Source: Microglena sp. YARC
Lineage: Eukaryota; Chlorophyta; Chlorophyceae; Chlamydomonadales; Chlamydomonadaceae
Length of the DNA: 64,000 nucleotides
Direction of reading: 5' to 3'
Assembly: GCA_022414725.1 (NCBI GenBank)
Contig: CM039462.1
Coordinates: 120,892,750 to 120,956,749 of the forward strand
How positions within the stretch are numbered: position 1 is the stretch's first letter; each line of letters starts with the position of its first letter. Below are positions 1-64,000 of the stretch, piece after piece. The position numbers and the translations under genes were made by a program. The notes under the pieces were generated by a model that searched no databases, was not told where the DNA came from, and saw only the letters and a program-made list of their open reading frames with translations.

Positions 1-3000
1 CTTCAGGTTTGCTGATCCCAAGAAAGAACCCTGCTGGACACGAGGGCAAAGGCAAGCGTGCTGCGTCGCAGGCTGCAGACAATGCACCAGCCGCAAAGAA
101 ACAAACTCCTGTACCCGAACACAAGATTCATTCCTTGAGGAGGATTCAGACTTGAACTCAAGAAGTTCTGTCGACACTGTGCCCGGGCCATCTGACGACG
201 ATGATGCACCCAAAACCGCTCCTAAGAAAAGAGGTCGCGGTCAGCCTGGTTCTCAGAAGAAGACTATGTGGAAAGCGAAGAGATCACCGGCAGGAGAGAA
301 GAAAGGGGACAGCATTGGAAACATCGAAGGTGATTTGGCTAAGGCTAAGGCTTTCCTGACCGACAAGCATTTTTGGTGGAGAGCATTCATTGGACTGCAC
401 GAAGTTCCTCCCTCCAAAGCTACCTGTCAGAATCCGTGTGTTGGACCCTGTTCGAGTCGATCAACTCCTCGCCAATTTTTTGAAAACCACAATGGCCACT
501 GGGAAGGTATTGTTCATGGACATCAGCAAGGACCTGAAGAATGTATCTCCAGGTTTGGGCTAATATTGATCCAAGCAGGCTGGAACAGACGTTCAACAAC
601 ATCTCCAATGTGAAAGGGGAGTTTGGCGAGCCATGGATCATCGGAGGGTACCACAGCTCCCAAGCCTTCATCAAGTGGGCAGCAGACCGCCCTGGTGAAA
701 TTCCTCTGCGCAAATTGCTTCGTGTACCGGTTGTCAGAGGTGGAGGGTGCCACGTACGACGAGAAGCTTCAGAACGCTCGCCTCCTTTCCCTTTTGGACA
801 ACACAAGCGGCCAGTCGACTGAGGGGTACGACGCTCAGCCATTTTTGGTTTCTACCTTCCTGTGGCCGTGAATTGTACCTTCAGGCAGGCTGTCCCGCTC
901 GGACTGAGAAGGGGCATCAGTCAGACCAGTACAACAACTTCAAAACTCTGTGTGTCACCGGGGACGAGAAGTTGACGAAGTCTGTTGCTAGCCAGGGGGG
1001 TGCCACCGTGCCACGCTTCAAAGTCGTGAGCTTGACGAAGAGTCCTACAAGAAGGCTTTCCTGATCATTGTCCTCCATGGACGACCGGGAGAAGATCGGC
1101 GCCGACCACCTTGTTGAGCGCCTACAGAACGTGGAGCCTCCGCCTCCGCCAAACGATGAGGAGGAAGAGGAGGGGGACGACGAGGAAGCTGCACCTGGAT
1201 CCCATGGGAAAAAGGGCTAAGGGAAAGGCTAAGGACAAGATGAGGTCGGTCCTCGTTGAGGACATGAAGGAAACTATGAAGCTGCCACCTGGAGAGCTGA
1301 AGTTCTTCCTGAAGTCCGTGACCGACGACTTGTATGTCCACGAGTATGAAGCTTTCAAGATCAAGGACGAAGTGGACAATGTCGCGTTCACTACCGCGGT
1401 AGGTTCATGTTGTATATTAAGTTATTTTCAGACATGATCGGGATGATTGTGATGAAGTACGGTGGTGTGCCATTTTTCGTTATTGACAGCGATTCACTTC
1501 TCGCATTGGACGATGCTTCCGAGTATGATCGGGAGGACTGTGGGTGTGCCATGTCTCGTTATTGACATAAATTCACTTCTCGCTTTGGACGATGCTGCCG
1601 AGTATGATCGGGAAGACTGTGCGTGTGCCATATCTAGTTATTGACGGCGAATCCCTTCTTGCATTGGATGATGCTGCCGATTATGATCGGAGATGCTTCC
1701 TAGTATGATCGTTATCATGACAAGAAAACTCTTTTATTCGCAGACGTTTGCATCGGCATACAAGGCTTCGTTGGTTCATTACAAGACAGAAGTGTCAGCG
1801 GGCTTCGTCATCTACATCATCGACAGGCTTCTCAAGCAACACAATGTCTCGCCTGTGTCCTTTCGTGACGACTTGAAGTTACGCTTCAATTCTGGTTCGC
1901 CGCTTGACCTTGAGGCAAAGGGCTTCACGCACATGCACGCCTTCTTGGGCAATAACGCGGAACCCGCCGTTACCAACAAACCCCTTCCGCTGGTTGGCAT
2001 CGCCTTCAGCAGCAAGGCAGCTTCTGAAATCTTGATCGGGGGCATTCGATCCGATGCTTCGATTCCCGCACATCAGGTCTTCTCCGGGTGGCTGAGGGAC
2101 TATACCGCCCAGAGAAGGGATTGGTATGGTATACCACCTAGGGATGAAGTTTTGATGCCCAAGCTAACCATCACCGAGGTCACGCAAGTGGGAGGTCTGC
2201 TGAGTTTCGCGACAGACAAGGAAGCGCTAAACCAGCTTCTCGACAGTGGTTTTCTGTGATCAGGACAAGGGTCCAGCAAAAAAACCAGGCACAGATTATC
2301 AGTACCCCTGGCCGCTAGCATTGACGACATGAAGTTGCTAGTTCAGCCTGACCAGGAGTACCCAATGGCGACAGACGGCCTCCAACAACCAATCTGTGAT
2401 GATATGTCCAAGTTCCTCGAGGCCTGCCGTGAACTGCTTTTCGCACACCCCATTCCGCCTCGCAGTATCCATCTCGATGCGTTGAACACCATCAGGGGAG
2501 TCGTGGGTTTTCCTCGTCATGGACTTAACAAGGCGGAGGAAAGATGGAGCAGCAGGGATTCCGATGTTGAACCTGACAGAGGAGGTCTTGTTGTCATTGG
2601 CAGTAAAGTACGGTGATTTGCCAGTGTGGAAAAGGGGAGAGCCTTCCCGAACGCTTTTTCCGTCTCTACGATGGTGGACAGATGTATCCACACCTGATGT
2701 CGGCAGCTACAGCAGTGTTCATGGACGCTGACCACCAGATTGGAGCCGGTCGGGTCCAGCTAGAGACGGCAACAGTCAGCGCGCACCTTTACAACATGAA
2801 GGCGAAAACATTCCAGTGTGATGAAATCCGTAAGGTGCGTAGATGTTTAAAATGATAGACTACAAGTTGAAAAGTTGACGCTCCCGATCATAATCGGAGG
2901 ATGATGTGTTAAGCATGTCTTTTCACCACTTCAAAATCCATTACACATAATCCTTCCGATCACAGTCGGAGCATCACGTTGTTCAACTTGTCTTCCAACC

Positions 3001-4071
3001 CATAATCTAACTGACTTGTACATATTTCGTTTACTCTTGCAGGTGCCTGGCAAACTGATCGACTTGGTGATCATCGACCCCTGTCTCACTGGCGATGAAA
3101 AGGGACCGTTGTGGCTCGTCGATGAAGACTCTTGGAGTTCGACTGATGTGATCGACATGCTGCGGAACTTAGCAGGCCAGAATCGGAAGTTTGCCTCAGT
3201 GTGCCATGTGGTCGTGTACACCAACCAAGAGGAAGGCAGCAGGTTCCTTGTGGCTTTCAGAGAAGCTGGCGTGGCTGACATTCGCCTTACCCACATTACA
3301 CGCATGGGGCCAGACTTCAAGACACATTCCACCAGCATCGCCATCTCTGGGATCTTGCATCAAGGTGCGGGACAAGCGGGCCCGTCCTCGAAAGCTTCCA
3401 TTTCTTCTTCTGGTCTTGCCGCTGCCATCACGGTCTTCCTACCGCCTATTGACGCACAGAAAAGTGCCATTGGACGCCCCGACATTAGCGGCTGCTCGAT
3501 GAGTCCCAAACAAGTTGGATACCGCAGGAGAAGTGTCGCCGAATTCCGTCACTTTGTGCGGGAGCTTAGCTCCGTTGGCAACTATGTGATGTGCATGCAA
3601 GCTGGCGATGCCTCGGGCATGCTAGCGGCTTTGCTAGAGAGGAGGAACGCCATTGGCTTGGACTGTATCACTCAGAAGCTTGGGGCTGCTGCATGGCGTT
3701 TGAACATGTTTGCAAAAACGGAGCAGGCTATTCTATCACGTCTCGAAGCCTGTACTGATGCAGATGATGAAACAAGGGTGAGGACGGCGGTACTGGTTCA
3801 GGAAGACATTGACGCAGAGTTTCGCGACAACCCTGCTGAGCCCAGTGAGGAAATGATGCAAAAGCTAGAGACGTGTCTCCAGACATATCGCGAGAAGAAA
3901 GCCGCAGATTGGCCTGAGGACGAGTTCGAGGCCTGCAAGGAGAAGGTTCTGGAAAGCTGCATCAGTGCAGGAACAGTAAAAGGGCTGATGAGGACCAAGA
4001 AGTTAGATTTAGCCCTCGTTGGGTTGCGTGCCAACTTGTTCCCAGAGCAAGACGAGTCAGTTAGCACATGA
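1..4071 (+). CDS. Spliced host-like gene, 5'-partial, three exon blocks, possible methyltransferase-like domain
   Basis: The gene enters from the left edge and ends at a stop at 4069-4071. Exon block 1 (to 1398) is rich in Lys, Ser and Asp and changes frame several times. Intron 1 is 1399-1743 and intron 2 is 2835-3042; both are GT-AG and both fall in phase 0, so the frames either side join cleanly. Exon 2 (1744-2834) also changes frame at least three times. Exon 3 (3043-4071) is a clean 343-codon stretch. Around the second junction the text reads LIDLVIIDPCL, which weakly resembles the DPPY motif of N6-adenine/N4-cytosine methyltransferases, but the motif is not exact. I do not recognise the family. 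The introns mark it as eukaryotic rather than viral. The dense frameshifts suggest a pseudogene or indel errors. Confidence 0.5.
1399..1743 (+). other. Intron 1 with internal tandem repeat
   Basis: Donor GTAGGT at 1399 and acceptor TTCGCAG ending at 1743, phase 0. Inside, 1434-1690 holds about three copies of a 79-bp unit, each beginning with GATCGGGA. The first copy can be read as protein (VIDSDSLLALDDASEYD), so the unit may derive from coding sequence. Confidence 0.6.
2835..3042 (+). other. Intron 2
   Basis: Donor GTGCGT at 2835, pyrimidine-rich tract and TTGCAG acceptor ending at 3042, phase 0. It contains two related segments around GATCATAATCGGAG and GATCACAGTCGGAG. Confidence 0.6.
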
Positions 4072-4676
4072 TCTGTCAGCACTAAGTGCAGAAGTTAGCA
4101 CCAATGGACTTGTTGGCAGCAGTTCAACATTAGCATTGTGCACAAGTTTCACGAGTGTACTTGTTTGCACCATCCAACACACATTTTGAGTGATTTCAGG
4201 ATTCTAGGATGGCAGGTTGCAGATTTCAGGATTTAATTTTGTGTTATGTACATAATGAGCTTATGAGGTATGAAATTATGAATAATAAGTCCTGAGTTAG
4301 GAGTTATTAGTTCTGACTTGTATAAGGTACATATAAGTTCTGAGTTGTGAGTTATAAATTATGAGGTACACATAAGTACAGATTTCGGAGTCGTAAGTAC
4401 TAAGTTGTAATTTTGAACTGTTGAGTTGTGAGTTGTGAGATAAATAATTATGAGCAATGCGTTCAAGACTTTGTAAACAGCTTTCACCTTCCTCTTGACT
4501 GTCCTCTACAATTGATTTTGTATTCCAATACTTTCTCTCTCTCCAAACGAGCAAATCAATGTTACAATTGAAATTGAAGGGAATAGTCTCTTTCTCAGGA
4601 ATACAACAAAACAATCTTACAAAATAAATTGTAAGATATTTTCGTAAAAGCCACCAAAAAAGCAAAATCAATTAAT
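4072..4676. other. Intergenic, AT-rich with degenerate short repeats
   Basis: No gene is visible. Between about 4290 and 4450 there are imperfect repeats built on GAGTTGTGAGTTATAA and TATGAGGTACA. This stretch separates the intron-bearing host-like gene from the intronless viral block and may contain the junction between them. Confidence 0.5.
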
Positions 4677-4883
4677 TTGCGAAAACGATCTTACGAAATT
4701 TACGATTCTAAGGCGATCGTTTTCAACACTGGATCCGTGAACGTGAACGGGAAGAACCTGAGGGCCGTCATGTGCTTTGCAAAGGCGACCGTTGATTTCA
4801 TCCTAGACAACAAGCTAATCGGAAAAGGGCTCACTCGTTCCCCCTCCTCGTCTGCTCACGCCACTGAGAAGATCGGACGGTGA
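4677..4883 (+). pseudogene. Gene fragment, possibly TATA-binding-protein-like
   Basis: An open stretch of 68 codons with no ATG at its start. It reads AIVFNTGSVNVNGKN followed by an amphipathic helix, a pattern that weakly recalls one lobe of TATA-binding proteins (strand, F-x-S/T-G, strand, helix), which some giant viruses encode. It is far too short for the roughly 180-residue TBP core. Its last 50 bases overlap the end of the opposite-strand gene at 4831-5121. It is most likely the truncated end of a gene whose start has been lost. The assignment is tentative. Confidence 0.3.
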
Positions 4884-5121
4884 ACATCTCCCCAAGAGGC
4901 ATTCGCCCGGAGCCAAAATTACCCTTCATTGTACCCTGGCTCTGGCAATTATTCTGCATAGGACCAACATGGGTTTGTCCAGAAACACAAGGAAGGTTGT
5001 ACAATAGCCCACTGTCCTTGCGAGGGTCATACATTTCCTGACGTGAGGATCTGTTGCACATATAATCTCCCTGGGAATCGTACATACAAAAGCTCTCTTT
5101 CTTGGTACTTAGACGTGACAT
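4831..5121 (-). CDS. Small hypothetical protein, 96 aa
   Basis: Starts MSRLSTKKESF and is rich in Gly, Gln, Ser, Met and Asp with four Cys, ending in a charged tail. There is no membrane segment or signal peptide. The start at 5121 is preferred over an upstream Met at 5157 because the added residues look like non-coding sequence. It is the last gene of a run of leftward genes (4831-7891). I do not recognise the family. Its composition resembles small structural proteins of large DNA viruses, but that is inference only. Confidence 0.5.
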   Translation of the reverse strand: MSRLSTKKESFCMYDSQGDYMCNRSSRQEMYDPRKDSGLLYNLPCVSGQTHVGPMQNNCQSQGTMKGNFGSGRMPLGEMFTVRSSQWREQTRRGNE

Positions 5122-5166
5122 TCGTGTGCGTTGTGTGTGTGTACATTTGTATAACAATTAAATCTT

Positions 5167-6009
5167 TCAAATAAGTCTTTTTTCCACCACCTTCAGCGAT
5201 GCTGTCATGGCTCGAATTGTCAAGGGGGTGTACTCATTGTGGATTGATGGGTGAATGCCATACGTGACATCAATGTCGCTCTCATTACGCAATGCATGCA
5301 AATGTCGAGTCACAAAGTTTGCAAGTGAAACTCTGCAGTCTTTTATTGGATATGAAGTGTAACAAAAATGAATGTTGCCGTCTATATGCATATTCTCCAT
5401 GTTGACGTAGTCGTCGGTCAAAGTCATGTCGCTCCAGAATTCTTGGACTGAAGCGTCCCACTTTTTGCCCACACCCATCATGTCGACCATTCCCCTAACC
5501 CACTTCATCATCCTGGTACGCCCGACGGAGATGGCGCTAGCCTTTTCTATGTACCCGTTCAAGTCATACTCCCCTATAAAAGATTGGTACATGTTGAAAC
5601 GGTCCCTATCCACACGCTCTATCACAAAAACGTGACCAGGGAAGTAATATTCTTCAAGGTCCTTGTTGTTATCATTCGCTGCATTATTTTTCTTCTTACT
5701 GTACTGCGTCATAAGTACATAAAACATGCAATGATCGTCCGAAGAGGTAAACATAGCGTCGTAAAAACTAGATACCACTTTGCGCGAACTATCACGGTCT
5801 TGCTCACTCAATCTCTTGGACTTCACATGGTTGCAATTGTTCAGTGTATCCTGAACACGCGCAACAAGCAGATGTGTCATCATCAAAGCAGTGCAATAAC
5901 AACGAGTGAGTTGCAATGGGAGCTCAATGTTGATCTTAGTAAGGTCTACCGCAATAGCTTGCAATATCGCAGGCAAATGGTCGCGAATCACGTAGCCCGT
6001 GTCACACAT
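5167..6009 (-). CDS. Hypothetical protein, 280 aa, viral block
   Basis: An uninterrupted 280-codon frame starting MCDTGYVIRDHLPAIL, with AT-rich sequence just upstream. It looks like a soluble alpha/beta protein. Notable segments are YYFPGHVFVIERVD with MYQSFIGEYDL in the middle, and a C-terminal half with several Tyr/His. No catalytic motif is recognised. It lies between the small gene ending at 4831 and the glycosyltransferase ending at 6077, all on the same strand with short spacers, as is usual for giant-virus genomes. Function unknown. Confidence 0.7.
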   Translation of the reverse strand: MCDTGYVIRDHLPAILQAIAVDLTKINIELPLQLTRCYCTALMMTHLLVARVQDTLNNCNHVKSKRLSEQDRDSSRKVVSSFYDAMFTSSDDHCMFYVLMTQYSKKKNNAANDNNKDLEEYYFPGHVFVIERVDRDRFNMYQSFIGEYDLNGYIEKASAISVGRTRMMKWVRGMVDMMGVGKKWDASVQEFWSDMTLTDDYVNMENMHIDGNIHFCYTSYPIKDCRVSLANFVTRHLHALRNESDIDVTYGIHPSIHNEYTPLTIRAMTASLKVVEKRLI

Positions 6010-6076
6010 TCCTTGTTCTCAAATATACATGGAAACATTATAATCGAACCTTGCTTTTTGGCAACGTGACGGCTCT

Positions 6077-7891
6077 CTACTTAATTTTGAACCCGCAGAA
6101 GGATTCCCACGCAGTCTCGGAAACCGTTGGGGACAACATATTGCTCTCCACGTGCGTAGCGAAAGCAGGATCGCCGAGATGAGAGGCGCATGCTTCTCTT
6201 TCATGAGCGCCAAGAACTTTCCGTGATCGTCAGCGGGACCCGGGAGAGAACAGAAACGCAGTTGCAGAGGCAAGTGACTCATCAACGTGCCCGCGAGACA
6301 AGCGAACGTGTTCGTTGTCGAGGGGTCGTACGCCAGTGCAACGACTTACTGTGTAACACACAGCTTTGAAGATCTCGGTACATCGGCAAATTGTACTTGT
6401 CGGGGTGATCGTACAATGTGACGTAGCCCGGCGTGTCACCGAGCACGTCGAATCCTTCGAGGAGCGCGCCTACCCATCCCTCTCGATGCGCGTAGTCGTC
6501 CTCGAGCAAGTATACGACATCGTTCGGTAATACTCGACACTCCTTCACGTGCCTCTCGATCAAAGCGAACAAGTTGCGCAACGCCGAGGCGTCGTCCCCC
6601 CCACGCGCGACCGATGTGGACACCTTGCCTTTGTCATACCCTTCATGATCCTTCAAGATGTCAGAAACGAAGTGCGATGCAAGCGATCCAGTTGTGTCGT
6701 CGTACGCGATCACGAAAGATGCAACGCGAGCGTCGCGACTCACGTCACGAAGGAGTGATGCGAATATGCCGCGACGGTCGAAATAGTCCGGGCGCCTCTT
6801 GTGCACAGAGCTGGGTGAGCATGAGCAGTGACGCTGGTACACGTGAACAACACGTCGGAGGCCCACATCTGCATATTTCACATCATCAATAGCAACGGGA
6901 GATGATGGTATGTCAAGATGGAGATGATGTGGCGTGTTTGATTTAATCTCGAATGGAGGCTTGAGTGTCGTTGTCGTGGTGAGTGCGATACCGTGCACAA
7001 AGTCTGTGCCAGGCCACTTACCGGTCCGTTCAACTTCGTCGAACGCATTGTTTATATCGGCCACCCAGTCACGATCTACGGAGTGTCCCCAGTTTCTCAC
7101 CTTTCCGAGCAGGCCATCGCGCAGACCACCGATACTAGAAAATGCGTTGGACGTACGCACCCACGAGTAATGCCAAAACATGGCCTGTCCGTTACAAGAT
7201 GAGAGTGTTGATGGAAGAGGACCACCTTTGATCCCGTCCGAAAGCACGTTGTGACGCACTACCACCCCCCCACCACTAGACCGTATGACATCCGCGATGC
7301 CATCGCGCTCCCTCTTGTGCGTCAGTGCGCGGGGCGATCCTAGCACATTCGAATGCACCAAAACAATAGAGTCCTGGAGCAGCATAGAGACCAGACACGG
7401 GTGCATGAACGCCCAATAGTTCCCCATCTTGTACATCACATTGGACCCGTCATGTTCGATCTTATCGCGATGGTGCTCGACCATGCTCGCAAGGCGTCGC
7501 CGTCGGGAACCTCGTCCGCGTCCAAGAGGAATGCCCAAAACGGCTGGTACCCCGTGTAAGAGCGCGCCTCGTGGAAAGCCGTCTGCCTAGCCAGGTTATG
7601 CAATACGTACGGGTTCAGGAGGTCGGCGTCGGACACAGGGTACTTTACAGTAAGCACAGACTTCCCGCTGGAGGCACCCACACGCGCACACACTTTTGCA
7701 ATGTAGGAGAGCTCCTCAACAGACTCAAGCTGTCCAGAGTACAAACGCTCCCCAATGCTTACCACTACAAAATCGCTGTATTTGACCGCATTCACCAACA
7801 AGGACTCGATGTACTCACGCTCCTGGCTGCAGTACGAAACGATCGTGCACCACAAGGAGCGGTCGAAATCTTCTCCGGGCAAGGTTGACAT
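6077..7891 (-). pseudogene. Two-domain glycosyltransferase, interrupted by about three frameshifts
   Basis: Reading leftward from the ATG at 7891, the first domain has the layout of a GT-A glycosyltransferase: an N-terminal WCTIVSYCSQEREYIESLL segment and an acidic LLDADEVPDGD motif for metal and nucleotide-sugar binding. The frame then shifts near 7490. The second domain carries VVYLLEDDYAHREGW, a second acidic motif. Two more shifts lie near 6335 (within a Ser-Thr-Thr-Asn-Thr-Phe segment) and near 6176. The last frame ends at 6077. Each shift is a single-base step with clear homology-like continuation, so the gene was recently intact or is mis-sequenced. It probably built glycans on virion or host proteins in the cytoplasm, as expected for virus-encoded glycosyltransferases. 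Confidence 0.7.
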
Positions 7892-8002
7892 TCTCTCTAA
7901 TTACTTTTTATTAATTATTGCAAATTCCTTACATTGTATTTTTGGGGTCCCAGAAGAGAAGAGTGTAAAGACTGAATCACTCAATAAAATGAGTATTGCA
8001 AT

Positions 8003-8592
8003 ATGAATAATCAAGGCGGTTACCCAGTGGACCAAGCTTCTAGGGAGGAGGCTTCTCCATTGTTCCTGAATGATATATGGACGGTATACTTCCACAACCC
8101 TCAAGACCATGACTGGACGTACGATAGCTACGTCCGGTTGGGGAACATAAGCACCGCCGAGGAGGTCCTCGCGTACATCGACATCATGCGTGAGGACGTA
8201 CAGAACGGCATGTTCTTTGTGATGCGCGAACACGTGTTCCCGTGTTGGGACGATCCACTCAACATCGCGGAACCACGGTGTCGATGAAAATCCTGAAGGA
8301 CGGCGTGACCCAGGATTGGGAGGACATCATGTGTAGTGTGCTAGGCGAGACGTTTTTGAAGGACGCGTCGCTAGCGAACTCAGTCAACGGCATATCCATC
8401 AGCCCCAAGCGATCATTCTGTATCATAAAGATCTGGATGCGACAACCAGGACTGCTCACTACCATTTCGGACGCGACCATCCCTGCCACGTACACAGGAG
8501 ACCTACACTGCTCTGCAAACGCAGACAACATCAAAAACAACAATGCAAGAGAAACGCAATGCAGCTCTACAGTCGGCGGAGAAGTAAAATGA
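8003..8592 (+). pseudogene. eIF4E: eIF4E-like cap-binding translation factor, one frameshift, 3' end replaced by a MITE
   Basis: Reads as an eIF4E fold: W-x-V-x-F near residue 26, HDWTYDSYVRLGNISTAEE, then GMFFVMREHVFPCWDDPLN holding the second cap-stacking Trp. Near 8270 a one-base loss moves the rest into another frame, which continues TVSMKILKDGV, WEDIMC and ISPKRSFCIIKIW, the expected C-terminal half. eIF4E binds the 5' cap of mRNA to start translation. Several giant viruses carry their own copy, which fits the viral block. The last codons and the stop at 8590-8592 come from the inverted repeat of the MITE that begins at 8578, so the native end is lost. It is transcribed away from the glycosyltransferase gene, 111 bases apart. 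Confidence 0.8.
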
Positions 8593-8690
8593 AACATACG
8601 GATTCTGAAGGATGGAGAGACGTGATCTAAAAAAGAACCACGCTATTCTCTTACACGAAGCGGTTTCATTTTAGTATTCCGTTGACTGTA
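8578..8690. mobile_element. MITE, family A, 113 bp
   Basis: Begins TACAGTCGGCGGAG and ends TATTCCGTTGACTGTA, with inverted repeats of about 27 bp that include TAAAATGAAAC. TA dinucleotides sit at both ends, as for Tc1/mariner insertions. It has no coding capacity. The ends match the 3.6-kb element at 29004-32620, so it is a non-autonomous relative. It sits on the 3' end of the eIF4E gene. Confidence 0.8.
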
Positions 8691-8755
8691 TCTAGCGAGT
8701 CGTTCCGGAGTCTCTAAATTCTGAGTAGAAATTTCAAAAAATCCGCCGGGAGTCA
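8691..8755. repeat. Family C MITE fragment
   Basis: Directly abuts the family A MITE. It matches the right part of the family C element (GCGAGTCGTTC, a TAAATTCTGA segment, then CCGCCGGGAG). The arrangement suggests that the family A MITE landed in an older family C copy. Confidence 0.6.
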
Positions 8756-8830
8756 GGATCTTGTACCAAGGATAAAAAACGACGGAATCGTGTATGAGTG
8801 TAAAGACACAAAGTCATACAAAAAACTGAA

Positions 8831-9652
8831 ATGCAAAAGTACACCCCTGTAAGTGCACAAATGCACAAGTACACCCCTTTAAGTGCACAAATGCACAAGT
8901 ACACCCCTGTAAGTGGCGTCGCATACGACAATGATATCTTCAGCAACAGCCAAGGGACTACTAGTTCAGCAGGGGACGAAATCGATATTAAGCATTGCGA
9001 CACAGCTGAAGATATTTCTATGAATGACCCGAACGTCTACTCCGAATGTCTCAGTATCACGGTGAAGCAACAGCAGGAGACGATATCTGCACTCTACTCC
9101 GAGAACACGTTGTTACAATGTCGCATACTCACCCTAGAGTCGGAAATCTCGACTTTCCACGCGAAACTTGAGCAACAACAACAACTCTCGAACCAGCTTC
9201 AAGCGGCTGTGCTGATGCAAGACGCTGTACCTCACCATACCAGACACAATGGAGAAGGAAACACTGTCAGGGGGGAAGACGACTCAATGATGCTGGCGTC
9301 TGTAGAGGTGGGCGACATAGAACTCTTCTGCACAATCATTCGGTCGTCGTCGTCCTCCATGGACAATACGGAGAAGGACGTCATCGGTCGCATAGGAGGG
9401 GTGGCATTACTGCTAGCATGCCAGAATGGTCACTTCAAGATCGCAGAGTTCTTGCTAGATAAAGGCGTCAGCGCACACGTCGATCGAGACAGCCCTCTGC
9501 AATGGGCGGCACAAAATGGCGACGTCGAGCTCGCTAAGCTGCTACTCAAATATGGAGCCGATCCCAAGGTGTTAAATAACTGCCCGCTGCGAATCGCATT
9601 GCGGATGGGGCACGTTGACATGGTGAATCTGCTCAATTCTTGGATGTTATAA
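8831..9652 (+). CDS. Ankyrin-repeat protein with coiled coil, 273 aa
   Basis: Residues 1-28 are three near-identical copies of a ten-residue unit built on KYTPVSAQMH. Residues about 75-125 form a Gln-rich coiled coil. Residues about 150-270 hold about three ankyrin repeats, with GHFKIAEFLLDKG and GDVELAKLLLKYGADP as the clearest. Ankyrin proteins are numerous in giant viruses and usually mediate host protein contacts, sometimes as ubiquitin-ligase adaptors; no F-box or PRANC domain is seen here. The N-terminal repeat could be slippage of a 27-bp unit, and the real start may be one of the later Met residues. The 3' end overlaps the convergent thioredoxin gene by 20 bases. Confidence 0.8.
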   Translation: MQKYTPVSAQMHKYTPLSAQMHKYTPVSGVAYDNDIFSNSQGTTSSAGDEIDIKHCDTAEDISMNDPNVYSECLSITVKQQQETISALYSENTLLQCRILTLESEISTFHAKLEQQQQLSNQLQAAVLMQDAVPHHTRHNGEGNTVRGEDDSMMLASVEVGDIELFCTIIRSSSSSMDNTEKDVIGRIGGVALLLACQNGHFKIAEFLLDKGVSAHVDRDSPLQWAAQNGDVELAKLLLKYGADPKVLNNCPLRIALRMGHVDMVNLLNSWML

Positions 9653-10301
9653 CTGAGTTCATTACATGGTTCTTGAGCATTGAAAACTTCTTCCTGATAG
9701 CGGCTGCTTCGTCCTCCATATTCTCAACAAAACCCTCCTTTGATGCTACTAGAATCACACCTTGGGTCTTCAGGAAGTCTTCCATACCCTCTACAGTGCG
9801 CTCTCCGGAGAACTTCTTCACATCTCCAGCTTTATCGAGCAGTACCGTGGGGAATCCGGTTGCATGATTGAGGTACTTCTTAGCAGCGGGGTCGCCGCGT
9901 TCGTACTTGCGCATGGTCAAGCCCTTTCCGTGCTTGGTTTTCATTTCTTCCCACACCGGCATAAATCGCTCGCACCATCCGCACCCGTCCATATGGAGGT
10001 AGACAAGTGTTGCGGCGATCGGCTTCTTCTTAATGGGATCCTTGATAGCGCCACTGGACGCCTTTGTGCCACTATCCTCCTTCCCCTCAAATCCCTCTTC
10101 ATTGCTGCTCTCCACCACGTATTCCATGGCGTCTCTCTGGGTCCTGACCATGGACATAAGCACTAAGAGGAAGAGGATGGCTGCGATGGAGATCATGACA
10201 AACATAATGATACGCTGCCCATCTCCATTGGAACAAGAAGAGGGTGAAGATGGGGCGGCGTTGGAGTATGAGGATCGGAGTCGAGACGCTTTGGGAGGCA
10301 T
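9633..10301 (-). CDS. Membrane-anchored thioredoxin-like protein, 222 aa
   Basis: A Ser-rich N-terminus is followed by one hydrophobic helix (residues about 31-51), a charged linker, and a thioredoxin fold. The redox motif is CGWC at residues 107-110 and the cis-proline segment is GFPTVLL near 149-155. Length and order (helix then thioredoxin) resemble virion or endomembrane thioredoxins of algal giant viruses. The likely role is forming or shuffling disulfides in virion membrane proteins. It is convergent with the ankyrin gene and overlaps its last codons. Start chosen at MPPKASR, just downstream of an AT-rich stretch. Confidence 0.85.
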   Translation of the reverse strand: MPPKASRLRSSYSNAAPSSPSSCSNGDGQRIIMFVMISIAAILFLLVLMSMVRTQRDAMEYVVESSNEEGFEGKEDSGTKASSGAIKDPIKKKPIAATLVYLHMDGCGWCERFMPVWEEMKTKHGKGLTMRKYERGDPAAKKYLNHATGFPTVLLDKAGDVKKFSGERTVEGMEDFLKTQGVILVASKEGFVENMEDEAAAIRKKFSMLKNHVMNSVITSKN

Positions 10302-10424
10302 CTGTTTACAGTTTTTGTTTTATTAAATATACTGTATGATATTTTTAAAATACAGGGGCATCTTCAGGTTGTTGTAATTTCTTGATCCGGATATCCAAAA
10401 TTGTAAGAAATTTTCTTGAATGCA

Positions 10425-11189
10425 TCATGGCAACAATGGGCGTTGGAAGACCGCAACGACATCCTCCGGCACCCCCTTTACGTTTCTAAGGTCATACCAC
10501 TTGTGGGTCGCGAGTCCACTCGCGGTAGCGATTGCATCCATCTCGGACACGAGAGACGGAATATCCTGGTGGGCGGATCCGACAATCACGGACTCTATCA
10601 CGAAGAGCCCCCCAGGTTTCAGATACGGAGCGAACGCTTGCAGCGCACCCACCTTGGACGCAGAGGTGGTGTGCACGATTAGGTCAAATTGCAGGTCCAA
10701 TTGCCGCGCGAACTCGTTCGAAGATCCCTCGCCATGCACATACGTTATCATGGAGTTGTCGGGACTCTCTTCGATAGGCGGATCGGTAGGCCCCACACTG
10801 CCGACTACCGCGGCATCCGGGAAGAACGAGGACAATGCATTTGCGAACGCCCCCGCCTGCTGCACGCCGATTTCGAGAATCGCTTCAAGGGAGTCGTTCT
10901 CTCGAAAAGGGTCAAATAGGAAAGCGTACAGGGGGGCGTAGGCGTGAACCGAGCTTTTAAGTGACTTGTGAGATCGCATCGCCTCTTCGAAAGTCGCGTA
11001 AAAACTCGGCGGTAAGGATTGTTGGTATGATGCTTCACTTTGTGGCTCCAAAACAACACTTCTCTTCCGCTCTACGTCTTTGAAGAAGTTTGCCACCTGG
11101 TAGTTTTCGTAGTATACGGATTCTCCTCCCTCGCTCGCACTAGAGTGCTTGCTTGGGAAGTCGTTGTAGAGCAGTGCTTCCACGACCAA
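10425..11189 (-). CDS. Class I SAM-dependent methyltransferase-like protein, 254 aa
   Basis: Residues about 104-115 (ILEIGVQQAGAF) form the nucleotide-binding loop of a Rossmann methyltransferase, and later FDLIVHTTSASK and LKPGGLFVIESV match motifs IV and VI. The closest style is the small-molecule or sugar O-methyltransferases that act with glycan pathways, which fits its position next to the glycosyltransferase at 11236-12282. Substrate is not predictable. The N-terminal 80 residues are not recognised. The frame is intact and leftward, 46 bases from the end of its upstream neighbour. Confidence 0.75.
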   Translation of the reverse strand: MVVEALLYNDFPSKHSSASEGGESVYYENYQVANFFKDVERKRSVVLEPQSEASYQQSLPPSFYATFEEAMRSHKSLKSSVHAYAPLYAFLFDPFRENDSLEAILEIGVQQAGAFANALSSFFPDAAVVGSVGPTDPPIEESPDNSMITYVHGEGSSNEFARQLDLQFDLIVHTTSASKVGALQAFAPYLKPGGLFVIESVIVGSAHQDIPSLVSEMDAIATASGLATHKWYDLRNVKGVPEDVVAVFQRPLLP

Positions 11190-11235
11190 TCCACAATGGC
11201 CCTATCAAGGTTAGAGTTCATGGTGGGATTCATGT

Positions 11236-12282
11236 TCAATCTCTTGCGTAGTACAGCAGACTCGGGGTCGGATCGTCGGCGACTTGATTGAACTCTTCAG
11301 GGTCAACTGGGTTTCGCCCAAGCACGTCTCTGAACGCCCTAAGAGCAAGAAGGCGACGGAGGAATACGTCGTAGTACTCTATCTTATGTCCGCACAAAAC
11401 CCCGAGCTCTATGTACTTCTGGCACTCGGTGTGATTGCGACGCACTTCCTCGATGCTCTGTTCTTCGTTGATGTCGCGGATGTTGACGATATACGGGAAT
11501 GTTCGAAGGACGCGGACTGCGCTCTCGACCTTGCGACGGAAACCGGTCTCGTGGAAGTGAAGGAGTCCTAGGAAATGGGAACGCACCTTGCATCCCGTTT
11601 TCACTGTGGCCTGGTGGCACCACATCTTCATGTAAAGGAACTCCGAAGCGCGCACGATGAGTTTGTCCCAGTTCTGGTTCTTGAACCGCGTAATGTTGGT
11701 CGTAGGGCGCGGGTACATGCCTCGGGATAGGTCGTAGGTATCGTCATTTGGGTCGACAGAGGATCCCAGAACGGACCCGTAGTTGATGATGGAGACGTCT
11801 TCCGGGAGAGACTCCAGGTACGCGCGAACGTCGATCGGCCTCAGTCTGAAGAGGGGGTCGTTTGAGGACCTCATGCTGAACACGAACTCGTCGGTCTCTA
11901 GAGGGAGGATCCACTCGCACAAAGGTGCGACCTCTCGCATGTGCTCGCTCATGAACACATTGGCAGAGCTGAAGTCTCGCTTATCAAGCTTGATCTGGAC
12001 ACCGCGGGTTGAAGAGTACCACTCGTACACATCCAGAACAGACTGGCACGTGCTCCCGTTGTCTACCACGATCACGTTTTCGTACCCGAACAACTCGCCG
12101 TAGTACGTGATAAAGTCCTCTATCAAGAAGCTTTCATCTTTAGTGAGAAGCACAACCTTGGCGAGAGACTTGGTCTCAAGAGACTTGTTATAGCCTACTT
12201 TGTCGAAGACGTTTGATGTTGCGTTGTTGTGGGGCTGCATCATTGTGATTGTGATACACACATTACTAAGATTTTGGAACAA
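11236..12282 (-). CDS. Glycosyltransferase, GT-A fold (GT2/GT92-like), 348 aa
   Basis: Residues about 41-60 read AKVVLLTKDESFLIEDFITY and 70-78 read VIVVDNGST, the start of a GT-A domain. LPLETDEFVF at about 127-136 supplies the acidic metal-binding motif. RFKNQNWDKLIVR and a HFHETG segment in the C-terminal half match the glycosyltransferase 92 style of enzyme. There is no signal peptide or membrane anchor, so it is probably cytoplasmic. With the methyltransferase downstream and the two-domain enzyme at 6-8 kb, it suggests a virus-encoded glycan pathway. The start at 12282 is the first Met; a later one at MMQPHNN is possible. Confidence 0.8.
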   Translation of the reverse strand: MFQNLSNVCITITMMQPHNNATSNVFDKVGYNKSLETKSLAKVVLLTKDESFLIEDFITYYGELFGYENVIVVDNGSTCQSVLDVYEWYSSTRGVQIKLDKRDFSSANVFMSEHMREVAPLCEWILPLETDEFVFSMRSSNDPLFRLRPIDVRAYLESLPEDVSIINYGSVLGSSVDPNDDTYDLSRGMYPRPTTNITRFKNQNWDKLIVRASEFLYMKMWCHQATVKTGCKVRSHFLGLLHFHETGFRRKVESAVRVLRTFPYIVNIRDINEEQSIEEVRRNHTECQKYIELGVLCGHKIEYYDVFLRRLLALRAFRDVLGRNPVDPEEFNQVADDPTPSLLYYARD

Positions 12283-12325
12283 TTAAATGAGGTGTTTTTG
12301 AACGAACTTTTTTATTTACAGAAAC

Positions 12326-12415
12326 TCAGCTTCCCTGGGAAATATCGCAATAGAATGTCAATAGCAAGAGGAAGCACACCAACACAATAATCCCAATGAT
12401 CGCAATAAATTGCAT
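12326..12415 (-). CDS. Tiny membrane peptide, 29 aa
   Basis: Starts MQFIAIIGI, contains one hydrophobic helix of about 20 residues and ends CDISQGS. One-helix peptides of this size are common in giant-virus virions. An earlier in-frame start would give 61 aa. It lies in the short spacer before the glycosyltransferase gene. Function unknown. Confidence 0.45.
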   Translation of the reverse strand: MQFIAIIGIIVLVCFLLLLTFYCDISQGS

Positions 12416-12600
12416 TGCTTGTTCGTGTTGGTTGTTTTGCGTACTGATACAAAAAAACACAGATGTTTTAAACAATTGTGTACAGAGTGTTCCAAAATTA
12501 GTTGAGGACAAATGTATAATGTAATTTTAAAACGCGACATGTCAAGACCATCCCTTGTGGATGACGAAGAACATACAAAAAACATTCATACAGGAAACGT

Positions 12601-12834
12601 GTGCATCATCGCATCTTACCCATTTCTTCTTTCGGTCGGATCAACGCATTTCATGTCAACCGAAAAAAACTTGTAAAATGGACACCTCCTGAATGCATGA
12701 ATATACCGGTGTCAAAGGATCACCTGCAGGTTTGGTACTCGGATAGCGACGTGATAATGATCACACGAACGAGTCCGGGAAGTCTCAAGCGTGTGTACGC
12801 GGACGCGAGCGCGTTGTTCTGTTGCGCAGATTGA
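12601..12834 (+). CDS. Small hypothetical ORF, start unclear
   Basis: A 77-codon open stretch that opens with GTG; the first in-frame ATG would give only about 45 residues (MNIPVSKDHLQVWY onward). The text KLVKWTPPE and GSLKRVYADAS looks protein-like. A frameshift near the beginning is possible given how often neighbours are affected. Unknown family. Confidence 0.35.
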   Translation: MHHRILPISSFGRINAFHVNRKKLVKWTPPECMNIPVSKDHLQVWYSDSDVIMITRTSPGSLKRVYADASALFCCAD

Positions 12835-12939
12835 TTTGATTTGTCAAAAAAAAGGTGTAAAGGAATAAGAGTTTATGTTTATTGAGTCGTAAACGAACAT
12901 CGGTTTGATCACAAGATTTGTACGATATCGAATTTCACA

Positions 12940-13646
12940 ATGGCCATTTCTGCATGTATCATCTGGCGTAAACGCATGGACGAGTACGGATACTACATGA
13001 GCAGTGTCATGCGTCTGGATATGCTGACGGAACCTGCGGCCACCCGAGGATTGAGGCCATCCGACTTTTTCGATGAGAAGTTCAAGGTCAAGTGGATCCG
13101 CAGAACGGAGATCCAGATGCGAACAGTGTTCAAACGCATTGTGTGTGTTATCCGAGGACTGCAGCGTCAAGGCTTCTTCGCCGCACCCCCGATCGCCAAC
13201 CCGTGCGCCTGGCTCACCAAGGGTATCTCGGACTTTGATGACGACGAGTTTGAGACCCCACGCAACATGAAAGACATGGAGGACTTCGAATCGAACATCC
13301 CACCATACAACGAAAAGAACATCGTGACACCCATTCGACCACCCGTGAAGATGCCGCCGCCACCCCCCCCAAAGAAGGTCTTTCAAAAGAAGAACGACGA
13401 CACGGTGGTCCCAGAGAAGAACGACGACACGTGGTCCCAGAGAAGAACGACGACACGGTGGTGGTCGTGAACAAGTACGAAAACGATGATGACAGCATGT
13501 CCCATCATTCTTCCAAGTATTCGTGCATCGATGTTGGAATGAGTACAAGCGCAGTTACATCCGCTCATGTTGGAGACGATAACAAACTGTTGCAGGAGAT
13601 GAAGACAATCACGTCTTTGTTGCGCGCCATCGTGCTCAAGATGTAG
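12940..13646 (+). pseudogene. Hypothetical protein with Pro-rich and repeat linker, one frameshift
   Basis: Starts MAISACIIWRKRMDEYGYY. The first 110 residues form a helical, Arg-rich domain (KWIRRTEIQMRTVFKRIVCVIRG). A Pro run near residue 140 leads into short repeats around KKNDDTVVPEKNDDT. In the third DNA repeat the G of ACACGG is missing near 13429, so the frame is lost; the continuation in the next frame ends with a leucine-rich helix (LLQEMKTITSLLRAIVLKM) and a stop at 13644-13646. The break looks like repeat slippage or a read error. Function unknown. It ends 61 bases before a family A MITE. Confidence 0.6.
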
Positions 13647-13706
13647 AGTGGTAGCTGAGTGCGACGAATATGCACGTAAAAACGTACAAGAGAAGTGCGA
13701 CAACAT

Positions 13707-13786
13707 TACAGTCAACGGAATACAAATCCGCTTTGCAAAATGAAGACGCTTCGTGTACGGCACATTTTGCTGTTCCGCCGACTGTA
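13707..13786. mobile_element. MITE, family A, 80 bp
   Basis: Starts TACAGTCAACGGAATA and ends TGTTCCGCCGACTGTA; TA at both ends. It is shorter than the copy at 8578 but shares the terminal motif and the inner GCTTCGTGTACGGCAC. It lies between two convergent genes. Confidence 0.7.
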
Positions 13787-13845
13787 GTGGAAGTGTGGCC
13801 ATACAACAATGAGACGTCTCACTTCCGTAGAGTGTACAGTTTCCA

Positions 13846-16644
13846 TTACTTGAATAGCATGGTGTATGGGATAGCTGTTGTCACAACTGCAATGGACATC
13901 ATCATGTTCCGATATGCCTTTGAAACCGCAATCCCTCGTGTAGGGTACTCGAAGAACCTCTTTTTCATCATGATTTTAGCAATGACAAACCCTAAAACTG
14001 TAAAGATGAGCGTTTGCATGACGAATTCTATGATTATGTCGGAGATAAAGGCGCTGTCAATGACAAACGTGTTTGATGACTTGGCATATGTGTACATGAC
14101 AATCACCAGTGCTACAAGAATGATGACCTGGATGATAATGTCGAGTACCAAGAAAATGAGGAGGAAGCTGACTAAACTTGCCTCTGGGTGTTTCAAAGGA
14201 ACATCGTCTAGGGCATCTGGGTCGTTCAATGTGTTCACATGCACCTTGCGCATGTAGTGCTCTGCAAATATGTATTCAGTGACGTACAATATCAAAAGCT
14301 GTGTTATTGTTCGTATAAGCTTGATCATGTAAATTATGTGAACCTGACTGATGGATGCACGATTCGCCAGTATTGTCAAGAATCCTTTGGACGAAAGACG
14401 TGTCGACCCACGTTTGCTATTCAAAGCAGAGCGACCAGCTTCGTCATCGTCCTCGTCCACAACATTGACGCTCACGTAATTGTCCAATATGCGTTCCACC
14501 ATACGCTGAAAGTCAGAAAAATCTTCCAAGACATTTGAGTAAAGTCCAATAGTAGGGTAAGAAATCGTTATCAAATTCTTGCGAACTTCTTTCAGATTTA
14601 GCAGAAGTCTCTTACGAGCGACCGATAAGTTGTCACGAACTTTATTGAGCTCCTTCTCACGTTGGGTCTTCAACAATTTCGAAAAGGCTTCACCACCACC
14701 TTTTTGAAGAATATAAGGACCACTCCCTTTTTGACCCGGTTTGAATAGTCGTCCAAAAAAATTCCCTTTTTTAGGGGTTTTTTTCGCCCTTCTTGTTGTT
14801 TTATAAGGGTTACTAGTATAGTCAATAAACTTCTGATGATCTGGACCTTTCAAATTTTTTTGGGCATCTTTGTAGTCTTGTTTTTTTTTTTTAGCTTCTT
14901 CTGTTTGTTGCTTATCCCTTTCTTTTTCTTCATCTGTTTTCTTTTTAAAAAAGCCTTCTAACAAACCTTTTCCTTTTTTTTTTTTTTTAGCTTCTTCTTT
15001 TTGTGTCTTATCCCTTTCTTTTTCTTCATCTGTTTTCTTTTTAAAAAAGCCTCTTAACAAACCTTTTCCTACGTTTTTATTTACTCCACCATCTATGTTG
15101 GCTCCAGGGGGGGCTCCATCGGTTCCAGGGGCTTCATGTTTTTTAGTGTCTACAACGTCTCCAGAGGATCCAGGGTCTCCAGGGGCTCCAGTGGATCCAG
15201 GGGCTTCATGTTTTTTAGTGTCTACAACGTCTCCAGAGGATCCAGGGTCTCCAGGGGCTCCAGTGGATCCAGGGGCTCCAGGGGATCCAGAGGCTTCAAC
15301 GGCTTTAGGGGATACAGAGTCTCCAGGGGATCCAGGGGCTTCACCACCTGATCCATAGGCTCCAGAGGCTTCAGCGGCTCCAGAGGCTACAGAGTCTCCA
15401 GGGGCTACAGAGGCTCCAGGGGCTTCACCACCTGATCCATAGGCTCCACCATCGGCTCCACCACCTGATCCATATGCTCCGCCACCTGATCCATAGGCTC
15501 CTCCACCGCCTGATCCATAGGCTCCACCATCGGCTCCAACACCTGATCCACCTTTGTCTTTAGAGATACTTACAATGGATTTTAATCCGAATCCATTTTT
15601 TGATGTAGTAACTTCGGGACCTCCTGGATCTTGTTCTCTAAAAGTTACCTTATTGACAATTTCCTTCACAATACGTTCTTTTCCACCTTCGACTACAATA
15701 GTGTTGTTGGACATATCATAAGACCACGGAATGAAGGTTTTGTCATCCTTGCCTCCACTGATGTTCTCGAAACGTCGTAGGTTGATAATCATGTTGTACA
15801 CCTGATCAAATTTGTCTGGGTTTACTGTGTATTTCTTCAATCCTTCAAAAATATCCAAAGGTGTATCTACAAAAGGCCGCAACGTTTTTGCAATTTCGAG
15901 AAAAATGATATTGGGATCGCTGATATTCATAGCATTTACTCTATCTTTGATATCATCGTCAGTCATCTTGAGGTTATGAATTAGCGGAATCACTGTATAC
16001 CCAAATGTTTTGGTTACACTTAATATGCGGTCTATATTACTGGATACGCTCGTGATAGACTTGGTTAGTTCGAGCAGAGAATGGTAATGAAATTTGTACT
16101 TGATTTCATTAAATCGATCTGACCTTTCGTGTTCAGGGAGTGTCTTAAAATTCTCTACTGACATGGCAAGGGCTTTGAACGTCTCGGAAGAAAAAGCATG
16201 GTGGGGGAACGCATGCAAAGATATTTGTTCTCCACCAAGCAAGTATGATATGTCTGACTCAAGTTGAGTTCGTTGCAATCGCAGGTTATCATACAACACA
16301 GACGATGCCAGCGTAGATTGGTATTGTTTGAATACACCGTCATATCTCTGAATTTTCAAGTCACCTTTATCAATAACGAAAGCGATCAAATCCTCGTCCG
16401 TATTTATTGTATTCCAATCAATGCTACTAATGCTACTGACGAGGTCTATTGAATGTTTTAGTGTGTCGAATTTGTCTATGAAATGTTCTAGGAATACGAT
16501 GATACTGCTGATTGTGTCTTCGATTATATTTTGATCGCCGTTGTCAGTTGCTGCCCGCAACCGGTATAACATCAGTCGTCGCAGCACCCGGAACCAAATA
16601 TAGTTTACAAAGTACCCCAACTCATGTGTCCCCATGTCACGCAA
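13846..16644 (-). CDS. Large collagen-like, Lys-rich membrane protein, 932 aa
   Basis: Residues 1 to about 340 are helical with no known domain. Residues about 365-520 are low-complexity Gly/Ala/Ser/Pro, with GAYGSGGG units and collagen-like G-x-y runs such as GSTGAPGDPGSSGD. Next come two copies of a basic segment (GFFKKKTDEEKERDK). The last 190 residues contain about three membrane helices. The layout suggests a virion membrane protein with a surface-exposed fibrous region, as seen in mimivirus-like viruses; this is inference. The frame is intact over 2.8 kb in spite of the repeats. It ends 59 bases from the family A MITE and starts 9 bases from the end of the upstream gene on the same strand. 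Confidence 0.75.
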   Translation of the reverse strand: MRDMGTHELGYFVNYIWFRVLRRLMLYRLRAATDNGDQNIIEDTISSIIVFLEHFIDKFDTLKHSIDLVSSISSIDWNTINTDEDLIAFVIDKGDLKIQRYDGVFKQYQSTLASSVLYDNLRLQRTQLESDISYLLGGEQISLHAFPHHAFSSETFKALAMSVENFKTLPEHERSDRFNEIKYKFHYHSLLELTKSITSVSSNIDRILSVTKTFGYTVIPLIHNLKMTDDDIKDRVNAMNISDPNIIFLEIAKTLRPFVDTPLDIFEGLKKYTVNPDKFDQVYNMIINLRRFENISGGKDDKTFIPWSYDMSNNTIVVEGGKERIVKEIVNKVTFREQDPGGPEVTTSKNGFGLKSIVSISKDKGGSGVGADGGAYGSGGGGAYGSGGGAYGSGGGADGGAYGSGGEAPGASVAPGDSVASGAAEASGAYGSGGEAPGSPGDSVSPKAVEASGSPGAPGSTGAPGDPGSSGDVVDTKKHEAPGSTGAPGDPGSSGDVVDTKKHEAPGTDGAPPGANIDGGVNKNVGKGLLRGFFKKKTDEEKERDKTQKEEAKKKKKGKGLLEGFFKKKTDEEKERDKQQTEEAKKKKQDYKDAQKNLKGPDHQKFIDYTSNPYKTTRRAKKTPKKGNFFGRLFKPGQKGSGPYILQKGGGEAFSKLLKTQREKELNKVRDNLSVARKRLLLNLKEVRKNLITISYPTIGLYSNVLEDFSDFQRMVERILDNYVSVNVVDEDDDEAGRSALNSKRGSTRLSSKGFLTILANRASISQVHIIYMIKLIRTITQLLILYVTEYIFAEHYMRKVHVNTLNDPDALDDVPLKHPEASLVSFLLIFLVLDIIIQVIILVALVIVMYTYAKSSNTFVIDSAFISDIIIEFVMQTLIFTVLGFVIAKIMMKKRFFEYPTRGIAVSKAYRNMMMSIAVVTTAIPYTMLFK

Positions 16645-16653
16645 GAAGGTTGT

Positions 16654-17608
16654 CTAAGCATCAAAGGTTCCTTCAGATATCGGAATTGAGAACTTCGCCT
16701 CATTCAAGATGGACGAAACACTTTCAATACTCTTGTCAGTTATACCTGTATCCCTATACAGCGCACGAGAAGCAATACGTCCCAATATATCATTAGGTGA
16801 GTATGAATCCAACTCGCGCTTAAAACGCAATATCATTACAGGGTCGATCTTATCAACAACAAACGGTTCGATGTTGTTAACACGACCACTCGATGACGGG
16901 TGTTGCTGACTTTGTCGATTCTGAAGATCGGAATGATCATCGTTAGAGGTAGATGTAGAAGCATCAGTCGTGTTCGAAAAAACAGCTTCGCCAGGTCCAC
17001 CTCCAGGTTCAGTGACAACGGAATGGTCAAACAAAGTTCTGGTAGTGCCACCATCTTCTCCAGTGACAGTGTCAACATCATCTCCAGTGACAGAAGGGAC
17101 AAGCAGCGACAACATCATCTCCAGTGACAGAAGGGACAGCAACGACAACATCCGATCCGGGGGCAGCAACAGCGCCACCATCATCTCCAGTGACAGAAGG
17201 GACAGCAACGACAACATCCGATCCGGGGGCAGCAACAGCGCCACCATCATCTCCAGTGACAGAAGGGACAGCAACGACAACATCCGATCCGGGGGCAGCA
17301 ACAGCGCCACCATCATCTCCAGTGACAGAAGGGACAGCAACGACAACATCCGATCCGGGGGCAGCAACAGCGCCACCATCATCTCCAGGGACAGAAGGGA
17401 CAGCAACGACAACATCCGATCTGGGGGCAGCAACAGCGCCACCATCATCTCCAGTACAGAAGGACAGCAGCCGACAATCATCTCCAGTGACAGAAGGGAC
17501 AGCTACAGCGACAACATCATCTCTAGTGACAGAAGGGTCCGGATCGGATGTTGTCGCTGTTGCTGGCCCTGGAGCTCCTTCTATTCTCTTTCTGCGTTGT
17601 TTACTCAT
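16654..17608 (-). pseudogene. Hypothetical protein with 66-bp tandem repeats, one frameshift
   Basis: Starts MSKQRRKRIEGAPGP. Residues about 40-165 are about five copies of a 22-residue unit containing AAPGSDVVVAVPSVTGDD. Near 17100 an extra T changes the frame; the continuation reads VTGEDGGTT, then a hydrophilic stretch and a C-terminal domain (ELDSYSPNDILGRIASRAL), ending at 16654. The C-terminal domain is the conserved-looking part and lies 9 bases upstream of the collagen-like gene, so the two may be co-expressed. Repeat copies are nearly identical, which points to recent expansion. Function unknown. Confidence 0.6.
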
Positions 17609-17749
17609 GTCCCTGATGGAAAATTGCCTGAACACGATACTGTAACATGTTACACATTTTTTCAAACGAAAGCGACGATAACAATTGTTGCACGCTTCAA
17701 TGCATACAAAAAAAAAGTTTCGTGTAAGTATTCAATCTGTACTCCGTAA

Positions 17750-17839
17750 ATGATGATTTGTGAATTTGGCGGCAACGTGATTGCCCCTTTGGTTGTAGGA
17801 GCCATGACTGCGGTCTTGTACGCGCTCGTCCACTACTAG
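17750..17839 (+). CDS. Tiny membrane peptide, 29 aa
   Basis: Starts MMICEFGGNVIAPL and ends YALVHY; one hydrophobic helix covers residues about 10-27. It sits 7 bases ahead of the ATG at 17847, so the two form a pair. Upstream is AT-rich. It is likely a small virion membrane protein, by analogy only. Confidence 0.5.
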   Translation: MMICEFGGNVIAPLVVGAMTAVLYALVHY

Positions 17840-17846
17840 CAATTCT

Positions 17847-18254
17847 ATGGCAAAAGTGTCGAACACTAGGATGCCATCAATCTTACAGCATAATACCACC
17901 ACTAGCCATTCGGGGTCGAACAACACTTATAACGTTAACGGTGAGACAAAAAAACACGCGTTCGGAAGAGCTTCAATAGTACTTAGTACTATTGCAATAT
18001 TCATCCTTTCCGCGGGACTGACGTACGGGTTAATGGTATATCGACAAAGAATCGGTGACGATGGATCTGCAGTAACATCTACGACACACCACGATATTGA
18101 TGCCTATAATTTACCTAAACCTGTTGTTGACTCTACTATCTTTGAGGCTGCTGATGATCGAATTAGTTTTGTAGCCAATGATGGAGGTGGTTGCAAGTCC
18201 GTTCTTGATGAAATGATGAAGTTCGCGGATACGAGTGGGTCGGTTCCTTTCTAA
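17847..18254 (+). CDS. Single-helix membrane protein, 135 aa
   Basis: Starts MAKVSNTRMPSILQ, a polar N-terminus with Asn/Thr/Ser. Residues about 43-65 (ASIVLSTIAIFILSAGLTYG) form a membrane helix followed by YRQR. The C-terminal 65 residues are soluble and acidic. The layout suits a type II virion or endomembrane protein. It forms a tandem pair with the 29-aa peptide just upstream. No family recognised. Confidence 0.65.
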   Translation: MAKVSNTRMPSILQHNTTTSHSGSNNTYNVNGETKKHAFGRASIVLSTIAIFILSAGLTYGLMVYRQRIGDDGSAVTSTTHHDIDAYNLPKPVVDSTIFEAADDRISFVANDGGGCKSVLDEMMKFADTSGSVPF

Positions 18255-18818
18255 GAACATTTGTCTCAAAAAAATATGGAACATGACAGTACGATGTACG
18301 CAGTGTCATGATTACCAAAGCATTCGATACAAAGACGGGGTCAACCAATCATTTTCTATCATATTCGGTCTAGGTTGGCTGCACTGTTCAGACAAAGTTG
18401 CAAGGGGGACGTTGTATCGTGATAAAATCACCGAACGTTCAGGAGGTTGAGAAGAACATATACCGTTACAACCAGCACTGCTACCGGTACAATGCTAAAC
18501 ATAGTTCCGTGTGACACAAAGAAATTCGAGCGCGAGTCAATGAAATATTCAATGCATCGGGGCAACCGCTGATATACCGACGACACGACACCACATTGAG
18601 ATGTGACCTGACCGTATCATTTACAGTCCACGTCTCGGTTCACAGCGCACATTTTGATACACAACAGTGCATTACTTTGTGGAACTTGACGTTCTTCACA
18701 ATCTTCAGTCTTCTTGTATTGGCGCGTTCAAATTATCAAAATATTTAGTTACCTATTATTGTAGAGGTTGGTTTCACTTCACGTTGTTTTGCACTGCATG
18801 TGAAAACAACCTTTGCTA
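18255..18818. other. Intergenic, no gene seen
   Basis: No convincing frame or repeat. This is the right edge of the dense viral block. Confidence 0.5.
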
Positions 18819-18891
18819 GTTTCTGTTAGCTCAATGGCAGAGCGCCATTCTTATGAAATGGAGGTTGCGGGTTCGAGTCCCGCCTGAAATA
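18819..18891 (+). tRNA. tRNA-like gene, anticodon UAU (Ile)
   Basis: A 73-base cloverleaf can be drawn: acceptor stem with 6 of 7 pairs (one G-T, one T-T mismatch), D stem GCTC/GAGC, anticodon stem CCATT/AATGG with loop CTTATGA, five-base variable loop, and T stem GCGGG/CCCGC with loop TTCGAGT. Both control boxes (TAGCTCAATGG and GGTTCGAGTCC) are present. The connector after the acceptor has three bases instead of two, and position 37 is G, so it may be a relaxed viral or decaying copy. Giant viruses often carry tRNA genes at block edges; a host origin is equally possible. Confidence 0.65.
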
Positions 18892-19249
18892 TTTACTTCC
18901 ACGGAGAGTCTTCCTGGAACATATTCTTAAACTTCGCCGTGAGAGCTGGGTCTTGCTTGCTCAATTGCTCTTACGTACAATGTCCTTGGGAGGAAATCTA
19001 TACTCTACCCTGACGTTCTTTGTTCATTTGTAGGAACTTCTCTTCGTAAATTCCGTGGATGATTGAGCGCCATTCCCACGAACAATGTGAGAACTACGAA
19101 TACCTTCATGTTCATGTATTGAAACCCGAAAAGAATCGCGAAACGATAGCCACACACCCATCAAGGAGTGCGCGCGATCTCAAGGACCGACGTTGGACCC
19201 ATTTCATCAATGTTTTATCTGAGACATGACACACAATTGAGGGGAATTT
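18892..19249. other. Intergenic, nothing recognised
   Basis: No gene or repeat identified. Confidence 0.4.
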
Positions 19250-19880
19250 TAGTATTCGATTGTAAGTATAAAGAATACAAAGAACTATTGTTCATTAACG
19301 AACACTTCACATACACCACCGTTACATTTTTTCTCTATCATGTCATCAATAAAGGAATGTTATGTAAGGATATGGATTGCAACGCTCATTATCGAATGCT
19401 AGTAACATTGAATAGACACATCAAGCACATACAAGAAAGAAAAACCATTAAATGTCCACTTTCGAGGGATTGTACAGGAATTGGTGAGTTGAGAATTTAG
19501 ATACGCATCTAAGGACGCATACTGGAGAAAACCATTTAAATGTCACTTTAGGGATCAGGAGATATTTTGGCAAGTACAGTAATTCTGTATATTTGAAGAT
19601 GCAAACAATCTAAGGACGCGATGACGGAAAAAAACCATTTAAATGCTAACTCAGGAACTGTGACATCAAGAATTTGCTCAGAGTTAGTGAGGGGGGGGGG
19701 GGGGGTTTTGAAGACGCATAAGGAAGCCATACTGGAAGAAAAACCATAATAGTAAATGTCACTTTAGGGATGTGTATCCAGAATTTATTATTATAGTCGC
19801 TTGATGCGATCCGTAGACGCCATATACAGGTGAAAAACCATTATAAATCAATATAAGGGATTGTGAAGTCAATTATCAGG
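19250..19880 (+). pseudogene. Decayed C2H2 zinc-finger array
   Basis: About five units spaced near 100 bp carry remains of the classic linker between fingers: a segment reading H-T-G-E-K-P-F-K-C (CATACTGGAG then AAACCATTTAAATGTCAC) at about 19520, with poorer copies at about 19430, 19610, 19720 and 19815. Stops and indels break every unit. A 15-G run at 19691-19705 interrupts it. C2H2 arrays of this kind are eukaryotic transcription-factor genes, so this is evidence for host chromosome here. Confidence 0.6.
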
Positions 19881-22872
19881 GAAATCTTCATTGCAGAAGA
19901 ACACGAAACAACAGCAGACACCAGATTATCAACAGAAGAAGAAAAAATTGGAAAAGAGATCAGAGGTTGGTTGTTAGAGATCAAATGGCATTTGATTTTC
20001 AGGTAGACGATAGACTTCATCATGGAGTCTACATATGGTGCAAGAATAGATTTCTTGATTTCAAAGACGGGTTTTCTATTTCCTCAAAAAGTCGAACTCA
20101 GTAAATGCATAAATGGTGGATACTCGGTGAGGTGTGACATGAAAAAAAGGATATGAGCTAACAATTCAAGCGTCCCTATTATTAGATGAGACAACACACT
20201 GCCATTGTATTACATTCGGATATAATCCGAGTATACCGGTGGATGGTGAAAACCCCAGCCAACAAAGAATTGTTCGTGCGTCAAAAAATGATATTTGAAT
20301 GCTTATTTCATCCATCAGTTCAAACACAGTACGAGCACACAATACTTTTAACATGCATTATTGATTGTGCCACTGTAGATGGACAAGGATTATTTGCTCG
20401 ACATATCTAGTATCCCAGATATAAGTAACTTAAAAATGTTAGTGTGAACCCAGTTATATTAGTTCTAAATGCCCAATTCATTCATATGAATTCAAGCAGC
20501 CTAATGACTCGTGCTCAACTGACCAAGGTTGTCGCCACCACCATGTCACATTTTTTCTATATCAATTAAAACTTTGAATATCTTGTGTTATTCCATGCTC
20601 ATATCGAAGGACATTGTCTAATAAACGGTTTCTGTGTCAAAAGTTTCACTAAATGTAGGCATTTACAGCACAAATTTATTAAGAATAAGAAATATCACGT
20701 ACAAAAAATACAATTGACTTCTATCTTCGTATTTAATACCAAATGTATCTAACATTAGTGTGCCCCCCGAACTTTGAAAAGAGCACGCATATATTTAAAG
20801 CTGAATCGAGCTATATTTTGGTTCTCGTTTCAAAAAATACAGTTTTGGGGAATCGAGATTATTGATGTTTTAAGCGATATTATAGATCGTCTTGGCGCAT
20901 AATCAGAAATTTTAAAAAACTAACTTAAGTTTTTTGCGCACATGTTCGTTTGTTGTAAGGATACACCACGCGGAAGAACTGAAAAAAAGCGCCCCACACC
21001 CCTCACAAACATGTCCCTCGTTCCGCAACATTGAACTTCTGCAGACATGGGAGATTCATTCGCAGCCAATATCGTCATCGTCCATCTCTCCGCTGCACAC
21101 GTCGGTTATGTTTGAGCAAACAGCTCACGCAACTCATCATCTGCCTTCGACGTAAGAATTGAGTGCCCGCTGACGAGGTGTGTAGTACGCACGTTGTGCA
21201 CAAAAGATCGAATAGACCGACATGCTCTACCATTTGTGCGATAGCTTTGCAAACACCACTTGTCGTTTGATTTTGTTGCCGATCTTCAACGTCTGAAATA
21301 CTTATTCGGGATGAATCTTTGTTTTGTTCATATTGCGCCAACCGTCATGAAAACATGAAGGACTCCTTTTGAGCCACACCAAATCGCGTCATCCTTGCAA
21401 TCATGAATCCTGCCGAAAATAATCGGTATTGATACGCCTCCCCGCCCCGGCATCATCACGAGTTTGAGAGGCCCCTTGTCAGGGATGTTCTCTGATCGAC
21501 AATCCACAGCGAACACCCCCCTATGAAAGCCGCGACCATTTCGCTCTGATATGTTTGAGCCACATCAGACGTCAAAACGCTCTACGTTCGCCGAACGTGT
21601 TGACAACACCTTTATTCTTTACCTCCACCGCGATGAAAGATGAAGGACTTCGCGAAACCACCATATATCACACGTGTGGGGGAGATTTAGACATGTCTGC
21701 GCGCACCTCCGACGTAGGCACTCTCGTAAGGAACTCGCAATACGCTCCTCGCCTACAGCTCCGGACTGTCTTCGAGCGACGCAGGATAGCCATCTCTCTT
21801 CGAGATCCGCTAGCTGCATCCCTCAACGCCTGTTGTCGTCTGTCTTCGCGCAACCTCCTTTTCGATTTCCGTCACGCAAGAAGAAGTTCGCCTCTACATT
21901 TTCTCAATGCACTCGTTCTTCCGCGCATCCCTCTGCCCCCAATTCCTGACGCACGCGCATCTCCAACCACGGATAATGCAGACGGTCCCTCTGCACAGCC
22001 AACACAGAATCTCTCTCCTTCAGAGGCATACTCAACCTTTCTTTTTCAAGCTGAAGATCAATCGGCTAACTTGCCCTTCAATATGAGATCATCGGCTAAC
22101 CTGCCTTTTCAAGCTGAAGATTCATCGTCTAACCTTTCCTTTCCAACTTCAAAGCATCCGTCTAACCCTTACCTTCTCCAACTCCAAAGGCATCGGCATA
22201 ACCTTACCTTTTCCAACTTCAAAGAATATGCTACCGCAAGACGTTCCTTGTTTAAAGCTCGCGAGCATAGTATGCTGTAAGATATTTTTTGCAGCGTAAG
22301 CCGTGGACAAGTAAGTTTGTATTGCTTGGTCTCCTGGCGTTTGCAAAACTACCATTCCCAGATTGAAGAAAAGATCGAGCATTCTGTAGAGCGTACGATG
22401 ACAAGCCTTGAACTAACTACCGGAACTTGGACACTTGCATTTTGTATAGTGAATTACTTTCCATTCAATCTAATCCCCATGATTTTATCTCAAAAACCCT
22501 CGATTTCACTATTACCCCTCCCTCACTCCCGAGCATCGATCTTGATAAGCATTGATGGCAGGCGCGGTTTTTACATCCCGGTGCAACATCTTGTCGCCAC
22601 GAGCGGTCATTCGCCATAACCCAGGCCAAACGTTTCTAACAAAAAAATTATGCCACAAATTTCACTCGGACATTTCGAATTCAAATTGACGCCTAATCCC
22701 TGCCGCGTTTCTGGTCAAAGGTATCGTTCATTACAGCATTCTCTGACTCACAATTCAAGAAAGTCGACTTTGTTACAGTTTGTATCAGAGTTACTGTTAA
22801 AGCAGCTACCTACGCGCTGTCCTGACAAATCCGTTCATCATTCAAAGGAGACGAATCCTCTCTTTTCTGTGT
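19881..22872. other. Long stretch without recognisable genes
   Basis: AT-rich to about 20950, then more balanced. The longest frame is 21555-22280 (+), 241 codons rich in Ser, Leu, Arg and Pro. Its 3' half contains imperfect repeats around AAGCTGAAGATC and TCTAACC, and a 62-66 codon frame lies opposite. It has no domain and is probably not a gene. Ends at an assembly gap. Confidence 0.5.
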
Positions 22873-23872
22873 NNNNNNNNNNNNNNNNNNNNNNNNNNNN
22901 NNNNNNNNNNNNNNNNNNNNNNNNNNNNNNNNNNNNNNNNNNNNNNNNNNNNNNNNNNNNNNNNNNNNNNNNNNNNNNNNNNNNNNNNNNNNNNNNNNNN
23001 NNNNNNNNNNNNNNNNNNNNNNNNNNNNNNNNNNNNNNNNNNNNNNNNNNNNNNNNNNNNNNNNNNNNNNNNNNNNNNNNNNNNNNNNNNNNNNNNNNNN
23101 NNNNNNNNNNNNNNNNNNNNNNNNNNNNNNNNNNNNNNNNNNNNNNNNNNNNNNNNNNNNNNNNNNNNNNNNNNNNNNNNNNNNNNNNNNNNNNNNNNNN
23201 NNNNNNNNNNNNNNNNNNNNNNNNNNNNNNNNNNNNNNNNNNNNNNNNNNNNNNNNNNNNNNNNNNNNNNNNNNNNNNNNNNNNNNNNNNNNNNNNNNNN
23301 NNNNNNNNNNNNNNNNNNNNNNNNNNNNNNNNNNNNNNNNNNNNNNNNNNNNNNNNNNNNNNNNNNNNNNNNNNNNNNNNNNNNNNNNNNNNNNNNNNNN
23401 NNNNNNNNNNNNNNNNNNNNNNNNNNNNNNNNNNNNNNNNNNNNNNNNNNNNNNNNNNNNNNNNNNNNNNNNNNNNNNNNNNNNNNNNNNNNNNNNNNNN
23501 NNNNNNNNNNNNNNNNNNNNNNNNNNNNNNNNNNNNNNNNNNNNNNNNNNNNNNNNNNNNNNNNNNNNNNNNNNNNNNNNNNNNNNNNNNNNNNNNNNNN
23601 NNNNNNNNNNNNNNNNNNNNNNNNNNNNNNNNNNNNNNNNNNNNNNNNNNNNNNNNNNNNNNNNNNNNNNNNNNNNNNNNNNNNNNNNNNNNNNNNNNNN
23701 NNNNNNNNNNNNNNNNNNNNNNNNNNNNNNNNNNNNNNNNNNNNNNNNNNNNNNNNNNNNNNNNNNNNNNNNNNNNNNNNNNNNNNNNNNNNNNNNNNNN
23801 NNNNNNNNNNNNNNNNNNNNNNNNNNNNNNNNNNNNNNNNNNNNNNNNNNNNNNNNNNNNNNNNNNNNNNNN
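22873..23872. other. Assembly gap, 1000 N
   Basis: Exactly 1000 unknown bases, probably a gap of set size. Order and distance of the two sides rest on scaffolding, so linkage between the left viral block and the right half is less certain. Confidence 0.99.
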
Positions 23873-24896
23873 TTATCCAGCGTTGTTGAAGAGGATGAGA
23901 GCCGTTACAATGAAACCATTCCTGTTCGTGTGAAGCATAAGGTAAATGCCGATGAGTATAAGGTAATCCGATGAGTATAATGGAATCCATCCTGCACCGT
24001 TCCTCTCGATGACCGCCTCATCTTACCATGTCACTGGGATCGTGTTAGGGTATCGTCCCCGAACGACTTCAGTTGGTCAGGGCGATGTCCCTTCCTGACG
24101 ACGATGGCTGGATGCAGGGAATGCGTCACGACGTCTGGGACGACGAGTGTGCACACCGTCCCTTTCCCGTGTCTGGGAGTTGCTCTCGCGCCGGCTTTTC
24201 TTTCTCAAGGACGAAGCACTGAGTGTTCTCGCGCGTACGGACCACGTACTTTGCGAGTTCTTGAAAAAAACGCTTCCTTGACGAACAAGCGGACGGTCTG
24301 CGTCATCGTAGATCCTTGTTGGCTCGGGACTGACGCAAGATCGATGTCGACTATTGCCCGGGCCGATGTATCGGTGCTGCCTCGACACGTCGAGCACGAA
24401 CTTGCCGGCATTCATTGCTTCAAAGGTAGCACTCATGAATTCATCGTAGGGCATTGGCAGCGACGTAATACTTTCCGCCGTTCATTCGCGTGTGCGTTGG
24501 GCCGACGCACCGGTTCCTCTTGCAATGTCCGGGAGTCGGGTGGTGTGGGCGGAAGCACGTTGATCAAATTCCCATGTCAATAGAAAGTTGCCTCCATGAA
24601 AAAGGACTGAAGTGGTGGATCCTAATGGTTTTGTACAATCCATAGCTGGGTTTAGCGGTTTAGGGTTAGGGTTTAGGGTTAGGTTCTCACTTGTGGGGCA
24701 GTCTCGAAGCATACTGGGTCAAGGTCTACCGTTTGCTCGCGAACAGGCGAGTCGCGCCCGCACCCAACATGTACTTTGAAAAGAAGCTATCTTTGTTTTA
24801 TTGTTGCCGTTGTTTGTTGAATTTATCTACAAAAAGTGGTTTGTGTAGAATATTGTTGAAAGAGGTTCTCGAAGATTAAAAATAAGCGGAAGCCCA
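23873..24896. other. Intergenic, mostly featureless
   Basis: Frames of 125-159 codons lie on both strands over 24077-24583 with no domain and a mutual overlap, as expected by chance in GC-rich DNA. Contains the telomere-like tract at 24657. Confidence 0.4.
24657..24683 (+). repeat. Interstitial telomere-like repeat
   Basis: Alternating TTTAGGG and TTAGGG units over about 27 bases. TTTAGGG is the telomere repeat of plants, many algae and stramenopiles. As an internal tract it may mark a repaired break or old chromosome end. Confidence 0.7.
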
Positions 24897-25017
24897 GATT
24901 TTGTTATTCAACAAGCGCGGGAGCCCTTCACCTCTTGTCCCCCAGCGGGGCGAACCGGAGGGTGAGCCCACAGTTCACAGTATCACATCAAGCATTATAA
25001 CACACTACTGATGTAAC
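24897..25017. repeat. Repeat family F copy
   Basis: Resembles 51776-51965: GGAGCCC, TCCCCCCAGCGG-like segment, GACCGGAGG-like segment and GAGCCCACAGTTCACA, ending near ACACACTACTG. It directly precedes a family A terminal repeat. Confidence 0.5.
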
Positions 25018-25048
25018 TACAGTCGGCGGGAACAGTAAAATGAAACAT
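25018..25048. mobile_element. Solo terminal repeat, family A
   Basis: TACAGTCGGCGGGAACAG followed by TAAAATGAAAC, the left end of the family A element, with no matching right end close by. Either a truncated element or the outer end of a larger nested one. Confidence 0.6.
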
Positions 25049-26573
25049 CCAAAAAAAATAAAACAAATAGACAACCGTTTTTATGTGATTGTCATTTGGT
25101 TTATTGTTGTCAGCTGGTTGAGTATCCAGGGGCCACCCACGTGGAGGTTGCTGAATTTTGGCCCCGTTTGTTTCAAATACTTGAAACAGGAACACCTTCT
25201 CATCCAGATTACTTCTTGGGTGGGACATTCCCTTTGCGTGTACACAGGCTTGGCGCCGAAAAGTCGGGTTGCTCGTAAATGACGAATACTTTGGGTCGGG
25301 ACGCAATGATTGCGAAGACGTCAGAGATTCCAAAACATTTCGATGACAGATTCAGTATTAATAAGGGGTGTGGAGGAGGTTGTTGTTGTTATTCCTAACG
25401 TTCCGAAAAACCTATGCCAATTTTTTTTGTATTAAGATTCTCTGACCACCGATCGAGATCTCGGGGATGGATTACCGGCATTCACCTGCCATCGCTCGGT
25501 GCTTAGGCCAACTGCTTCACCAACTTAATTCCGTTCCTTACGCGGTCTCATATGAAGTCTCAATCGTGTCTACGAAACCAGAGTCACAAGAACGTCACTT
25601 TAAAAGCACACTGACGCAGCAACTGAACTTTTCGAAAAGAAAAGAATATCCTCGATGTTTTTGCTACTACAACAACTGGAGCTAGCGGCAATGGGACAAA
25701 AAATTACCCTTCGTAGTGCTCATAACCACTGAAAACCCCGCGACTGATGTTCATAGCAATAAGGGGATGATACCCTTCACGTAATCAACTCGAGTGAAGA
25801 ACCCTCCTCTCGGAAAAATGAATGTCGTAGTGATTTGAGCGTTTCAACATGAACACAGCCAGCTTAGCTGCAAAAAGTCGCGCATCTCCAGAATTCTTCT
25901 TACGTTTGAAGTAGAAGCAGGAATTGCGGGGTGTTGAAGACATTTTCATACACTGCATACAGCATAAAAATAAAAATTAGGAACGACTCGCTACATCGGC
26001 TGAACAGTAACCTTTTCATGCGCTCCGGGCGTGATCCAGAGTTTGTGATCAACTCGTTCACTTACCGCCGTGATGCCTTCGCATCGTCGATACACCAAGC
26101 TGTGATATGAATCGTCAGCATGACAAACCGTATGTCTTCCGAAACTACGCAGTGTGGCATACAATCCGATGCTGGTCATCCGAGACATTGCACGGCCGTG
26201 TCTCCCAGTGGTGCATTGACAGCTGCATTGTGCCCTCGCCAGCAATCACTCGTGTCATAGATGTGGTGTGAACGAGCACTAACACTTGATGGTCGGGTAT
26301 TGGGTAGGCCGGGTGGCAGGAACACCGCCTCGTCCACATCAAAATCCATTCTTGATCATGTCCCTTCGTAGGGCGGTCTACTTCGTTATGCCATGTGTGT
26401 TCGTCACCTATTTGAGTTGCAGTGGGTGGGCACCCGGGTCTTGAAATGTTGCCGTCGCCTGACAGACTGAATATCTCAACGATTTCTTCCCATAGAATGT
26501 TGACAAAGGCGCACGGGACATGACTGGGGAACTTCTCACATGCACCGGTGGCATCTGCCCCCGATCACGATCA
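25049..26573. other. Intergenic, no supported gene
   Basis: Only short frames without domains. A piece reading AGGAACGACTCGCTAC near 25980 resembles the core of the family C MITE. Confidence 0.4.
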
Positions 26574-26715
26574 TATTGTTCTCAAATAAAGTGGGACCAC
26601 ACCTTATACTCATCCAGACTGCATGATCGTTGTACCTTTTGGGCAACGTTGGGGGTGCAGCAGGTTTAGAGGTTCTCGAAGATGATATTCCGAGTAGCCT
26701 CTTTTGGTAAACCGT
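26574..26715 (-). mobile_element. 3' end fragment of the family B (Fanzor) element
   Basis: Closely matches 46970-47102: the terminal repeat (TGTTCTCAAATAAAGTGGGA), then GGGCAACGTTGGGGGTGCAG and a CTCGAAGATATTCC-like stretch that encodes the Fanzor C-terminus. Homology stops at about 26715. Small indels make it non-coding. It shows that the Fanzor element has been active here more than once. Confidence 0.75.
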
Positions 26716-27430
26716 AATTCATCAGGGAGCGAGCTCATCGGCGACACCTGGCATCCGAGCCGGGTGATGCAGTGTCTGACTTTGAGAACAAACGGTAAAA
26801 AGAAAAAACAGTTGTTTCTCGAATAATTACTATTCGCGACCCTTGCAATCCTTGAGCAATGACACGCCTCCTGGGGGATTGATGATGAGAGGCGCTTTTG
26901 GCGCTGGATCTCTTTGTGCTCGATGTACTTTCGGTACGTGCCTGGATCTTTGCGCGCCGAGCACCACGATCGCAACACTGGGCTCTAATGTCCTGTATAC
27001 AAAGTCCCATTCCATATTGACGAAATCCATCAGATGACACCCAAATCGATCTCATCTCGTCACCACTCTCAATGAACCAGACTGCTTACAATCTTGCGTG
27101 TGATGTGAGGGTGATCGCGAAACAAAAAGGATTGTACGGGAAGAGGCTTCCAAACCAAGAAGCATGCCTTGGAGCGGGGATCGCATATGATATTGTCCCG
27201 GCGAGACTGTCATCAGATTGAAGGAGATAAACAGTTTGGCGGGTTTCCGTCTGTGAGTCGTTGGCATCAATTCTCCGTAGCAGACCTTTTGTATTTCGTT
27301 GTCCCACGATTGAATGGCGAGCTTTGCCAAGTACCTCCCAAACGCGCGCCATGGGCGGAATGATTCTCTGCAGCGATCGCAAAATGGATCCGACGAACGC
27401 CCGAAGTGTCATTGCAAACATCGTTGTATA
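26716..27430 (-). pseudogene. Degenerate leftward coding remnant, unknown
   Basis: Three overlapping leftward frames cover this segment, with protein-like stretches such as MDFVNMEWDFVYRTLEPSVA and LINPP-like text, but no single frame exceeds 125 codons and stops are frequent. It may be cargo of the element whose end lies at 26574, or an old host gene. Not identified. Confidence 0.25.
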
Positions 27431-29003
27431 ATTCAGTAAAGCTTTGCCATTGTGTTTGTGGGTATTTGTAGGGTGTTTATGGTGGTTATAGGTTTCTTTT
27501 ATGACAATTCAGTTCAATTTTTTTTCACATGCGGCTTTCCGCATGCCCCCCCATCCGTCCATTTCATTCTAACACCACGACACGGAGGATTTCGAAGCCT
27601 CGTTGGCAATTTCATGCTTGCATGAATTTCTCTGAGCTGTATTCCGATGAGCAAACTCCAGTGTTTGCCAAGTTGCTGCAGATTCTGCAATTGTCAGTTG
27701 CATTTCATGCAACGGACTGGGTTGTAATTCTGCCATTTCTAGCAGACCACATTTCCAAATGTGTTTGCCCCTGATTGCGGTTTAGAAGGTCTTCACTGAG
27801 TTTGAACTCAGGATGTTGCATTCTTTGCCCTCCCACAGCGAGGTGTTTGCATTCTGGGGATGATATCCATTTAGTTTGTAGAGATTCTTATGTTATTTCA
27901 ACAAAATAATGGCATTTCTGTTCTCAGTTTTTTAGTCTTAAAAAATGATCCGGATGTCAGGGTCAAGCAGGAACAGAAACTAATGCACTCGATCTATGCG
28001 TGTGTCCATCGAGAGAGTGTATGTTGACCTCAGCATCAGCAGCAGTTCGCCCCCAACAGGTCAAGCAGTTCTGCGCTTGTATCTGTTATGATGCCTTGGC
28101 CAGCTCCCACCAGGGACTCTTGTGCACCACAGCCCGGTGCCCAGATGCACCGACCGGCACCCGGAACCCTCCAGTGGTTGGCGTCCCCCATGAAAATTCA
28201 TGACTGCTGGTGCATAGCGCCACCTGCCGCCCATTCCGCGCACGGCACAGGAACCTGTGACATTCGTACAGCTCCTCCGAGCTGTTCATGTTCATCCCCG
28301 CGTTGAATGTCCGAGCACTATGAACTGCTCCGCAGGCCGCAGCGCATGCTGTCGCTGCCAAGAATGTTGTCAGGTCCTTGAATGAAAACAAAACAACGCT
28401 GGTCGGGCTGCATGATCACTCAGGCCCGTCCGCATAGCACTTCACATTCTTGTAACGATCGCGTTAAAGCATGTGTCCAAAAGCTACCTGTTGCTTCGCA
28501 CCCCGTCAGTGCATAAACACCCGCCCACATTCCCCATAGCGTGCAGCAGCGCCAACCTCGTTCTCTGCGCTCCCCGCCCCTATGAACGCTAACATGACAC
28601 CGCCTGCCTGGGCACTTTTAGAGCCCCCCCTAACTCGCTCGCCACCGCATCCAATCTATAGCGCAGGACAGATCACCTCGCGCTGACCTCCGACAGCACT
28701 AGCACTTGGTTTTCCCCACTGCATTCTTCGATCCATTATCTCATTCAGCTCCCCCTTAACCTCGTTTGACCTGAATCTTGAATTTGTGTCAACTATGGAA
28801 GCTTCGAGAGCAGACCAACTACGACTTGGCTTGTGAGTTTCGCACAGTTCACTCGCGATTCTGAGACCGGAGATCCCGGAAACACAATTTCAATAGGTTG
28901 AGTTTAGCATCGGGGATCTCAAAAGTTTGTTTGGGTGTTGACTTTCTTTCCATTTGATGCGCAGGACATTCTCATTTCATTTCACGCATCCCCCCCTCGC
29001 AAC
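27431..29003. other. Intergenic, no supported gene
   Basis: No convincing frame. Compositionally mixed and C-rich around 28450-28760. It ends at the left terminus of the large family A element. Confidence 0.4.
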
Positions 29004-29279
29004 TACAGTCGGCGGAACAGTAAAATGAAAACATTATTCAGATGGAAATAAATGTACGACACATCCCGTTAGAAAAATTGGCTTAAGAATGGTTTTGATT
29101 GGGTGTGTTAAAAACTTCTGTGTTTACGAACATCAGTCGTTCTACTCTGTGGAAGGTGGGGAAACGCTTTGGTGTAAATCGAAAACGACGTGAATTTGTA
29201 AGCAACCTTTTTGAGTACGAATAAGGATTTGTTAAAATCGTTTTTTTATTGTCAACTCAATGCACAACCGCAAGAGGCG

Positions 29280-29900
29280 TTGTTGCTTTTTCAAAAGTAC
29301 TCACAATGTACGATATCAAGTTAAAACAGTGTATCGTTTCATAAAACTCATTGGTTTTACAAGAAAAAGGAGCAAACTCCGTGACAGTGTAAAGGAGACT
29401 TAGTTCCACTTGTCAATGAATTTTGTATTAGTAGGTACAAGGAGACAATCAATGCTGGGAAAATTTTAGTATCAGTTGACGAATGTGGGTTTAGTGAGCG
29501 TCTCAAGCCAACATTATGGGTATTCCCCTGTAGGAAAACCTGTTATCGTTAAAACTACTGGTGGGTGGGTACACCACATTTGTGTTGATGGCAGTTTTTT
29601 CAGATGGTAGGAAAGAGTTCGTTGTGAAGAAAGGATCTATGAAGAAGAAGGACTTCGTTGCATTTATTGAATCATTGAGGATTTGTGCAATAACTCAGTA
29701 GTAATAATGGACAATGCCAGTATCCATAAGAAATTGGTCCTCAGTCACCCCGTCAATATTTGTTACACACCTCCTTACAGTCCTAGAATTCAACTTGCTA
29801 TTGAGCTATGCTTCGCTTAAGGTGAAGAGAGACTTTCGTGTTTTGAACTTATAACCGAATAAAACAAAGACGCACGTGTCTGAAATGATTTCCTTAGCAT
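29280..29900 (+). pseudogene. IS630/Tc1-type DDE transposase relic
   Basis: Split over several frames. An N-terminal helix-turn-helix end reads VYRFIKLIGFTRKRSKL. The catalytic pieces are SVDECGF (first Asp), VVIMDNASIHKK (second Asp) and YTPPYSPRIQLAIEL (the Glu). Spacing suits the DD-E family of Tc1/mariner and IS630 enzymes. At least five frame changes and stops. It lies directly upstream of the Fanzor relic. Confidence 0.75.
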
Positions 29901-29999
29901 TCGGCAACCTCACTGATTAAAATTATTATGGGTTGTTTTGAACACGTTTGGAACACTTATGTGTATTAAAGCAGTCTGTGACCTATTGATTATGAAAGA

Positions 30000-32500
30000 T
30001 GGCTACGAAACCTCCGACAGTCGCGAAAATTGAAGGAGCTACTGAAATTGGCTTAACTAATCTTGAAGTACCATACTCGTCGATAGTCAAACAAGGACGA
30101 TCTTGTCCGTTTGTTGCGAAGACAATGGTCTCATCGCCAGACCCCCTCCAGAATACAAGACGGTGGAAAAGATGTGTGTCGTGAAATGCGCCCTGAAGAA
30201 GGCAATGAGTCTTGACGATGAAGAATTCGGTAAGTTTTAGGGAGCATGTGGACCAGCTCGTCAATGTGGTGAGCCGCATTTGTTACGGCGGTCCAGTCTG
30301 GTGCTGACTTTCCACATCACGAGTACTCTTAGAGAAGGGTCTGGATATATTCCAGACCTGTACAACAGTGAAAGATACCTACTGGAAGGTATTGGCTTCC
30401 GTATCGGGGTAGACTATGAATCTTCCCTGATGAGGAAAGCAAGATATTCGTACGAAGCTGTGTGAAGGACTCCATCGGCGATGTAATTGTAATGACGAGC
30501 GCTGACTACATTCAAGTCTTATCCGATCTATTTTCGATCAGGTATTGAACTATTGCAGGTCACACCATTGAGCACGGTCGTGTCAAAACAACGCATGGGT
30601 TCCTTTTGATACCACGTCTGGCCAGACTCACCTCCACCACTTTAAATAAATTAAATGCCCCGAAGACGCTGGACACATCGGAAGATCATTTCGGGATACG
30701 ACGTGATGGCAGGGCTATTCAGCAAGAAGTCCAAAACATGGAGGGATGGCCAGAGTCTGTTCAAGAGTACGTCAAATGAAGTTAGGGAGATGCTAAGTGT
30801 TCCAGATGGAAGTTCGAGTTTATTGATAACTATGGCAAAGACATGGACTTTCCGACCATGGTCCGGTTTCAATTATTTGGATACAAAAAACGGTTGAGAG
30901 GATATGGGATGACACGTCGTATCCGATTGATGCCCATCTTCAATGCCAACGGTGCATGTCGCCCTTGACCTATAAGACCCTCGTGAATCTGTTCAGGGGC
31001 ACATGTTCCCCACTGACAAGAAACATCGTTGAGCTTTCCAAATGGGAACATTGTAAAAGAATCCCGAACAGCTTCATGTTTGCCCCAGAGCCTGCACAGA
31101 AGAAGAAAAAATCATGTATGTCCTGGTGAATGGGATGCATACAAGTCTGGTCCTTGAATCCAGAATACATGAATGATGTTAAGGATATCAAGGCTACTGA
31201 CGAGTACAGACATGCAAAGGGTTCCTGTATTGACACGCTTTGTGAACGCCAAAAAAAAACTAGTCGCATTTTGGTTTCCTTCTTCAGAAAAAGCCACCTG
31301 TCAAGAATTGTGGTGAGTTTTCGACATGCAGCATCTGTACTGACTGGAGTCTCTCTTGAGCATGCAGTACAGCAAGACAGTACAGGTCCTTGTCTCAGAT
31401 CTGAAGAAGACCTGTAAGAAGCCTCGTAAAGAAGAAGGTATCAAGATCGCAAGAAAAATACGACGGCTCACTTAAAACGATAATTGCCCGATATGGTGTA
31501 TTCGTCGTCCTGGTGATTGTGACCCTAGGACGGTTTTTTATGTGTGTTGAGCAACATCGCTACGGTAACGTATTTGGCAAGACGATAAAAATAAAGACAT
31601 GGTAAGCTGACACGTGGTGCATTTTACCACAAGTCGGGTATCAAGAAGCAGACAAGGCAGAAAGGAACTGCGTTTTGCTGACATGATTCCCTATGTGGGA
31701 CGTCTCTGTTGCGTGAAAATGGAGCAGCTTTGGAGTACATCTAGGACGGATAATGATCTCGGCTTACTTGTCAAATTACGCTAAGTTTTCTGAAGAGTGG
31801 TTGGAATTGCTTTGACGCCGAGAATCCCGTGGACAACTTGCAGCGTTACATCGCGAAACGAAAGGTCAAAGACTCTTTCTGGGCGGGGTATCAAGCGGTG
31901 CATGATGAAAGAACTTCCTGATATGAAGGTTTGCGTGGCCTACGGATCTGCCATCACGAAACTTGAAGGCCTACTGGACCGGAGAAGTTGCAGTTCCCAC
32001 TGGGGCCATGTTCGCATCGTGTAAAAGAATTTTCAAAGAGGACTTTTCCGTGACAGATGAGTTCAGAACGACTCTTATGTCGTGGGAGACGGGGTAAAGG
32101 AAAAAGAACGTGTTTTACAAGATCCCAAGCGTTTTGTTCAGCAGACGTGAAAAGGCTTAGGTTGGGTGGTGAACGTTTTGGTCACACGAAATCAAAAAAC
32201 CGATGCCAAGGTCGCTGATTGCGACAACTTAGGGGTAAGGTTGTACAATAAACGTAAACGCGCACAAGAGAAGCACAAGAGCGGTGGGTGTGCTTCGCCA
32301 CTTCCCTTGTCGATTCTCAAAAATCGATTAGAGCGGTACCCAGAGGTACGAGGACTGCGATTCTCTCCAGAAACATGCATTTACTCGGACCGGGATCGCT
32401 CTTCTGCTCTCACAATCGCAAGGCTGCACTGGGGCATGAATTGATGGGTCTAGGACGACCTCTTCCATTTGCCACAGCAGCTCTGTTGTTGTTGCATGAA
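30000..32500 (+). pseudogene. Fanzor (TnpB-like RNA-guided nuclease) relic
   Basis: Fragments in all three frames line up with a Fanzor in order: an N-terminal region starting MATKPPTVAKIEG, a middle region (LVNLFRGT, then DEYRHAKG), a RuvC-II region reading VCVAYGSAITKLEG followed by DEFRTTLMS, and a RuvC-III region with CIYSDRDRSSALTIARL. GRPLPF follows, as in the intact copy near 47 kb (GRERPLAF). Fanzors are eukaryotic and viral relatives of TnpB that cut DNA guided by an RNA made from the element's end. Many indels; not functional. Confidence 0.7.
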
Positions 32501-32599
32501 TAAAAACTCGTATTGTGTAGACACCACTCGGTCCCCCTCCGTTGGTCGCGACAACATTAGGTTACACCGTAAGGTGTGCCGTACACGAAGCGGTTTCAT

Positions 32600-33134
32600 T
32601 TAAGTATTCCGTTGACTGTAAACAGCAATCTGGTCCAGAACGACGAACATCTTCCTAATCTTCGTCGGCACATACTGAGCGTCGATGGTAGGAGATGCTG
32701 CGCGTAGCGCATTCGCGTCTGGCTCCCCTACCATACTTATTATGTTCTCTATCACGTCAGGTGGAATTGATGACAATAGGGTTGGGTTCCAACTGTCTGC
32801 AAGACATGTGCTTTCGTTTGGGCAGAAGCGGATCACGGAATCGCCCACAACAGCGTCGGATGCAATGAGGCGGGTTAGTCTCCTTTCTAATACATTCCAC
32901 TCCACATAAATCTCAACAATGCATGCCCTCCGTCTAGGTCCATCCTTATTGTTCTCCCATGCTCGCATGTGCTCCAACAGTGTCAGTCTCCTCATAAGCG
33001 CACAGACGAGTCCGTTGAGATTGCATTTGCGGATATGAATATTTCTCATGCCACATTTTTTGAGGGTCTAAGGGTATGCTATCGTCCTTGACGTACGCCT
33101 CGAACGCATTGCGTTGTAGAAACAAAACCTGCAA
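32600..33134 (-). pseudogene. Hypothetical protein with F-box-like tail, frameshifted and truncated by transposon
   Basis: Starts MQVLFLQRNAFEAYVKDDS; the frame shifts near 33050 and continues IRKCNLNGLVCALMRRL. The segment SSIPPDVIENIISMVGEPDANALRAAS has the look of an F-box helix pair (substrate adaptor of ubiquitin ligases), though it is near the C-terminus rather than the N-terminus. The final codons (IAVYSQRNT) and the stop are supplied by the family A terminal repeat ending at 32620, so the true 3' end is lost. Function uncertain. Confidence 0.5.
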
Positions 33135-33332
33135 ACGTCAGGAAATCCAAACAATTGGACGCACATCGGCATACCTTGCACATTGCACTCCAATGTTCAA
33201 CGATTTAAAACCCACCTTGAAAGGCATACTTGATTATACATGCACAGCTTTTTACTCCTTATGTTGAGCAGTCGTCAGTACCAACATCCAGGAGTCATTC
33301 CTCGAATCCGCGATTCACCTTTCATTAAATAC

Positions 33333-33440
33333 CGTCTCAAGCAGGCGTCTGCTTAACAAACTATTCCGGTATCATTAAAGGGAATCGCGGGACCCACGGA
33401 GTGGGGCAGGGGAATTCAGCTGCGGACTCGCGGAAACACG
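33333..33440 (+). repeat. Repeat family D with hairpin motif
   Basis: Starts with the near-palindrome CAAGCAGGCGTCTGCTTA, then a short spacer, then CGCGGGACCCACGGAGTGGG and GCTGCGGACTCGCGG. Copies at 62858 and 63006 have the same order, and a partial copy lies at 42890. Confidence 0.7.
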
Positions 33441-33444
33441 TGTA

Positions 33445-33616
33445 AATGGGCGTTCCTGTCCTCCGGCCGATTTTTTTAAATTTCTAATCAGGATTTAGAG
33501 CCTCTTGAACGACTCGCTAGCTTGACACATAAGCACCAAGGAATAACAAATCCGCTCCCTACCATGTTTCGCAACCAGTCAAAATCGGCCGGGAGGCAGG
33601 AACGCTCATTGTGTCC
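33445..33616. mobile_element. MITE, family C, about 170 bp
   Basis: Terminal inverted repeats of about 28 bp containing CCGGCCGATTTT at the left and AAAATCGGCCGGGAGGCAGG at the right, with a conserved core (GCTAGCTTGA, GGTGCTTATG-like, GTTTCGCAACCAGT). Non-coding. One of eight copies or fragments in the window. Confidence 0.75.
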
Positions 33617-33634
33617 TAGGATCTGACTTGTCCA

Positions 33635-33720
33635 TCAGAGGAGGACACATGCAAACGGCGGAACACTGCCGAATGTATCGGAGGACGCACGCAAACGGCA
33701 GATGGACAATATACTGTAAC
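33635..33720. repeat. Short interspersed repeat, family E
   Basis: Two imperfect copies of a unit containing CGCAAACGGCGGAACACTG and CGAATGTATCGGA. The same unit recurs at 42360-42445, 42660-42790 and, weakly, 45690 and 40528. Confidence 0.55.
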
Positions 33721-33763
33721 ATTATTCACCGGTCTGAGTGTAACAGTGTCAAAAAGTGCCCGG

Positions 33764-34027
33764 TTAAAATCTCGAATTTAGCGCAACCGCCGCACAGGTA
33801 AATGTCCTGACACCGCACCTGTGCTCCAGCGCCCGCACTGCGTCGCGCACGTCGTTGATCTGTTGTTGCATGTGCATGTTGGCTGCGATGAGCTCAGCGC
33901 GCATATCATTAATGTCGTTCAAATGTTGATGCATGCGTTGCATGATGCGGAGCTCGCATGCAACGAACTGCTCTTGGGTGACGTAGAAGGGTAGTTGGTT
34001 TTGCAGGGGGGGCGGATCCATGTTCAT
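33764..34027 (-). CDS. Small coiled-coil protein, 87 aa
   Basis: Starts MNMDPPPLQNQLPFYV and continues as a helix rich in Met, Gln, Asn and His with heptad-like spacing (residues about 20-70: LRIMQRMHQHLNDINDM and onward). A TATATAAA sequence lies about 35 bases upstream of the start. No family recognised. The ORF is short but its composition and upstream TATA element support a real gene. Confidence 0.45.
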   Translation of the reverse strand: MNMDPPPLQNQLPFYVTQEQFVACELRIMQRMHQHLNDINDMRAELIAANMHMQQQINDVRDAVRALEHRCGVRTFTCAAVALNSRF

Positions 34028-34382
34028 GTCCCTAAAGGCGCAGCAGACAAGAAAACGCTATATATAAACGTACAGAGACAAAGTGCTGACGATTGAATGC
34101 AATCTCATGCATCTCACCTCAATGCATATCATCTCAATGTCAAAAGCAATCCAAAGAATCCATGCACGCCGGCGGATCCTCGTCCAGACTCATCACGCAC
34201 ACGCACGGAACTGATGCGGCGGCGGCGGCTTATCGCCCAGCCCCATCATGCACGGCAGAGGCAGCGTCTAGTCCATCCTTATCACACATCATGCCACGCG
34301 GCGGCTTGAGAAGGACACACTGGAAATCGATCGTCATTGATTGTAGCATAACAACAACACGGCGTTAAAAAGGAAATTACAG

Positions 34383-34406
34383 CGTGTCCCACTTTATTTG
34401 AGAGTA
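34383..34406. mobile_element. Family B terminal repeat, solo right end
   Basis: GTGTCCCACTTTATTTGAGA then GTA, the inner-to-outer orientation of a right end. It stands 8 bases in front of the ATG of the caspase-like relic. Confidence 0.6.
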
Positions 34407-34413
34407 GGAGCAC

Positions 34414-35205
34414 ATGATGGCGTCCGTGAAGACTCGTCGCGCCTTGTTCATTTTTCCAAGTTACTACGTAGACGGTTTGGGACCCGTGCTTATGCACACA
34501 TTGCAAAGAGTGTGGTACGCTGCCAAGGGACTTGAAGGGGTACAGATGTGGCGGAGCTATGAAGGACCATGATGTTTTTGTCAACAAGGTTTTGGGTTCT
34601 GGTATGGAGATCAATGTTCTCGAAGGCACCGTGTGCCGGAGGACCGTCATGGACCAATTGGCTTGGTTGTTGGAGCCCTCAGTGGACGTTGCTCTTTTGT
34701 TATTCTGTGGGCATGGCATGAATGAGGGGTCGCCACGTCACGGTACATTGGTATGTTCTTACAAACAGCTGGTGTCAGCTGAGGCCATCGATGCGGTGGT
34801 GGCAGCTCAACGTTTTTGCGGCACACTCATCCGCGTGCTCAACATGTGCGAAGAAAATGCCATTGCCCCGGCCCTGGTCTGCCGTTCCAGCACGGAAGAT
34901 CTCTGCTTGACGCATCAAGAGCAGATCATGATGCACAGTTCCATCTCGTTGCACACAAGGACGTGATGTTGTTGGCAACTGGGACTTTTGAAGAAACGGC
35001 AGGTGGCAAGGCAGGCACACCCTTCATCGCTGCCCTGGGCAGAATGTTTGACGCAGAGTCGATCTTAACCTACGAGCGCCTTGATGAGCTCTTGCAGAGG
35101 CACTGGCGTGGTGGCAGTGGGAGGGCACTGCTGTATCCTGCAAGGTTGAAAGGGATCTTCGGATGGCCGGCTAATGGTTCACAGGTGAGTGGCGATTCTG
35201 CTTGA
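34414..35205 (+). pseudogene. Caspase/metacaspase-like protease, frameshifted
   Basis: Text follows a caspase-fold p20 domain: DLKGYRCGGAMKDHDVFVNKVL, VALLLFCGHGMNEG with the catalytic His, and LIRVLNMCEENA at the place of the catalytic Cys. After a frame change near 34900 it reads VMLLATGTFEETAGGKAGTP and FIAALGRMF, the p10-like end. A further change lies near 34510. The last codons reach CAG followed by GTGAGT, a good splice donor, and the 273-bp array begins there. Such cysteine proteases act in cell death and stress in protists. It reads as a host-type gene, broken by two or more indels and cut by the repeat array. Confidence 0.6.
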
Positions 35206-37299
35206 CAATATGTGGGTATTTACATGGAATCGTTTTCACCCCATAACACATATACACTAATACACAATTTTTAAGGATATTAGAATAGTAATATAGGGAC
35301 CCAGTCCCAGACAAGGCCCTTTGTTAAAAGGGAACTAAACAAGGTTTAGTAAATTCGTGTGTTTTTGTGTTTCCGTGTTTTGAATGAGCCACCGCATCTT
35401 ACGCAATCGCATTTACGGTAGGTCCGTAGGACTGTCATCCAAAGAAAACCGAAAGGCCCCAAGCAGGCTTCTGCTTGACAATAAGTGGGTATTTACATGG
35501 AATCGTTTTCACCCCATAACACATATACATTAATACACAATTTTTAAGGATATTAGAATAGTAATATAGGGACCCAGTCCCAGACAAGGCCCTTTGTTAA
35601 AAGGGAACTAAACAAGGTTTAGTAAATTCGTGTGTTTTTGTGTTTCCGTGTTTTGAATGAGCCACCGCATCTTACGCAATCGCATTTACGGTAGGTCCGT
35701 AGGACTGTCATCCAAAGAAAACCGAAAGGCCCCAAGCAGGCTTCTGCTTGACAATAAGTGGGTATTTACATGGAATCGTTTTCACCCCATAACACATATA
35801 CACTAATACACAATTTTTAAGGATATTAGAATAGTAATATAGGGACCCAGTCCCAGACAAGGCCTTTAACAAAGGGGAACTAAACAAGGTTTAGTAAATT
35901 CGTTTTTTTGTGTTTCCGTGTTTTGAATGAGCCACCGCATCTTACGCAATCGCATTTACGGTAGGTCCGTAGGACTGTCATCCAAAGAAAACCGAAAGGC
36001 CCCAAGCAGGCTTCTGCTTGACAATAAGTGGGTATTTACATGAATCGTTTTCACCCCATAACACATATACACTAATACACAATTTTTAAGGATATTAGAA
36101 TAGTAATATAGGGACCCAGTCCCAGACAAGGCCCTTTAACAAAGGGGAACTAAACAAGGTTTAGTAAATTCGTGTTTTTTTGTGTTTCCGTGTTTTGAAT
36201 GAGCCACCGCATCTTACGCAATCGCATTTACGGTAGGTCCGTAGGACTGTCATCCAAAGAAAACCGAAAGGCCCCAAGCAGGCTTCTGCTTGACAATAAG
36301 TGGGTATTTACATGGAATCGTTTTCACCCCATAACACATATACACTAATACACAATTTTTAAGGATATTAGAATAGTAATATAGGGACCCAGTCCCAGAC
36401 AAGGCCCTTTGTTAAAAGGGAACTAAACAAGGTTTAGTAAATTCGTGTGTTTTTGTGTTTCCGTGTTTTGAATGAGCCACCGCATCTTACGCAATCGCAT
36501 TTACGGTAGGTCCGTAGGACTGTCATCCAAAGAAAACCGAAAGGCCCCAAGCAGGCTTCTGCTTGACAATAAGTGGGTATTTTACATGGAATCGTTTTCA
36601 CCCCATAACACATATACACTAATACACAATTTTTAAGGATATTAGAATAGTAATATAGGGACCCAGTCCCAGACAAGGCCCTTTAACAAAGGGGAACTAA
36701 ACAAGGTTTAGTAAATTCGTGTGTTTTTGTGTTTCCGTGTTTTGAATGAGCCACCGCATCTTACGCAATCGCATTTACGGTAGGTCCGTAGGACTGTCAT
36801 CCAAAGAAAACCGAAAGGCCCCAAGCAGGCTTCTGCTTGACAATAAGTGGGTATTTACATGGAATCGTTTTCACCCCATAACACATATACACTAATACAC
36901 AATTTTTAAGGATATTAGAATAGTAATATAGGGACCCAGTCCCAGACAAGGCCCTTTAACAAAGGGGAACTAAACAAGGTTTAGTAAATTCGTGTGTTTT
37001 TGTGTTTCCGTGTTTTGAATGAGCCACCGCATCTTACGCAATCGCATTTACGGTAGGTCCGTAGGACTGTCATCCAAAGAAAACCGAAAGGCCCCAAGCA
37101 GGCTTCTGCTTGACAATAAGTGGGTATTTACATGGAATCGTTTTCACCCCATAACACATATACACTAATACACAATTTTTAAGGATATTAGAATAGTAAT
37201 ATAGGGACCCAGTCCCAGACAAGGCCCTTTAACAAAGGGGAACTAAACAAGGTTTAGTAAATTCGTGTTTTTTTGTGTTTCCGTGTTTTGAATGAGCCG
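35198..37299 (+). repeat. Tandem array, about 7.7 copies of a 273-bp unit
   Basis: Units begin at about 35198, 35471, 35744, 36014, 36286, 36559, 36833 and 37106. Copies are nearly identical, differing by small indels in runs of T and in CCCTTTAACAAAGG versus CCCTTTGTTAAAAGG. Each boundary carries the near-palindrome AAGCAGGCTTCTGCTT. The last copy stops inside the unit at TGAATGAGCC (37299). No coding potential. A diverged single copy lies at 40119-40249, beyond the helicase gene. Confidence 0.9.
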
Positions 37300-37369
37300 T
37301 CGTTTGATACATGCGCAGCTCAAGCGGTACCCCTCAAAAAAAAATGTTCATGAGATTTGAGTTTTTGAA

Positions 37370-37711
37370 TTAATTGTTACAGTCGGGGCAGGCAGGGGTA
37401 TGCAGGAGTGTCCGTTTATCGATATTGTTCCGGAGAATGCTGGCTATGTCCCTTATGGCTATGTTGCGATCCCTCTGGTATTGTGCGATTTTCTTCTTGT
37501 CACGTATTCCGTAGGTGGGTCCTTTGGGGTCGAAATGGATGGTGTCTCGGATGCACTTCATGATAAGATCGTGCGTGGTTTCAGTGGACACATGGTCTTC
37601 CTGCAGGATGCGTTTGATTTCTTCGTTTATTCTGATGTACTTGATTTTGGACATGGCAGCCTGTCCGGGTACAACGACCGAGGATGTGGCTGGAGAAGAA
37701 GTAGTGGCCAT
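37370..37711 (-). CDS. Small hypothetical protein, 113 aa, partner of the replication gene
   Basis: Starts MATTSSPATSSVVVPG, then a basic, helical body (IRINEEIKRIL, RDKKKIAQYQRDRNIAIRD) and ends TPACPDCNN. No membrane segment. It lies 54 bases downstream of the TVpol-helicase gene on the same strand, and both sit between copies of the same repeat. Its size and charge would suit a nucleic-acid-binding accessory protein, which is a guess. Confidence 0.6.
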   Translation of the reverse strand: MATTSSPATSSVVVPGQAAMSKIKYIRINEEIKRILQEDHVSTETTHDLIMKCIRDTIHFDPKGPTYGIRDKKKIAQYQRDRNIAIRDIASILRNNIDKRTLLHTPACPDCNN

Positions 37712-37765
37712 TTATCTGACGGATCAACGGATTGATTACTAATAATAAAAAGGTAACGCTTTTGC

Positions 37766-40045
37766 TTATGGTTCGGAATCGGGGGTGAAGAAGACAAGGT
37801 TCTTGAAACCTCGACCACCCCTCACACCGGCGACGCTGCAGTTAGTGTCAGGAATAGCCCCCATTTTCTCGAGTCTTGTTTGCAGAGTCTTTTTGTTCAT
37901 TTTGAAATCCCGGGCAAATGCATTGATATCCTTCAGAAGAACGATGTCTGTGGCGGAGTCTGTGACTGAAAAGTACTGATTGACGAGCACAAGCTCGTCG
38001 CCCTCATCTACTCGGAGTCTGTAGGTTTCACGCTGCACGTCAGAAGACATTTGCACGGGAGAGGAGCGGTGAGCGTCGAGAACGAGCCACGTGAAGGCAT
38101 CGATCACGTCAGCTCGACCGCAGTATACCTTCATGCTTGGATCGCTCTCTCTGTAGAATGGAAGCCAAGGGATGCTACCGCCCTGCCCCGGAGTCACGAA
38201 CTTGAACGGGAATTCGAAAACGATCGCCTGTTCGAGAACGTCCACTGCAGAAATTTGAGGCATCTCGTTCAGATTCATGAACAGACGTGATGCCGTACGG
38301 ACTTCTCTTTCGTTTTCGTAGTTTCGTCTAGCCTTGATGACGTCCCCACCAGACTGAAACTTTTTTATCAGACCCCCGTCGAGCTTGACTCGAGAGTTAC
38401 CCGCGTCGATCTTGACTTCGTTGGTGTAAGTCTGACGGGAGAACTCACAGTCGATCACCCATGACTGAGCTTTGACGTCCGTTGCACTGGCGTTCAGCAT
38501 GAGCTGAGAAGAATCGATAGTGTTCACATACGGACCGAATGCGTTCTGGTTGATCGTCTGAAGCAGACCCTTACCAGAGTTCCTCTCACCGATCATGACA
38601 GCCCAGTTCTTGTCCTTGTACTCACCGGCCATCGCGCGGGCGATCATCTGAAGGTACGTGTCAACCTTGCCGGCAGTGCCCAACGTGCTCTTCAGAAGCT
38701 TATCCATGACGTCCTGTAAAACGTCGGGGGAGGGGCGACAGGAGGGGAAGTCACGGTTCACACATAGCTCCTGGAGGGGGATCACATCTGGTTTGCCTTC
38801 ATATGGGGTGAACGATTTGTCAAGGAAGTCGTACACACCGTTGTTGAAGCAGAGCACGCCGATGTTCGACTCCCATATCTTGTCTCTGAACGAGTTGTCC
38901 TTAGGGGCGAAGTGACGGATGTTCTTAGCGATCGCAGTGGACTTGGATATGATGCAGCTGTATTTTCTAGCGTTACCACCGTCGTCGATGAACTTGATGT
39001 TCGAGCTCATGCAAGCTTGGAAAATAAAAGATTCAACGTCATCCTTGTTGCTCGTCCACTTACCGTACTCTTTCACGAACAACGTGTTGTTGCATTTAAG
39101 GATGGTACCCTCCATGTCCTGCAACACAAGATGAATGGCAGAATCCTCGCCTCCAACGTGCCTGAGAGGTTTGAAGCTAGAATTGTACTCCGCGAGGGGG
39201 ACGTCCAGCATTTCGCAAGTCATGTCTTTAATCTTCACGAGTATACGATAACCAGTTCGATCAAAGATGTAATGCGATATGTCTTGCAGCATCTCCGCCG
39301 TTATTCCACCGGACTCTATGTCAACCTTCTTCTCAACCATTGCTCCGTCAAACATCAGTACGCCTACCACAAAGTGGTGCTGGTGCAGGTAATCCTTCAT
39401 GGACATCAAGCACTCGTTCTCTATATCACACAACATGATGTTTAGAGCAGACGCACGCGTGTTACTATCTTTTTTAGCGATATCCATGTACGCGTTCGAG
39501 GGGCCCGTAGGACCCAACAGGTCGGCGGATATTGTTTTTATCTCATTGTAGAACTTGCCCAGCCACTGGGAAGAGTAATTTTCGACGACGGCCTTATGCC
39601 CACCGTTGAGGACAGACAACACTGCCAACTTACTGCATGCATAATCACCAGAAATGGTCTGCAACACATCGGCTCGGTGGTCGCAGTAATGCTGCAACAG
39701 GGGGCATGGGATACCGACGCGATGGCACTTCTGAGACAGCAACGAAGGGTGGCAGTTCACGAAGTCCAGGTCCACGTAAAAGGGGTGAGCGATGGCGTTC
39801 CTGATCTCTCTGGCGATATACTGCATGGACACACCACGTTTGGCAAACAGCCGGCCATGTCCATGGGGCTGCTTAGAATACTTCACAGTCACAACCTCGC
39901 CATCGGCCGCAGCAATGTAACGCTCAACCAGATTGTACATGCAAGACTTGTCTGTGTCGGGGCGGAAATTCCAAGAGTCCCAGTGGGACAAGATGTACTT
40001 CAGAGCCCCAACAGAAAACTTCTCGCTCAAAACAATGTCGGACAT
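37766..40045 (-). CDS. TVpol-superfamily 3 helicase fusion (replication protein), 759 aa
   Basis: Two parts. Residues about 85-240 read as a transpoviron-type polymerase: YVDLDFVNCHPSLL (motif A with its Asp), VLSVLNGGH, a long helix, and MFDGAMVEK (motif C Asp-Gly). Residues about 395-660 form a D5-type primase-helicase: Walker A GERNSGKG at 486-493, Walker B WVIDCEFSR near 529-537, and SRLFMNLNEMP as motif C. This fusion is known from virophages, transpovirons and polinton-like viruses, where it starts and unwinds replicating DNA. Start set at MSDIVLSEKF; an upstream frame to 40195 runs back into the flanking repeat and is less likely. The whole frame is intact, unlike most neighbours. Confidence 0.85.
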   Translation of the reverse strand: MSDIVLSEKFSVGALKYILSHWDSWNFRPDTDKSCMYNLVERYIAAADGEVVTVKYSKQPHGHGRLFAKRGVSMQYIAREIRNAIAHPFYVDLDFVNCHPSLLSQKCHRVGIPCPLLQHYCDHRADVLQTISGDYACSKLAVLSVLNGGHKAVVENYSSQWLGKFYNEIKTISADLLGPTGPSNAYMDIAKKDSNTRASALNIMLCDIENECLMSMKDYLHQHHFVVGVLMFDGAMVEKKVDIESGGITAEMLQDISHYIFDRTGYRILVKIKDMTCEMLDVPLAEYNSSFKPLRHVGGEDSAIHLVLQDMEGTILKCNNTLFVKEYGKWTSNKDDVESFIFQACMSSNIKFIDDGGNARKYSCIISKSTAIAKNIRHFAPKDNSFRDKIWESNIGVLCFNNGVYDFLDKSFTPYEGKPDVIPLQELCVNRDFPSCRPSPDVLQDVMDKLLKSTLGTAGKVDTYLQMIARAMAGEYKDKNWAVMIGERNSGKGLLQTINQNAFGPYVNTIDSSQLMLNASATDVKAQSWVIDCEFSRQTYTNEVKIDAGNSRVKLDGGLIKKFQSGGDVIKARRNYENEREVRTASRLFMNLNEMPQISAVDVLEQAIVFEFPFKFVTPGQGGSIPWLPFYRESDPSMKVYCGRADVIDAFTWLVLDAHRSSPVQMSSDVQRETYRLRVDEGDELVLVNQYFSVTDSATDIVLLKDINAFARDFKMNKKTLQTRLEKMGAIPDTNCSVAGVRGGRGFKNLVFFTPDSEP

Positions 40046-40118
40046 TAGTATGTGAGTCTGTGATGATACAGTCAAACAGCATGTTCTCATTATACTTGTT
40101 GTAAATTGTTCTTCGAAC

Positions 40119-40249
40119 CAAACCAAGTTTAGTAAATTGGCGTGTTTTTGTGTTTCCGTGTTTTGCATTAGCCACCGCATCTTACGCAACCGCATTCACT
40201 GTGGTACTGGGGTCATCCAAAGAAACCGCATGCACGATCACAAGCAGAC
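40119..40249 (+). repeat. Diverged copy of the 273-bp unit
   Basis: Shares GTTTAGTAAATT, GTGTTTCCGTGTTTTG, GCCACCGCATCTTACGCAA and GTCATCCAAAGAAA with the array at 35198-37299, in the same orientation. With the array's broken end it encloses the replication module. The first 53 bases overlap the last 53 of the left array. Confidence 0.75.
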
Positions 40250-40314
40250 TCTATTTGTTTCTGAAGGGGGAGCGCGGGCAGATTGGATTCATTTTGATGA
40301 CTCGCGTACACCAT

Positions 40315-40365
40315 TCACTGTAACGCTTGGGCTTCTCACTGTAACACTTGGGCTTCTCACCTTAC
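40315..40365 (+). repeat. Two copies of a 21-bp minisatellite unit
   Basis: Units of CACTGTAACACTTGGGCTTC type. The same unit is amplified to about twelve copies at 52053-52313. Confidence 0.65.
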
Positions 40366-40623
40366 ATCAGGCAGAGGCCTCAATCAAGCACCCTTTGTTC
40401 ATGCTTCAAGTACTTGGCTGCAGTCTGAGAGAGTTGTACAATTATTTTTACATGGCAGACCACAAGACGACGACTGACTGACCAAGACGTCTTCAGACGA
40501 TCACCGCGCACAAAATCATCTTATATCAAACGGCGGAACGATGTCGATACTCTTGGGGGAGCACTTATTGGATGTGATTCGATGATGATTGGTGTCTCCT
40601 TGGTGGATTGGATGTGACGTCCA

Positions 40624-40664
40624 TCATTATAAAGGGTGTCCCACATTATTTGAGAATAACTATA
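40624..40664. mobile_element. Family B terminal repeat, solo right end
   Basis: ATTATAAAGGGTGTCCCAC then a TTATTTGAGAATAACTATA end with terminal TA. The next gene's ATG is two bases beyond. Confidence 0.65.
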
Positions 40665-40666
40665 GA

Positions 40667-41053
40667 ATGACAGATTACGCTTCGGACATCACTGTGTCGG
40701 GTACGTCCGACTTGATTTGCACTGGGGTCCAAGATGTTCATCTTGATACAATTGAAAAGCAAAAAACATTGGAATTGGCCCGCCTCATGAGAGGCCTCGT
40801 GCCTGAATGGGGTAGTGATTACATCGAACGATACATTCCTAACGAGCTCCAGTGCCAGTTGCACAACAAGAGAACATGGATGGATGAAGATGGATTCTGG
40901 TGGGGATTTGACAAAGTCTGTGCTAGGAAATATAAGCAGACTAACGTCATTATTCTTGCTACGAAGTATCACGGACTTGGGACATATGAACATAAAGTAC
41001 TGGTCACTCTAAATAATTCGGTACAAGTGGTGTGGGAAGACGATTTATGGTGA
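40667..41053 (+). CDS. Hypothetical protein, 128 aa
   Basis: Starts MTDYASDITVSGTSDL, two bases after a family B terminal repeat, so any 5' leader is transposon-derived. The protein is mixed alpha/beta, with RLMRGLVPEWGSDYIERYIP and WMDEDGFWWGFDKVC as distinctive Trp-rich pieces. Not recognised. It has the same strand as the hypothetical gene at 41307. Confidence 0.5.
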   Translation: MTDYASDITVSGTSDLICTGVQDVHLDTIEKQKTLELARLMRGLVPEWGSDYIERYIPNELQCQLHNKRTWMDEDGFWWGFDKVCARKYKQTNVIILATKYHGLGTYEHKVLVTLNNSVQVVWEDDLW

Positions 41054-41306
41054 TTCTGATGCTCTTTGAATCATACGGGACATCGCATGTTTTGCAAGGC
41101 AGCCAATGGCCCCAAATAGCAATGGGGTACTCAAAGAACAGCAGTAGCAACCACAGTGAATGCGGTTGCGTAAGACTCAATGCGGCTTTAATCGACGACA
41201 AGTGTTTCGTGTGCGTTTCTAAAAAACGAGTCTAAACAACGCAACATCCATACCTGATAAAAACCATTGAGCGATTGCGCGAAGAAAAAGAGTATTCATC
41301 GACGCG

Positions 41307-41902
41307 ATGCCGACCGATATATATATCCCGCCTTGTCAGCCCATTTCAAAACCAGTTCGCAAACTAGGAAAGGCGTTGTCGCTGGACATGGACATTCTCG
41401 GCACAACCAAGTTTCTTGATCGCCTCCACTGCCAGAATGTCAGCCGTCTCCATGCACTGCGGGCGTCATCGGCTGTTTCCGGTGATCCACGCATCTTGAA
41501 GTATGACGCATTGCTTCACCTTATTAAACAAAGACACCACACATCCCCACCGTCACGTTTGTTCCTCGTCGCTGTGGAGTACTTCTTCGATGACGGCTGC
41601 TACAAGATCTCCAACGGAAGCGCCCTTGTATTCTCACATGCTATCAACACCCTTTTCGTTGTGGAGCCAAAAATCCTCAACCCCCCCCTGCCCAGTATGG
41701 ACATGCCAAGGTGTCGAAAGCCATACAGCAGGCCACTATGGGCGCGACTAGACTTTTGTCCTGGCTACCGCATCTCATAAACATGGACCTGAAAGACGGA
41801 ACCTCACTTGGATATGTGAAAATTTCTCGTATGATCGTGACCGCTGTGAATCGCGGTGGACGCGTCTTCTGTCAAGATATCCACAGCCAGGAAATTTACT
41901 AA
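41307..41902 (+). pseudogene. Hypothetical protein, frameshift in a C run
   Basis: Starts MPTDIYIPPCQPISKP and runs to a run of C at about 41681-41689, where the frame is lost. The continuation in the next frame reads KVSKAIQQATMGATRLLSWLP and ends at 41902 (DIHSQEIY). Homopolymer length change is the simplest cause. About 197 residues if joined. LFLVAVEYFFDDGCYKIS is the most structured part. Family unknown. Confidence 0.5.
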
Positions 41903-42126
41903 GAATTGGAGGAGGAAGACCCATACAGCTAGGGACATTTGATATTGGGACACCTTATATTTGGGGATTCTGAAAAGTTGACCAATTCAAGATTTGTAAC
42001 CGAGTACAGTGATCAGTTCCAAGTACCAGTCTGAGTCATTGATGTTCAAGCCTCCTCATGTGATTGTGTTCAGCAACAGGACTTGAGTTCCTTGAGTTGA
42101 GGATTTGAGTTCCTTGAGTTGAGCGG

Positions 42127-42235
42127 ATTTGTGATTCCTTGGTGCTGATGTCTCAAGCTAACGAGTCGTTCAGGAAGCTCTAAATCCTGATTAGAAATTT
42201 AAAAAAAATCGGCCGGGAGGCAGGAACGCCCATTA
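42127..42235. mobile_element. Family C MITE, left-truncated
   Basis: From TTTGTGATTCCTTGGTGCTG to the right terminus AATCGGCCGGGAGGCAGGAA CGCCCAT. The left inverted repeat is missing; instead there are short repeats of TTGAGTTCCTTGAGTT before it. Confidence 0.65.
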
Positions 42236-42358
42236 TGTTCAAAGTACCCTGAAAAGTCAAACTGATGGCTAACATCGTGCGCATCAATAATCCTTTAGCA
42301 GAAACGGCAGCAATTAGTGTCAATTTGGACATTCGCAATGTCCTAGAAATTTGGATAT

Positions 42359-42445
42359 TTAAGGAGGACACGCAAACGGCGGAACACTGTCGAATGTATC
42401 GGACACCGAATGGCACACGCAAACGGCGGAACACTGTCGAATGTA
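42359..42445. repeat. Family E repeat, two copies
   Basis: Two copies of CACGCAAACGGCGGAACACT followed by GTCGAATGTAT, the second running directly into the family B MITE. Confidence 0.6.
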
Positions 42446-42653
42446 TACAGTTGTTCTCAAATAATTTTGGGACACTCAGTATAATTTGAATGATATCCCC
42501 TGAAACCAGGTACAGGTCCGTGGTTCACTACAAATATTTTTTGAGGAGTCTCAGGAAGGTTTGTAATATATACAACGTGTCCAAGAGCTACATAGATGGG
42601 TCAATGCTGATGGATGATTATAAAGTGTCCCACTTTATTTGAGAACAACTGTA
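42446..42653. mobile_element. MITE, family B, 208 bp
   Basis: Left end TACAGTTGTTCTCAAATAAT, right end TTTATTTGAGAACAACTGTA, TA at both ends. The right side also shares GGATGATTATAAAGTG with the end of the Fanzor element at 46965, so it is a non-autonomous derivative of it. The middle contains TTCACTACAAATATTTTTTG, repeated at 53060. Confidence 0.8.
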
Positions 42654-42659
42654 GGAGGA

Positions 42660-42940
42660 GTGTACACAAGAGGCCGAACACGGTCGAATGGCACACGCAG
42701 GCCCTCATTGACACACGCAAACGGCGGAACCTTTGTCGAGTCCCACGGCGACAACTACAGTCGACGGAACCTTTGTCGACTTAAGGAGGACAATCGCTCG
42801 CATCGCAAAGAAGTCGATACTCTCTAAGACAACCTGTTATCACATGTCAAGCATGGGTCTGCTAGACAAGCGCTCTCGTATATCGATATGGGAATCGCGG
42901 GCCCCACGGAGTGGGGCAGGGGAATTTAGTTGCAGAAACC
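42660..42940. repeat. Cluster of family E and D repeats
   Basis: Several family E pieces (CACACGCAAACGGCGGAAC at about 42715) followed by a partial family D copy at about 42890-42935 (CGCGGGCCCCACGGAGTGGG). No gene. Confidence 0.55.
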
Positions 42941-43068
42941 TGTCGCATCCACACGCAAACGTACATTCATGACACACGGATGCGGTGGCGGATTCTCGTC
43001 CTCGAATGAAGTGTAAACAACCATTCTTCAGTATAAACAACCATCAGCACAGCACACTTCACAAACAA

Positions 43069-44118
43069 ATGAGTTCCTTTGACGAAATCAATGAAGATGT
43101 ATTGGAGATCATTCTAGCCAATGCGATTTCGAACGAATCCCACCTCAAACAAGTGCCTCTCGTTTGCAAACAGTGGAGATGCGCCGCACCCCGGTGTGTC
43201 ACAAGGATCCACTTAAGACATTATAACAGTTTGGAATACGCATTATCACGCATTTGCAGGCTCAAAGAGTTGAAAATATGTGTCAATCGTGGGGAATACG
43301 TACCCTACCAATCAATGTCGGCTATCGAAGACAAGATCCAAGACATATCGCCGCTGTCCTTCCTCACTGCGTTGGTTCACCTGGACATATCGAACACCTA
43401 CGTGACCGACATATCGCCACTGTACGGACTCACTTCGTTGACGCACCTGAATATGTCGCACACCTACGTGGACGAACACATATTATCACCTCTGTCCGGA
43501 CTCACTTCGTTGACGCATCTGAACATATCGCACACACCTCTGTACAACATACAAGCTCTGTACGGACTCACTTCGTTGATTCACCTGAACATGGCGCACA
43601 CACTTGTGACCGACATATCACCACTGGAAGGACTCACTTCTTTGATTCACCTAGACATTTCGCTATCACAGCTTTCCGGACTCACCGCGTTGGTTCATCT
43701 GAACATGGCGTACACACGGGACCTATTATCACCGCTGGCAGGACTCACTTCGTTGATACACCTGAACATGGCGTCCACACGTGTGGACGACATATCACCA
43801 CTGGCAGGACTCACTCCATTGGTGCACCTCGACATTTCGAACACCGACGTGTACGACATATCACCGCTTTCCGGCCTCACTTCGTTGATTCACCTGAACA
43901 TGTCGTCCACACGTGTGGACGACATATCACCGCTGGCAGGACTCACTTCGTTGGTTCACCTGGACATTTCGAACACCGACGTGGACGACATATCACCGCT
44001 GGCAGGACTCACTTCGTTGGTTCACCTGGACATTTCGAACACCGACGTGGACGACATATCACCGCTGGCAGGACTCACTTCGTTGACGTACTTGAAAAAT
44101 GGATGGAATGATGTGTAA
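43069..44118 (+). CDS. F-box and leucine-rich-repeat protein, 349 aa
   Basis: The N-terminus MSSFDEINEDVLEIILANAI followed by LKQVPLVCKQWR is an F-box, which binds Skp1 in SCF ubiquitin ligases. From residue about 95 to the end there are about eleven leucine-rich repeats of 22-23 residues of the internalin-like form (LTSLVHLDISNTDVDDISPL). The last copies are almost identical in DNA, so the array has recently expanded. The start at 43069 is chosen because the F-box begins there; an upstream Met at 43006 is possible. F-box/LRR proteins occur both in protist genomes and in giant viruses. It likely selects a target for ubiquitination. A detached piece of the same repeat lies at 51590-51753. Confidence 0.8.
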   Translation: MSSFDEINEDVLEIILANAISNESHLKQVPLVCKQWRCAAPRCVTRIHLRHYNSLEYALSRICRLKELKICVNRGEYVPYQSMSAIEDKIQDISPLSFLTALVHLDISNTYVTDISPLYGLTSLTHLNMSHTYVDEHILSPLSGLTSLTHLNISHTPLYNIQALYGLTSLIHLNMAHTLVTDISPLEGLTSLIHLDISLSQLSGLTALVHLNMAYTRDLLSPLAGLTSLIHLNMASTRVDDISPLAGLTPLVHLDISNTDVYDISPLSGLTSLIHLNMSSTRVDDISPLAGLTSLVHLDISNTDVDDISPLAGLTSLVHLDISNTDVDDISPLAGLTSLTYLKNGWNDV

Positions 44119-44403
44119 AATTGTTCAACGGGTCATCCTTAGTAATATTATTGTTCATTTTCCGTTTAAAATAGGGATTGATTTGAGCCTCCGGCATTCA
44201 ATGGGCGTTCCTGCCTCCCGGCCGATTTTGACTGGTTGCGAAACATGGTATGGAGCGGAATTGTGATTCCTTGGTGCTTATGTCTCAAATAATTGTTGTT
44301 CCAGAGATGGAGAGTCTTTTCAGAGGTGTTCATGTGGTAAGGGCCATAAACTGAGCCGTCTACTGCGATTCTTAGGCCAAACGGTTATGGGCTTGTGATT
44401 CAT
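44119..44403. other. Intergenic with left half of a family C MITE
   Basis: Positions 44199-44290 match the left inverted repeat and core of family C (GGGCGTTCCTGCCTCCCGGC, then GACTGGTTGCGAAACATGG). The right half is missing. No gene. Confidence 0.65.
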
Positions 44404-45006
44404 TCAGATACCTACAAAACCGCGGGGAGGCAGATGTGATGCAGGGAATGTATTCAGTTCAGCAAACTGTGCGTCAATGATGAGATGGCATGCCTTCCAT
44501 GCACACCTGAGGCAGCGACACATCGTTGCAAAGTGCTCGCAGTTGTTAAATGCGGCGTTGTAGACAAATGGGGTTTGCTCAGCATCTTTGACCAGAGCGA
44601 GGGCAAGGCTTGCCGAGAGGGTCTGATCCAGAGCAGCCCCTTCGGGGTACAAAGCCTCCGCAAAGATAGAGCCGTTGGCAACGAAGTCTTCGTAGGATCG
44701 CAGGGAGACGTTGGCCTGCTCCTTAGAAATTCCCCACACATCAACGACTGTCGGGACTTCGATATCCCCTGGTGCCACCACTTGCTTCCCGACAAAGATG
44801 CCATGGTGCCTGTAACCGGATGCGTCTTTTACCATGATCTGGGCGCCAGGCTTAAGCTTGCCGAACATAGCATAGCCGCTCTTGTACGGCGTCAGGGTAG
44901 CATATGGGTGCCCGATGTCTGGGGGTGACCAATCTGGAAGCATTCGCTTGATGTGGGCGATTGCCGATGTGAGGATGTCGGCAAGGGGATCTTCCCGAGA
45001 TGCCAT
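44404..45006 (-). CDS. LRAT-like (NlpC/P60 superfamily) protein, 200 aa
   Basis: GAQIMVKDASGYRHHGIFVG holds the catalytic His (residues 67-68) and AAFNNCEHFATMCR holds the nucleophile Cys (156), the arrangement of lecithin-retinol acyltransferase-like proteins, which move acyl groups between lipids or act as thiol acyltransferases. The third residue of the site is probably the Asp of VVDVWG. No membrane helix at the C-terminus, unlike animal LRAT. A paralogue lies at 52397-53029 on the other strand. Intact frame, ATG at 45006. Confidence 0.75.
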   Translation of the reverse strand: MASREDPLADILTSAIAHIKRMLPDWSPPDIGHPYATLTPYKSGYAMFGKLKPGAQIMVKDASGYRHHGIFVGKQVVAPGDIEVPTVVDVWGISKEQANVSLRSYEDFVANGSIFAEALYPEGAALDQTLSASLALALVKDAEQTPFVYNAAFNNCEHFATMCRCLRCAWKACHLIIDAQFAELNTFPASHLPPRGFVGI

Positions 45007-45171
45007 GTTTGTCTCAAATTGAGCTGCTGACTCGTGTTAAGCTTCGAGGATTTCTAATAGATAATTACATAGGGATCTTTTTTATGCGACCGTCATTTTC
45101 TCATTGCAACACCGGGGGGGACATGGGTTTTAATTCAGGACTTGGATTGGCTATAAGGATACCTGGTACAG

Positions 45172-45558
45172 ATGGGATTTTTAAATGAGGAATCCGTATT
45201 GTCGAAGCCGACAGTGTGTGTGCTTACAGGGTTCAATACTGTCCAAGACGCATTTAAGATTGTCCCTCACAAACACATTCCATTTGTCATACTTCGTGTG
45301 CATAATGGGCATTTAGCATATGCATTTGATGACATTGAGGAGGTGCGCATTGAGCCAGATTTTGTGTTATTGAATGCCCTTGGTCTAAAACATCGTGTGT
45401 TTGTGTTGTGTGACAGGTTTACAGATCTTACTCCCAATTATAGGTCGTGCGTGAGCCACGTCATCTGCGCATCAACAAGTTGCGATGTTGTTGTACCCCA
45501 TTGCAATGATTTGCTATGGCTGGATTTGGAGAGAATGCAATTTGCGTTTTTGTTCTAG
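45172..45558 (+). CDS. Hypothetical protein, 128 aa
   Basis: Starts MGFLNEESVLSKPTVCVL; a beta-rich domain with VPHKHIPFVILRVHNGH and paired Cys (VCVLTG, RSCVSHVICASTSCD). No recognised motif. Intact and isolated between the LRAT-like gene and a repeat cluster. Confidence 0.5.
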   Translation: MGFLNEESVLSKPTVCVLTGFNTVQDAFKIVPHKHIPFVILRVHNGHLAYAFDDIEEVRIEPDFVLLNALGLKHRVFVLCDRFTDLTPNYRSCVSHVICASTSCDVVVPHCNDLLWLDLERMQFAFLF

Positions 45559-46160
45559 ATTGTGACAATTTTTCCAGGAAGATCGTCTTATCTGATACAG
45601 TATTGTGAATACATCCAAACACTACATCACAGTCGACGACAACTTAAACTTGACAACTTAAACTCACACACGCGTAGCGGCGGCTGCTGTCGAATGGCAC
45701 ACACAGGACACTCATTGACACACGCAAACATGTAGACGAATCCTCTTCATACAGTCGATCGCTCCTCCTGAACGACTCGCTAGCTTGAGACATCAGCACT
45801 AAGGAATCACAAATCCTCTCCATACAATGTTTCGCAACCAGTCAAAATCGGCCGGGAGGCAGGAACGCCCATTGTATGAATTCCGGGTATGAATGACTGT
45901 GTAAGAATGTTTTGTTTTTGACAAAACTCTTGAAAAATCACATGCAAGGGTGGACATGCTGCATGCTCGCGGTGTGCATCCACATGAGAATGTACGTACA
46001 GGGGGGGGATGCGCAAGCCGCCTCCTTGGCATGTGTGAGGATGAATGGATAACTCAACATGATAAGGAACTCTGAAGAAAAAACGTTACACCACAACAAA
46101 CAAGTCTTAGATAATTTTATTTTTTCATTTAAAATATATACACTTTCATTCATTCATTGA
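45559..46160. other. Intergenic with family E and family C copies
   Basis: 45660-45740 contains family E-like pieces (GTCGAATGGCACACACAGGA). 45769-45876 is a right-hand family C MITE part ending AATCGGCCGGGAGGCAGGAA. No gene. Confidence 0.55.
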
Positions 46161-46681
46161 ATGCCACGAGTGGAAAAACTACCTAAAGCGAAAAAGAAAC
46201 GAAGAGTCGATCTGATGTCGTGTGCTACACAGGTCCCCGTCCACGCGGAAAGAAGGACGACTCGTACACGTCCGAAGAGTTCGTCGCTTTTATGAAGCAT
46301 GAGGCCTCTGACAAAAAAGAACGGACGCTTGATGAATGGATAGAGTGGGCAGGCGCGATCCGCATGAAAGCATCGAAGTGCAGAAAAGTAACAAAATGCA
46401 ACGATAAACTCTCGGCTGCAGGTGAAGTCATTGAGAAAACTGAAAAGCCCCTCAAATCTTGTATCGAGAGCAAATGCCATAGTCGGTATGAACTCATGGC
46501 GAGGCTGACCAATAATTCCAAAACCGCCATGAGCTCGTTCGATAAACACGCAAGCACCGCGCGATGCGGTGCCGTCCATTGCTCGAATGAAGGCGTGAAA
46601 TATGGCAAGGCGACCAAAAAATGGGACGCAATATCGAAGAGATGCGATATTCCCCGAAAAGGGAGTGTCGGTGATTGTTGA
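46161..46681 (+). pseudogene. Hypothetical basic protein, probable frameshift near the start
   Basis: An ATG at 46161 gives MPRVEKLPKAKKKRRVDL, a typical nuclear-localisation-like start, but that frame closes soon after. The neighbouring frame is open from 46187 and reads GKKDDSYTSEEFVAFMKHEA and onward for 150 codons to 46681. A single indel between 46190 and 46240 would join them. The body is Lys-rich with spaced Cys (SKCRKVTKC, SCIESKCHSRYE, RCGAVHCSNEG). Family unknown; the only ungapped start of the long frame is a GTG. Confidence 0.45.
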
Positions 46682-46975
46682 TGCAGGGGCTGCATTTAGC
46701 TGAATCCGCTAAGCGACGGCTAGGTTATCTTGTCCACATACATCTACCAAGGTTGGCGGATCCTCACACAAAAGGGGACGCCGTGTTCATGGGAATTTGG
46801 CCTGAATTCGGGTTTTCTCATCTCATCGCATCGAGTGTGATACCGACGCACACGTATCTAACACAAATCTAATTCGGATCTATACTAAAACTGTCTGTAC
46901 GGGGGCGAATTCTGGTTTGTTAGCTGCTTGACAACCCTATTTTATCGCGGTATTACTTAAAGCCTACAGTTGTTC

Positions 46976-49317
46976 TCAAATAAAGTGGGACACTTTATAA
47001 TCATCCAGACTGCAGATCGTTGCTTTTGGGCAACGTTGGGGGGTGCAGAAGGTTGAAGAGGTTCTCGAAGATATTCCGAGTAGCCTCTTTGGTAAACCGT
47101 TCAACCGTCTGTGTCCCCATATCAGTATCAGGGGGTGGGGTGGGGTTGTCGAGGAACTTCTCGGCGCGTCTCGGCGAAACGCGAGAGGACGCTCTCTCCC
47201 AAAGACTTGGTGAAGTGTAAGCATCAGGATGTTTCTGGAAGCGTTCACATCGCGGTCCCAAGTCTTCCCGCAGTGAAGCATACCACCGCTCTGTTGGCGT
47301 GGCGCTCCGCTTTGACTGCTTTTGCAGTGGAGAATCTTATGAATCCGCTTGCGTACTTCTGTACATTCCCAACTTGTACCGTCTTGCTTCTTACTATGAG
47401 TGAGTGCCACCATGTTGCAAAGGTGGTTCTCACAGCAGCTGCATCGTTGAGATGTTCTGAACTCATCGATGTCCTCCATGATGACGTTTTCTCGGCTACG
47501 AAGCTCGAAACGAATAGCTTGGAGAGGGCCACAAGTCCGCCTAGAGATTGGCGTCGCCCCCAGACCTTTCCAATCACCAAACCCGACGAGTACCTTAGCG
47601 CTCTTCTCTCTCGGAGCTACGAAGTCAGCAATCTCAACAATAAGTTTCTGTTTCTTGCAGTACCTTCGAAAGCGGAGGTTTCGGTACCCCCTGGAAGCAC
47701 GATGGGCAAGAAGGATTGGGGCGGCACCCATGTAGAATCTGGCGTACGCACCAATCTGTTCAGAACTCGAAGAGTCTCTATCCGGAATGATACCACCGAC
47801 GATATCAGCCGTCTCGAGGTTCCAAACGTCAGTTTGACGCTGAGACTTGAAGATCAGACCCTTGCGATAATATTTCGCCGAGCTGTACGATCTGGTACCT
47901 CCGTTGAGTCCTGTTACAGTCACGATATCAGTAACACCCGGGTCTACCGCAGCCACGACCACATTGTCAAGGAAGGATACAATGCCACCCTCGTCTGTTG
48001 TCACGTACTCATGCGCCCGCGTAGAGAACGCGTCTGCAGGCATCGAACATGTCAGACACGTAGGCTTATTCATCAAGATGCTGACTGCAAAGCCGTCTGT
48101 CACAATGCGGTAACCGAACTTCCGAGAAACTGTCTCCACTTTCTTGAGGTTTGCGAAGCGCTCCCATATTCCTTGATGGTTTTTGGAAGCAACGTCTGCC
48201 TTGCATGAATCAAAGTGGCACTCGTTGACCATATAGAAAAGGGCCATTTTCGAAATCGGAATGTGCGACAGAGTGAATCCAGATTTGTAAGGCAACAACG
48301 AGAATGTGCGATGTTTTTCGTTTTTAGTTTTTCGTTTTTCTTCGATGGTCTCCGACAATATCTTGTGGTACAGAGGCAGGGTCATGTGAGCCCGAGACGC
48401 AAAAGTGTTTCCGGATGGTAAAGGTAGAACCCCCCTGAGACAGAATGCCACTTCGCGTGCAAAGAAGCGTTTCGCGTTATCTGCGTCCACCCTAAGGTTC
48501 TTCGAGGAGAGCCAAGCTTCGCTCAACTTTTCAAGCCTCTCTTGAAGTTTAGTCAACCTAACACGCAAAGGGGATCCTTCTGGTTCCTTCCTACCGACCC
48601 TCTTCTTCGCAAGAGCAACTGCACTTTTTGCCGATCGAAGTCTAGATGTTGGAAGCTTGGTTGGCAGCTTTGTTGTATGAGGGCTCATCTTGAAGATGAC
48701 GTCGAGATTCTTTGTAGGGCACTTGATCAATGCAGCCACGATGTCCGACCGCAGGCGCTTTGCAATCTGTGGGTACTTCCACTTCAAGTAAGTCGTTATG
48801 CGTCGCTCAAGGTTGGTCCAAAGATGGTTAGAGGCCATTGTTGCCATGAGAATAGACAGGTCTGCAATGATCTGGTTCTTCACGCTCCCCCGAATGTCAA
48901 CTTTGGATTGCCCCGGCTCTCTTAACAAGTCGAACAGAAGCCGACTACTCTCGAAGTCTTCGCCAAGAGTCGACCCTTACATTTGTTGGTACTGACTGCA
49001 ATAAGGCACCGGTAGAAGAAGTTGCGATTTACGGGAGGGACAGCGATACCATTCTCAAAAAGACGAGCAATGTGGAAATTTGCGAAAATATAACCCTCTC
49101 CAAGCAACTTGTTCATGTCCAGTACCAGTGTGTCTATCTTGTTACGAAGCCAATCATGGGGAATAAAGGTACTCAATTTCATCTTGACCACACAAATCGC
49201 TCGCCCAGGTGCACACTCCCCGTCTTCCTCCCCTTCATAATCGACAAGTTCTGCAACGTCATCATGTTGGTCAGCCTCATGTACCAACGATGATGACTCG
49301 CCGATCCCATTCTCCAT
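46976..49317 (-). CDS. Fanzor (TnpB-like RNA-guided endonuclease), nearly intact, one or two frameshifts
   Basis: The ATG at 49317 shares its A with the transposase stop codon (TGATG). The first about 120 codons (LLGEGYIFANFHIARLFENG) end in a frame change near 48965; the main frame then runs 650 codons. In that frame RuvC-I is AAVDPGVTDIVTV (Asp 329), a VGFGDWKG segment lies near 448-455, DEFRTS near 488-493, zinc ligands at 496, 498 or 499 and 553, and RuvC-III is TWDRDVNASRNI (Asp 560). All catalytic positions are present. Fanzors cut DNA guided by an RNA transcribed from the element's end. The C-terminus probably changes frame again near 47190, because a neighbouring frame (FLDNPTPPPDTDMGTQTVER) looks more protein-like. 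The listed stop lies inside the terminal repeat. Confidence 0.85.
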
Positions 49318-49937
49318 CACAAATTGTACCCCGAAAACGTTTTGATGTAATCTGGATCTGCAGACAGGCTCTCTCGAACATTCCTAACCCAATCTCTTGT
49401 ATTAATCATATATTTTGACAAGTCTTTATACCTCCACATTTCTAGAACACAACATATTTGCATTAAGTAATCGAAATTACAGGTTGACGTCAATGGACAT
49501 GATGCCCTGTAGTCTCTCTTCATGCTTCCAAATATTTGTTCAATCGCATTAGCTCTGGGGCAATAAGGAGGGGTGTACAAAAGCTTCCACCCTTTGCATT
49601 CGGATATATCCTTGATTTCTGAAGAATGGTGAAACCGAATATTATCCATGACGATCGTGGTTTTCTTTGGGATGACCAAAGTTTTAAAGAATTTAATGAA
49701 ATCTTATTTTTTACAATTGTGCTCCAATAACTGATAATCTATTATTCCCTGAGATGAAATAGCGAGTAATAAAGTGAACTTCACACGACGGAGGTTACTC
49801 ATTGTCTTCGTAGTTAATCGAGAACCGATCTTGCTGTATCCATATTTGCTGTGTTCTCCAGCGTAAAATCCTGCTTCGTCGATACAAACAACGTTAGATG
49901 CTGTGATCACGATATCGACTTGGTGCAATATCGTCAT
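49317..49937 (-). pseudogene. IS630/Tc1-type DDE transposase, one in-frame stop, N-terminus missing
   Basis: VVCIDEAGFYAGEHSKYGYS gives the first catalytic Asp, TTIVMDNIRFHH the second, and YTPPYCPRANAIEQIFG the Glu: a complete catalytic triad of the Tc1/mariner-IS630 family. One TAA at 49704-49706 interrupts an otherwise continuous frame. The helix-turn-helix that should precede is not found up to 50199. It ends in TGA, overlapping the Fanzor ATG by one base. Confidence 0.8.
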
Positions 49938-50199
49938 TCAACAAAGTGGCCATGTCGCTCTTGTGCAGGGAGGGATTGGAAGGCGGGCATGGGTTTGATC
50001 AATTGCGTCATGGAGTTGTACATGATAATTGGATTAATAGGGAATGGTACTACTTTGCCTCATGGTATCACCGGATGAGGAAGATGCTCAGACCCCCTCT
50101 TTTGAAAAATCGCAGAATTAAATTATCACTACTCAAGAGAAAGTCGTGTGTATCAAGCCGTATAGGATCAACCTGTTAACGACCATATCAAACTATATA

Positions 50200-50766
50200 T
50201 CACAGTTTAGTGAACGTGTTAGCCAATTCAGTCCATGACTTGCAATCGGCAGGGTGTCGCATGTCTCGTCCAATGAAATTAATTGTGAGTTGGTTAGCTG
50301 CGTTCTGGTCACACCACTTCCAGAATTGTGCCGCCGCAGTGAGACATGCAGAGGATCCATGTTTGGCACAATACGACTCACCGAACTTCAGCCCACCATT
50401 GATGTAAATTACAAACACTTTGTTTGGGGAGGTTTGCTCCTTCGTCCAATGCTCCAGCGCTACGTACGAGTCAACGACTTTTGTCGCGACATGGTGCACT
50501 TGAGACAGCCTAAGCCACTCGTCCACCGAATGGGGTTCGATATGGCTATCCATGAAAATCGCTGTATTGATGTTATAACCGGTTTGAATGAGGGCTATTA
50601 AAACATTCCACTCATGATATCCGCTGCCACACTCTGGAAATACAATGATTGATACCTTACTTGTGCATTTGTTTACATAATTGAGCACATTATTGACGAT
50701 GTGGTTACTGTCATTGGGTGTACATGCACTATTTTGTAGAACAGGTAAAGGATGATTTGCATCCAT
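50200..50766 (-). CDS. Hypothetical protein, 188 aa
   Basis: Starts MDANHPLPVLQNSACTP. KVSIIVFPECGSGYHEWNVL resembles the first strand and glycine loop of a Rossmann-like fold, and FVIYINGGLKFGESYCAKHG follows later. No catalytic motif is certain. It lies upstream of the transposase relic on the same strand and inside the proposed family B element, so it may be cargo. Intact frame. The 260 bases between it and the transposase hold no clear gene. Confidence 0.55.
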   Translation of the reverse strand: MDANHPLPVLQNSACTPNDSNHIVNNVLNYVNKCTSKVSIIVFPECGSGYHEWNVLIALIQTGYNINTAIFMDSHIEPHSVDEWLRLSQVHHVATKVVDSYVALEHWTKEQTSPNKVFVIYINGGLKFGESYCAKHGSSACLTAAAQFWKWCDQNAANQLTINFIGRDMRHPADCKSWTELANTFTKL

Positions 50767-50934
50767 TCTATGTTTGCATTATTATTTTGGTGATAAAATC
50801 ATGCACCACATTTCCTTAAGCACACTTTATCATGAAATACAAGGTGTCCCACTACTCCATGCTCGCACACGGCTGGATTGGTTTCCAGAACCAGGCACAT
50901 TTGCATCTACATGTGCCGTACTCTCCAGAAAGCG

Positions 50935-50962
50935 GTTTCATTTTAGTATTCCGTCAAGTGTA
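50935..50962. mobile_element. Solo terminal repeat, family A (right end)
   Basis: GTTTCATTTTAGTATTCCGT then CAAGTGTA with terminal TA at 50961-50962. It overlaps the last codons of the ATPase gene. Confidence 0.65.
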
Positions 50963-51409
50963 GAATTTGAATGCGTACGTGGCCTTCAACATCTTCAGCC
51001 AGTCAGATCCGTGATGGTCATGATACTGACTGAGTTGTAAGATGGTGTCTCGACCGTCTAGGGGAATGCTGCACGGGTGAGAGACAGACACGATGACGGC
51101 ACGAGCTTTCGACTGCATGGCATTGTGTAACAATTGGCGGCCTTGTACATTAAAAAGATGGATGTCATCAAATGCTAGCACATTGAAACCGTCAAGTGAA
51201 GGTGATTCTGATTCAGATTCAGACAGTTTACACAACGTTGCCTCTGGTGTATGTAAAGCATGGTACTCCTTATTATGTTCTGTCATGACCAATATTAGAG
51301 TGGGTGGTGAATGTTGAGCAATAAGTTGAGTGATAGCGTGACTCTTCCCACTTTCCCTGCGCCCTAAAATGTACATTACTTGTGGCTTACTTGTCTGTGT
51401 GATGCTCAT
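50954..51409 (-). CDS. Small P-loop ATPase, packaging-type (A32-like), 151 aa
   Basis: VMYILGRRESGKSHAITQLI is a Walker A loop and FNVLAFDDIHLFN a Walker B with a trailing Asp, followed by ARAVIVSVSHPCSIP, the place of the sensor strand. This order matches the FtsK/HerA-A32 ATPases that pump DNA into capsids of NCLDV, virophages and polinton-like viruses, but it is about 100 residues shorter than usual. The 3' end runs into the family A terminal repeat ending at 50962, so it may be truncated. A similar single end (TACAGTCGGCG at 51463) lies on its other side. Other P-loop families cannot be excluded. Confidence 0.6.
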   Translation of the reverse strand: MSITQTSKPQVMYILGRRESGKSHAITQLIAQHSPPTLILVMTEHNKEYHALHTPEATLCKLSESESESPSLDGFNVLAFDDIHLFNVQGRQLLHNAMQSKARAVIVSVSHPCSIPLDGRDTILQLSQYHDHHGSDWLKMLKATYAFKFYT

Positions 51410-51500
51410 TTACTCACATGACAAGGGAATTTGATGCATATAATAACCGCAACCAACTAAGCTACAGTCGGCGTGTCCAGGAAGAGAGGCGATCGCTTCA

Positions 51501-51753
51501 GTGCGGCGGCTGGTCCTTCAATGGGCACTCTCGAAGGTCGAAGACCGATTATCGCTGTCCGGCTTCATTTCGTTTTGTCGCCTGAGCAAGGTGCTCGACA
51601 TATCACCGCTTGCCGGACTCACTTCGTTGGTTCACCTGGACATTTCGAACACCGACGTGCTCGACATATCACCGCTTGCCGGACTCACTTCGTTGGTTCA
51701 CCTGGACATTTCGAACACCGACGTGGACGACATATCACCGCTTGCCGGACGAG
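51501..51753 (+). pseudogene. Leucine-rich-repeat fragment
   Basis: Two and a half repeats of LTSLVHLDISNTDV type, with DNA nearly identical to the end of the gene at 43069-44118. No F-box. It merges into repeat family F at about 51760. It is a recent partial copy or recombination product. Confidence 0.7.
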
Positions 51754-51775
51754 GACGAGAGGAGAGATTTTTTGG

Positions 51776-51965
51776 TCATAGCCATCGGCAAACAACGGAT
51801 TCAATATTCAACAATCGGCGGAGCCCCTTTCACCTATTCCCCCCAGCGGAGCGACCGGGGGCGACCGGAGGGGAGCCCCCACAAAGGAGTCCGCGAGGAA
51901 CCGAGCGGGTGGGCGACCGGAGGGGAGCCCACAGTTCACATCAACCAGCAGACACACACTACTGT
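51776..51965. repeat. Repeat family F copy
   Basis: Contains GAGCGACCGGGGGCGACCGG and twice GACCGGAGGGGAGCCC, ending GAGCCCACAGTTCACATCAA. Similar to 24897-25017. Confidence 0.6.
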
Positions 51966-52052
51966 GTAACGAACTGTACAATGTGTATGTTGTTTGTAAA
52001 AGATTCACTTGTTTGTAACACTTGGGCTTCTTTCTCACTGAAAGTCATCGGA

Positions 52053-52313
52053 GTGCACTGGAACACTTGAGCTTATCACTGAAAGTCATCGGAGTGCACT
52101 GTAACACTTGAGCTTATCACTGTAACACTTGAGCTTATCACTGGAACACTTGGGATTATCACTGGAACACTTGAGCTTATCACTGTAACACTTGAGCTTA
52201 TCACTGTAACACTTGAGCTTATCACTGTAACACTTGAGCTTATCACTTGAACACTTGAGCTTATCAATGTAACACTTGGGATTATCACTGGAACACTTGG
52301 GATTATCACTTTT
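52053..52313 (+). repeat. 21-bp minisatellite, about 12 copies
   Basis: Units of ACTGTAACACTTGAGCTTAT with variants (GGAACACTTGGGATTATC). Non-coding in practice. Two copies occur at 40315. Confidence 0.8.
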
Positions 52314-52331
52314 TTCCGATGTGTCTTCTAA

Positions 52332-52349
52332 AGCAGGCGTCTGCTCGAC
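52332..52349. repeat. Hairpin motif copy
   Basis: AAGCAGGCGTCTGCTCGACA, a variant of the palindrome that starts family D repeats and the 273-bp units. It precedes the second LRAT-like gene by about 50 bases. Confidence 0.55.
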
Positions 52350-52396
52350 ATCAATTATTTACTTTCCATGATAATAAGTGAACAACGCATGTCGAG

Positions 52397-53029
52397 ATGA
52401 ACAGCCTGATGTTGTTGGTGGCCAAGATACTGGGCGTAAAGTCAGAAGGTGCTGATAGTGACGTTTTCGCCCTCATGGAGGGCGCGATGAATGTCATGGG
52501 AATTCACAACTTGCTCCCGCAGTCAGCCCGCCGTGTTGACATAGCTGAAGTTGCCACAGAGCTCCTTTCTGGCGATCAGATCCTCATTCGGACAGCGGGT
52601 AGCAAGCAGAGATTCCATCATGGAATCTTTGTTGGTCCCATTTCAGGAGTGCAGGGGGGTAAAAATCTCGTGGTTGATTGTTGGGGCTCACATGATGCTT
52701 GCAAACAAGAGGCCAAGATCCGGCTGCGTACATTGGGCGAATTCATGGCTGTCCCCGGCTGGCCTGAGCTTGCTGTAATGTGTTGGGATAGCGACACACC
52801 AGAGCTTCGGGAGTTCTCGGCGGCACTGGCGTTGGGGCTGCACAGGGATCTGCAAGATTGCTCTGGCCTCTATCACTTGCTGGGCCGCAACTGTGACCAC
52901 TTTGCGACATGGTGCCGTACGCTCAGGTGGGATTCAGTTAAGTTGTCTCGAATTGCCGCTCAGGTGTACCTGATGACACATGCGATGCCTTTTCATCCAA
53001 CACAAAAAATCAAAGCCTGGTTTGTTTAA
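52397..53029 (+). CDS. LRAT-like (NlpC/P60 superfamily) protein, 210 aa
   Basis: GDQILIRTAGSKQRFHHGIF places the catalytic His at 74-75 and LLGRNCDHFATWCRTLRW the Cys at 166. VVDCWGSHD lies between them. Same architecture and spacing as the gene at 44404-45006, but clearly diverged, so an older duplication or two transfers. Acyltransferase or thiol-hydrolase activity is likely. The N-terminal helix (MNSLMLLVAKILGV) is weakly hydrophobic. Intact; ATG at 52397, no signal peptide predicted by eye. Confidence 0.75.
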   Translation: MNSLMLLVAKILGVKSEGADSDVFALMEGAMNVMGIHNLLPQSARRVDIAEVATELLSGDQILIRTAGSKQRFHHGIFVGPISGVQGGKNLVVDCWGSHDACKQEAKIRLRTLGEFMAVPGWPELAVMCWDSDTPELREFSAALALGLHRDLQDCSGLYHLLGRNCDHFATWCRTLRWDSVKLSRIAAQVYLMTHAMPFHPTQKIKAWFV

Positions 53030-53058
53030 AATATTTTCATTTTGTTTTTGTTGTTGTT

Positions 53059-53130
53059 GGTTCACTACAAATATTTTTTGAGGAGTCTGAGGAAAGTTTG
53101 TAAGGTGTGCCCCACTTTATTTGAAACGCG
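53059..53130. repeat. Family B MITE piece (interior plus right end)
   Basis: GGTTCACTACAAATATTTTT as inside the MITE at 42446, then GTGTGCCCCACTTTATTTGA, a variant of the right terminus. Confidence 0.55.
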
Positions 53131-53262
53131 GATGAGGCAACGAGGACCCCGCGCGCCAAATAGACTACGTTTCGAAAAAAATTGAAACGTTTTCTCCAGC
53201 ACAACAACCAACAACAACTACAACACACGTAATCGCCAAATTCACTCACTGAAATACCCGAA

Positions 53263-53931
53263 ATGTCTGGATCCACAACAACCACCTCTAACGCCCGCTG
53301 CACTTGCGCCGGGACCAAGCAGGACGGTTTCCCATGTTCCCGGCCCGTAAACGGCGTTAAATACTGCCACAACCACGTCAAGCAGGACCCCTCCTTCAAG
53401 GAGGAGTCCAATGCGTCTGAAGAGCCGATGACTACTACAGTCGAAGACTACGATCCGCTCCTGCGCGAGCTCGAGAACTGTCGGATCAAGAATCAGACAC
53501 TTATCAAGCATAACGATGAGCTGAAGCTCATCTCCGAGACTACCATGCATGAGAATATCCTGCTGAAGAGTCAGCTAGTTCCAGAGTTGTCCCCGTACCA
53601 CTTTGGACACGACCTGCTCACCAGCCTCAATCTGCCATTCTGCAATACGAAGTGCTGCATCGTCATGCTCGATTCGTCCGGAGCTAGACAGTGCAAAAAC
53701 AATCGCCAGGCCACTGGCCTGCTGTGCACCACGCACGCGTCATCACCAAAGCATGTAGCAGAAAAGGTCAACAAGGCCTACGCTACACGCTGTTTCGAGA
53801 GACACGCGAAGGTCATCAGCGCATCTCAGACACAGTCTGATTGCGTAACCGCGTACACATCTGCGTGCGATGACAACAAGTACAACTACTCTGCGGCTGC
53901 TGCTCCGGCGCCGTCGTCGTTCTCATCATAG
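53263..53931 (+). CDS. Cys/His two-finger protein with coiled coil, 222 aa
   Basis: Two similar Cys/His modules: CTCAGTKQDGFPCSRPVNGV then KYCHNH (residues about 12-39) and CCIVMLDSSGARQCKNN then LLCTTH (about 130-163). The pattern C-x-G-x-x-x-G-x-x-C-x(7)-G-x-x-x-C-x-x-H is a small zinc-binding or disulfide fold seen in many giant-virus and protist proteins. Between them lies a coiled coil (residues about 65-105). The C-terminus is Ala/Ser-rich. Intact frame. Role unknown; nucleic-acid or protein binding is likely. Confidence 0.65.
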   Translation: MSGSTTTTSNARCTCAGTKQDGFPCSRPVNGVKYCHNHVKQDPSFKEESNASEEPMTTTVEDYDPLLRELENCRIKNQTLIKHNDELKLISETTMHENILLKSQLVPELSPYHFGHDLLTSLNLPFCNTKCCIVMLDSSGARQCKNNRQATGLLCTTHASSPKHVAEKVNKAYATRCFERHAKVISASQTQSDCVTAYTSACDDNKYNYSAAAAPAPSSFSS

Positions 53932-54344
53932 TTCGTTCGTTCGTTCGTGCATACATACATACATACATGCATGCACAAGCGAACCAATACTTTTTTTTCT
54001 GCTTAACAAACCTGTGTTTTTTTGGGATGGTGGAGCGCGCCTCTTAAAAATCACGCTGCTTGGGAGTCCCGCATCATTATTTCTTTCTTGGACACGCATC
54101 ATTGATCGTGAACAAAACTATTTATTTCCAAATTGGAGAATGCCATTTGACTTCCGTTTTGACTTACATGGGAAACATGGGATGGAGAGGAATTGTGATT
54201 CCTTGGTGCTGATGTCTCAAGCTAGCGAGTCATTCCGGATGCTCTAAATCCTGATTAGAAATTTAAAAAAAACGGCCGGGAGGATCGTTACTGTTGGATG
54301 TAAACTTTTATAGTTTTAATGCGCAACACTGACATGACTACGTT
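53932..54344. other. Intergenic with microsatellite and family C MITE part
   Basis: 53930-53975 is a GTTC/CATA tetranucleotide tract. 54165-54290 matches the family C core and a shortened right terminus (AAAACGGCCGGGAGG). No gene. Confidence 0.6.
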
Positions 54345-54608
54345 ATGCCGTGCAGAATGACAGCCAAGGGGTGCTTCTCGTACAAGAATGCCACCGTCAA
54401 CGGCTTCAACATCACCAATCAGCTCCAGGTCCGAGTGGAGGCGATCGACATCAACGTTGCGAAAATCTATACCACAGATGAGAACGGCAACCCGATGCCG
54501 ATGCCTGTCAACGTCTCATTCCGCACCGGAGTCGACATCATGTGGCTCCACAACCAGAAGAAGCAGGCCTTCTCTGCTAGCAACGGCATCACGGCTTTCT
54601 CACTGTAA
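54345..54608 (+). CDS. Small beta-rich hypothetical protein, 87 aa
   Basis: Starts MPCRMTAKGCFSYKNATVNG; alternating hydrophobic residues suggest a beta sandwich (LQVRVEAIDINVAKIYTTDE). No known family. Stop at 54606-54608, followed by a 33-bp sequence repeated twice (GTAAAGCGTGGTGTATCCAG). Confidence 0.45.
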   Translation: MPCRMTAKGCFSYKNATVNGFNITNQLQVRVEAIDINVAKIYTTDENGNPMPMPVNVSFRTGVDIMWLHNQKKQAFSASNGITAFSL

Positions 54609-54810
54609 AGCGTGGTGTATCCAGTGCCATGCAGCCGTAAAGCGTGGTGTATCCAGTGCCATGCAGACGTAAAATAACCTCGCATCAGGCGGCAGCACAT
54701 GTGCCGCTATGGCCCTCCCTCTCACGCACGCACTCTAAATGCCCACCAAACACTCACTCTCACTCACTCTCACTCATTCTCACGCACGCACGCACGCACA
54801 CAAACGGCGG
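54600..54810. repeat. 33-bp duplication and CACT/CACG microsatellites
   Basis: Two tandem copies of GTAAAGCGTGGTGTATCCAG plus 13 bases at 54605-54670, then CACTCTCACT and CACGCACG runs to about 54805. Confidence 0.6.
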
Positions 54811-54838
54811 TTTCGCATCCTCCTCGGTGTCCATCCTG

Positions 54839-54981
54839 AGTAGAACGACTGATGTTCGTAAACACAGAAGTTTTTAACACACCCAAGTCAGCGACCATTA
54901 TTAACGCCAATTTTCTAACGGCGATGTCGTACATTTATTTCCATCTGATATATGTTTCATTTTACTGTTCCGCAGACTGTA
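54839..54981 (-). mobile_element. Family A element end fragment, 143 bp
   Basis: Reverse-complement match to the first 147 bases of the element at 29004, including GTAGAACGACTGATGTTCGT, AACACAGAAGTTTTTAACAC and the terminus CTGTTCCGCAGACTGTA. No coding sequence. Confidence 0.8.
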
Positions 54982-55090
54982 GGCACCGCGTGTCAGCTTC
55001 CATGTATTGTTTTTTTCTGATTACCGATTACAGATTCATTTGTATTCGAGTAAAAAATATGTGCATTGAAAGTACAAACCCCTATATAAA

Positions 55091-57661
55091 ATGCTATTGT
55101 CTGAAATCTATGCGAAATCACAGTCGACATCAAACATTATATATAGCGATGATGCACCCATTAAAGGAGTGCGATTGCGACCAGGTGTTAAAGAAGCACC
55201 ATCGATGTCATTTAAACAAGATACAGACACAGGAATGTTCAATGCATCAAGTAATGTCATAGGATTTGCTTCAGGAGCATATACTACGCTCATTGCATCA
55301 TCTTCCAATTTACAAGCCAATACGCAAATCACAACATCTTCAAATATCGTGCCTCTCAACGACAATGTATCACAATTAGGAACAGTAACAAAGAAGTTCG
55401 CAAAACTGTATGCAACAGATATCTATGGAACATCTGCTACATTTAACACACTCGGAGGAACGGCCATCTCAAGTATCGTCACTTCCACAAGTACAAATGT
55501 CGCAGCCAGTTCTGCAGCGGTCAAATCAACATACGATATTGCCGTCTCAGCTACCAATCAGACGTACGGCATCGGCGATCTCGATAGTAATGGTGATCTC
55601 CTTCTCAGGGGCAACTTGCGCATCTCCGAAAATGCCAATATATACAAAGGTACAGAGGTATTCAGTAGCGGGGGCGGTGGTGTTGTCGGACAGACGGACA
55701 TGCGATCTTTGCCAACGAATTCTAAAATAAGTGATTTCACCATTCTGATATCACCGACAGGTAGCATTATCACATGTGGACAGAACAACAACGGCCAACT
55801 AGGAAATAACACGAGTTCAACAGGTGCGACGACAATATTACAAACCATATCGAGTAATGGATCTCTGAATGGTAAAACGATCGTGGCCATTTCGGGCGGC
55901 ATCAGTCACACGCTTGCCCTGGACTCGACGGGACGCGTGCACTCATGGGGAACCAACCAATTCGGCCAGCTCGGAAATAATACTACCACTCAATCAAATG
56001 TTCCGATAGATGTCTCGAGTTTCGGATCTATTGTCGGTAAAACGATCGTGTCCATTTCTGGAGGCGAAATTCACACGCTTGCCCTTGACTCGACGGGACG
56101 CGTGCACTCATGGGGAACCAACCAATTCGGCCAGCTCGGAGATAATAATATTGCTAGTTCATATGCCCCGAACGATATCTCGAGTAATGGATCTCTGAAT
56201 GGTAAAACGATCGTGGCCATTGCGTGCGGCAACCGACACACACTTGCCCTTGACTCTACGGGACGCGTGCACGCATGGGGAAACAACCACTTCGGCCAGA
56301 TCGGATTTAATAGTACCACTCAACCAACTCATCCGGTCGATGTCTCGAGCTATGGATCTATTGTCGGTAAAACGATCGTGGCCATTGCGTGCGGCGACGG
56401 TTTCACGCTTGCCATCGACTCTACGGGACGCGTGCACGCATGGGGACTCAACACCAGTGGCCAACTCGGAAATAATACTTACACTCGTTCAGTAGTTCCG
56501 ATCGATGTATCGAGCTTCGGATCTCTTGGCGGTAAAACGATCATGGCCATTGCGTGCGGTCAATCTCACACACTTGCCATTGACTCGACGGGACGCGTGC
56601 ACTCATGGGGATACAACGGTCACGGCCAGCTAGGAAATAATTACAGTACTTCAAATGTTCCGCTAGATGTATCGAGTTTCGGATCTCTGAATGGTCAAAC
56701 GATCGTGGCCATTGCGGGCGGCAAAAATCACACGCTTGCCCTTGACTCTACGGGGCGTGTGCACTCATGGGGAATAAACCAATTCGGCCAGCTCGGAAAT
56801 AATACTACCAACCAATCACAAGTCGCTGGTTTAGCGTTCACAACCGTCTTTACGGCGGTCTCAAACTTCGTGAACTTCACAGGCCAACATCGTTGCTTCG
56901 TGGACGCGCTCGCTCCATCACGTCTGCGCGATCACGAAGGGCTTGTGGTCGTCACCGACAAAAACGCATACGCATCCGGTCTGTTAAGAGGACGACAACG
57001 CGCCATGACAATCAACCAAGCCCTACCTATCGTCTCTCTTTCCAAGGTCCCAAAAGATCCCCGTGCATTCGGTGTGATCTCTCTCACCCAGGACCATCCC
57101 CCAGGTCCATCTGCATCCCTCTCAAGAACAGAGCTCCTAAAGATCGCAGAACAAGGTGATGTACGTGTCCAAATCAATTCGATCGGCGAAGGATGCATCT
57201 GGGTATGTGACGAGACCGGATCAAATATCCATGCAGGTGATTACGTCACCACCAGTAGTTTGTCCGGTTACTCGTCTCTCCAAGTATTAGATGATGATGG
57301 AGATGTACCGGATGGTACATTACGAAACTATACGGTCGCAAAACTCACGATGGATTGTGATTTCTCACAGCCTCTGGTAGATGTTGAAGAAGTACAACAA
57401 GATGAATATGGGAATGTCGTTTTCGATGCAGACGGATCTCTCGTGTACACGATTGTGACCACGACACACGGTCCTTCTGTTGTGGACCCAGATACCGGAG
57501 AGATACGTGCTGGGGAACCACTCGAAACACCTATTCCAGTGACCGAACCTTCCTACGAAATGCGCTGGATGACAACCGAAATCGATGCATCCTCAGGTGT
57601 ATCGATCACGACTATTATTTCAAAAGAAGATTACGAGAAACGAAGTCAGATGGACAATTAG
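55091..57661 (+). CDS. RCC1-repeat virion fibre protein, 856 aa
   Basis: Three parts. Residues 1 to about 200 are fibre-like, with the marker DTDTGMFNASSNVIGFASGA and NIVPLNDNVSQLGTVTKKFA. Residues about 213-580 are six to seven RCC1 repeats (LALDSTGRVHSWGTNQFGQL), a seven-bladed propeller used for protein contact. Residues about 585-760 hold a module found next to fibres in algal giant viruses (NFTGQHRCFVDAL, GEGCIWVCDETGSN, YTVAKLTMDCDFS). The tail is acidic. It is likely an adhesin or surface fibre. The frame is intact despite repeats of about 165 bp. An upstream TATATAAA lies six bases before the ATG. A family A fragment ends 110 bases upstream. Confidence 0.8.
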   Translation: MLLSEIYAKSQSTSNIIYSDDAPIKGVRLRPGVKEAPSMSFKQDTDTGMFNASSNVIGFASGAYTTLIASSSNLQANTQITTSSNIVPLNDNVSQLGTVTKKFAKLYATDIYGTSATFNTLGGTAISSIVTSTSTNVAASSAAVKSTYDIAVSATNQTYGIGDLDSNGDLLLRGNLRISENANIYKGTEVFSSGGGGVVGQTDMRSLPTNSKISDFTILISPTGSIITCGQNNNGQLGNNTSSTGATTILQTISSNGSLNGKTIVAISGGISHTLALDSTGRVHSWGTNQFGQLGNNTTTQSNVPIDVSSFGSIVGKTIVSISGGEIHTLALDSTGRVHSWGTNQFGQLGDNNIASSYAPNDISSNGSLNGKTIVAIACGNRHTLALDSTGRVHAWGNNHFGQIGFNSTTQPTHPVDVSSYGSIVGKTIVAIACGDGFTLAIDSTGRVHAWGLNTSGQLGNNTYTRSVVPIDVSSFGSLGGKTIMAIACGQSHTLAIDSTGRVHSWGYNGHGQLGNNYSTSNVPLDVSSFGSLNGQTIVAIAGGKNHTLALDSTGRVHSWGINQFGQLGNNTTNQSQVAGLAFTTVFTAVSNFVNFTGQHRCFVDALAPSRLRDHEGLVVVTDKNAYASGLLRGRQRAMTINQALPIVSLSKVPKDPRAFGVISLTQDHPPGPSASLSRTELLKIAEQGDVRVQINSIGEGCIWVCDETGSNIHAGDYVTTSSLSGYSSLQVLDDDGDVPDGTLRNYTVAKLTMDCDFSQPLVDVEEVQQDEYGNVVFDADGSLVYTIVTTTHGPSVVDPDTGEIRAGEPLETPIPVTEPSYEMRWMTTEIDASSGVSITTIISKEDYEKRSQMDN

Positions 57662-57866
57662 TCGGTTTGTCACGTGCATCTTTCGTTGGATGCACTTATC
57701 ATTGCGGATAAGTGTACGACAACGTTGTTATATTATTGTCAAGAACAACAAAATCTCCCCAGCAATAAGAACTGAATAAATAAATGATTTATTTTAAAAT
57801 AATACCCGTGAAAAAAGTGTGTGTGTATGATAATAATAACGAACAACTGCTGATTTGTTCGTCATG
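57662..57866. other. Short intergenic, AT-rich
   Basis: A hairpin-like CATCTTTCGTTGGATGCAC and TTATCATTGCGGATAAGTG follow the RCC1 gene; they may act as a transcript end. The rest is AT-rich promoter-like sequence. Confidence 0.35.
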
Positions 57867-60800
57867 CTTGATCCTCCTAGTTCGCAGTAACACCGAGCTG
57901 CGCGGACATGTCACGGTACCCGCCTCGATTACATCCATCGGTCGATTCTCTTCTTATGGTCCTTCAGTCTTTCACGCCGGAGCAGCGTTCTCAAATGCAC
58001 CAACTACATTCGGTGCCAACATCGCATGCAGTTCGATCATCGATGCAAGAGGAGGAATAGCTGTATCAGGATTCCTATCGAATGTTGCTCTGACACTTAC
58101 TGATTCTGGAGGAGGAATGGCATTGTTATCAGCTCCACTCCATTCCACACAAGATGTGCATCTGCAAAAAGAGCTAAAAGTCCATGGCAATGCGACCTTC
58201 GATACACACGTCTCCGTTAACGGCACGCTATACGCGAAAAACTTACATCCGTCTTTCAACACATTCTAAGCTAGCAACATCTTGATTTCACCAGGTGGAA
58301 TTATTCAGTTCGGAGAAGGAGGCTCTTCGACCATCTCCTTTTCCAACGCTCCGGACACGGGTCTGTTTAATCCAGTGGCTAGAACACTAGGTGTGGTCGC
58401 AGGAGGGACGGAGATGGTGCGTGTGTCAGACACAACCGTATCATTGTTGGGGGATCTCGTGGTGTCCTCGAACATAGTCCCGATGACGAACGCGACGCAG
58501 TACCTCGGGACATCGACCATGCACTTCAAAGAGGCGTGGATCGAAGAGCTCCACATCTCGTCGAACACTCTCTACATCGGGGACACGCCCGTGCTTTGCG
58601 CTGATAATGATGCCGTGTCCATCCGCGCTGACCCTGGGCAAGGCATCACGCTAACGACCACCGGCGATGGGGAGACATCCCTGGTGTCCGCCAAGGGAGT
58701 CAATGTAGTGTCGGAAGGGGGTGTCACGATGCGTGTATCAGGACCTCTAGGGAGAGTTAACATCCAGTCTAGCGGAGCAGGTGGAACCGTGAAGTTGGGA
58801 GCGGAAAAGGAAATTGTGATGACAGCACCTCTTACGACGATATCAAGTAACATGATCGTAAAAGGTGACCTGACTGTAGAAGGCACACAATTAACGGTGA
58901 ACACGCAGACGGTGACGATTGAGGACAATATAATTGTACTTAACTCGGGTGAGATAGGATCAGGTGTCTCAAAGGGTGAGGCAGGATTTTCTATAGATAG
59001 GGGAGATGCTCCCGAATATCAGCTTCTTTTTAGGGAGTCGGACAACGCGTTCGTAATAGGTCCGCTAGGCTCCCTCACACCCATAGCGACCGAGACATTT
59101 GCACGAAACGCAAACAATATATCCAGTGGAACATTAGCGGTTGCTAGAGGAGGAACGGGACTCTCCACCAGTACCGGAACAGGTAGTGTTGTTTTGAGTA
59201 GTTCTCCAACGTTTACGGGAACAGCTAACTTTGCATCTCTAACAACTTCTGGGCCTTCGACGATAAATGGTAACATGACCTTCGGAACCGGAGTCAATCT
59301 ATTTGTAAACCCTAACGATTCCGTGACTGCTCCAGGGTACTCTTGGGATACTGATACAAATACCGGAATGTATCGTGTTGCGGCAGATACAATAGGGTTT
59401 GCTGTAGGCGGGGTCAATAAAGCTACTATAAACAGCACGGGGATAGTGTGTAGCGGAGCTAATATAACCAGTTTAAGTGCTACCAACATATCCAGTGGAA
59501 TATTAGCGATTGCTAATGGAGGCACGGGAGTCAGTACTGGCTTAGGTGGTGCCCTGAACGCAAACAATATATCCAGTGGAACATTAGCGGTTGATAGAGG
59601 AGGAACAGGAGGCTCCACAAGTACCGGAACAGGTAGCGTTGTTTTGAGTAGTTCTCCAACGTTTACGGGAACAGCTAACTGTGCATCTCTAACAACTTCT
59701 GGGCCTTTGACGATAAATGGTAACATGACCTTCGGAACCGGAGTCAATCTATTTGTAAACCCTAACGATTCCGTGACTGCTCCAGGGTACTCTTGGGATA
59801 CTGATACAAATACCGGAATGTATCGTGTTGCGGCAGATACAATAGGGTTTGCTGTAGGCGGGGTCAATAAAGCTACTATAAACAGCACGGGGATAGTGTG
59901 TAGCGGAGCTAATATAACCAGTTTAAGTGCTACCAACATATCCAGTGGAATATTAGCGATTGCTAATGGAGGCACGGGAGTCAGTACTGGCTTAGGTGGT
60001 GCCCTGAACGCAAACAATATATCCAGTGGAACATTAGCGGTTGATAGAGGAGGAACAGGAGGCTCCACAAGTACCGGAACAGGTAGCGTTGTTTTGAGTA
60101 GTTCTCCAACGTTTACGGGAACAGCTAACTTTGCATCTCTAACAACTTCTGGGCCTTCGACGATAAATGGTAACATGACCTTCGGAACCGGAGTCAATCT
60201 ATTTGTAAACCCTAACGATTCCGTGACTGCTCCAGGGTACTCTTGGGATACTGATACAAATACCGGAATGTATCGTGTTGCGGCAGATACAATAGGGTTT
60301 GCTGTAGGCGGGGTCAATAAAGCTACTATAAACAGCACGGGGATAGTGTGTAGCGGAGCTAATATAACCAGTTTAAGTGCTACCAACATATCCAGTGGAA
60401 TATTAGCGATTGCTAATGGAGGCACGGGAGTCAGTACTGGCTTAGGTGGTGCCCTGAACGCAAACAATATATCCAGTGGAACATTAGCGGTTGATAGAGG
60501 AGGAACAGGAGGCTCCACAAGTACCGGAACCGGGAGCAACGTGTTGAGCGACAACGCAACTATGAGCAACTTGACGACCATAGGAGGCATGATCAGTGGT
60601 AACGGTGTCGGACTTACCGCATTGAACGCAAACAACATATCCAGTGGAACATTAGCAGTTGATAGAGGAGGAACGGGGGTATCCGTCAGTACCGGAACAG
60701 GTAGTGTTGTTTTGAGTGTTTCTCCAACGTTTACTGGAACAATTAACTTTGCATCTCTAACAACTTCCAATTTGGATGTGGGTGGTCTTACGACACTGAA

Positions 60801-61208
60801 TGGGAAGTGTATGTGTCTTGATACATTGACTGTGGGTGTTGGTGTTGGAGATGATACTGTTTACCCACTACATATAAAGACAAGTGTGGATAACGTATCC
60901 CTGTTCAGTGTGGGCGATGTGGTCATGTACTCCGACATTCGCACCAAGTCGGATGTGCTCCCGATTCCGGATGCATTGGACGTGTGGGACGCCTTCGAGG
61001 GTATACGTTCATAAAGAATGGTGGTGACGAGACACGTCGTCGTAGTTGTGGTCTCATTGCACAGGAACTATTGGATGTCTTGCCTGAAGCTGTGCATGCA
61101 CATCCGGAATCTGGAATGCTGACTGTCGCTTACGGGAATGTAGTGTCTTTACTTGTGAATGCGATAAATGAACTTAAGGCACAAGTCGATACTTTATCGG
61201 GCACTTAA
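57867..61208 (+). pseudogene. Long tail-fibre protein with S74 intramolecular chaperone, interrupted
   Basis: The likely start is the ATG at 57867, with a frame change near 57890. Then the frame is open to TAA at 58267-58269, and continues in the same frame from 58270 to 61012. Marker segments: NAPDTGLFNPVARTLGVVAG, NIVPMTNATQYLGTSTMHFK, TVTIEDNIIVLNSGEIGSG, and three 150-residue repeats containing SGTLAVDRGGTG and DTDTNTGMYRVAADTIGF. A one-base change near 60987 separates the C-terminal S74 domain (RLRGYTFIKNGGDE, CGLIAQELLDVLPEAV), ending at 61208. S74 domains fold fibre trimers and then cut themselves off. One nonsense codon and two frameshifts: either a pseudogene or read errors. Confidence 0.75.
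59108..60500 (+). repeat. 450-bp in-gene tandem repeat, three copies
   Basis: Copies begin at about 59108, 59558 and 60008, with the start of a fourth at 60458. They differ at only a few bases, so they are recent or kept alike by gene conversion. All encode the fibre repeat in frame. Confidence 0.9.
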
Positions 61209-61265
61209 TGCTTGGAGTGGGTGCATGAATCCCCCTAATTTTCGCATTGCAAGTTCAATGATCAG
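61170..61265 (+). repeat. Duplicated fibre-gene end, copy 1
   Basis: GAACTTAAGGCACAAGTCGA to CATTGCAAGTTCAATGATCA, covering the last codons of the S74 domain (ELKAQVDTLSGT), its stop and 57 bases of flank. Copy 2 is at 61839-61930. Confidence 0.8.
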
Positions 61266-61338
61266 ACACATATTCGTTTTCTTCTCTGTCAAAGCACGTT
61301 CAAAATGGTATAAGGAAAAACGCATATTTTTTTGTAAA

Positions 61339-61698
61339 ATGTCTGAAGAAGCTACACATCCACATAAAAAAATCATAGACAGGTTTTCCATATTAACAAG
61401 AGAGATGCGACAAGAGGCGACATGTGGCAAGAGAGATGCGGAGATCTTTATCTTTGAGGTTTTTAGAATGGTGGTCTTGCTAAACGACATCGATGTTCTG
61501 AATGCGATATGGACTCATTTCCCTACTTCTGTGTGGTCTTGTGCTTCTGGACATGTGGTTCAAGATCTGTATGAAGAAGAGATGATAGGTACATTAAATG
61601 AATTTGCCTTGAAAAGACGGTTTATCATGGGAGGGAAGTGGCAGTACCAAACATTATCACAAACAGATCCACGACTAAACGTGACCTTCGACGATTAA
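61339..61698 (+). CDS. Hypothetical protein, 119 aa
   Basis: Starts MSEEATHPHKKIIDRFSILT; all-helical, with a cluster of hydrophobics (IFIFEVFRMVVLLNDIDVL). It sits 130 bases after the fibre gene on the same strand. The ATG at 61339 is preferred to earlier Met residues, which lie in the duplicated segment. Not recognised. Confidence 0.5.
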   Translation: MSEEATHPHKKIIDRFSILTREMRQEATCGKRDAEIFIFEVFRMVVLLNDIDVLNAIWTHFPTSVWSCASGHVVQDLYEEEMIGTLNEFALKRRFIMGGKWQYQTLSQTDPRLNVTFDD

Positions 61699-61838
61699 TG
61701 CGTCGATTTTTAATGATGAATGGTTGTCGGAACCAAGCTCAAGAAAACTCAATGCACGTGTTTCTTGATGACAAGTACCGCACTGTGCGGTCGCTTGAGC
61801 GCACAATGATCGTGCTACCACAGATGCGGGGCTTCCAC

Positions 61839-61930
61839 GAACTTAAGGCACAAGTCGATACTTTATCGTGCACTTAATGCTGGAGTGGGCGCATGAATCC
61901 CCCGAATTATGATATGGCAAGTTCAATGAA
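61839..61930 (+). repeat. Duplicated fibre-gene end, copy 2
   Basis: Same segment as 61170-61265 with a few changes (TLSCT instead of TLSGT). It ends a short open stretch starting near 61638 that is probably not a gene by itself; the piece may be what remains of a second fibre gene. Confidence 0.75.
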
Positions 61931-61960
61931 CAACTATGCAATCGGAACCTCCCTGACGAA

Positions 61961-62126
61961 TAATGAGCGTTCCTGCCTCCCGGCCGATTTTGACTGGTTG
62001 CGAAACATGGTCGGGAGCGGATTTGTGATTCTTTTGTGCTGATGTCTCAAGCTAGCGTGTCGTTCAGGAGGCTCTAAATCCTGATTATAAATTTAAAAAA
62101 ATCGGCCGGGAGGAGGAACGCCCATT
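61961..62126. mobile_element. MITE, family C, 166 bp, complete
   Basis: Left GAGCGTTCCTGCCTCCCGGC, right AAATCGGCCGGGAGGAGGAA; full core with GATGTCTCAAGCTAGCGTGT between. The best preserved copy together with 33445. Confidence 0.8.
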
Positions 62127-62857
62127 GAATGCCGGAATGGGGTAACGATCTCAATCCATAGTACTGGTTTCGATCTTGATCAACGACGCGAGTTCGAATC
62201 GCAGATGAAGCGGTTTCGACGGTTCCCAGGTTTTGGGACCCCGACCGTGAGATACAAGCTCTGCTGTACGCGGCAAGGAACGGAATCTGTCTGAAACGTA
62301 CGACGTCATCACGTGGTACAAACCTATTACTACCACTCGAAGAGTCCGTGACGGCGTCCACTCATCTTCACACATACCACGGCGGCTTTAGCAGCCCACC
62401 CCCGTAAGTCCATTCATTCATCTTCACACACGCACGGAAAAACGAGTGTAAACGGATGGATGAACATCCAAGATTAAGAAATCATCCACTTACTTACATA
62501 CCTATCTTGCTTAACAAATCTTCATGATCATGATGATAATATCGAGCCTCGAGTGAAGTGTGTGGCTCACGCCCGACAACATCATTCATGGGGATTGCCC
62601 AGACCCAGATGTCTGATAACACACTCGAGGTTGGCTTATCTCTAGGATCGATGAGAGTGCTGTCAAGGAAGCCTACCAGCTTGTGAAGACGAGCAGTTCC
62701 TCCTCTAGGGAACCGTTAGACTCGCAACTTCAAAGCTGGGAAAGCTAACTGGGCACTCTGTACGGTCCTTGAGGGTTCAATGATGATGATTGATGCATTG
62801 GATGCGATTAGTTATAATCTGACTTGTTTACACTCGTGGTTCTAGGGGAACAAGTGT
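62127..62857. other. Intergenic, nothing recognised
   Basis: Short frames on the minus strand (74-95 codons) show no domain. No repeat match seen. Confidence 0.4.
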
Positions 62858-62960
62858 CGCATCAAGCGGACTTCTGCTTGACAACTATTTAAGGATTATG
62901 AAAGAGGAATCGCGGGACCCACGGAGTGGGGCAGTGGAATTGAGCTGCTGACTCGAGGAT
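62858..62960 (+). repeat. Repeat family D copy
   Basis: CAAGCGGACTTCTGCTTGAC, an AT-rich spacer with TTTAAGGATTATGAAAGAGG, then CGCGGGACCCACGGAGTGGG and GAGCTGCTGACTCGAGG. Confidence 0.75.
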
Positions 62961-63005
62961 CTGACCTGTTTACACTCGTCTTCGATGCGCATGAGGAACA
63001 AGTGT

Positions 63006-63105
63006 CGCCTCAAGCAGACTTCTGCTTGACAATTATTTAAGGATTATGAAAGAGGACTCGCGGGACCCACGGAGTGGGGCAGTGGAATTGAGCTGCTGAC
63101 TCGCG
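63006..63105 (+). repeat. Repeat family D copy
   Basis: CAAGCAGACTTCTGCTTGAC, same spacer, same CGCGGGACCCACGGAGTGGG block. Almost identical to the copy at 62858. Confidence 0.8.
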
Positions 63106-63690
63106 GAGATGACCTGTTTACACTCGTATTTCGAGCGCACGGGGGACACGTGTCGGATCTGACTTGTTTACACTCGTATTTCGAGGCGCATGGGGGACAC
63201 GTGTCGGATCTGACTTGTTTACACTCGTTTTCGAGGCGCATGGGGGACACGTGTCGGATCTGACTTGTTTACACTCGTTTTCGAGGCGCATGGGGGACAC
63301 GTGTCGGATCTGACTTGTTTACACTCGTTTTCGAGGCGCATGGGGGACACGTGTCGGATCTGACTTGTTTACACTCGTTTTCGAGGCGCATGGGGGACAC
63401 GTGTCGGATCTGACCTGTTTACACTCGTTTTCGAGGCGCATGGGGAACCGTGTCGGATCTGACTTGTTTACACTCGTTTTTCGAGGCGCATGGGGAACCG
63501 TGTCGGATCTGACTTGTTTACACTCGTTTTTCGAGGCGCATGGGGAACCGTGTCGGATCTGACTTGTTTACACTCGTTTTTCGAGGCGCATGGGGAACCG
63601 TGTCGGATCTGACTTGTTTACACTCGTATTTCGAGGCGCATGGGGAACCGTGTCGGATCTGACCTGCTTACACGCGCGCTTCGAGAACGC
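63106..63690 (+). repeat. 51-bp minisatellite, about 11-12 copies
   Basis: Unit: TGACTTGTTTACACTCGTTT, then CGAGGCGCATGGGGGACACG and TGTCGGATC. Two sub-types occur in blocks: GGGGGACACG at the left and GGGGAACCG at the right, as expected from unequal exchange. One or two earlier single units lie at 62817 and 62965. Confidence 0.9.
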
Positions 63691-63705
63691 GCATGGGGAA
63701 CATGT

Positions 63706-63732
63706 GACGTCTCAAGCAGACGTCTGCTTGAG
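63706..63732. repeat. Perfect hairpin motif
   Basis: TCAAGCAGACGTCTGCTTGA, a perfect 20-base palindrome, at the right end of the minisatellite. Confidence 0.75.
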
Positions 63733-64000
63733 ACACGGGGATGAACATCCATGGCAATGCTGAAAACTGACGCAGGTGGAGGGAGGGTTTCTCCACCTGA
63801 TTAGAGGTCAAGCACGGAATTGAATTGAATGCGGACTTGTGTGAACCTCTACGGATCTGACATGTTTTATGGTGTAAACAGGATCAGAGTAAGCAAAATG
63901 TAGATGTTGTACCATACCAAAGAGTTATCATTCCGACTGAACAAGGTTGAAACGATGCCGACGGACGCAACAAAACAACCCAAGGCCAACTTGGCGTCAT
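63733..64000. other. Right edge, nothing recognised
   Basis: Contains the small palindrome CAGGTGGAGGGAGGGTTTCT CCACCTG but no gene. Confidence 0.35.

What the first reader, a model, noticed from the sequence alone, without database searches (positions are those of the whole stretch)
46965..50853. Tc1/mariner-like element with a transposase stop codon overlapping the Fanzor start codon
Seen: a DDE triad (49317-49937) ends in TGA, and the ATG of a Fanzor with all RuvC residues shares its A (TGATG). Family B terminal repeats lie beyond. Known: tnpA and tnpB overlap in bacterial IS607/IS605 operons, and Fanzor genes have been reported inside several eukaryotic transposon classes. Inference: one transcript could express both by termination and re-initiation, unusual for a eukaryotic or viral element.
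Basis: partly seen in the sequence, partly recalled or inferred. Interest (0 to 1): 0.88.

Follow-up and report, generated by a model that had tools for sequence, protein, structure and literature searches.

The report
Dead Tc1-Fanzor transposon, overlapping gene junction
This is a broken copy of a compact jumping gene from a eukaryote or its virus, in which the transposase gene ends on the same base where a gene for an RNA-guided DNA cutter begins; the overlap is real and probably inherited, but both genes are inactivated here.

Summary
The TGATG junction is real: on the minus strand a TGA (49319-49317) ends a DD34E Tc1-type transposase frame and its last base starts a Fanzor1 ORF. But this copy is dead. 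The transposase lacks its first ~130 residues and has an in-frame TAA between the first two catalytic D's; the Fanzor frame shifts twice against a 99%-identical full-length relative. The left terminal repeat is genuine; the right one is a 16-bp partial match. The window also holds a 208-bp miniature element with both ends of the family, and other remnants. Fanzor1 inside mariner elements is already published; contig-length matching gives six transposase-Fanzor pairs among relatives (0.91 expected). The overlap is probably inherited in the nearest clade: the 75%-identical Fanzor P0002 starts Met-Met (ATGATG, which must contain TGATG) at the aligned position, and transposase P0094 stops at the matching residue. 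In P0003/P0095 the called Fanzor start lies about 3-4 codons later, and the other pairs have more leftover DNA, so wider conservation is not shown. Translational coupling by termination-reinitiation in intact elements is possible (about 0.22) and untested; eukaryotic precedents exist (SART1 UAAUG, GAD UGAUG). No DNA or RNA of an intact relative could be read; the host is unidentified. A new member of a known kind with an interesting junction.

The parts
46965..47007 (-). 3' terminal repeat of the element, outer end TA at 46965
   Evidence: identical over 43 bp to the 3' end of the miniature element at 42653-42611
46965..47060 (-). putative omegaRNA scaffold: end of the Fanzor coding region plus terminal repeat
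   Evidence: folds better than shuffles, z -3.02, 1 of 200 as good; the remnant at 26571 folds into similar hairpins but its own z is -0.09. Assignment is inference
47001..49317 (-). Fanzor1 pseudogene; frame changes between 48976 and 48958 and between 47144 and 47132; stop 47003-47001
   Evidence: tblastn of P0001, Pfam, PDB
49315..49319 (-). TGATG: transposase stop TGA overlapping Fanzor start ATG by one base
49317..49907 (-). 5'-truncated DD34E transposase pseudogene (D 49880-49878, D 49646-49644, E 49541-49539) with in-frame TAA 49706-49704
50200..50766 (-). 188-aa ORF of unknown function between the truncated transposase and the right partial repeat; whether it belongs to the element is unclear
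   Evidence: no Pfam or PHROG match
50838..50853 (-). partial terminal-repeat match, outer 19 bp missing
   Evidence: 14 of 16 bp
42446..42653 (+). 208-bp miniature relative: 5' repeat, transposase N-terminus (42490-42588), 3' repeat, TA at both ends
26576..26715 (-). decayed copy of the Fanzor 3' end and terminal repeat
   Evidence: 88% over 142 columns; frame-breaking indels
53058..53135 (+). remnant: transposase N-terminal piece (53060-53107) next to a degenerate repeat end (53107-53135)
40623..40664 (+). 3' repeat-like end, about 86% over 42 columns

Best explanation
46965 to about 49907 is a 5'-truncated, inactivated copy of a compact Tc1-type (DD34E) transposon. Intact relatives carry a transposase followed closely by a Fanzor1 nuclease gene whose coding end runs almost into the 3' terminal repeat. 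In an intact element the transposase would move it by cut-and-paste at TA (inferred from DD34E and the TA ends). Fanzor1 would be guided by an omegaRNA made from the end of its own gene plus the repeat, with flanking DNA as guide, and cut matching empty sites so that the element is copied back or kept (inferred from published Fanzor1 and TnpB work). The one-base stop-start overlap is inherited in at least the nearest clade and reflects tight packing; whether it also couples translation is open.
Against: No DNA of an intact copy was read. The contig pairs rest on equal lengths and sources, so one of the six could be chance, and in one of them (P0100) the transposase is only 239 aa. P0003's called start is about 3-4 codons later. 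The two frame changes could be assembly errors. The fold of the decayed copy is no better than shuffles (z -0.09) and Rfam finds nothing in 46000-51500. The origin of 49908-50853 is unexplained.
Confidence: 0.82

Rival explanations
1. The overlap is a working translational coupler: in intact elements one mRNA yields transposase and, by termination-reinitiation at TGATG, Fanzor1 at lower level.
For: 13 ATGs in the remaining transposase part upstream make scanning to the Fanzor ATG unlikely; TGATG also in P0002 by protein deduction; little spare DNA in the P0095/P0003 contig, 145 bp in all; a stem beginning about 17-20 nt downstream of the ATG (z -2.83, 2 of 200 shuffles, best of three stretches), a layout like SART1, where the needed structure lies downstream (PMC5972666, passages).
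Against: The ATG has G at -3 and G at +4 (sequence; that this is a good context is recalled), which also suits independent initiation from an internal promoter; the stretch upstream of the junction shows no structure (z +1.17); the other five pairs have 311-859 bp of leftover DNA; P0003 start shifted; the downstream stem could not be checked in relatives; no RNA data.
Confidence: 0.22
2. 46965-50853 is one complete composite element bounded by both repeats, with the 188-aa ORF as cargo, rather than a truncated copy.
For: The 50838-50853 match is more than chance (0 of 300 shuffles) and is inverted relative to 46984.
Against: It lacks the outer 19 bp; similar partial repeats lie elsewhere in the window as remnants; the transposase N-terminus is missing although full-length relatives have it.
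Confidence: 0.12
3. The lesions are assembly errors and the copy is in fact active.
For: The second frame change lies in a C-rich run, and the window holds a 1000-base run of N, as scaffolds do.
Against: A nonsense codon and loss of the whole N-terminal third of the transposase, including its DNA-binding region, are not typical assembly slips.
Confidence: 0.04

Closest known systems
Fanzor1-carrying Mariner elements (PGv-1, PUl-1, HMa-1; Bao and Jurka 2013, PMC3627910)
   Same: Mariner-type transposase in the 5' part, Fanzor1 in the 3' part, TIRs and TA target duplications (section 7 and passages read)
   Different: PGv-1 has a GIY-YIG nuclease gene as a third gene; that paper's main text does not use the word 'overlap'. 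Here there are two genes sharing one base, and this copy is truncated
Bacterial IS607/IS605 tnpA-tnpB
   Same: Transposase gene with an RNA-guided nuclease gene; overlap of the two genes in some elements is recalled, not checked (only a search listing seen)
   Different: Serine or HUH transposase there; DD34E Tc1-type here, with TIRs, in a eukaryotic-type Fanzor1 family
SART1 non-LTR retrotransposon stop-start coupling (UAAUG), and GAD and SLAMF1 mRNAs (UGAUG)
   Same: Overlapping stop and start codons in eukaryotic transcripts (review PMC5972666, passages)
   Different: Those are a retrotransposon and cellular mRNAs; coupling is untested here
Tc1-type and miniature elements in pandoravirus genomes (PMC4495683, PMC6004678)
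   Same: Tc1/mariner elements and derived miniature elements in large viral genomes (search listing only)
   Different: Whether they carry Fanzor was not checked; the host of this window is not identified

Membership tests
Tc1/mariner superfamily | DDE/D triad with DD34E or DD34D spacing | tested here: met
   34 residues between second D and E in P0093-P0095; the same residues in the window frame, interrupted by TAA
Tc1/mariner superfamily | N-terminal helix-turn-helix DNA-binding region | tested here: not met
   absent from this copy; full-length relatives P0094 and P0095 have weak, sub-threshold HTH matches. So the family is met by relatives; this copy is a fragment
Tc1/mariner superfamily | Terminal inverted repeats flanked by TA | tested here: inconclusive
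   left end with TA at 46965; right end only a 16-bp partial match. The miniature relative 42446-42653 has both ends with TA
Fanzor1 | D-X(125,275)-[TS][TS]xx-C4 zinc finger-RD motif (Bao and Jurka) | tested here: met
   pattern found in the window fragment, P0001, P0002 and P0003, with the spacing inside the zinc finger set loosely by me
Fanzor1 | Closer to Fanzor1 than to Fanzor2 or TnpB | tested here: met
   at E 0.01 the 30-sequence profile matches only Spizellomyces and Parasitella Fanzor chains in the PDB; no tree was built
Fanzor1 | omegaRNA from the 3' end of the element | tested here: inconclusive
   3' end folds well (z -3.02) but the second copy does not (z -0.09); no RNA data
Fanzor1 | Intact RNA-guided nuclease | tested here: not met
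   two frame changes against P0001; intact relatives exist
Termination-reinitiation bicistron | Overlapping or nearby stop and start codons | tested here: met
   TGATG
Termination-reinitiation bicistron | Downstream expression depends on upstream translation | not testable with these tools
   needs reporter or ribosome data

The most novel reading that the evidence does not exclude
A clade of eukaryotic or viral Tc1-type transposons keeps a TGATG overlap so that transposase and RNA-guided Fanzor1 are made from one mRNA by termination-reinitiation, helped by a hairpin just downstream of the start: a eukaryotic re-invention of the bacterial tnpA-tnpB operon layout.
Probability: 0.22. Interest if true: 0.7.

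Novelty: new member of a known kind. Interest (0 to 1): 0.4.

Why it matters
If the overlap couples the two proteins, a single reporter or long-read RNA experiment would show how eukaryotic elements tie transposition to RNA-guided cutting in a fixed ratio. What Fanzors do for their transposons is still open. Even without coupling, the family gives a compact Tc1-Fanzor1 pairing that recurs in metagenomes (six contig-length-matched pairs) and suits a test of whether Fanzor helps a DD34E transposon persist.

Tried and rejected
DNA of relatives: seven viral-contig scans with the Fanzor, the transposase, their alignments, the window's primase-like protein or the repeat end and two genome-contig scans gave no close relative. 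The 77 and 11 loci found are 20-59% identical in their best segment, mostly over the catalytic core, and none of these 88 loci matched any of 11 Fanzors at E 1e-3. An eighth viral scan with an RCC1-repeat protein, for host identity, gave one locus at 31%. Phage tblastn gave no match for the primase and the Fanzor and one 26% partial match for the transposase. Rfam found nothing at gathering scores in 46000-51500.

Considered and rejected: an intron between the genes (the frames abut; not testable without RNA); the right repeat as a true mate end; leaky scanning as the Fanzor start mode (13 upstream ATGs in the part that remains). The statement that a shared stop-start in Fanzor elements is not described rests only on one search with 0 papers and on word finds in four papers: 'overlap' occurs 0 times in PMC3627910, PMC10711439 and PMC11423790 and 4 times in PMC10432273, where the passages shown concern omegaRNA. 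Most subscription papers are not in that library.

Full report
What was claimed and what is there. On the minus strand the sequence reads TTTGTGATGGAG: TGA at 49319-49317 and ATG at 49317-49315 share one A. The frame ending there carries D (49880-49878), D (49646-49644) and E (49541-49539), spaced DD34E; its downstream piece matches Pfam DDE_3, E 1.3e-13. The frame starting there is a Fanzor: PF07282 at E 5.8e-7, the Spizellomyces Fanzor as the only solved relative, E 2.2e-7, and a D...[TS][TS]xx-C4-RD pattern. A profile of 30 relatives matches only Spizellomyces and Parasitella Fanzor chains in the PDB.

The copy is dead. The transposase frame has an in-frame TAA at 49706-49704, between the first and second catalytic D. 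Full-length relatives of 327-328 aa align only from near 49907-49901 (SNVVCIDEAGF), and their first ~130 residues have no counterpart just upstream. The Fanzor changes frame between 48976 and 48958 and again between 47144 and 47132 against P0001, a 772-aa protein 99% identical to the query piece over 92% of it that begins at the same Met. Intact relatives therefore exist, but this copy makes neither protein. The frame changes, unlike the truncation, could be assembly errors. A further relative, P0099, carries the same transposase core at 99% but is followed by other sequence that resembles the reverse strand of this window's leucine-rich repeat arrays, so other disrupted copies of the family exist.

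Ends and kin in the window. The 3' end is TACAGTTGTTCTCAAATAAAGTGGGACAC at 46965, with the Fanzor stop 36 nt inside it. The same 43 bp close a 208-bp miniature element at 42446-42653. That element begins with a similar repeat and the transposase N-terminus (29 of 33 residues as in P0094, ATG 44 nt from the outer end) and has TA at both ends. Other remnants are 26576-26715 (88% to the Fanzor 3' end), 53058-53135, 40664 and 34412. It is at best a remnant, and the 188-aa ORF beside it has no known relative.

Relatives. The Fanzor search gave 92 proteins, the two transposase searches (120 of these listed), 131 distinct transposases in all. Matching exact contig length and a shared source gave six transposase-Fanzor pairs, against a mean of 0.91 and a maximum of 3 at 120 shifted lengths (all 92 and 131, on part of the lists, gave the same six pairs and 0.78). 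One or so of the six may be chance. In the closest pair (P0095 and P0003, 3466 bp) only 145 bp are left outside the two genes. Ends as in this window would take about 80 of these (44 and 36 nt), leaving about 65 bp for spacer and flanks. The other five pairs leave 311-859 bp, so tight packing is not shown for them.

Is the overlap conserved? P0002 (75% identical) begins Met-Met, with its second Met aligned to the window's Met, so its DNA must read ATGATG and contain TGATG. The transposase P0094 (79% identical) stops at the matching place, SGYNS against SGYNL; P0094 and P0002 were not shown to lie on one contig. P0002 is the only one of 92 Fanzors that starts Met-Met. P0003's called start aligns about 3-4 codons downstream, which does not support exact conservation, although gene callers choose starts loosely. 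In the window, no other in-frame ATG lies between the preceding in-frame stop and the shared VDY region. So the overlap is probably inherited in the nearest clade and not shown beyond it.

How it most likely works. For intact relatives (inference): cut-and-paste at TA by the DD34E enzyme, whose profile also matches Sleeping Beauty and Mos1 transposases. Fanzor1 would be guided by an omegaRNA from the 3' end. [quoted passage not shown] Here the last 96 nt fold better than shuffles (z -3.02). The 26571 remnant can form similar hairpins despite frame-breaking indels, but no better than its shuffles (z -0.09). Whether the stop-start couples translation is open. For: 13 ATGs upstream in the remaining transposase part, a stem beginning about 17-20 nt downstream of the ATG (z -2.83, best of three stretches; the stretch upstream gave z +1.17), and precedents: SART1, where the needed structure lies downstream, and GAD and SLAMF1 with UGAUG (PMC5972666, passages). 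Against: G at -3 and +4 around the ATG, a context (recalled) that suits independent initiation; variable leftover lengths in relatives; and no RNA data.

Known context. Bao and Jurka (PMC3627910, section 7 and passages) describe Mariner elements that encode both a transposase and Fanzor1, with the transposase in the 5' part, including one in a Phaeocystis virus. The kind is therefore known. The search 'Fanzor, overlap, transposase, start codon' found 0 papers. Tc1-type and miniature elements in pandoravirus genomes are known (PMC4495683, PMC6004678, search listing only).

Host. Not identified. A primase-like protein (PHROG match E 2.8e-16; Pfam matches below cut-off), a protein with weak virion-structural matches, and RCC1-repeat and LRAT-domain proteins suggest a large DNA virus or a viral insertion in a eukaryote. 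This is inference. Among the Fanzor relatives that bear names, Tetrabaena and Sanguina are green algae (recalled) and one is a Phytophthora. The genome search did not answer in 13 tries.

Noticed in passing
window 22873-23872: A run of exactly 1000 N; whether it is a scaffold gap or a masked stretch is not known.
   Followed up: no
window 43006-44118 and 51501-51770: Arrays of near-identical leucine-rich repeats (DISPLAGLTSLVHLDIS), at two places on either side of the element; a relative transposase fragment (P0099) is joined to similar repeat sequence read on the other strand.
   Followed up: partly
window 29582-29859: Weak transposase-like remnant on the plus strand (E about 2e-4 with P0107), a second Tc1-type fragment.
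   Followed up: no
window 42282-42362: Short transposase-like piece on the minus strand (E 0.006 with P0103) just before the miniature element.
   Followed up: no
window 50912-50962, 32575-32620, 8658-8690: A short repeated stretch near the 3' ends of unrelated ORFs; possibly a shared end-of-gene signal.
   Followed up: no
window 50954-51409: 151-aa P-loop (AAA-like, below Pfam cut-off) protein next to the right partial repeat.
   Followed up: no
window 55091-57661 and 58414-61014: A protein with RCC1 repeats and a phage-fibre-like match, and a highly repetitive protein with a weak virion-structural match.
   Followed up: partly
window 44404-45006 and 52397-53029: An LRAT-domain protein, and an ORF that looks similar by eye on the other side of the element; the second was not searched.
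   Followed up: no
window 18819-18891: A tRNA-Ile gene with anticodon TAT.
   Followed up: no
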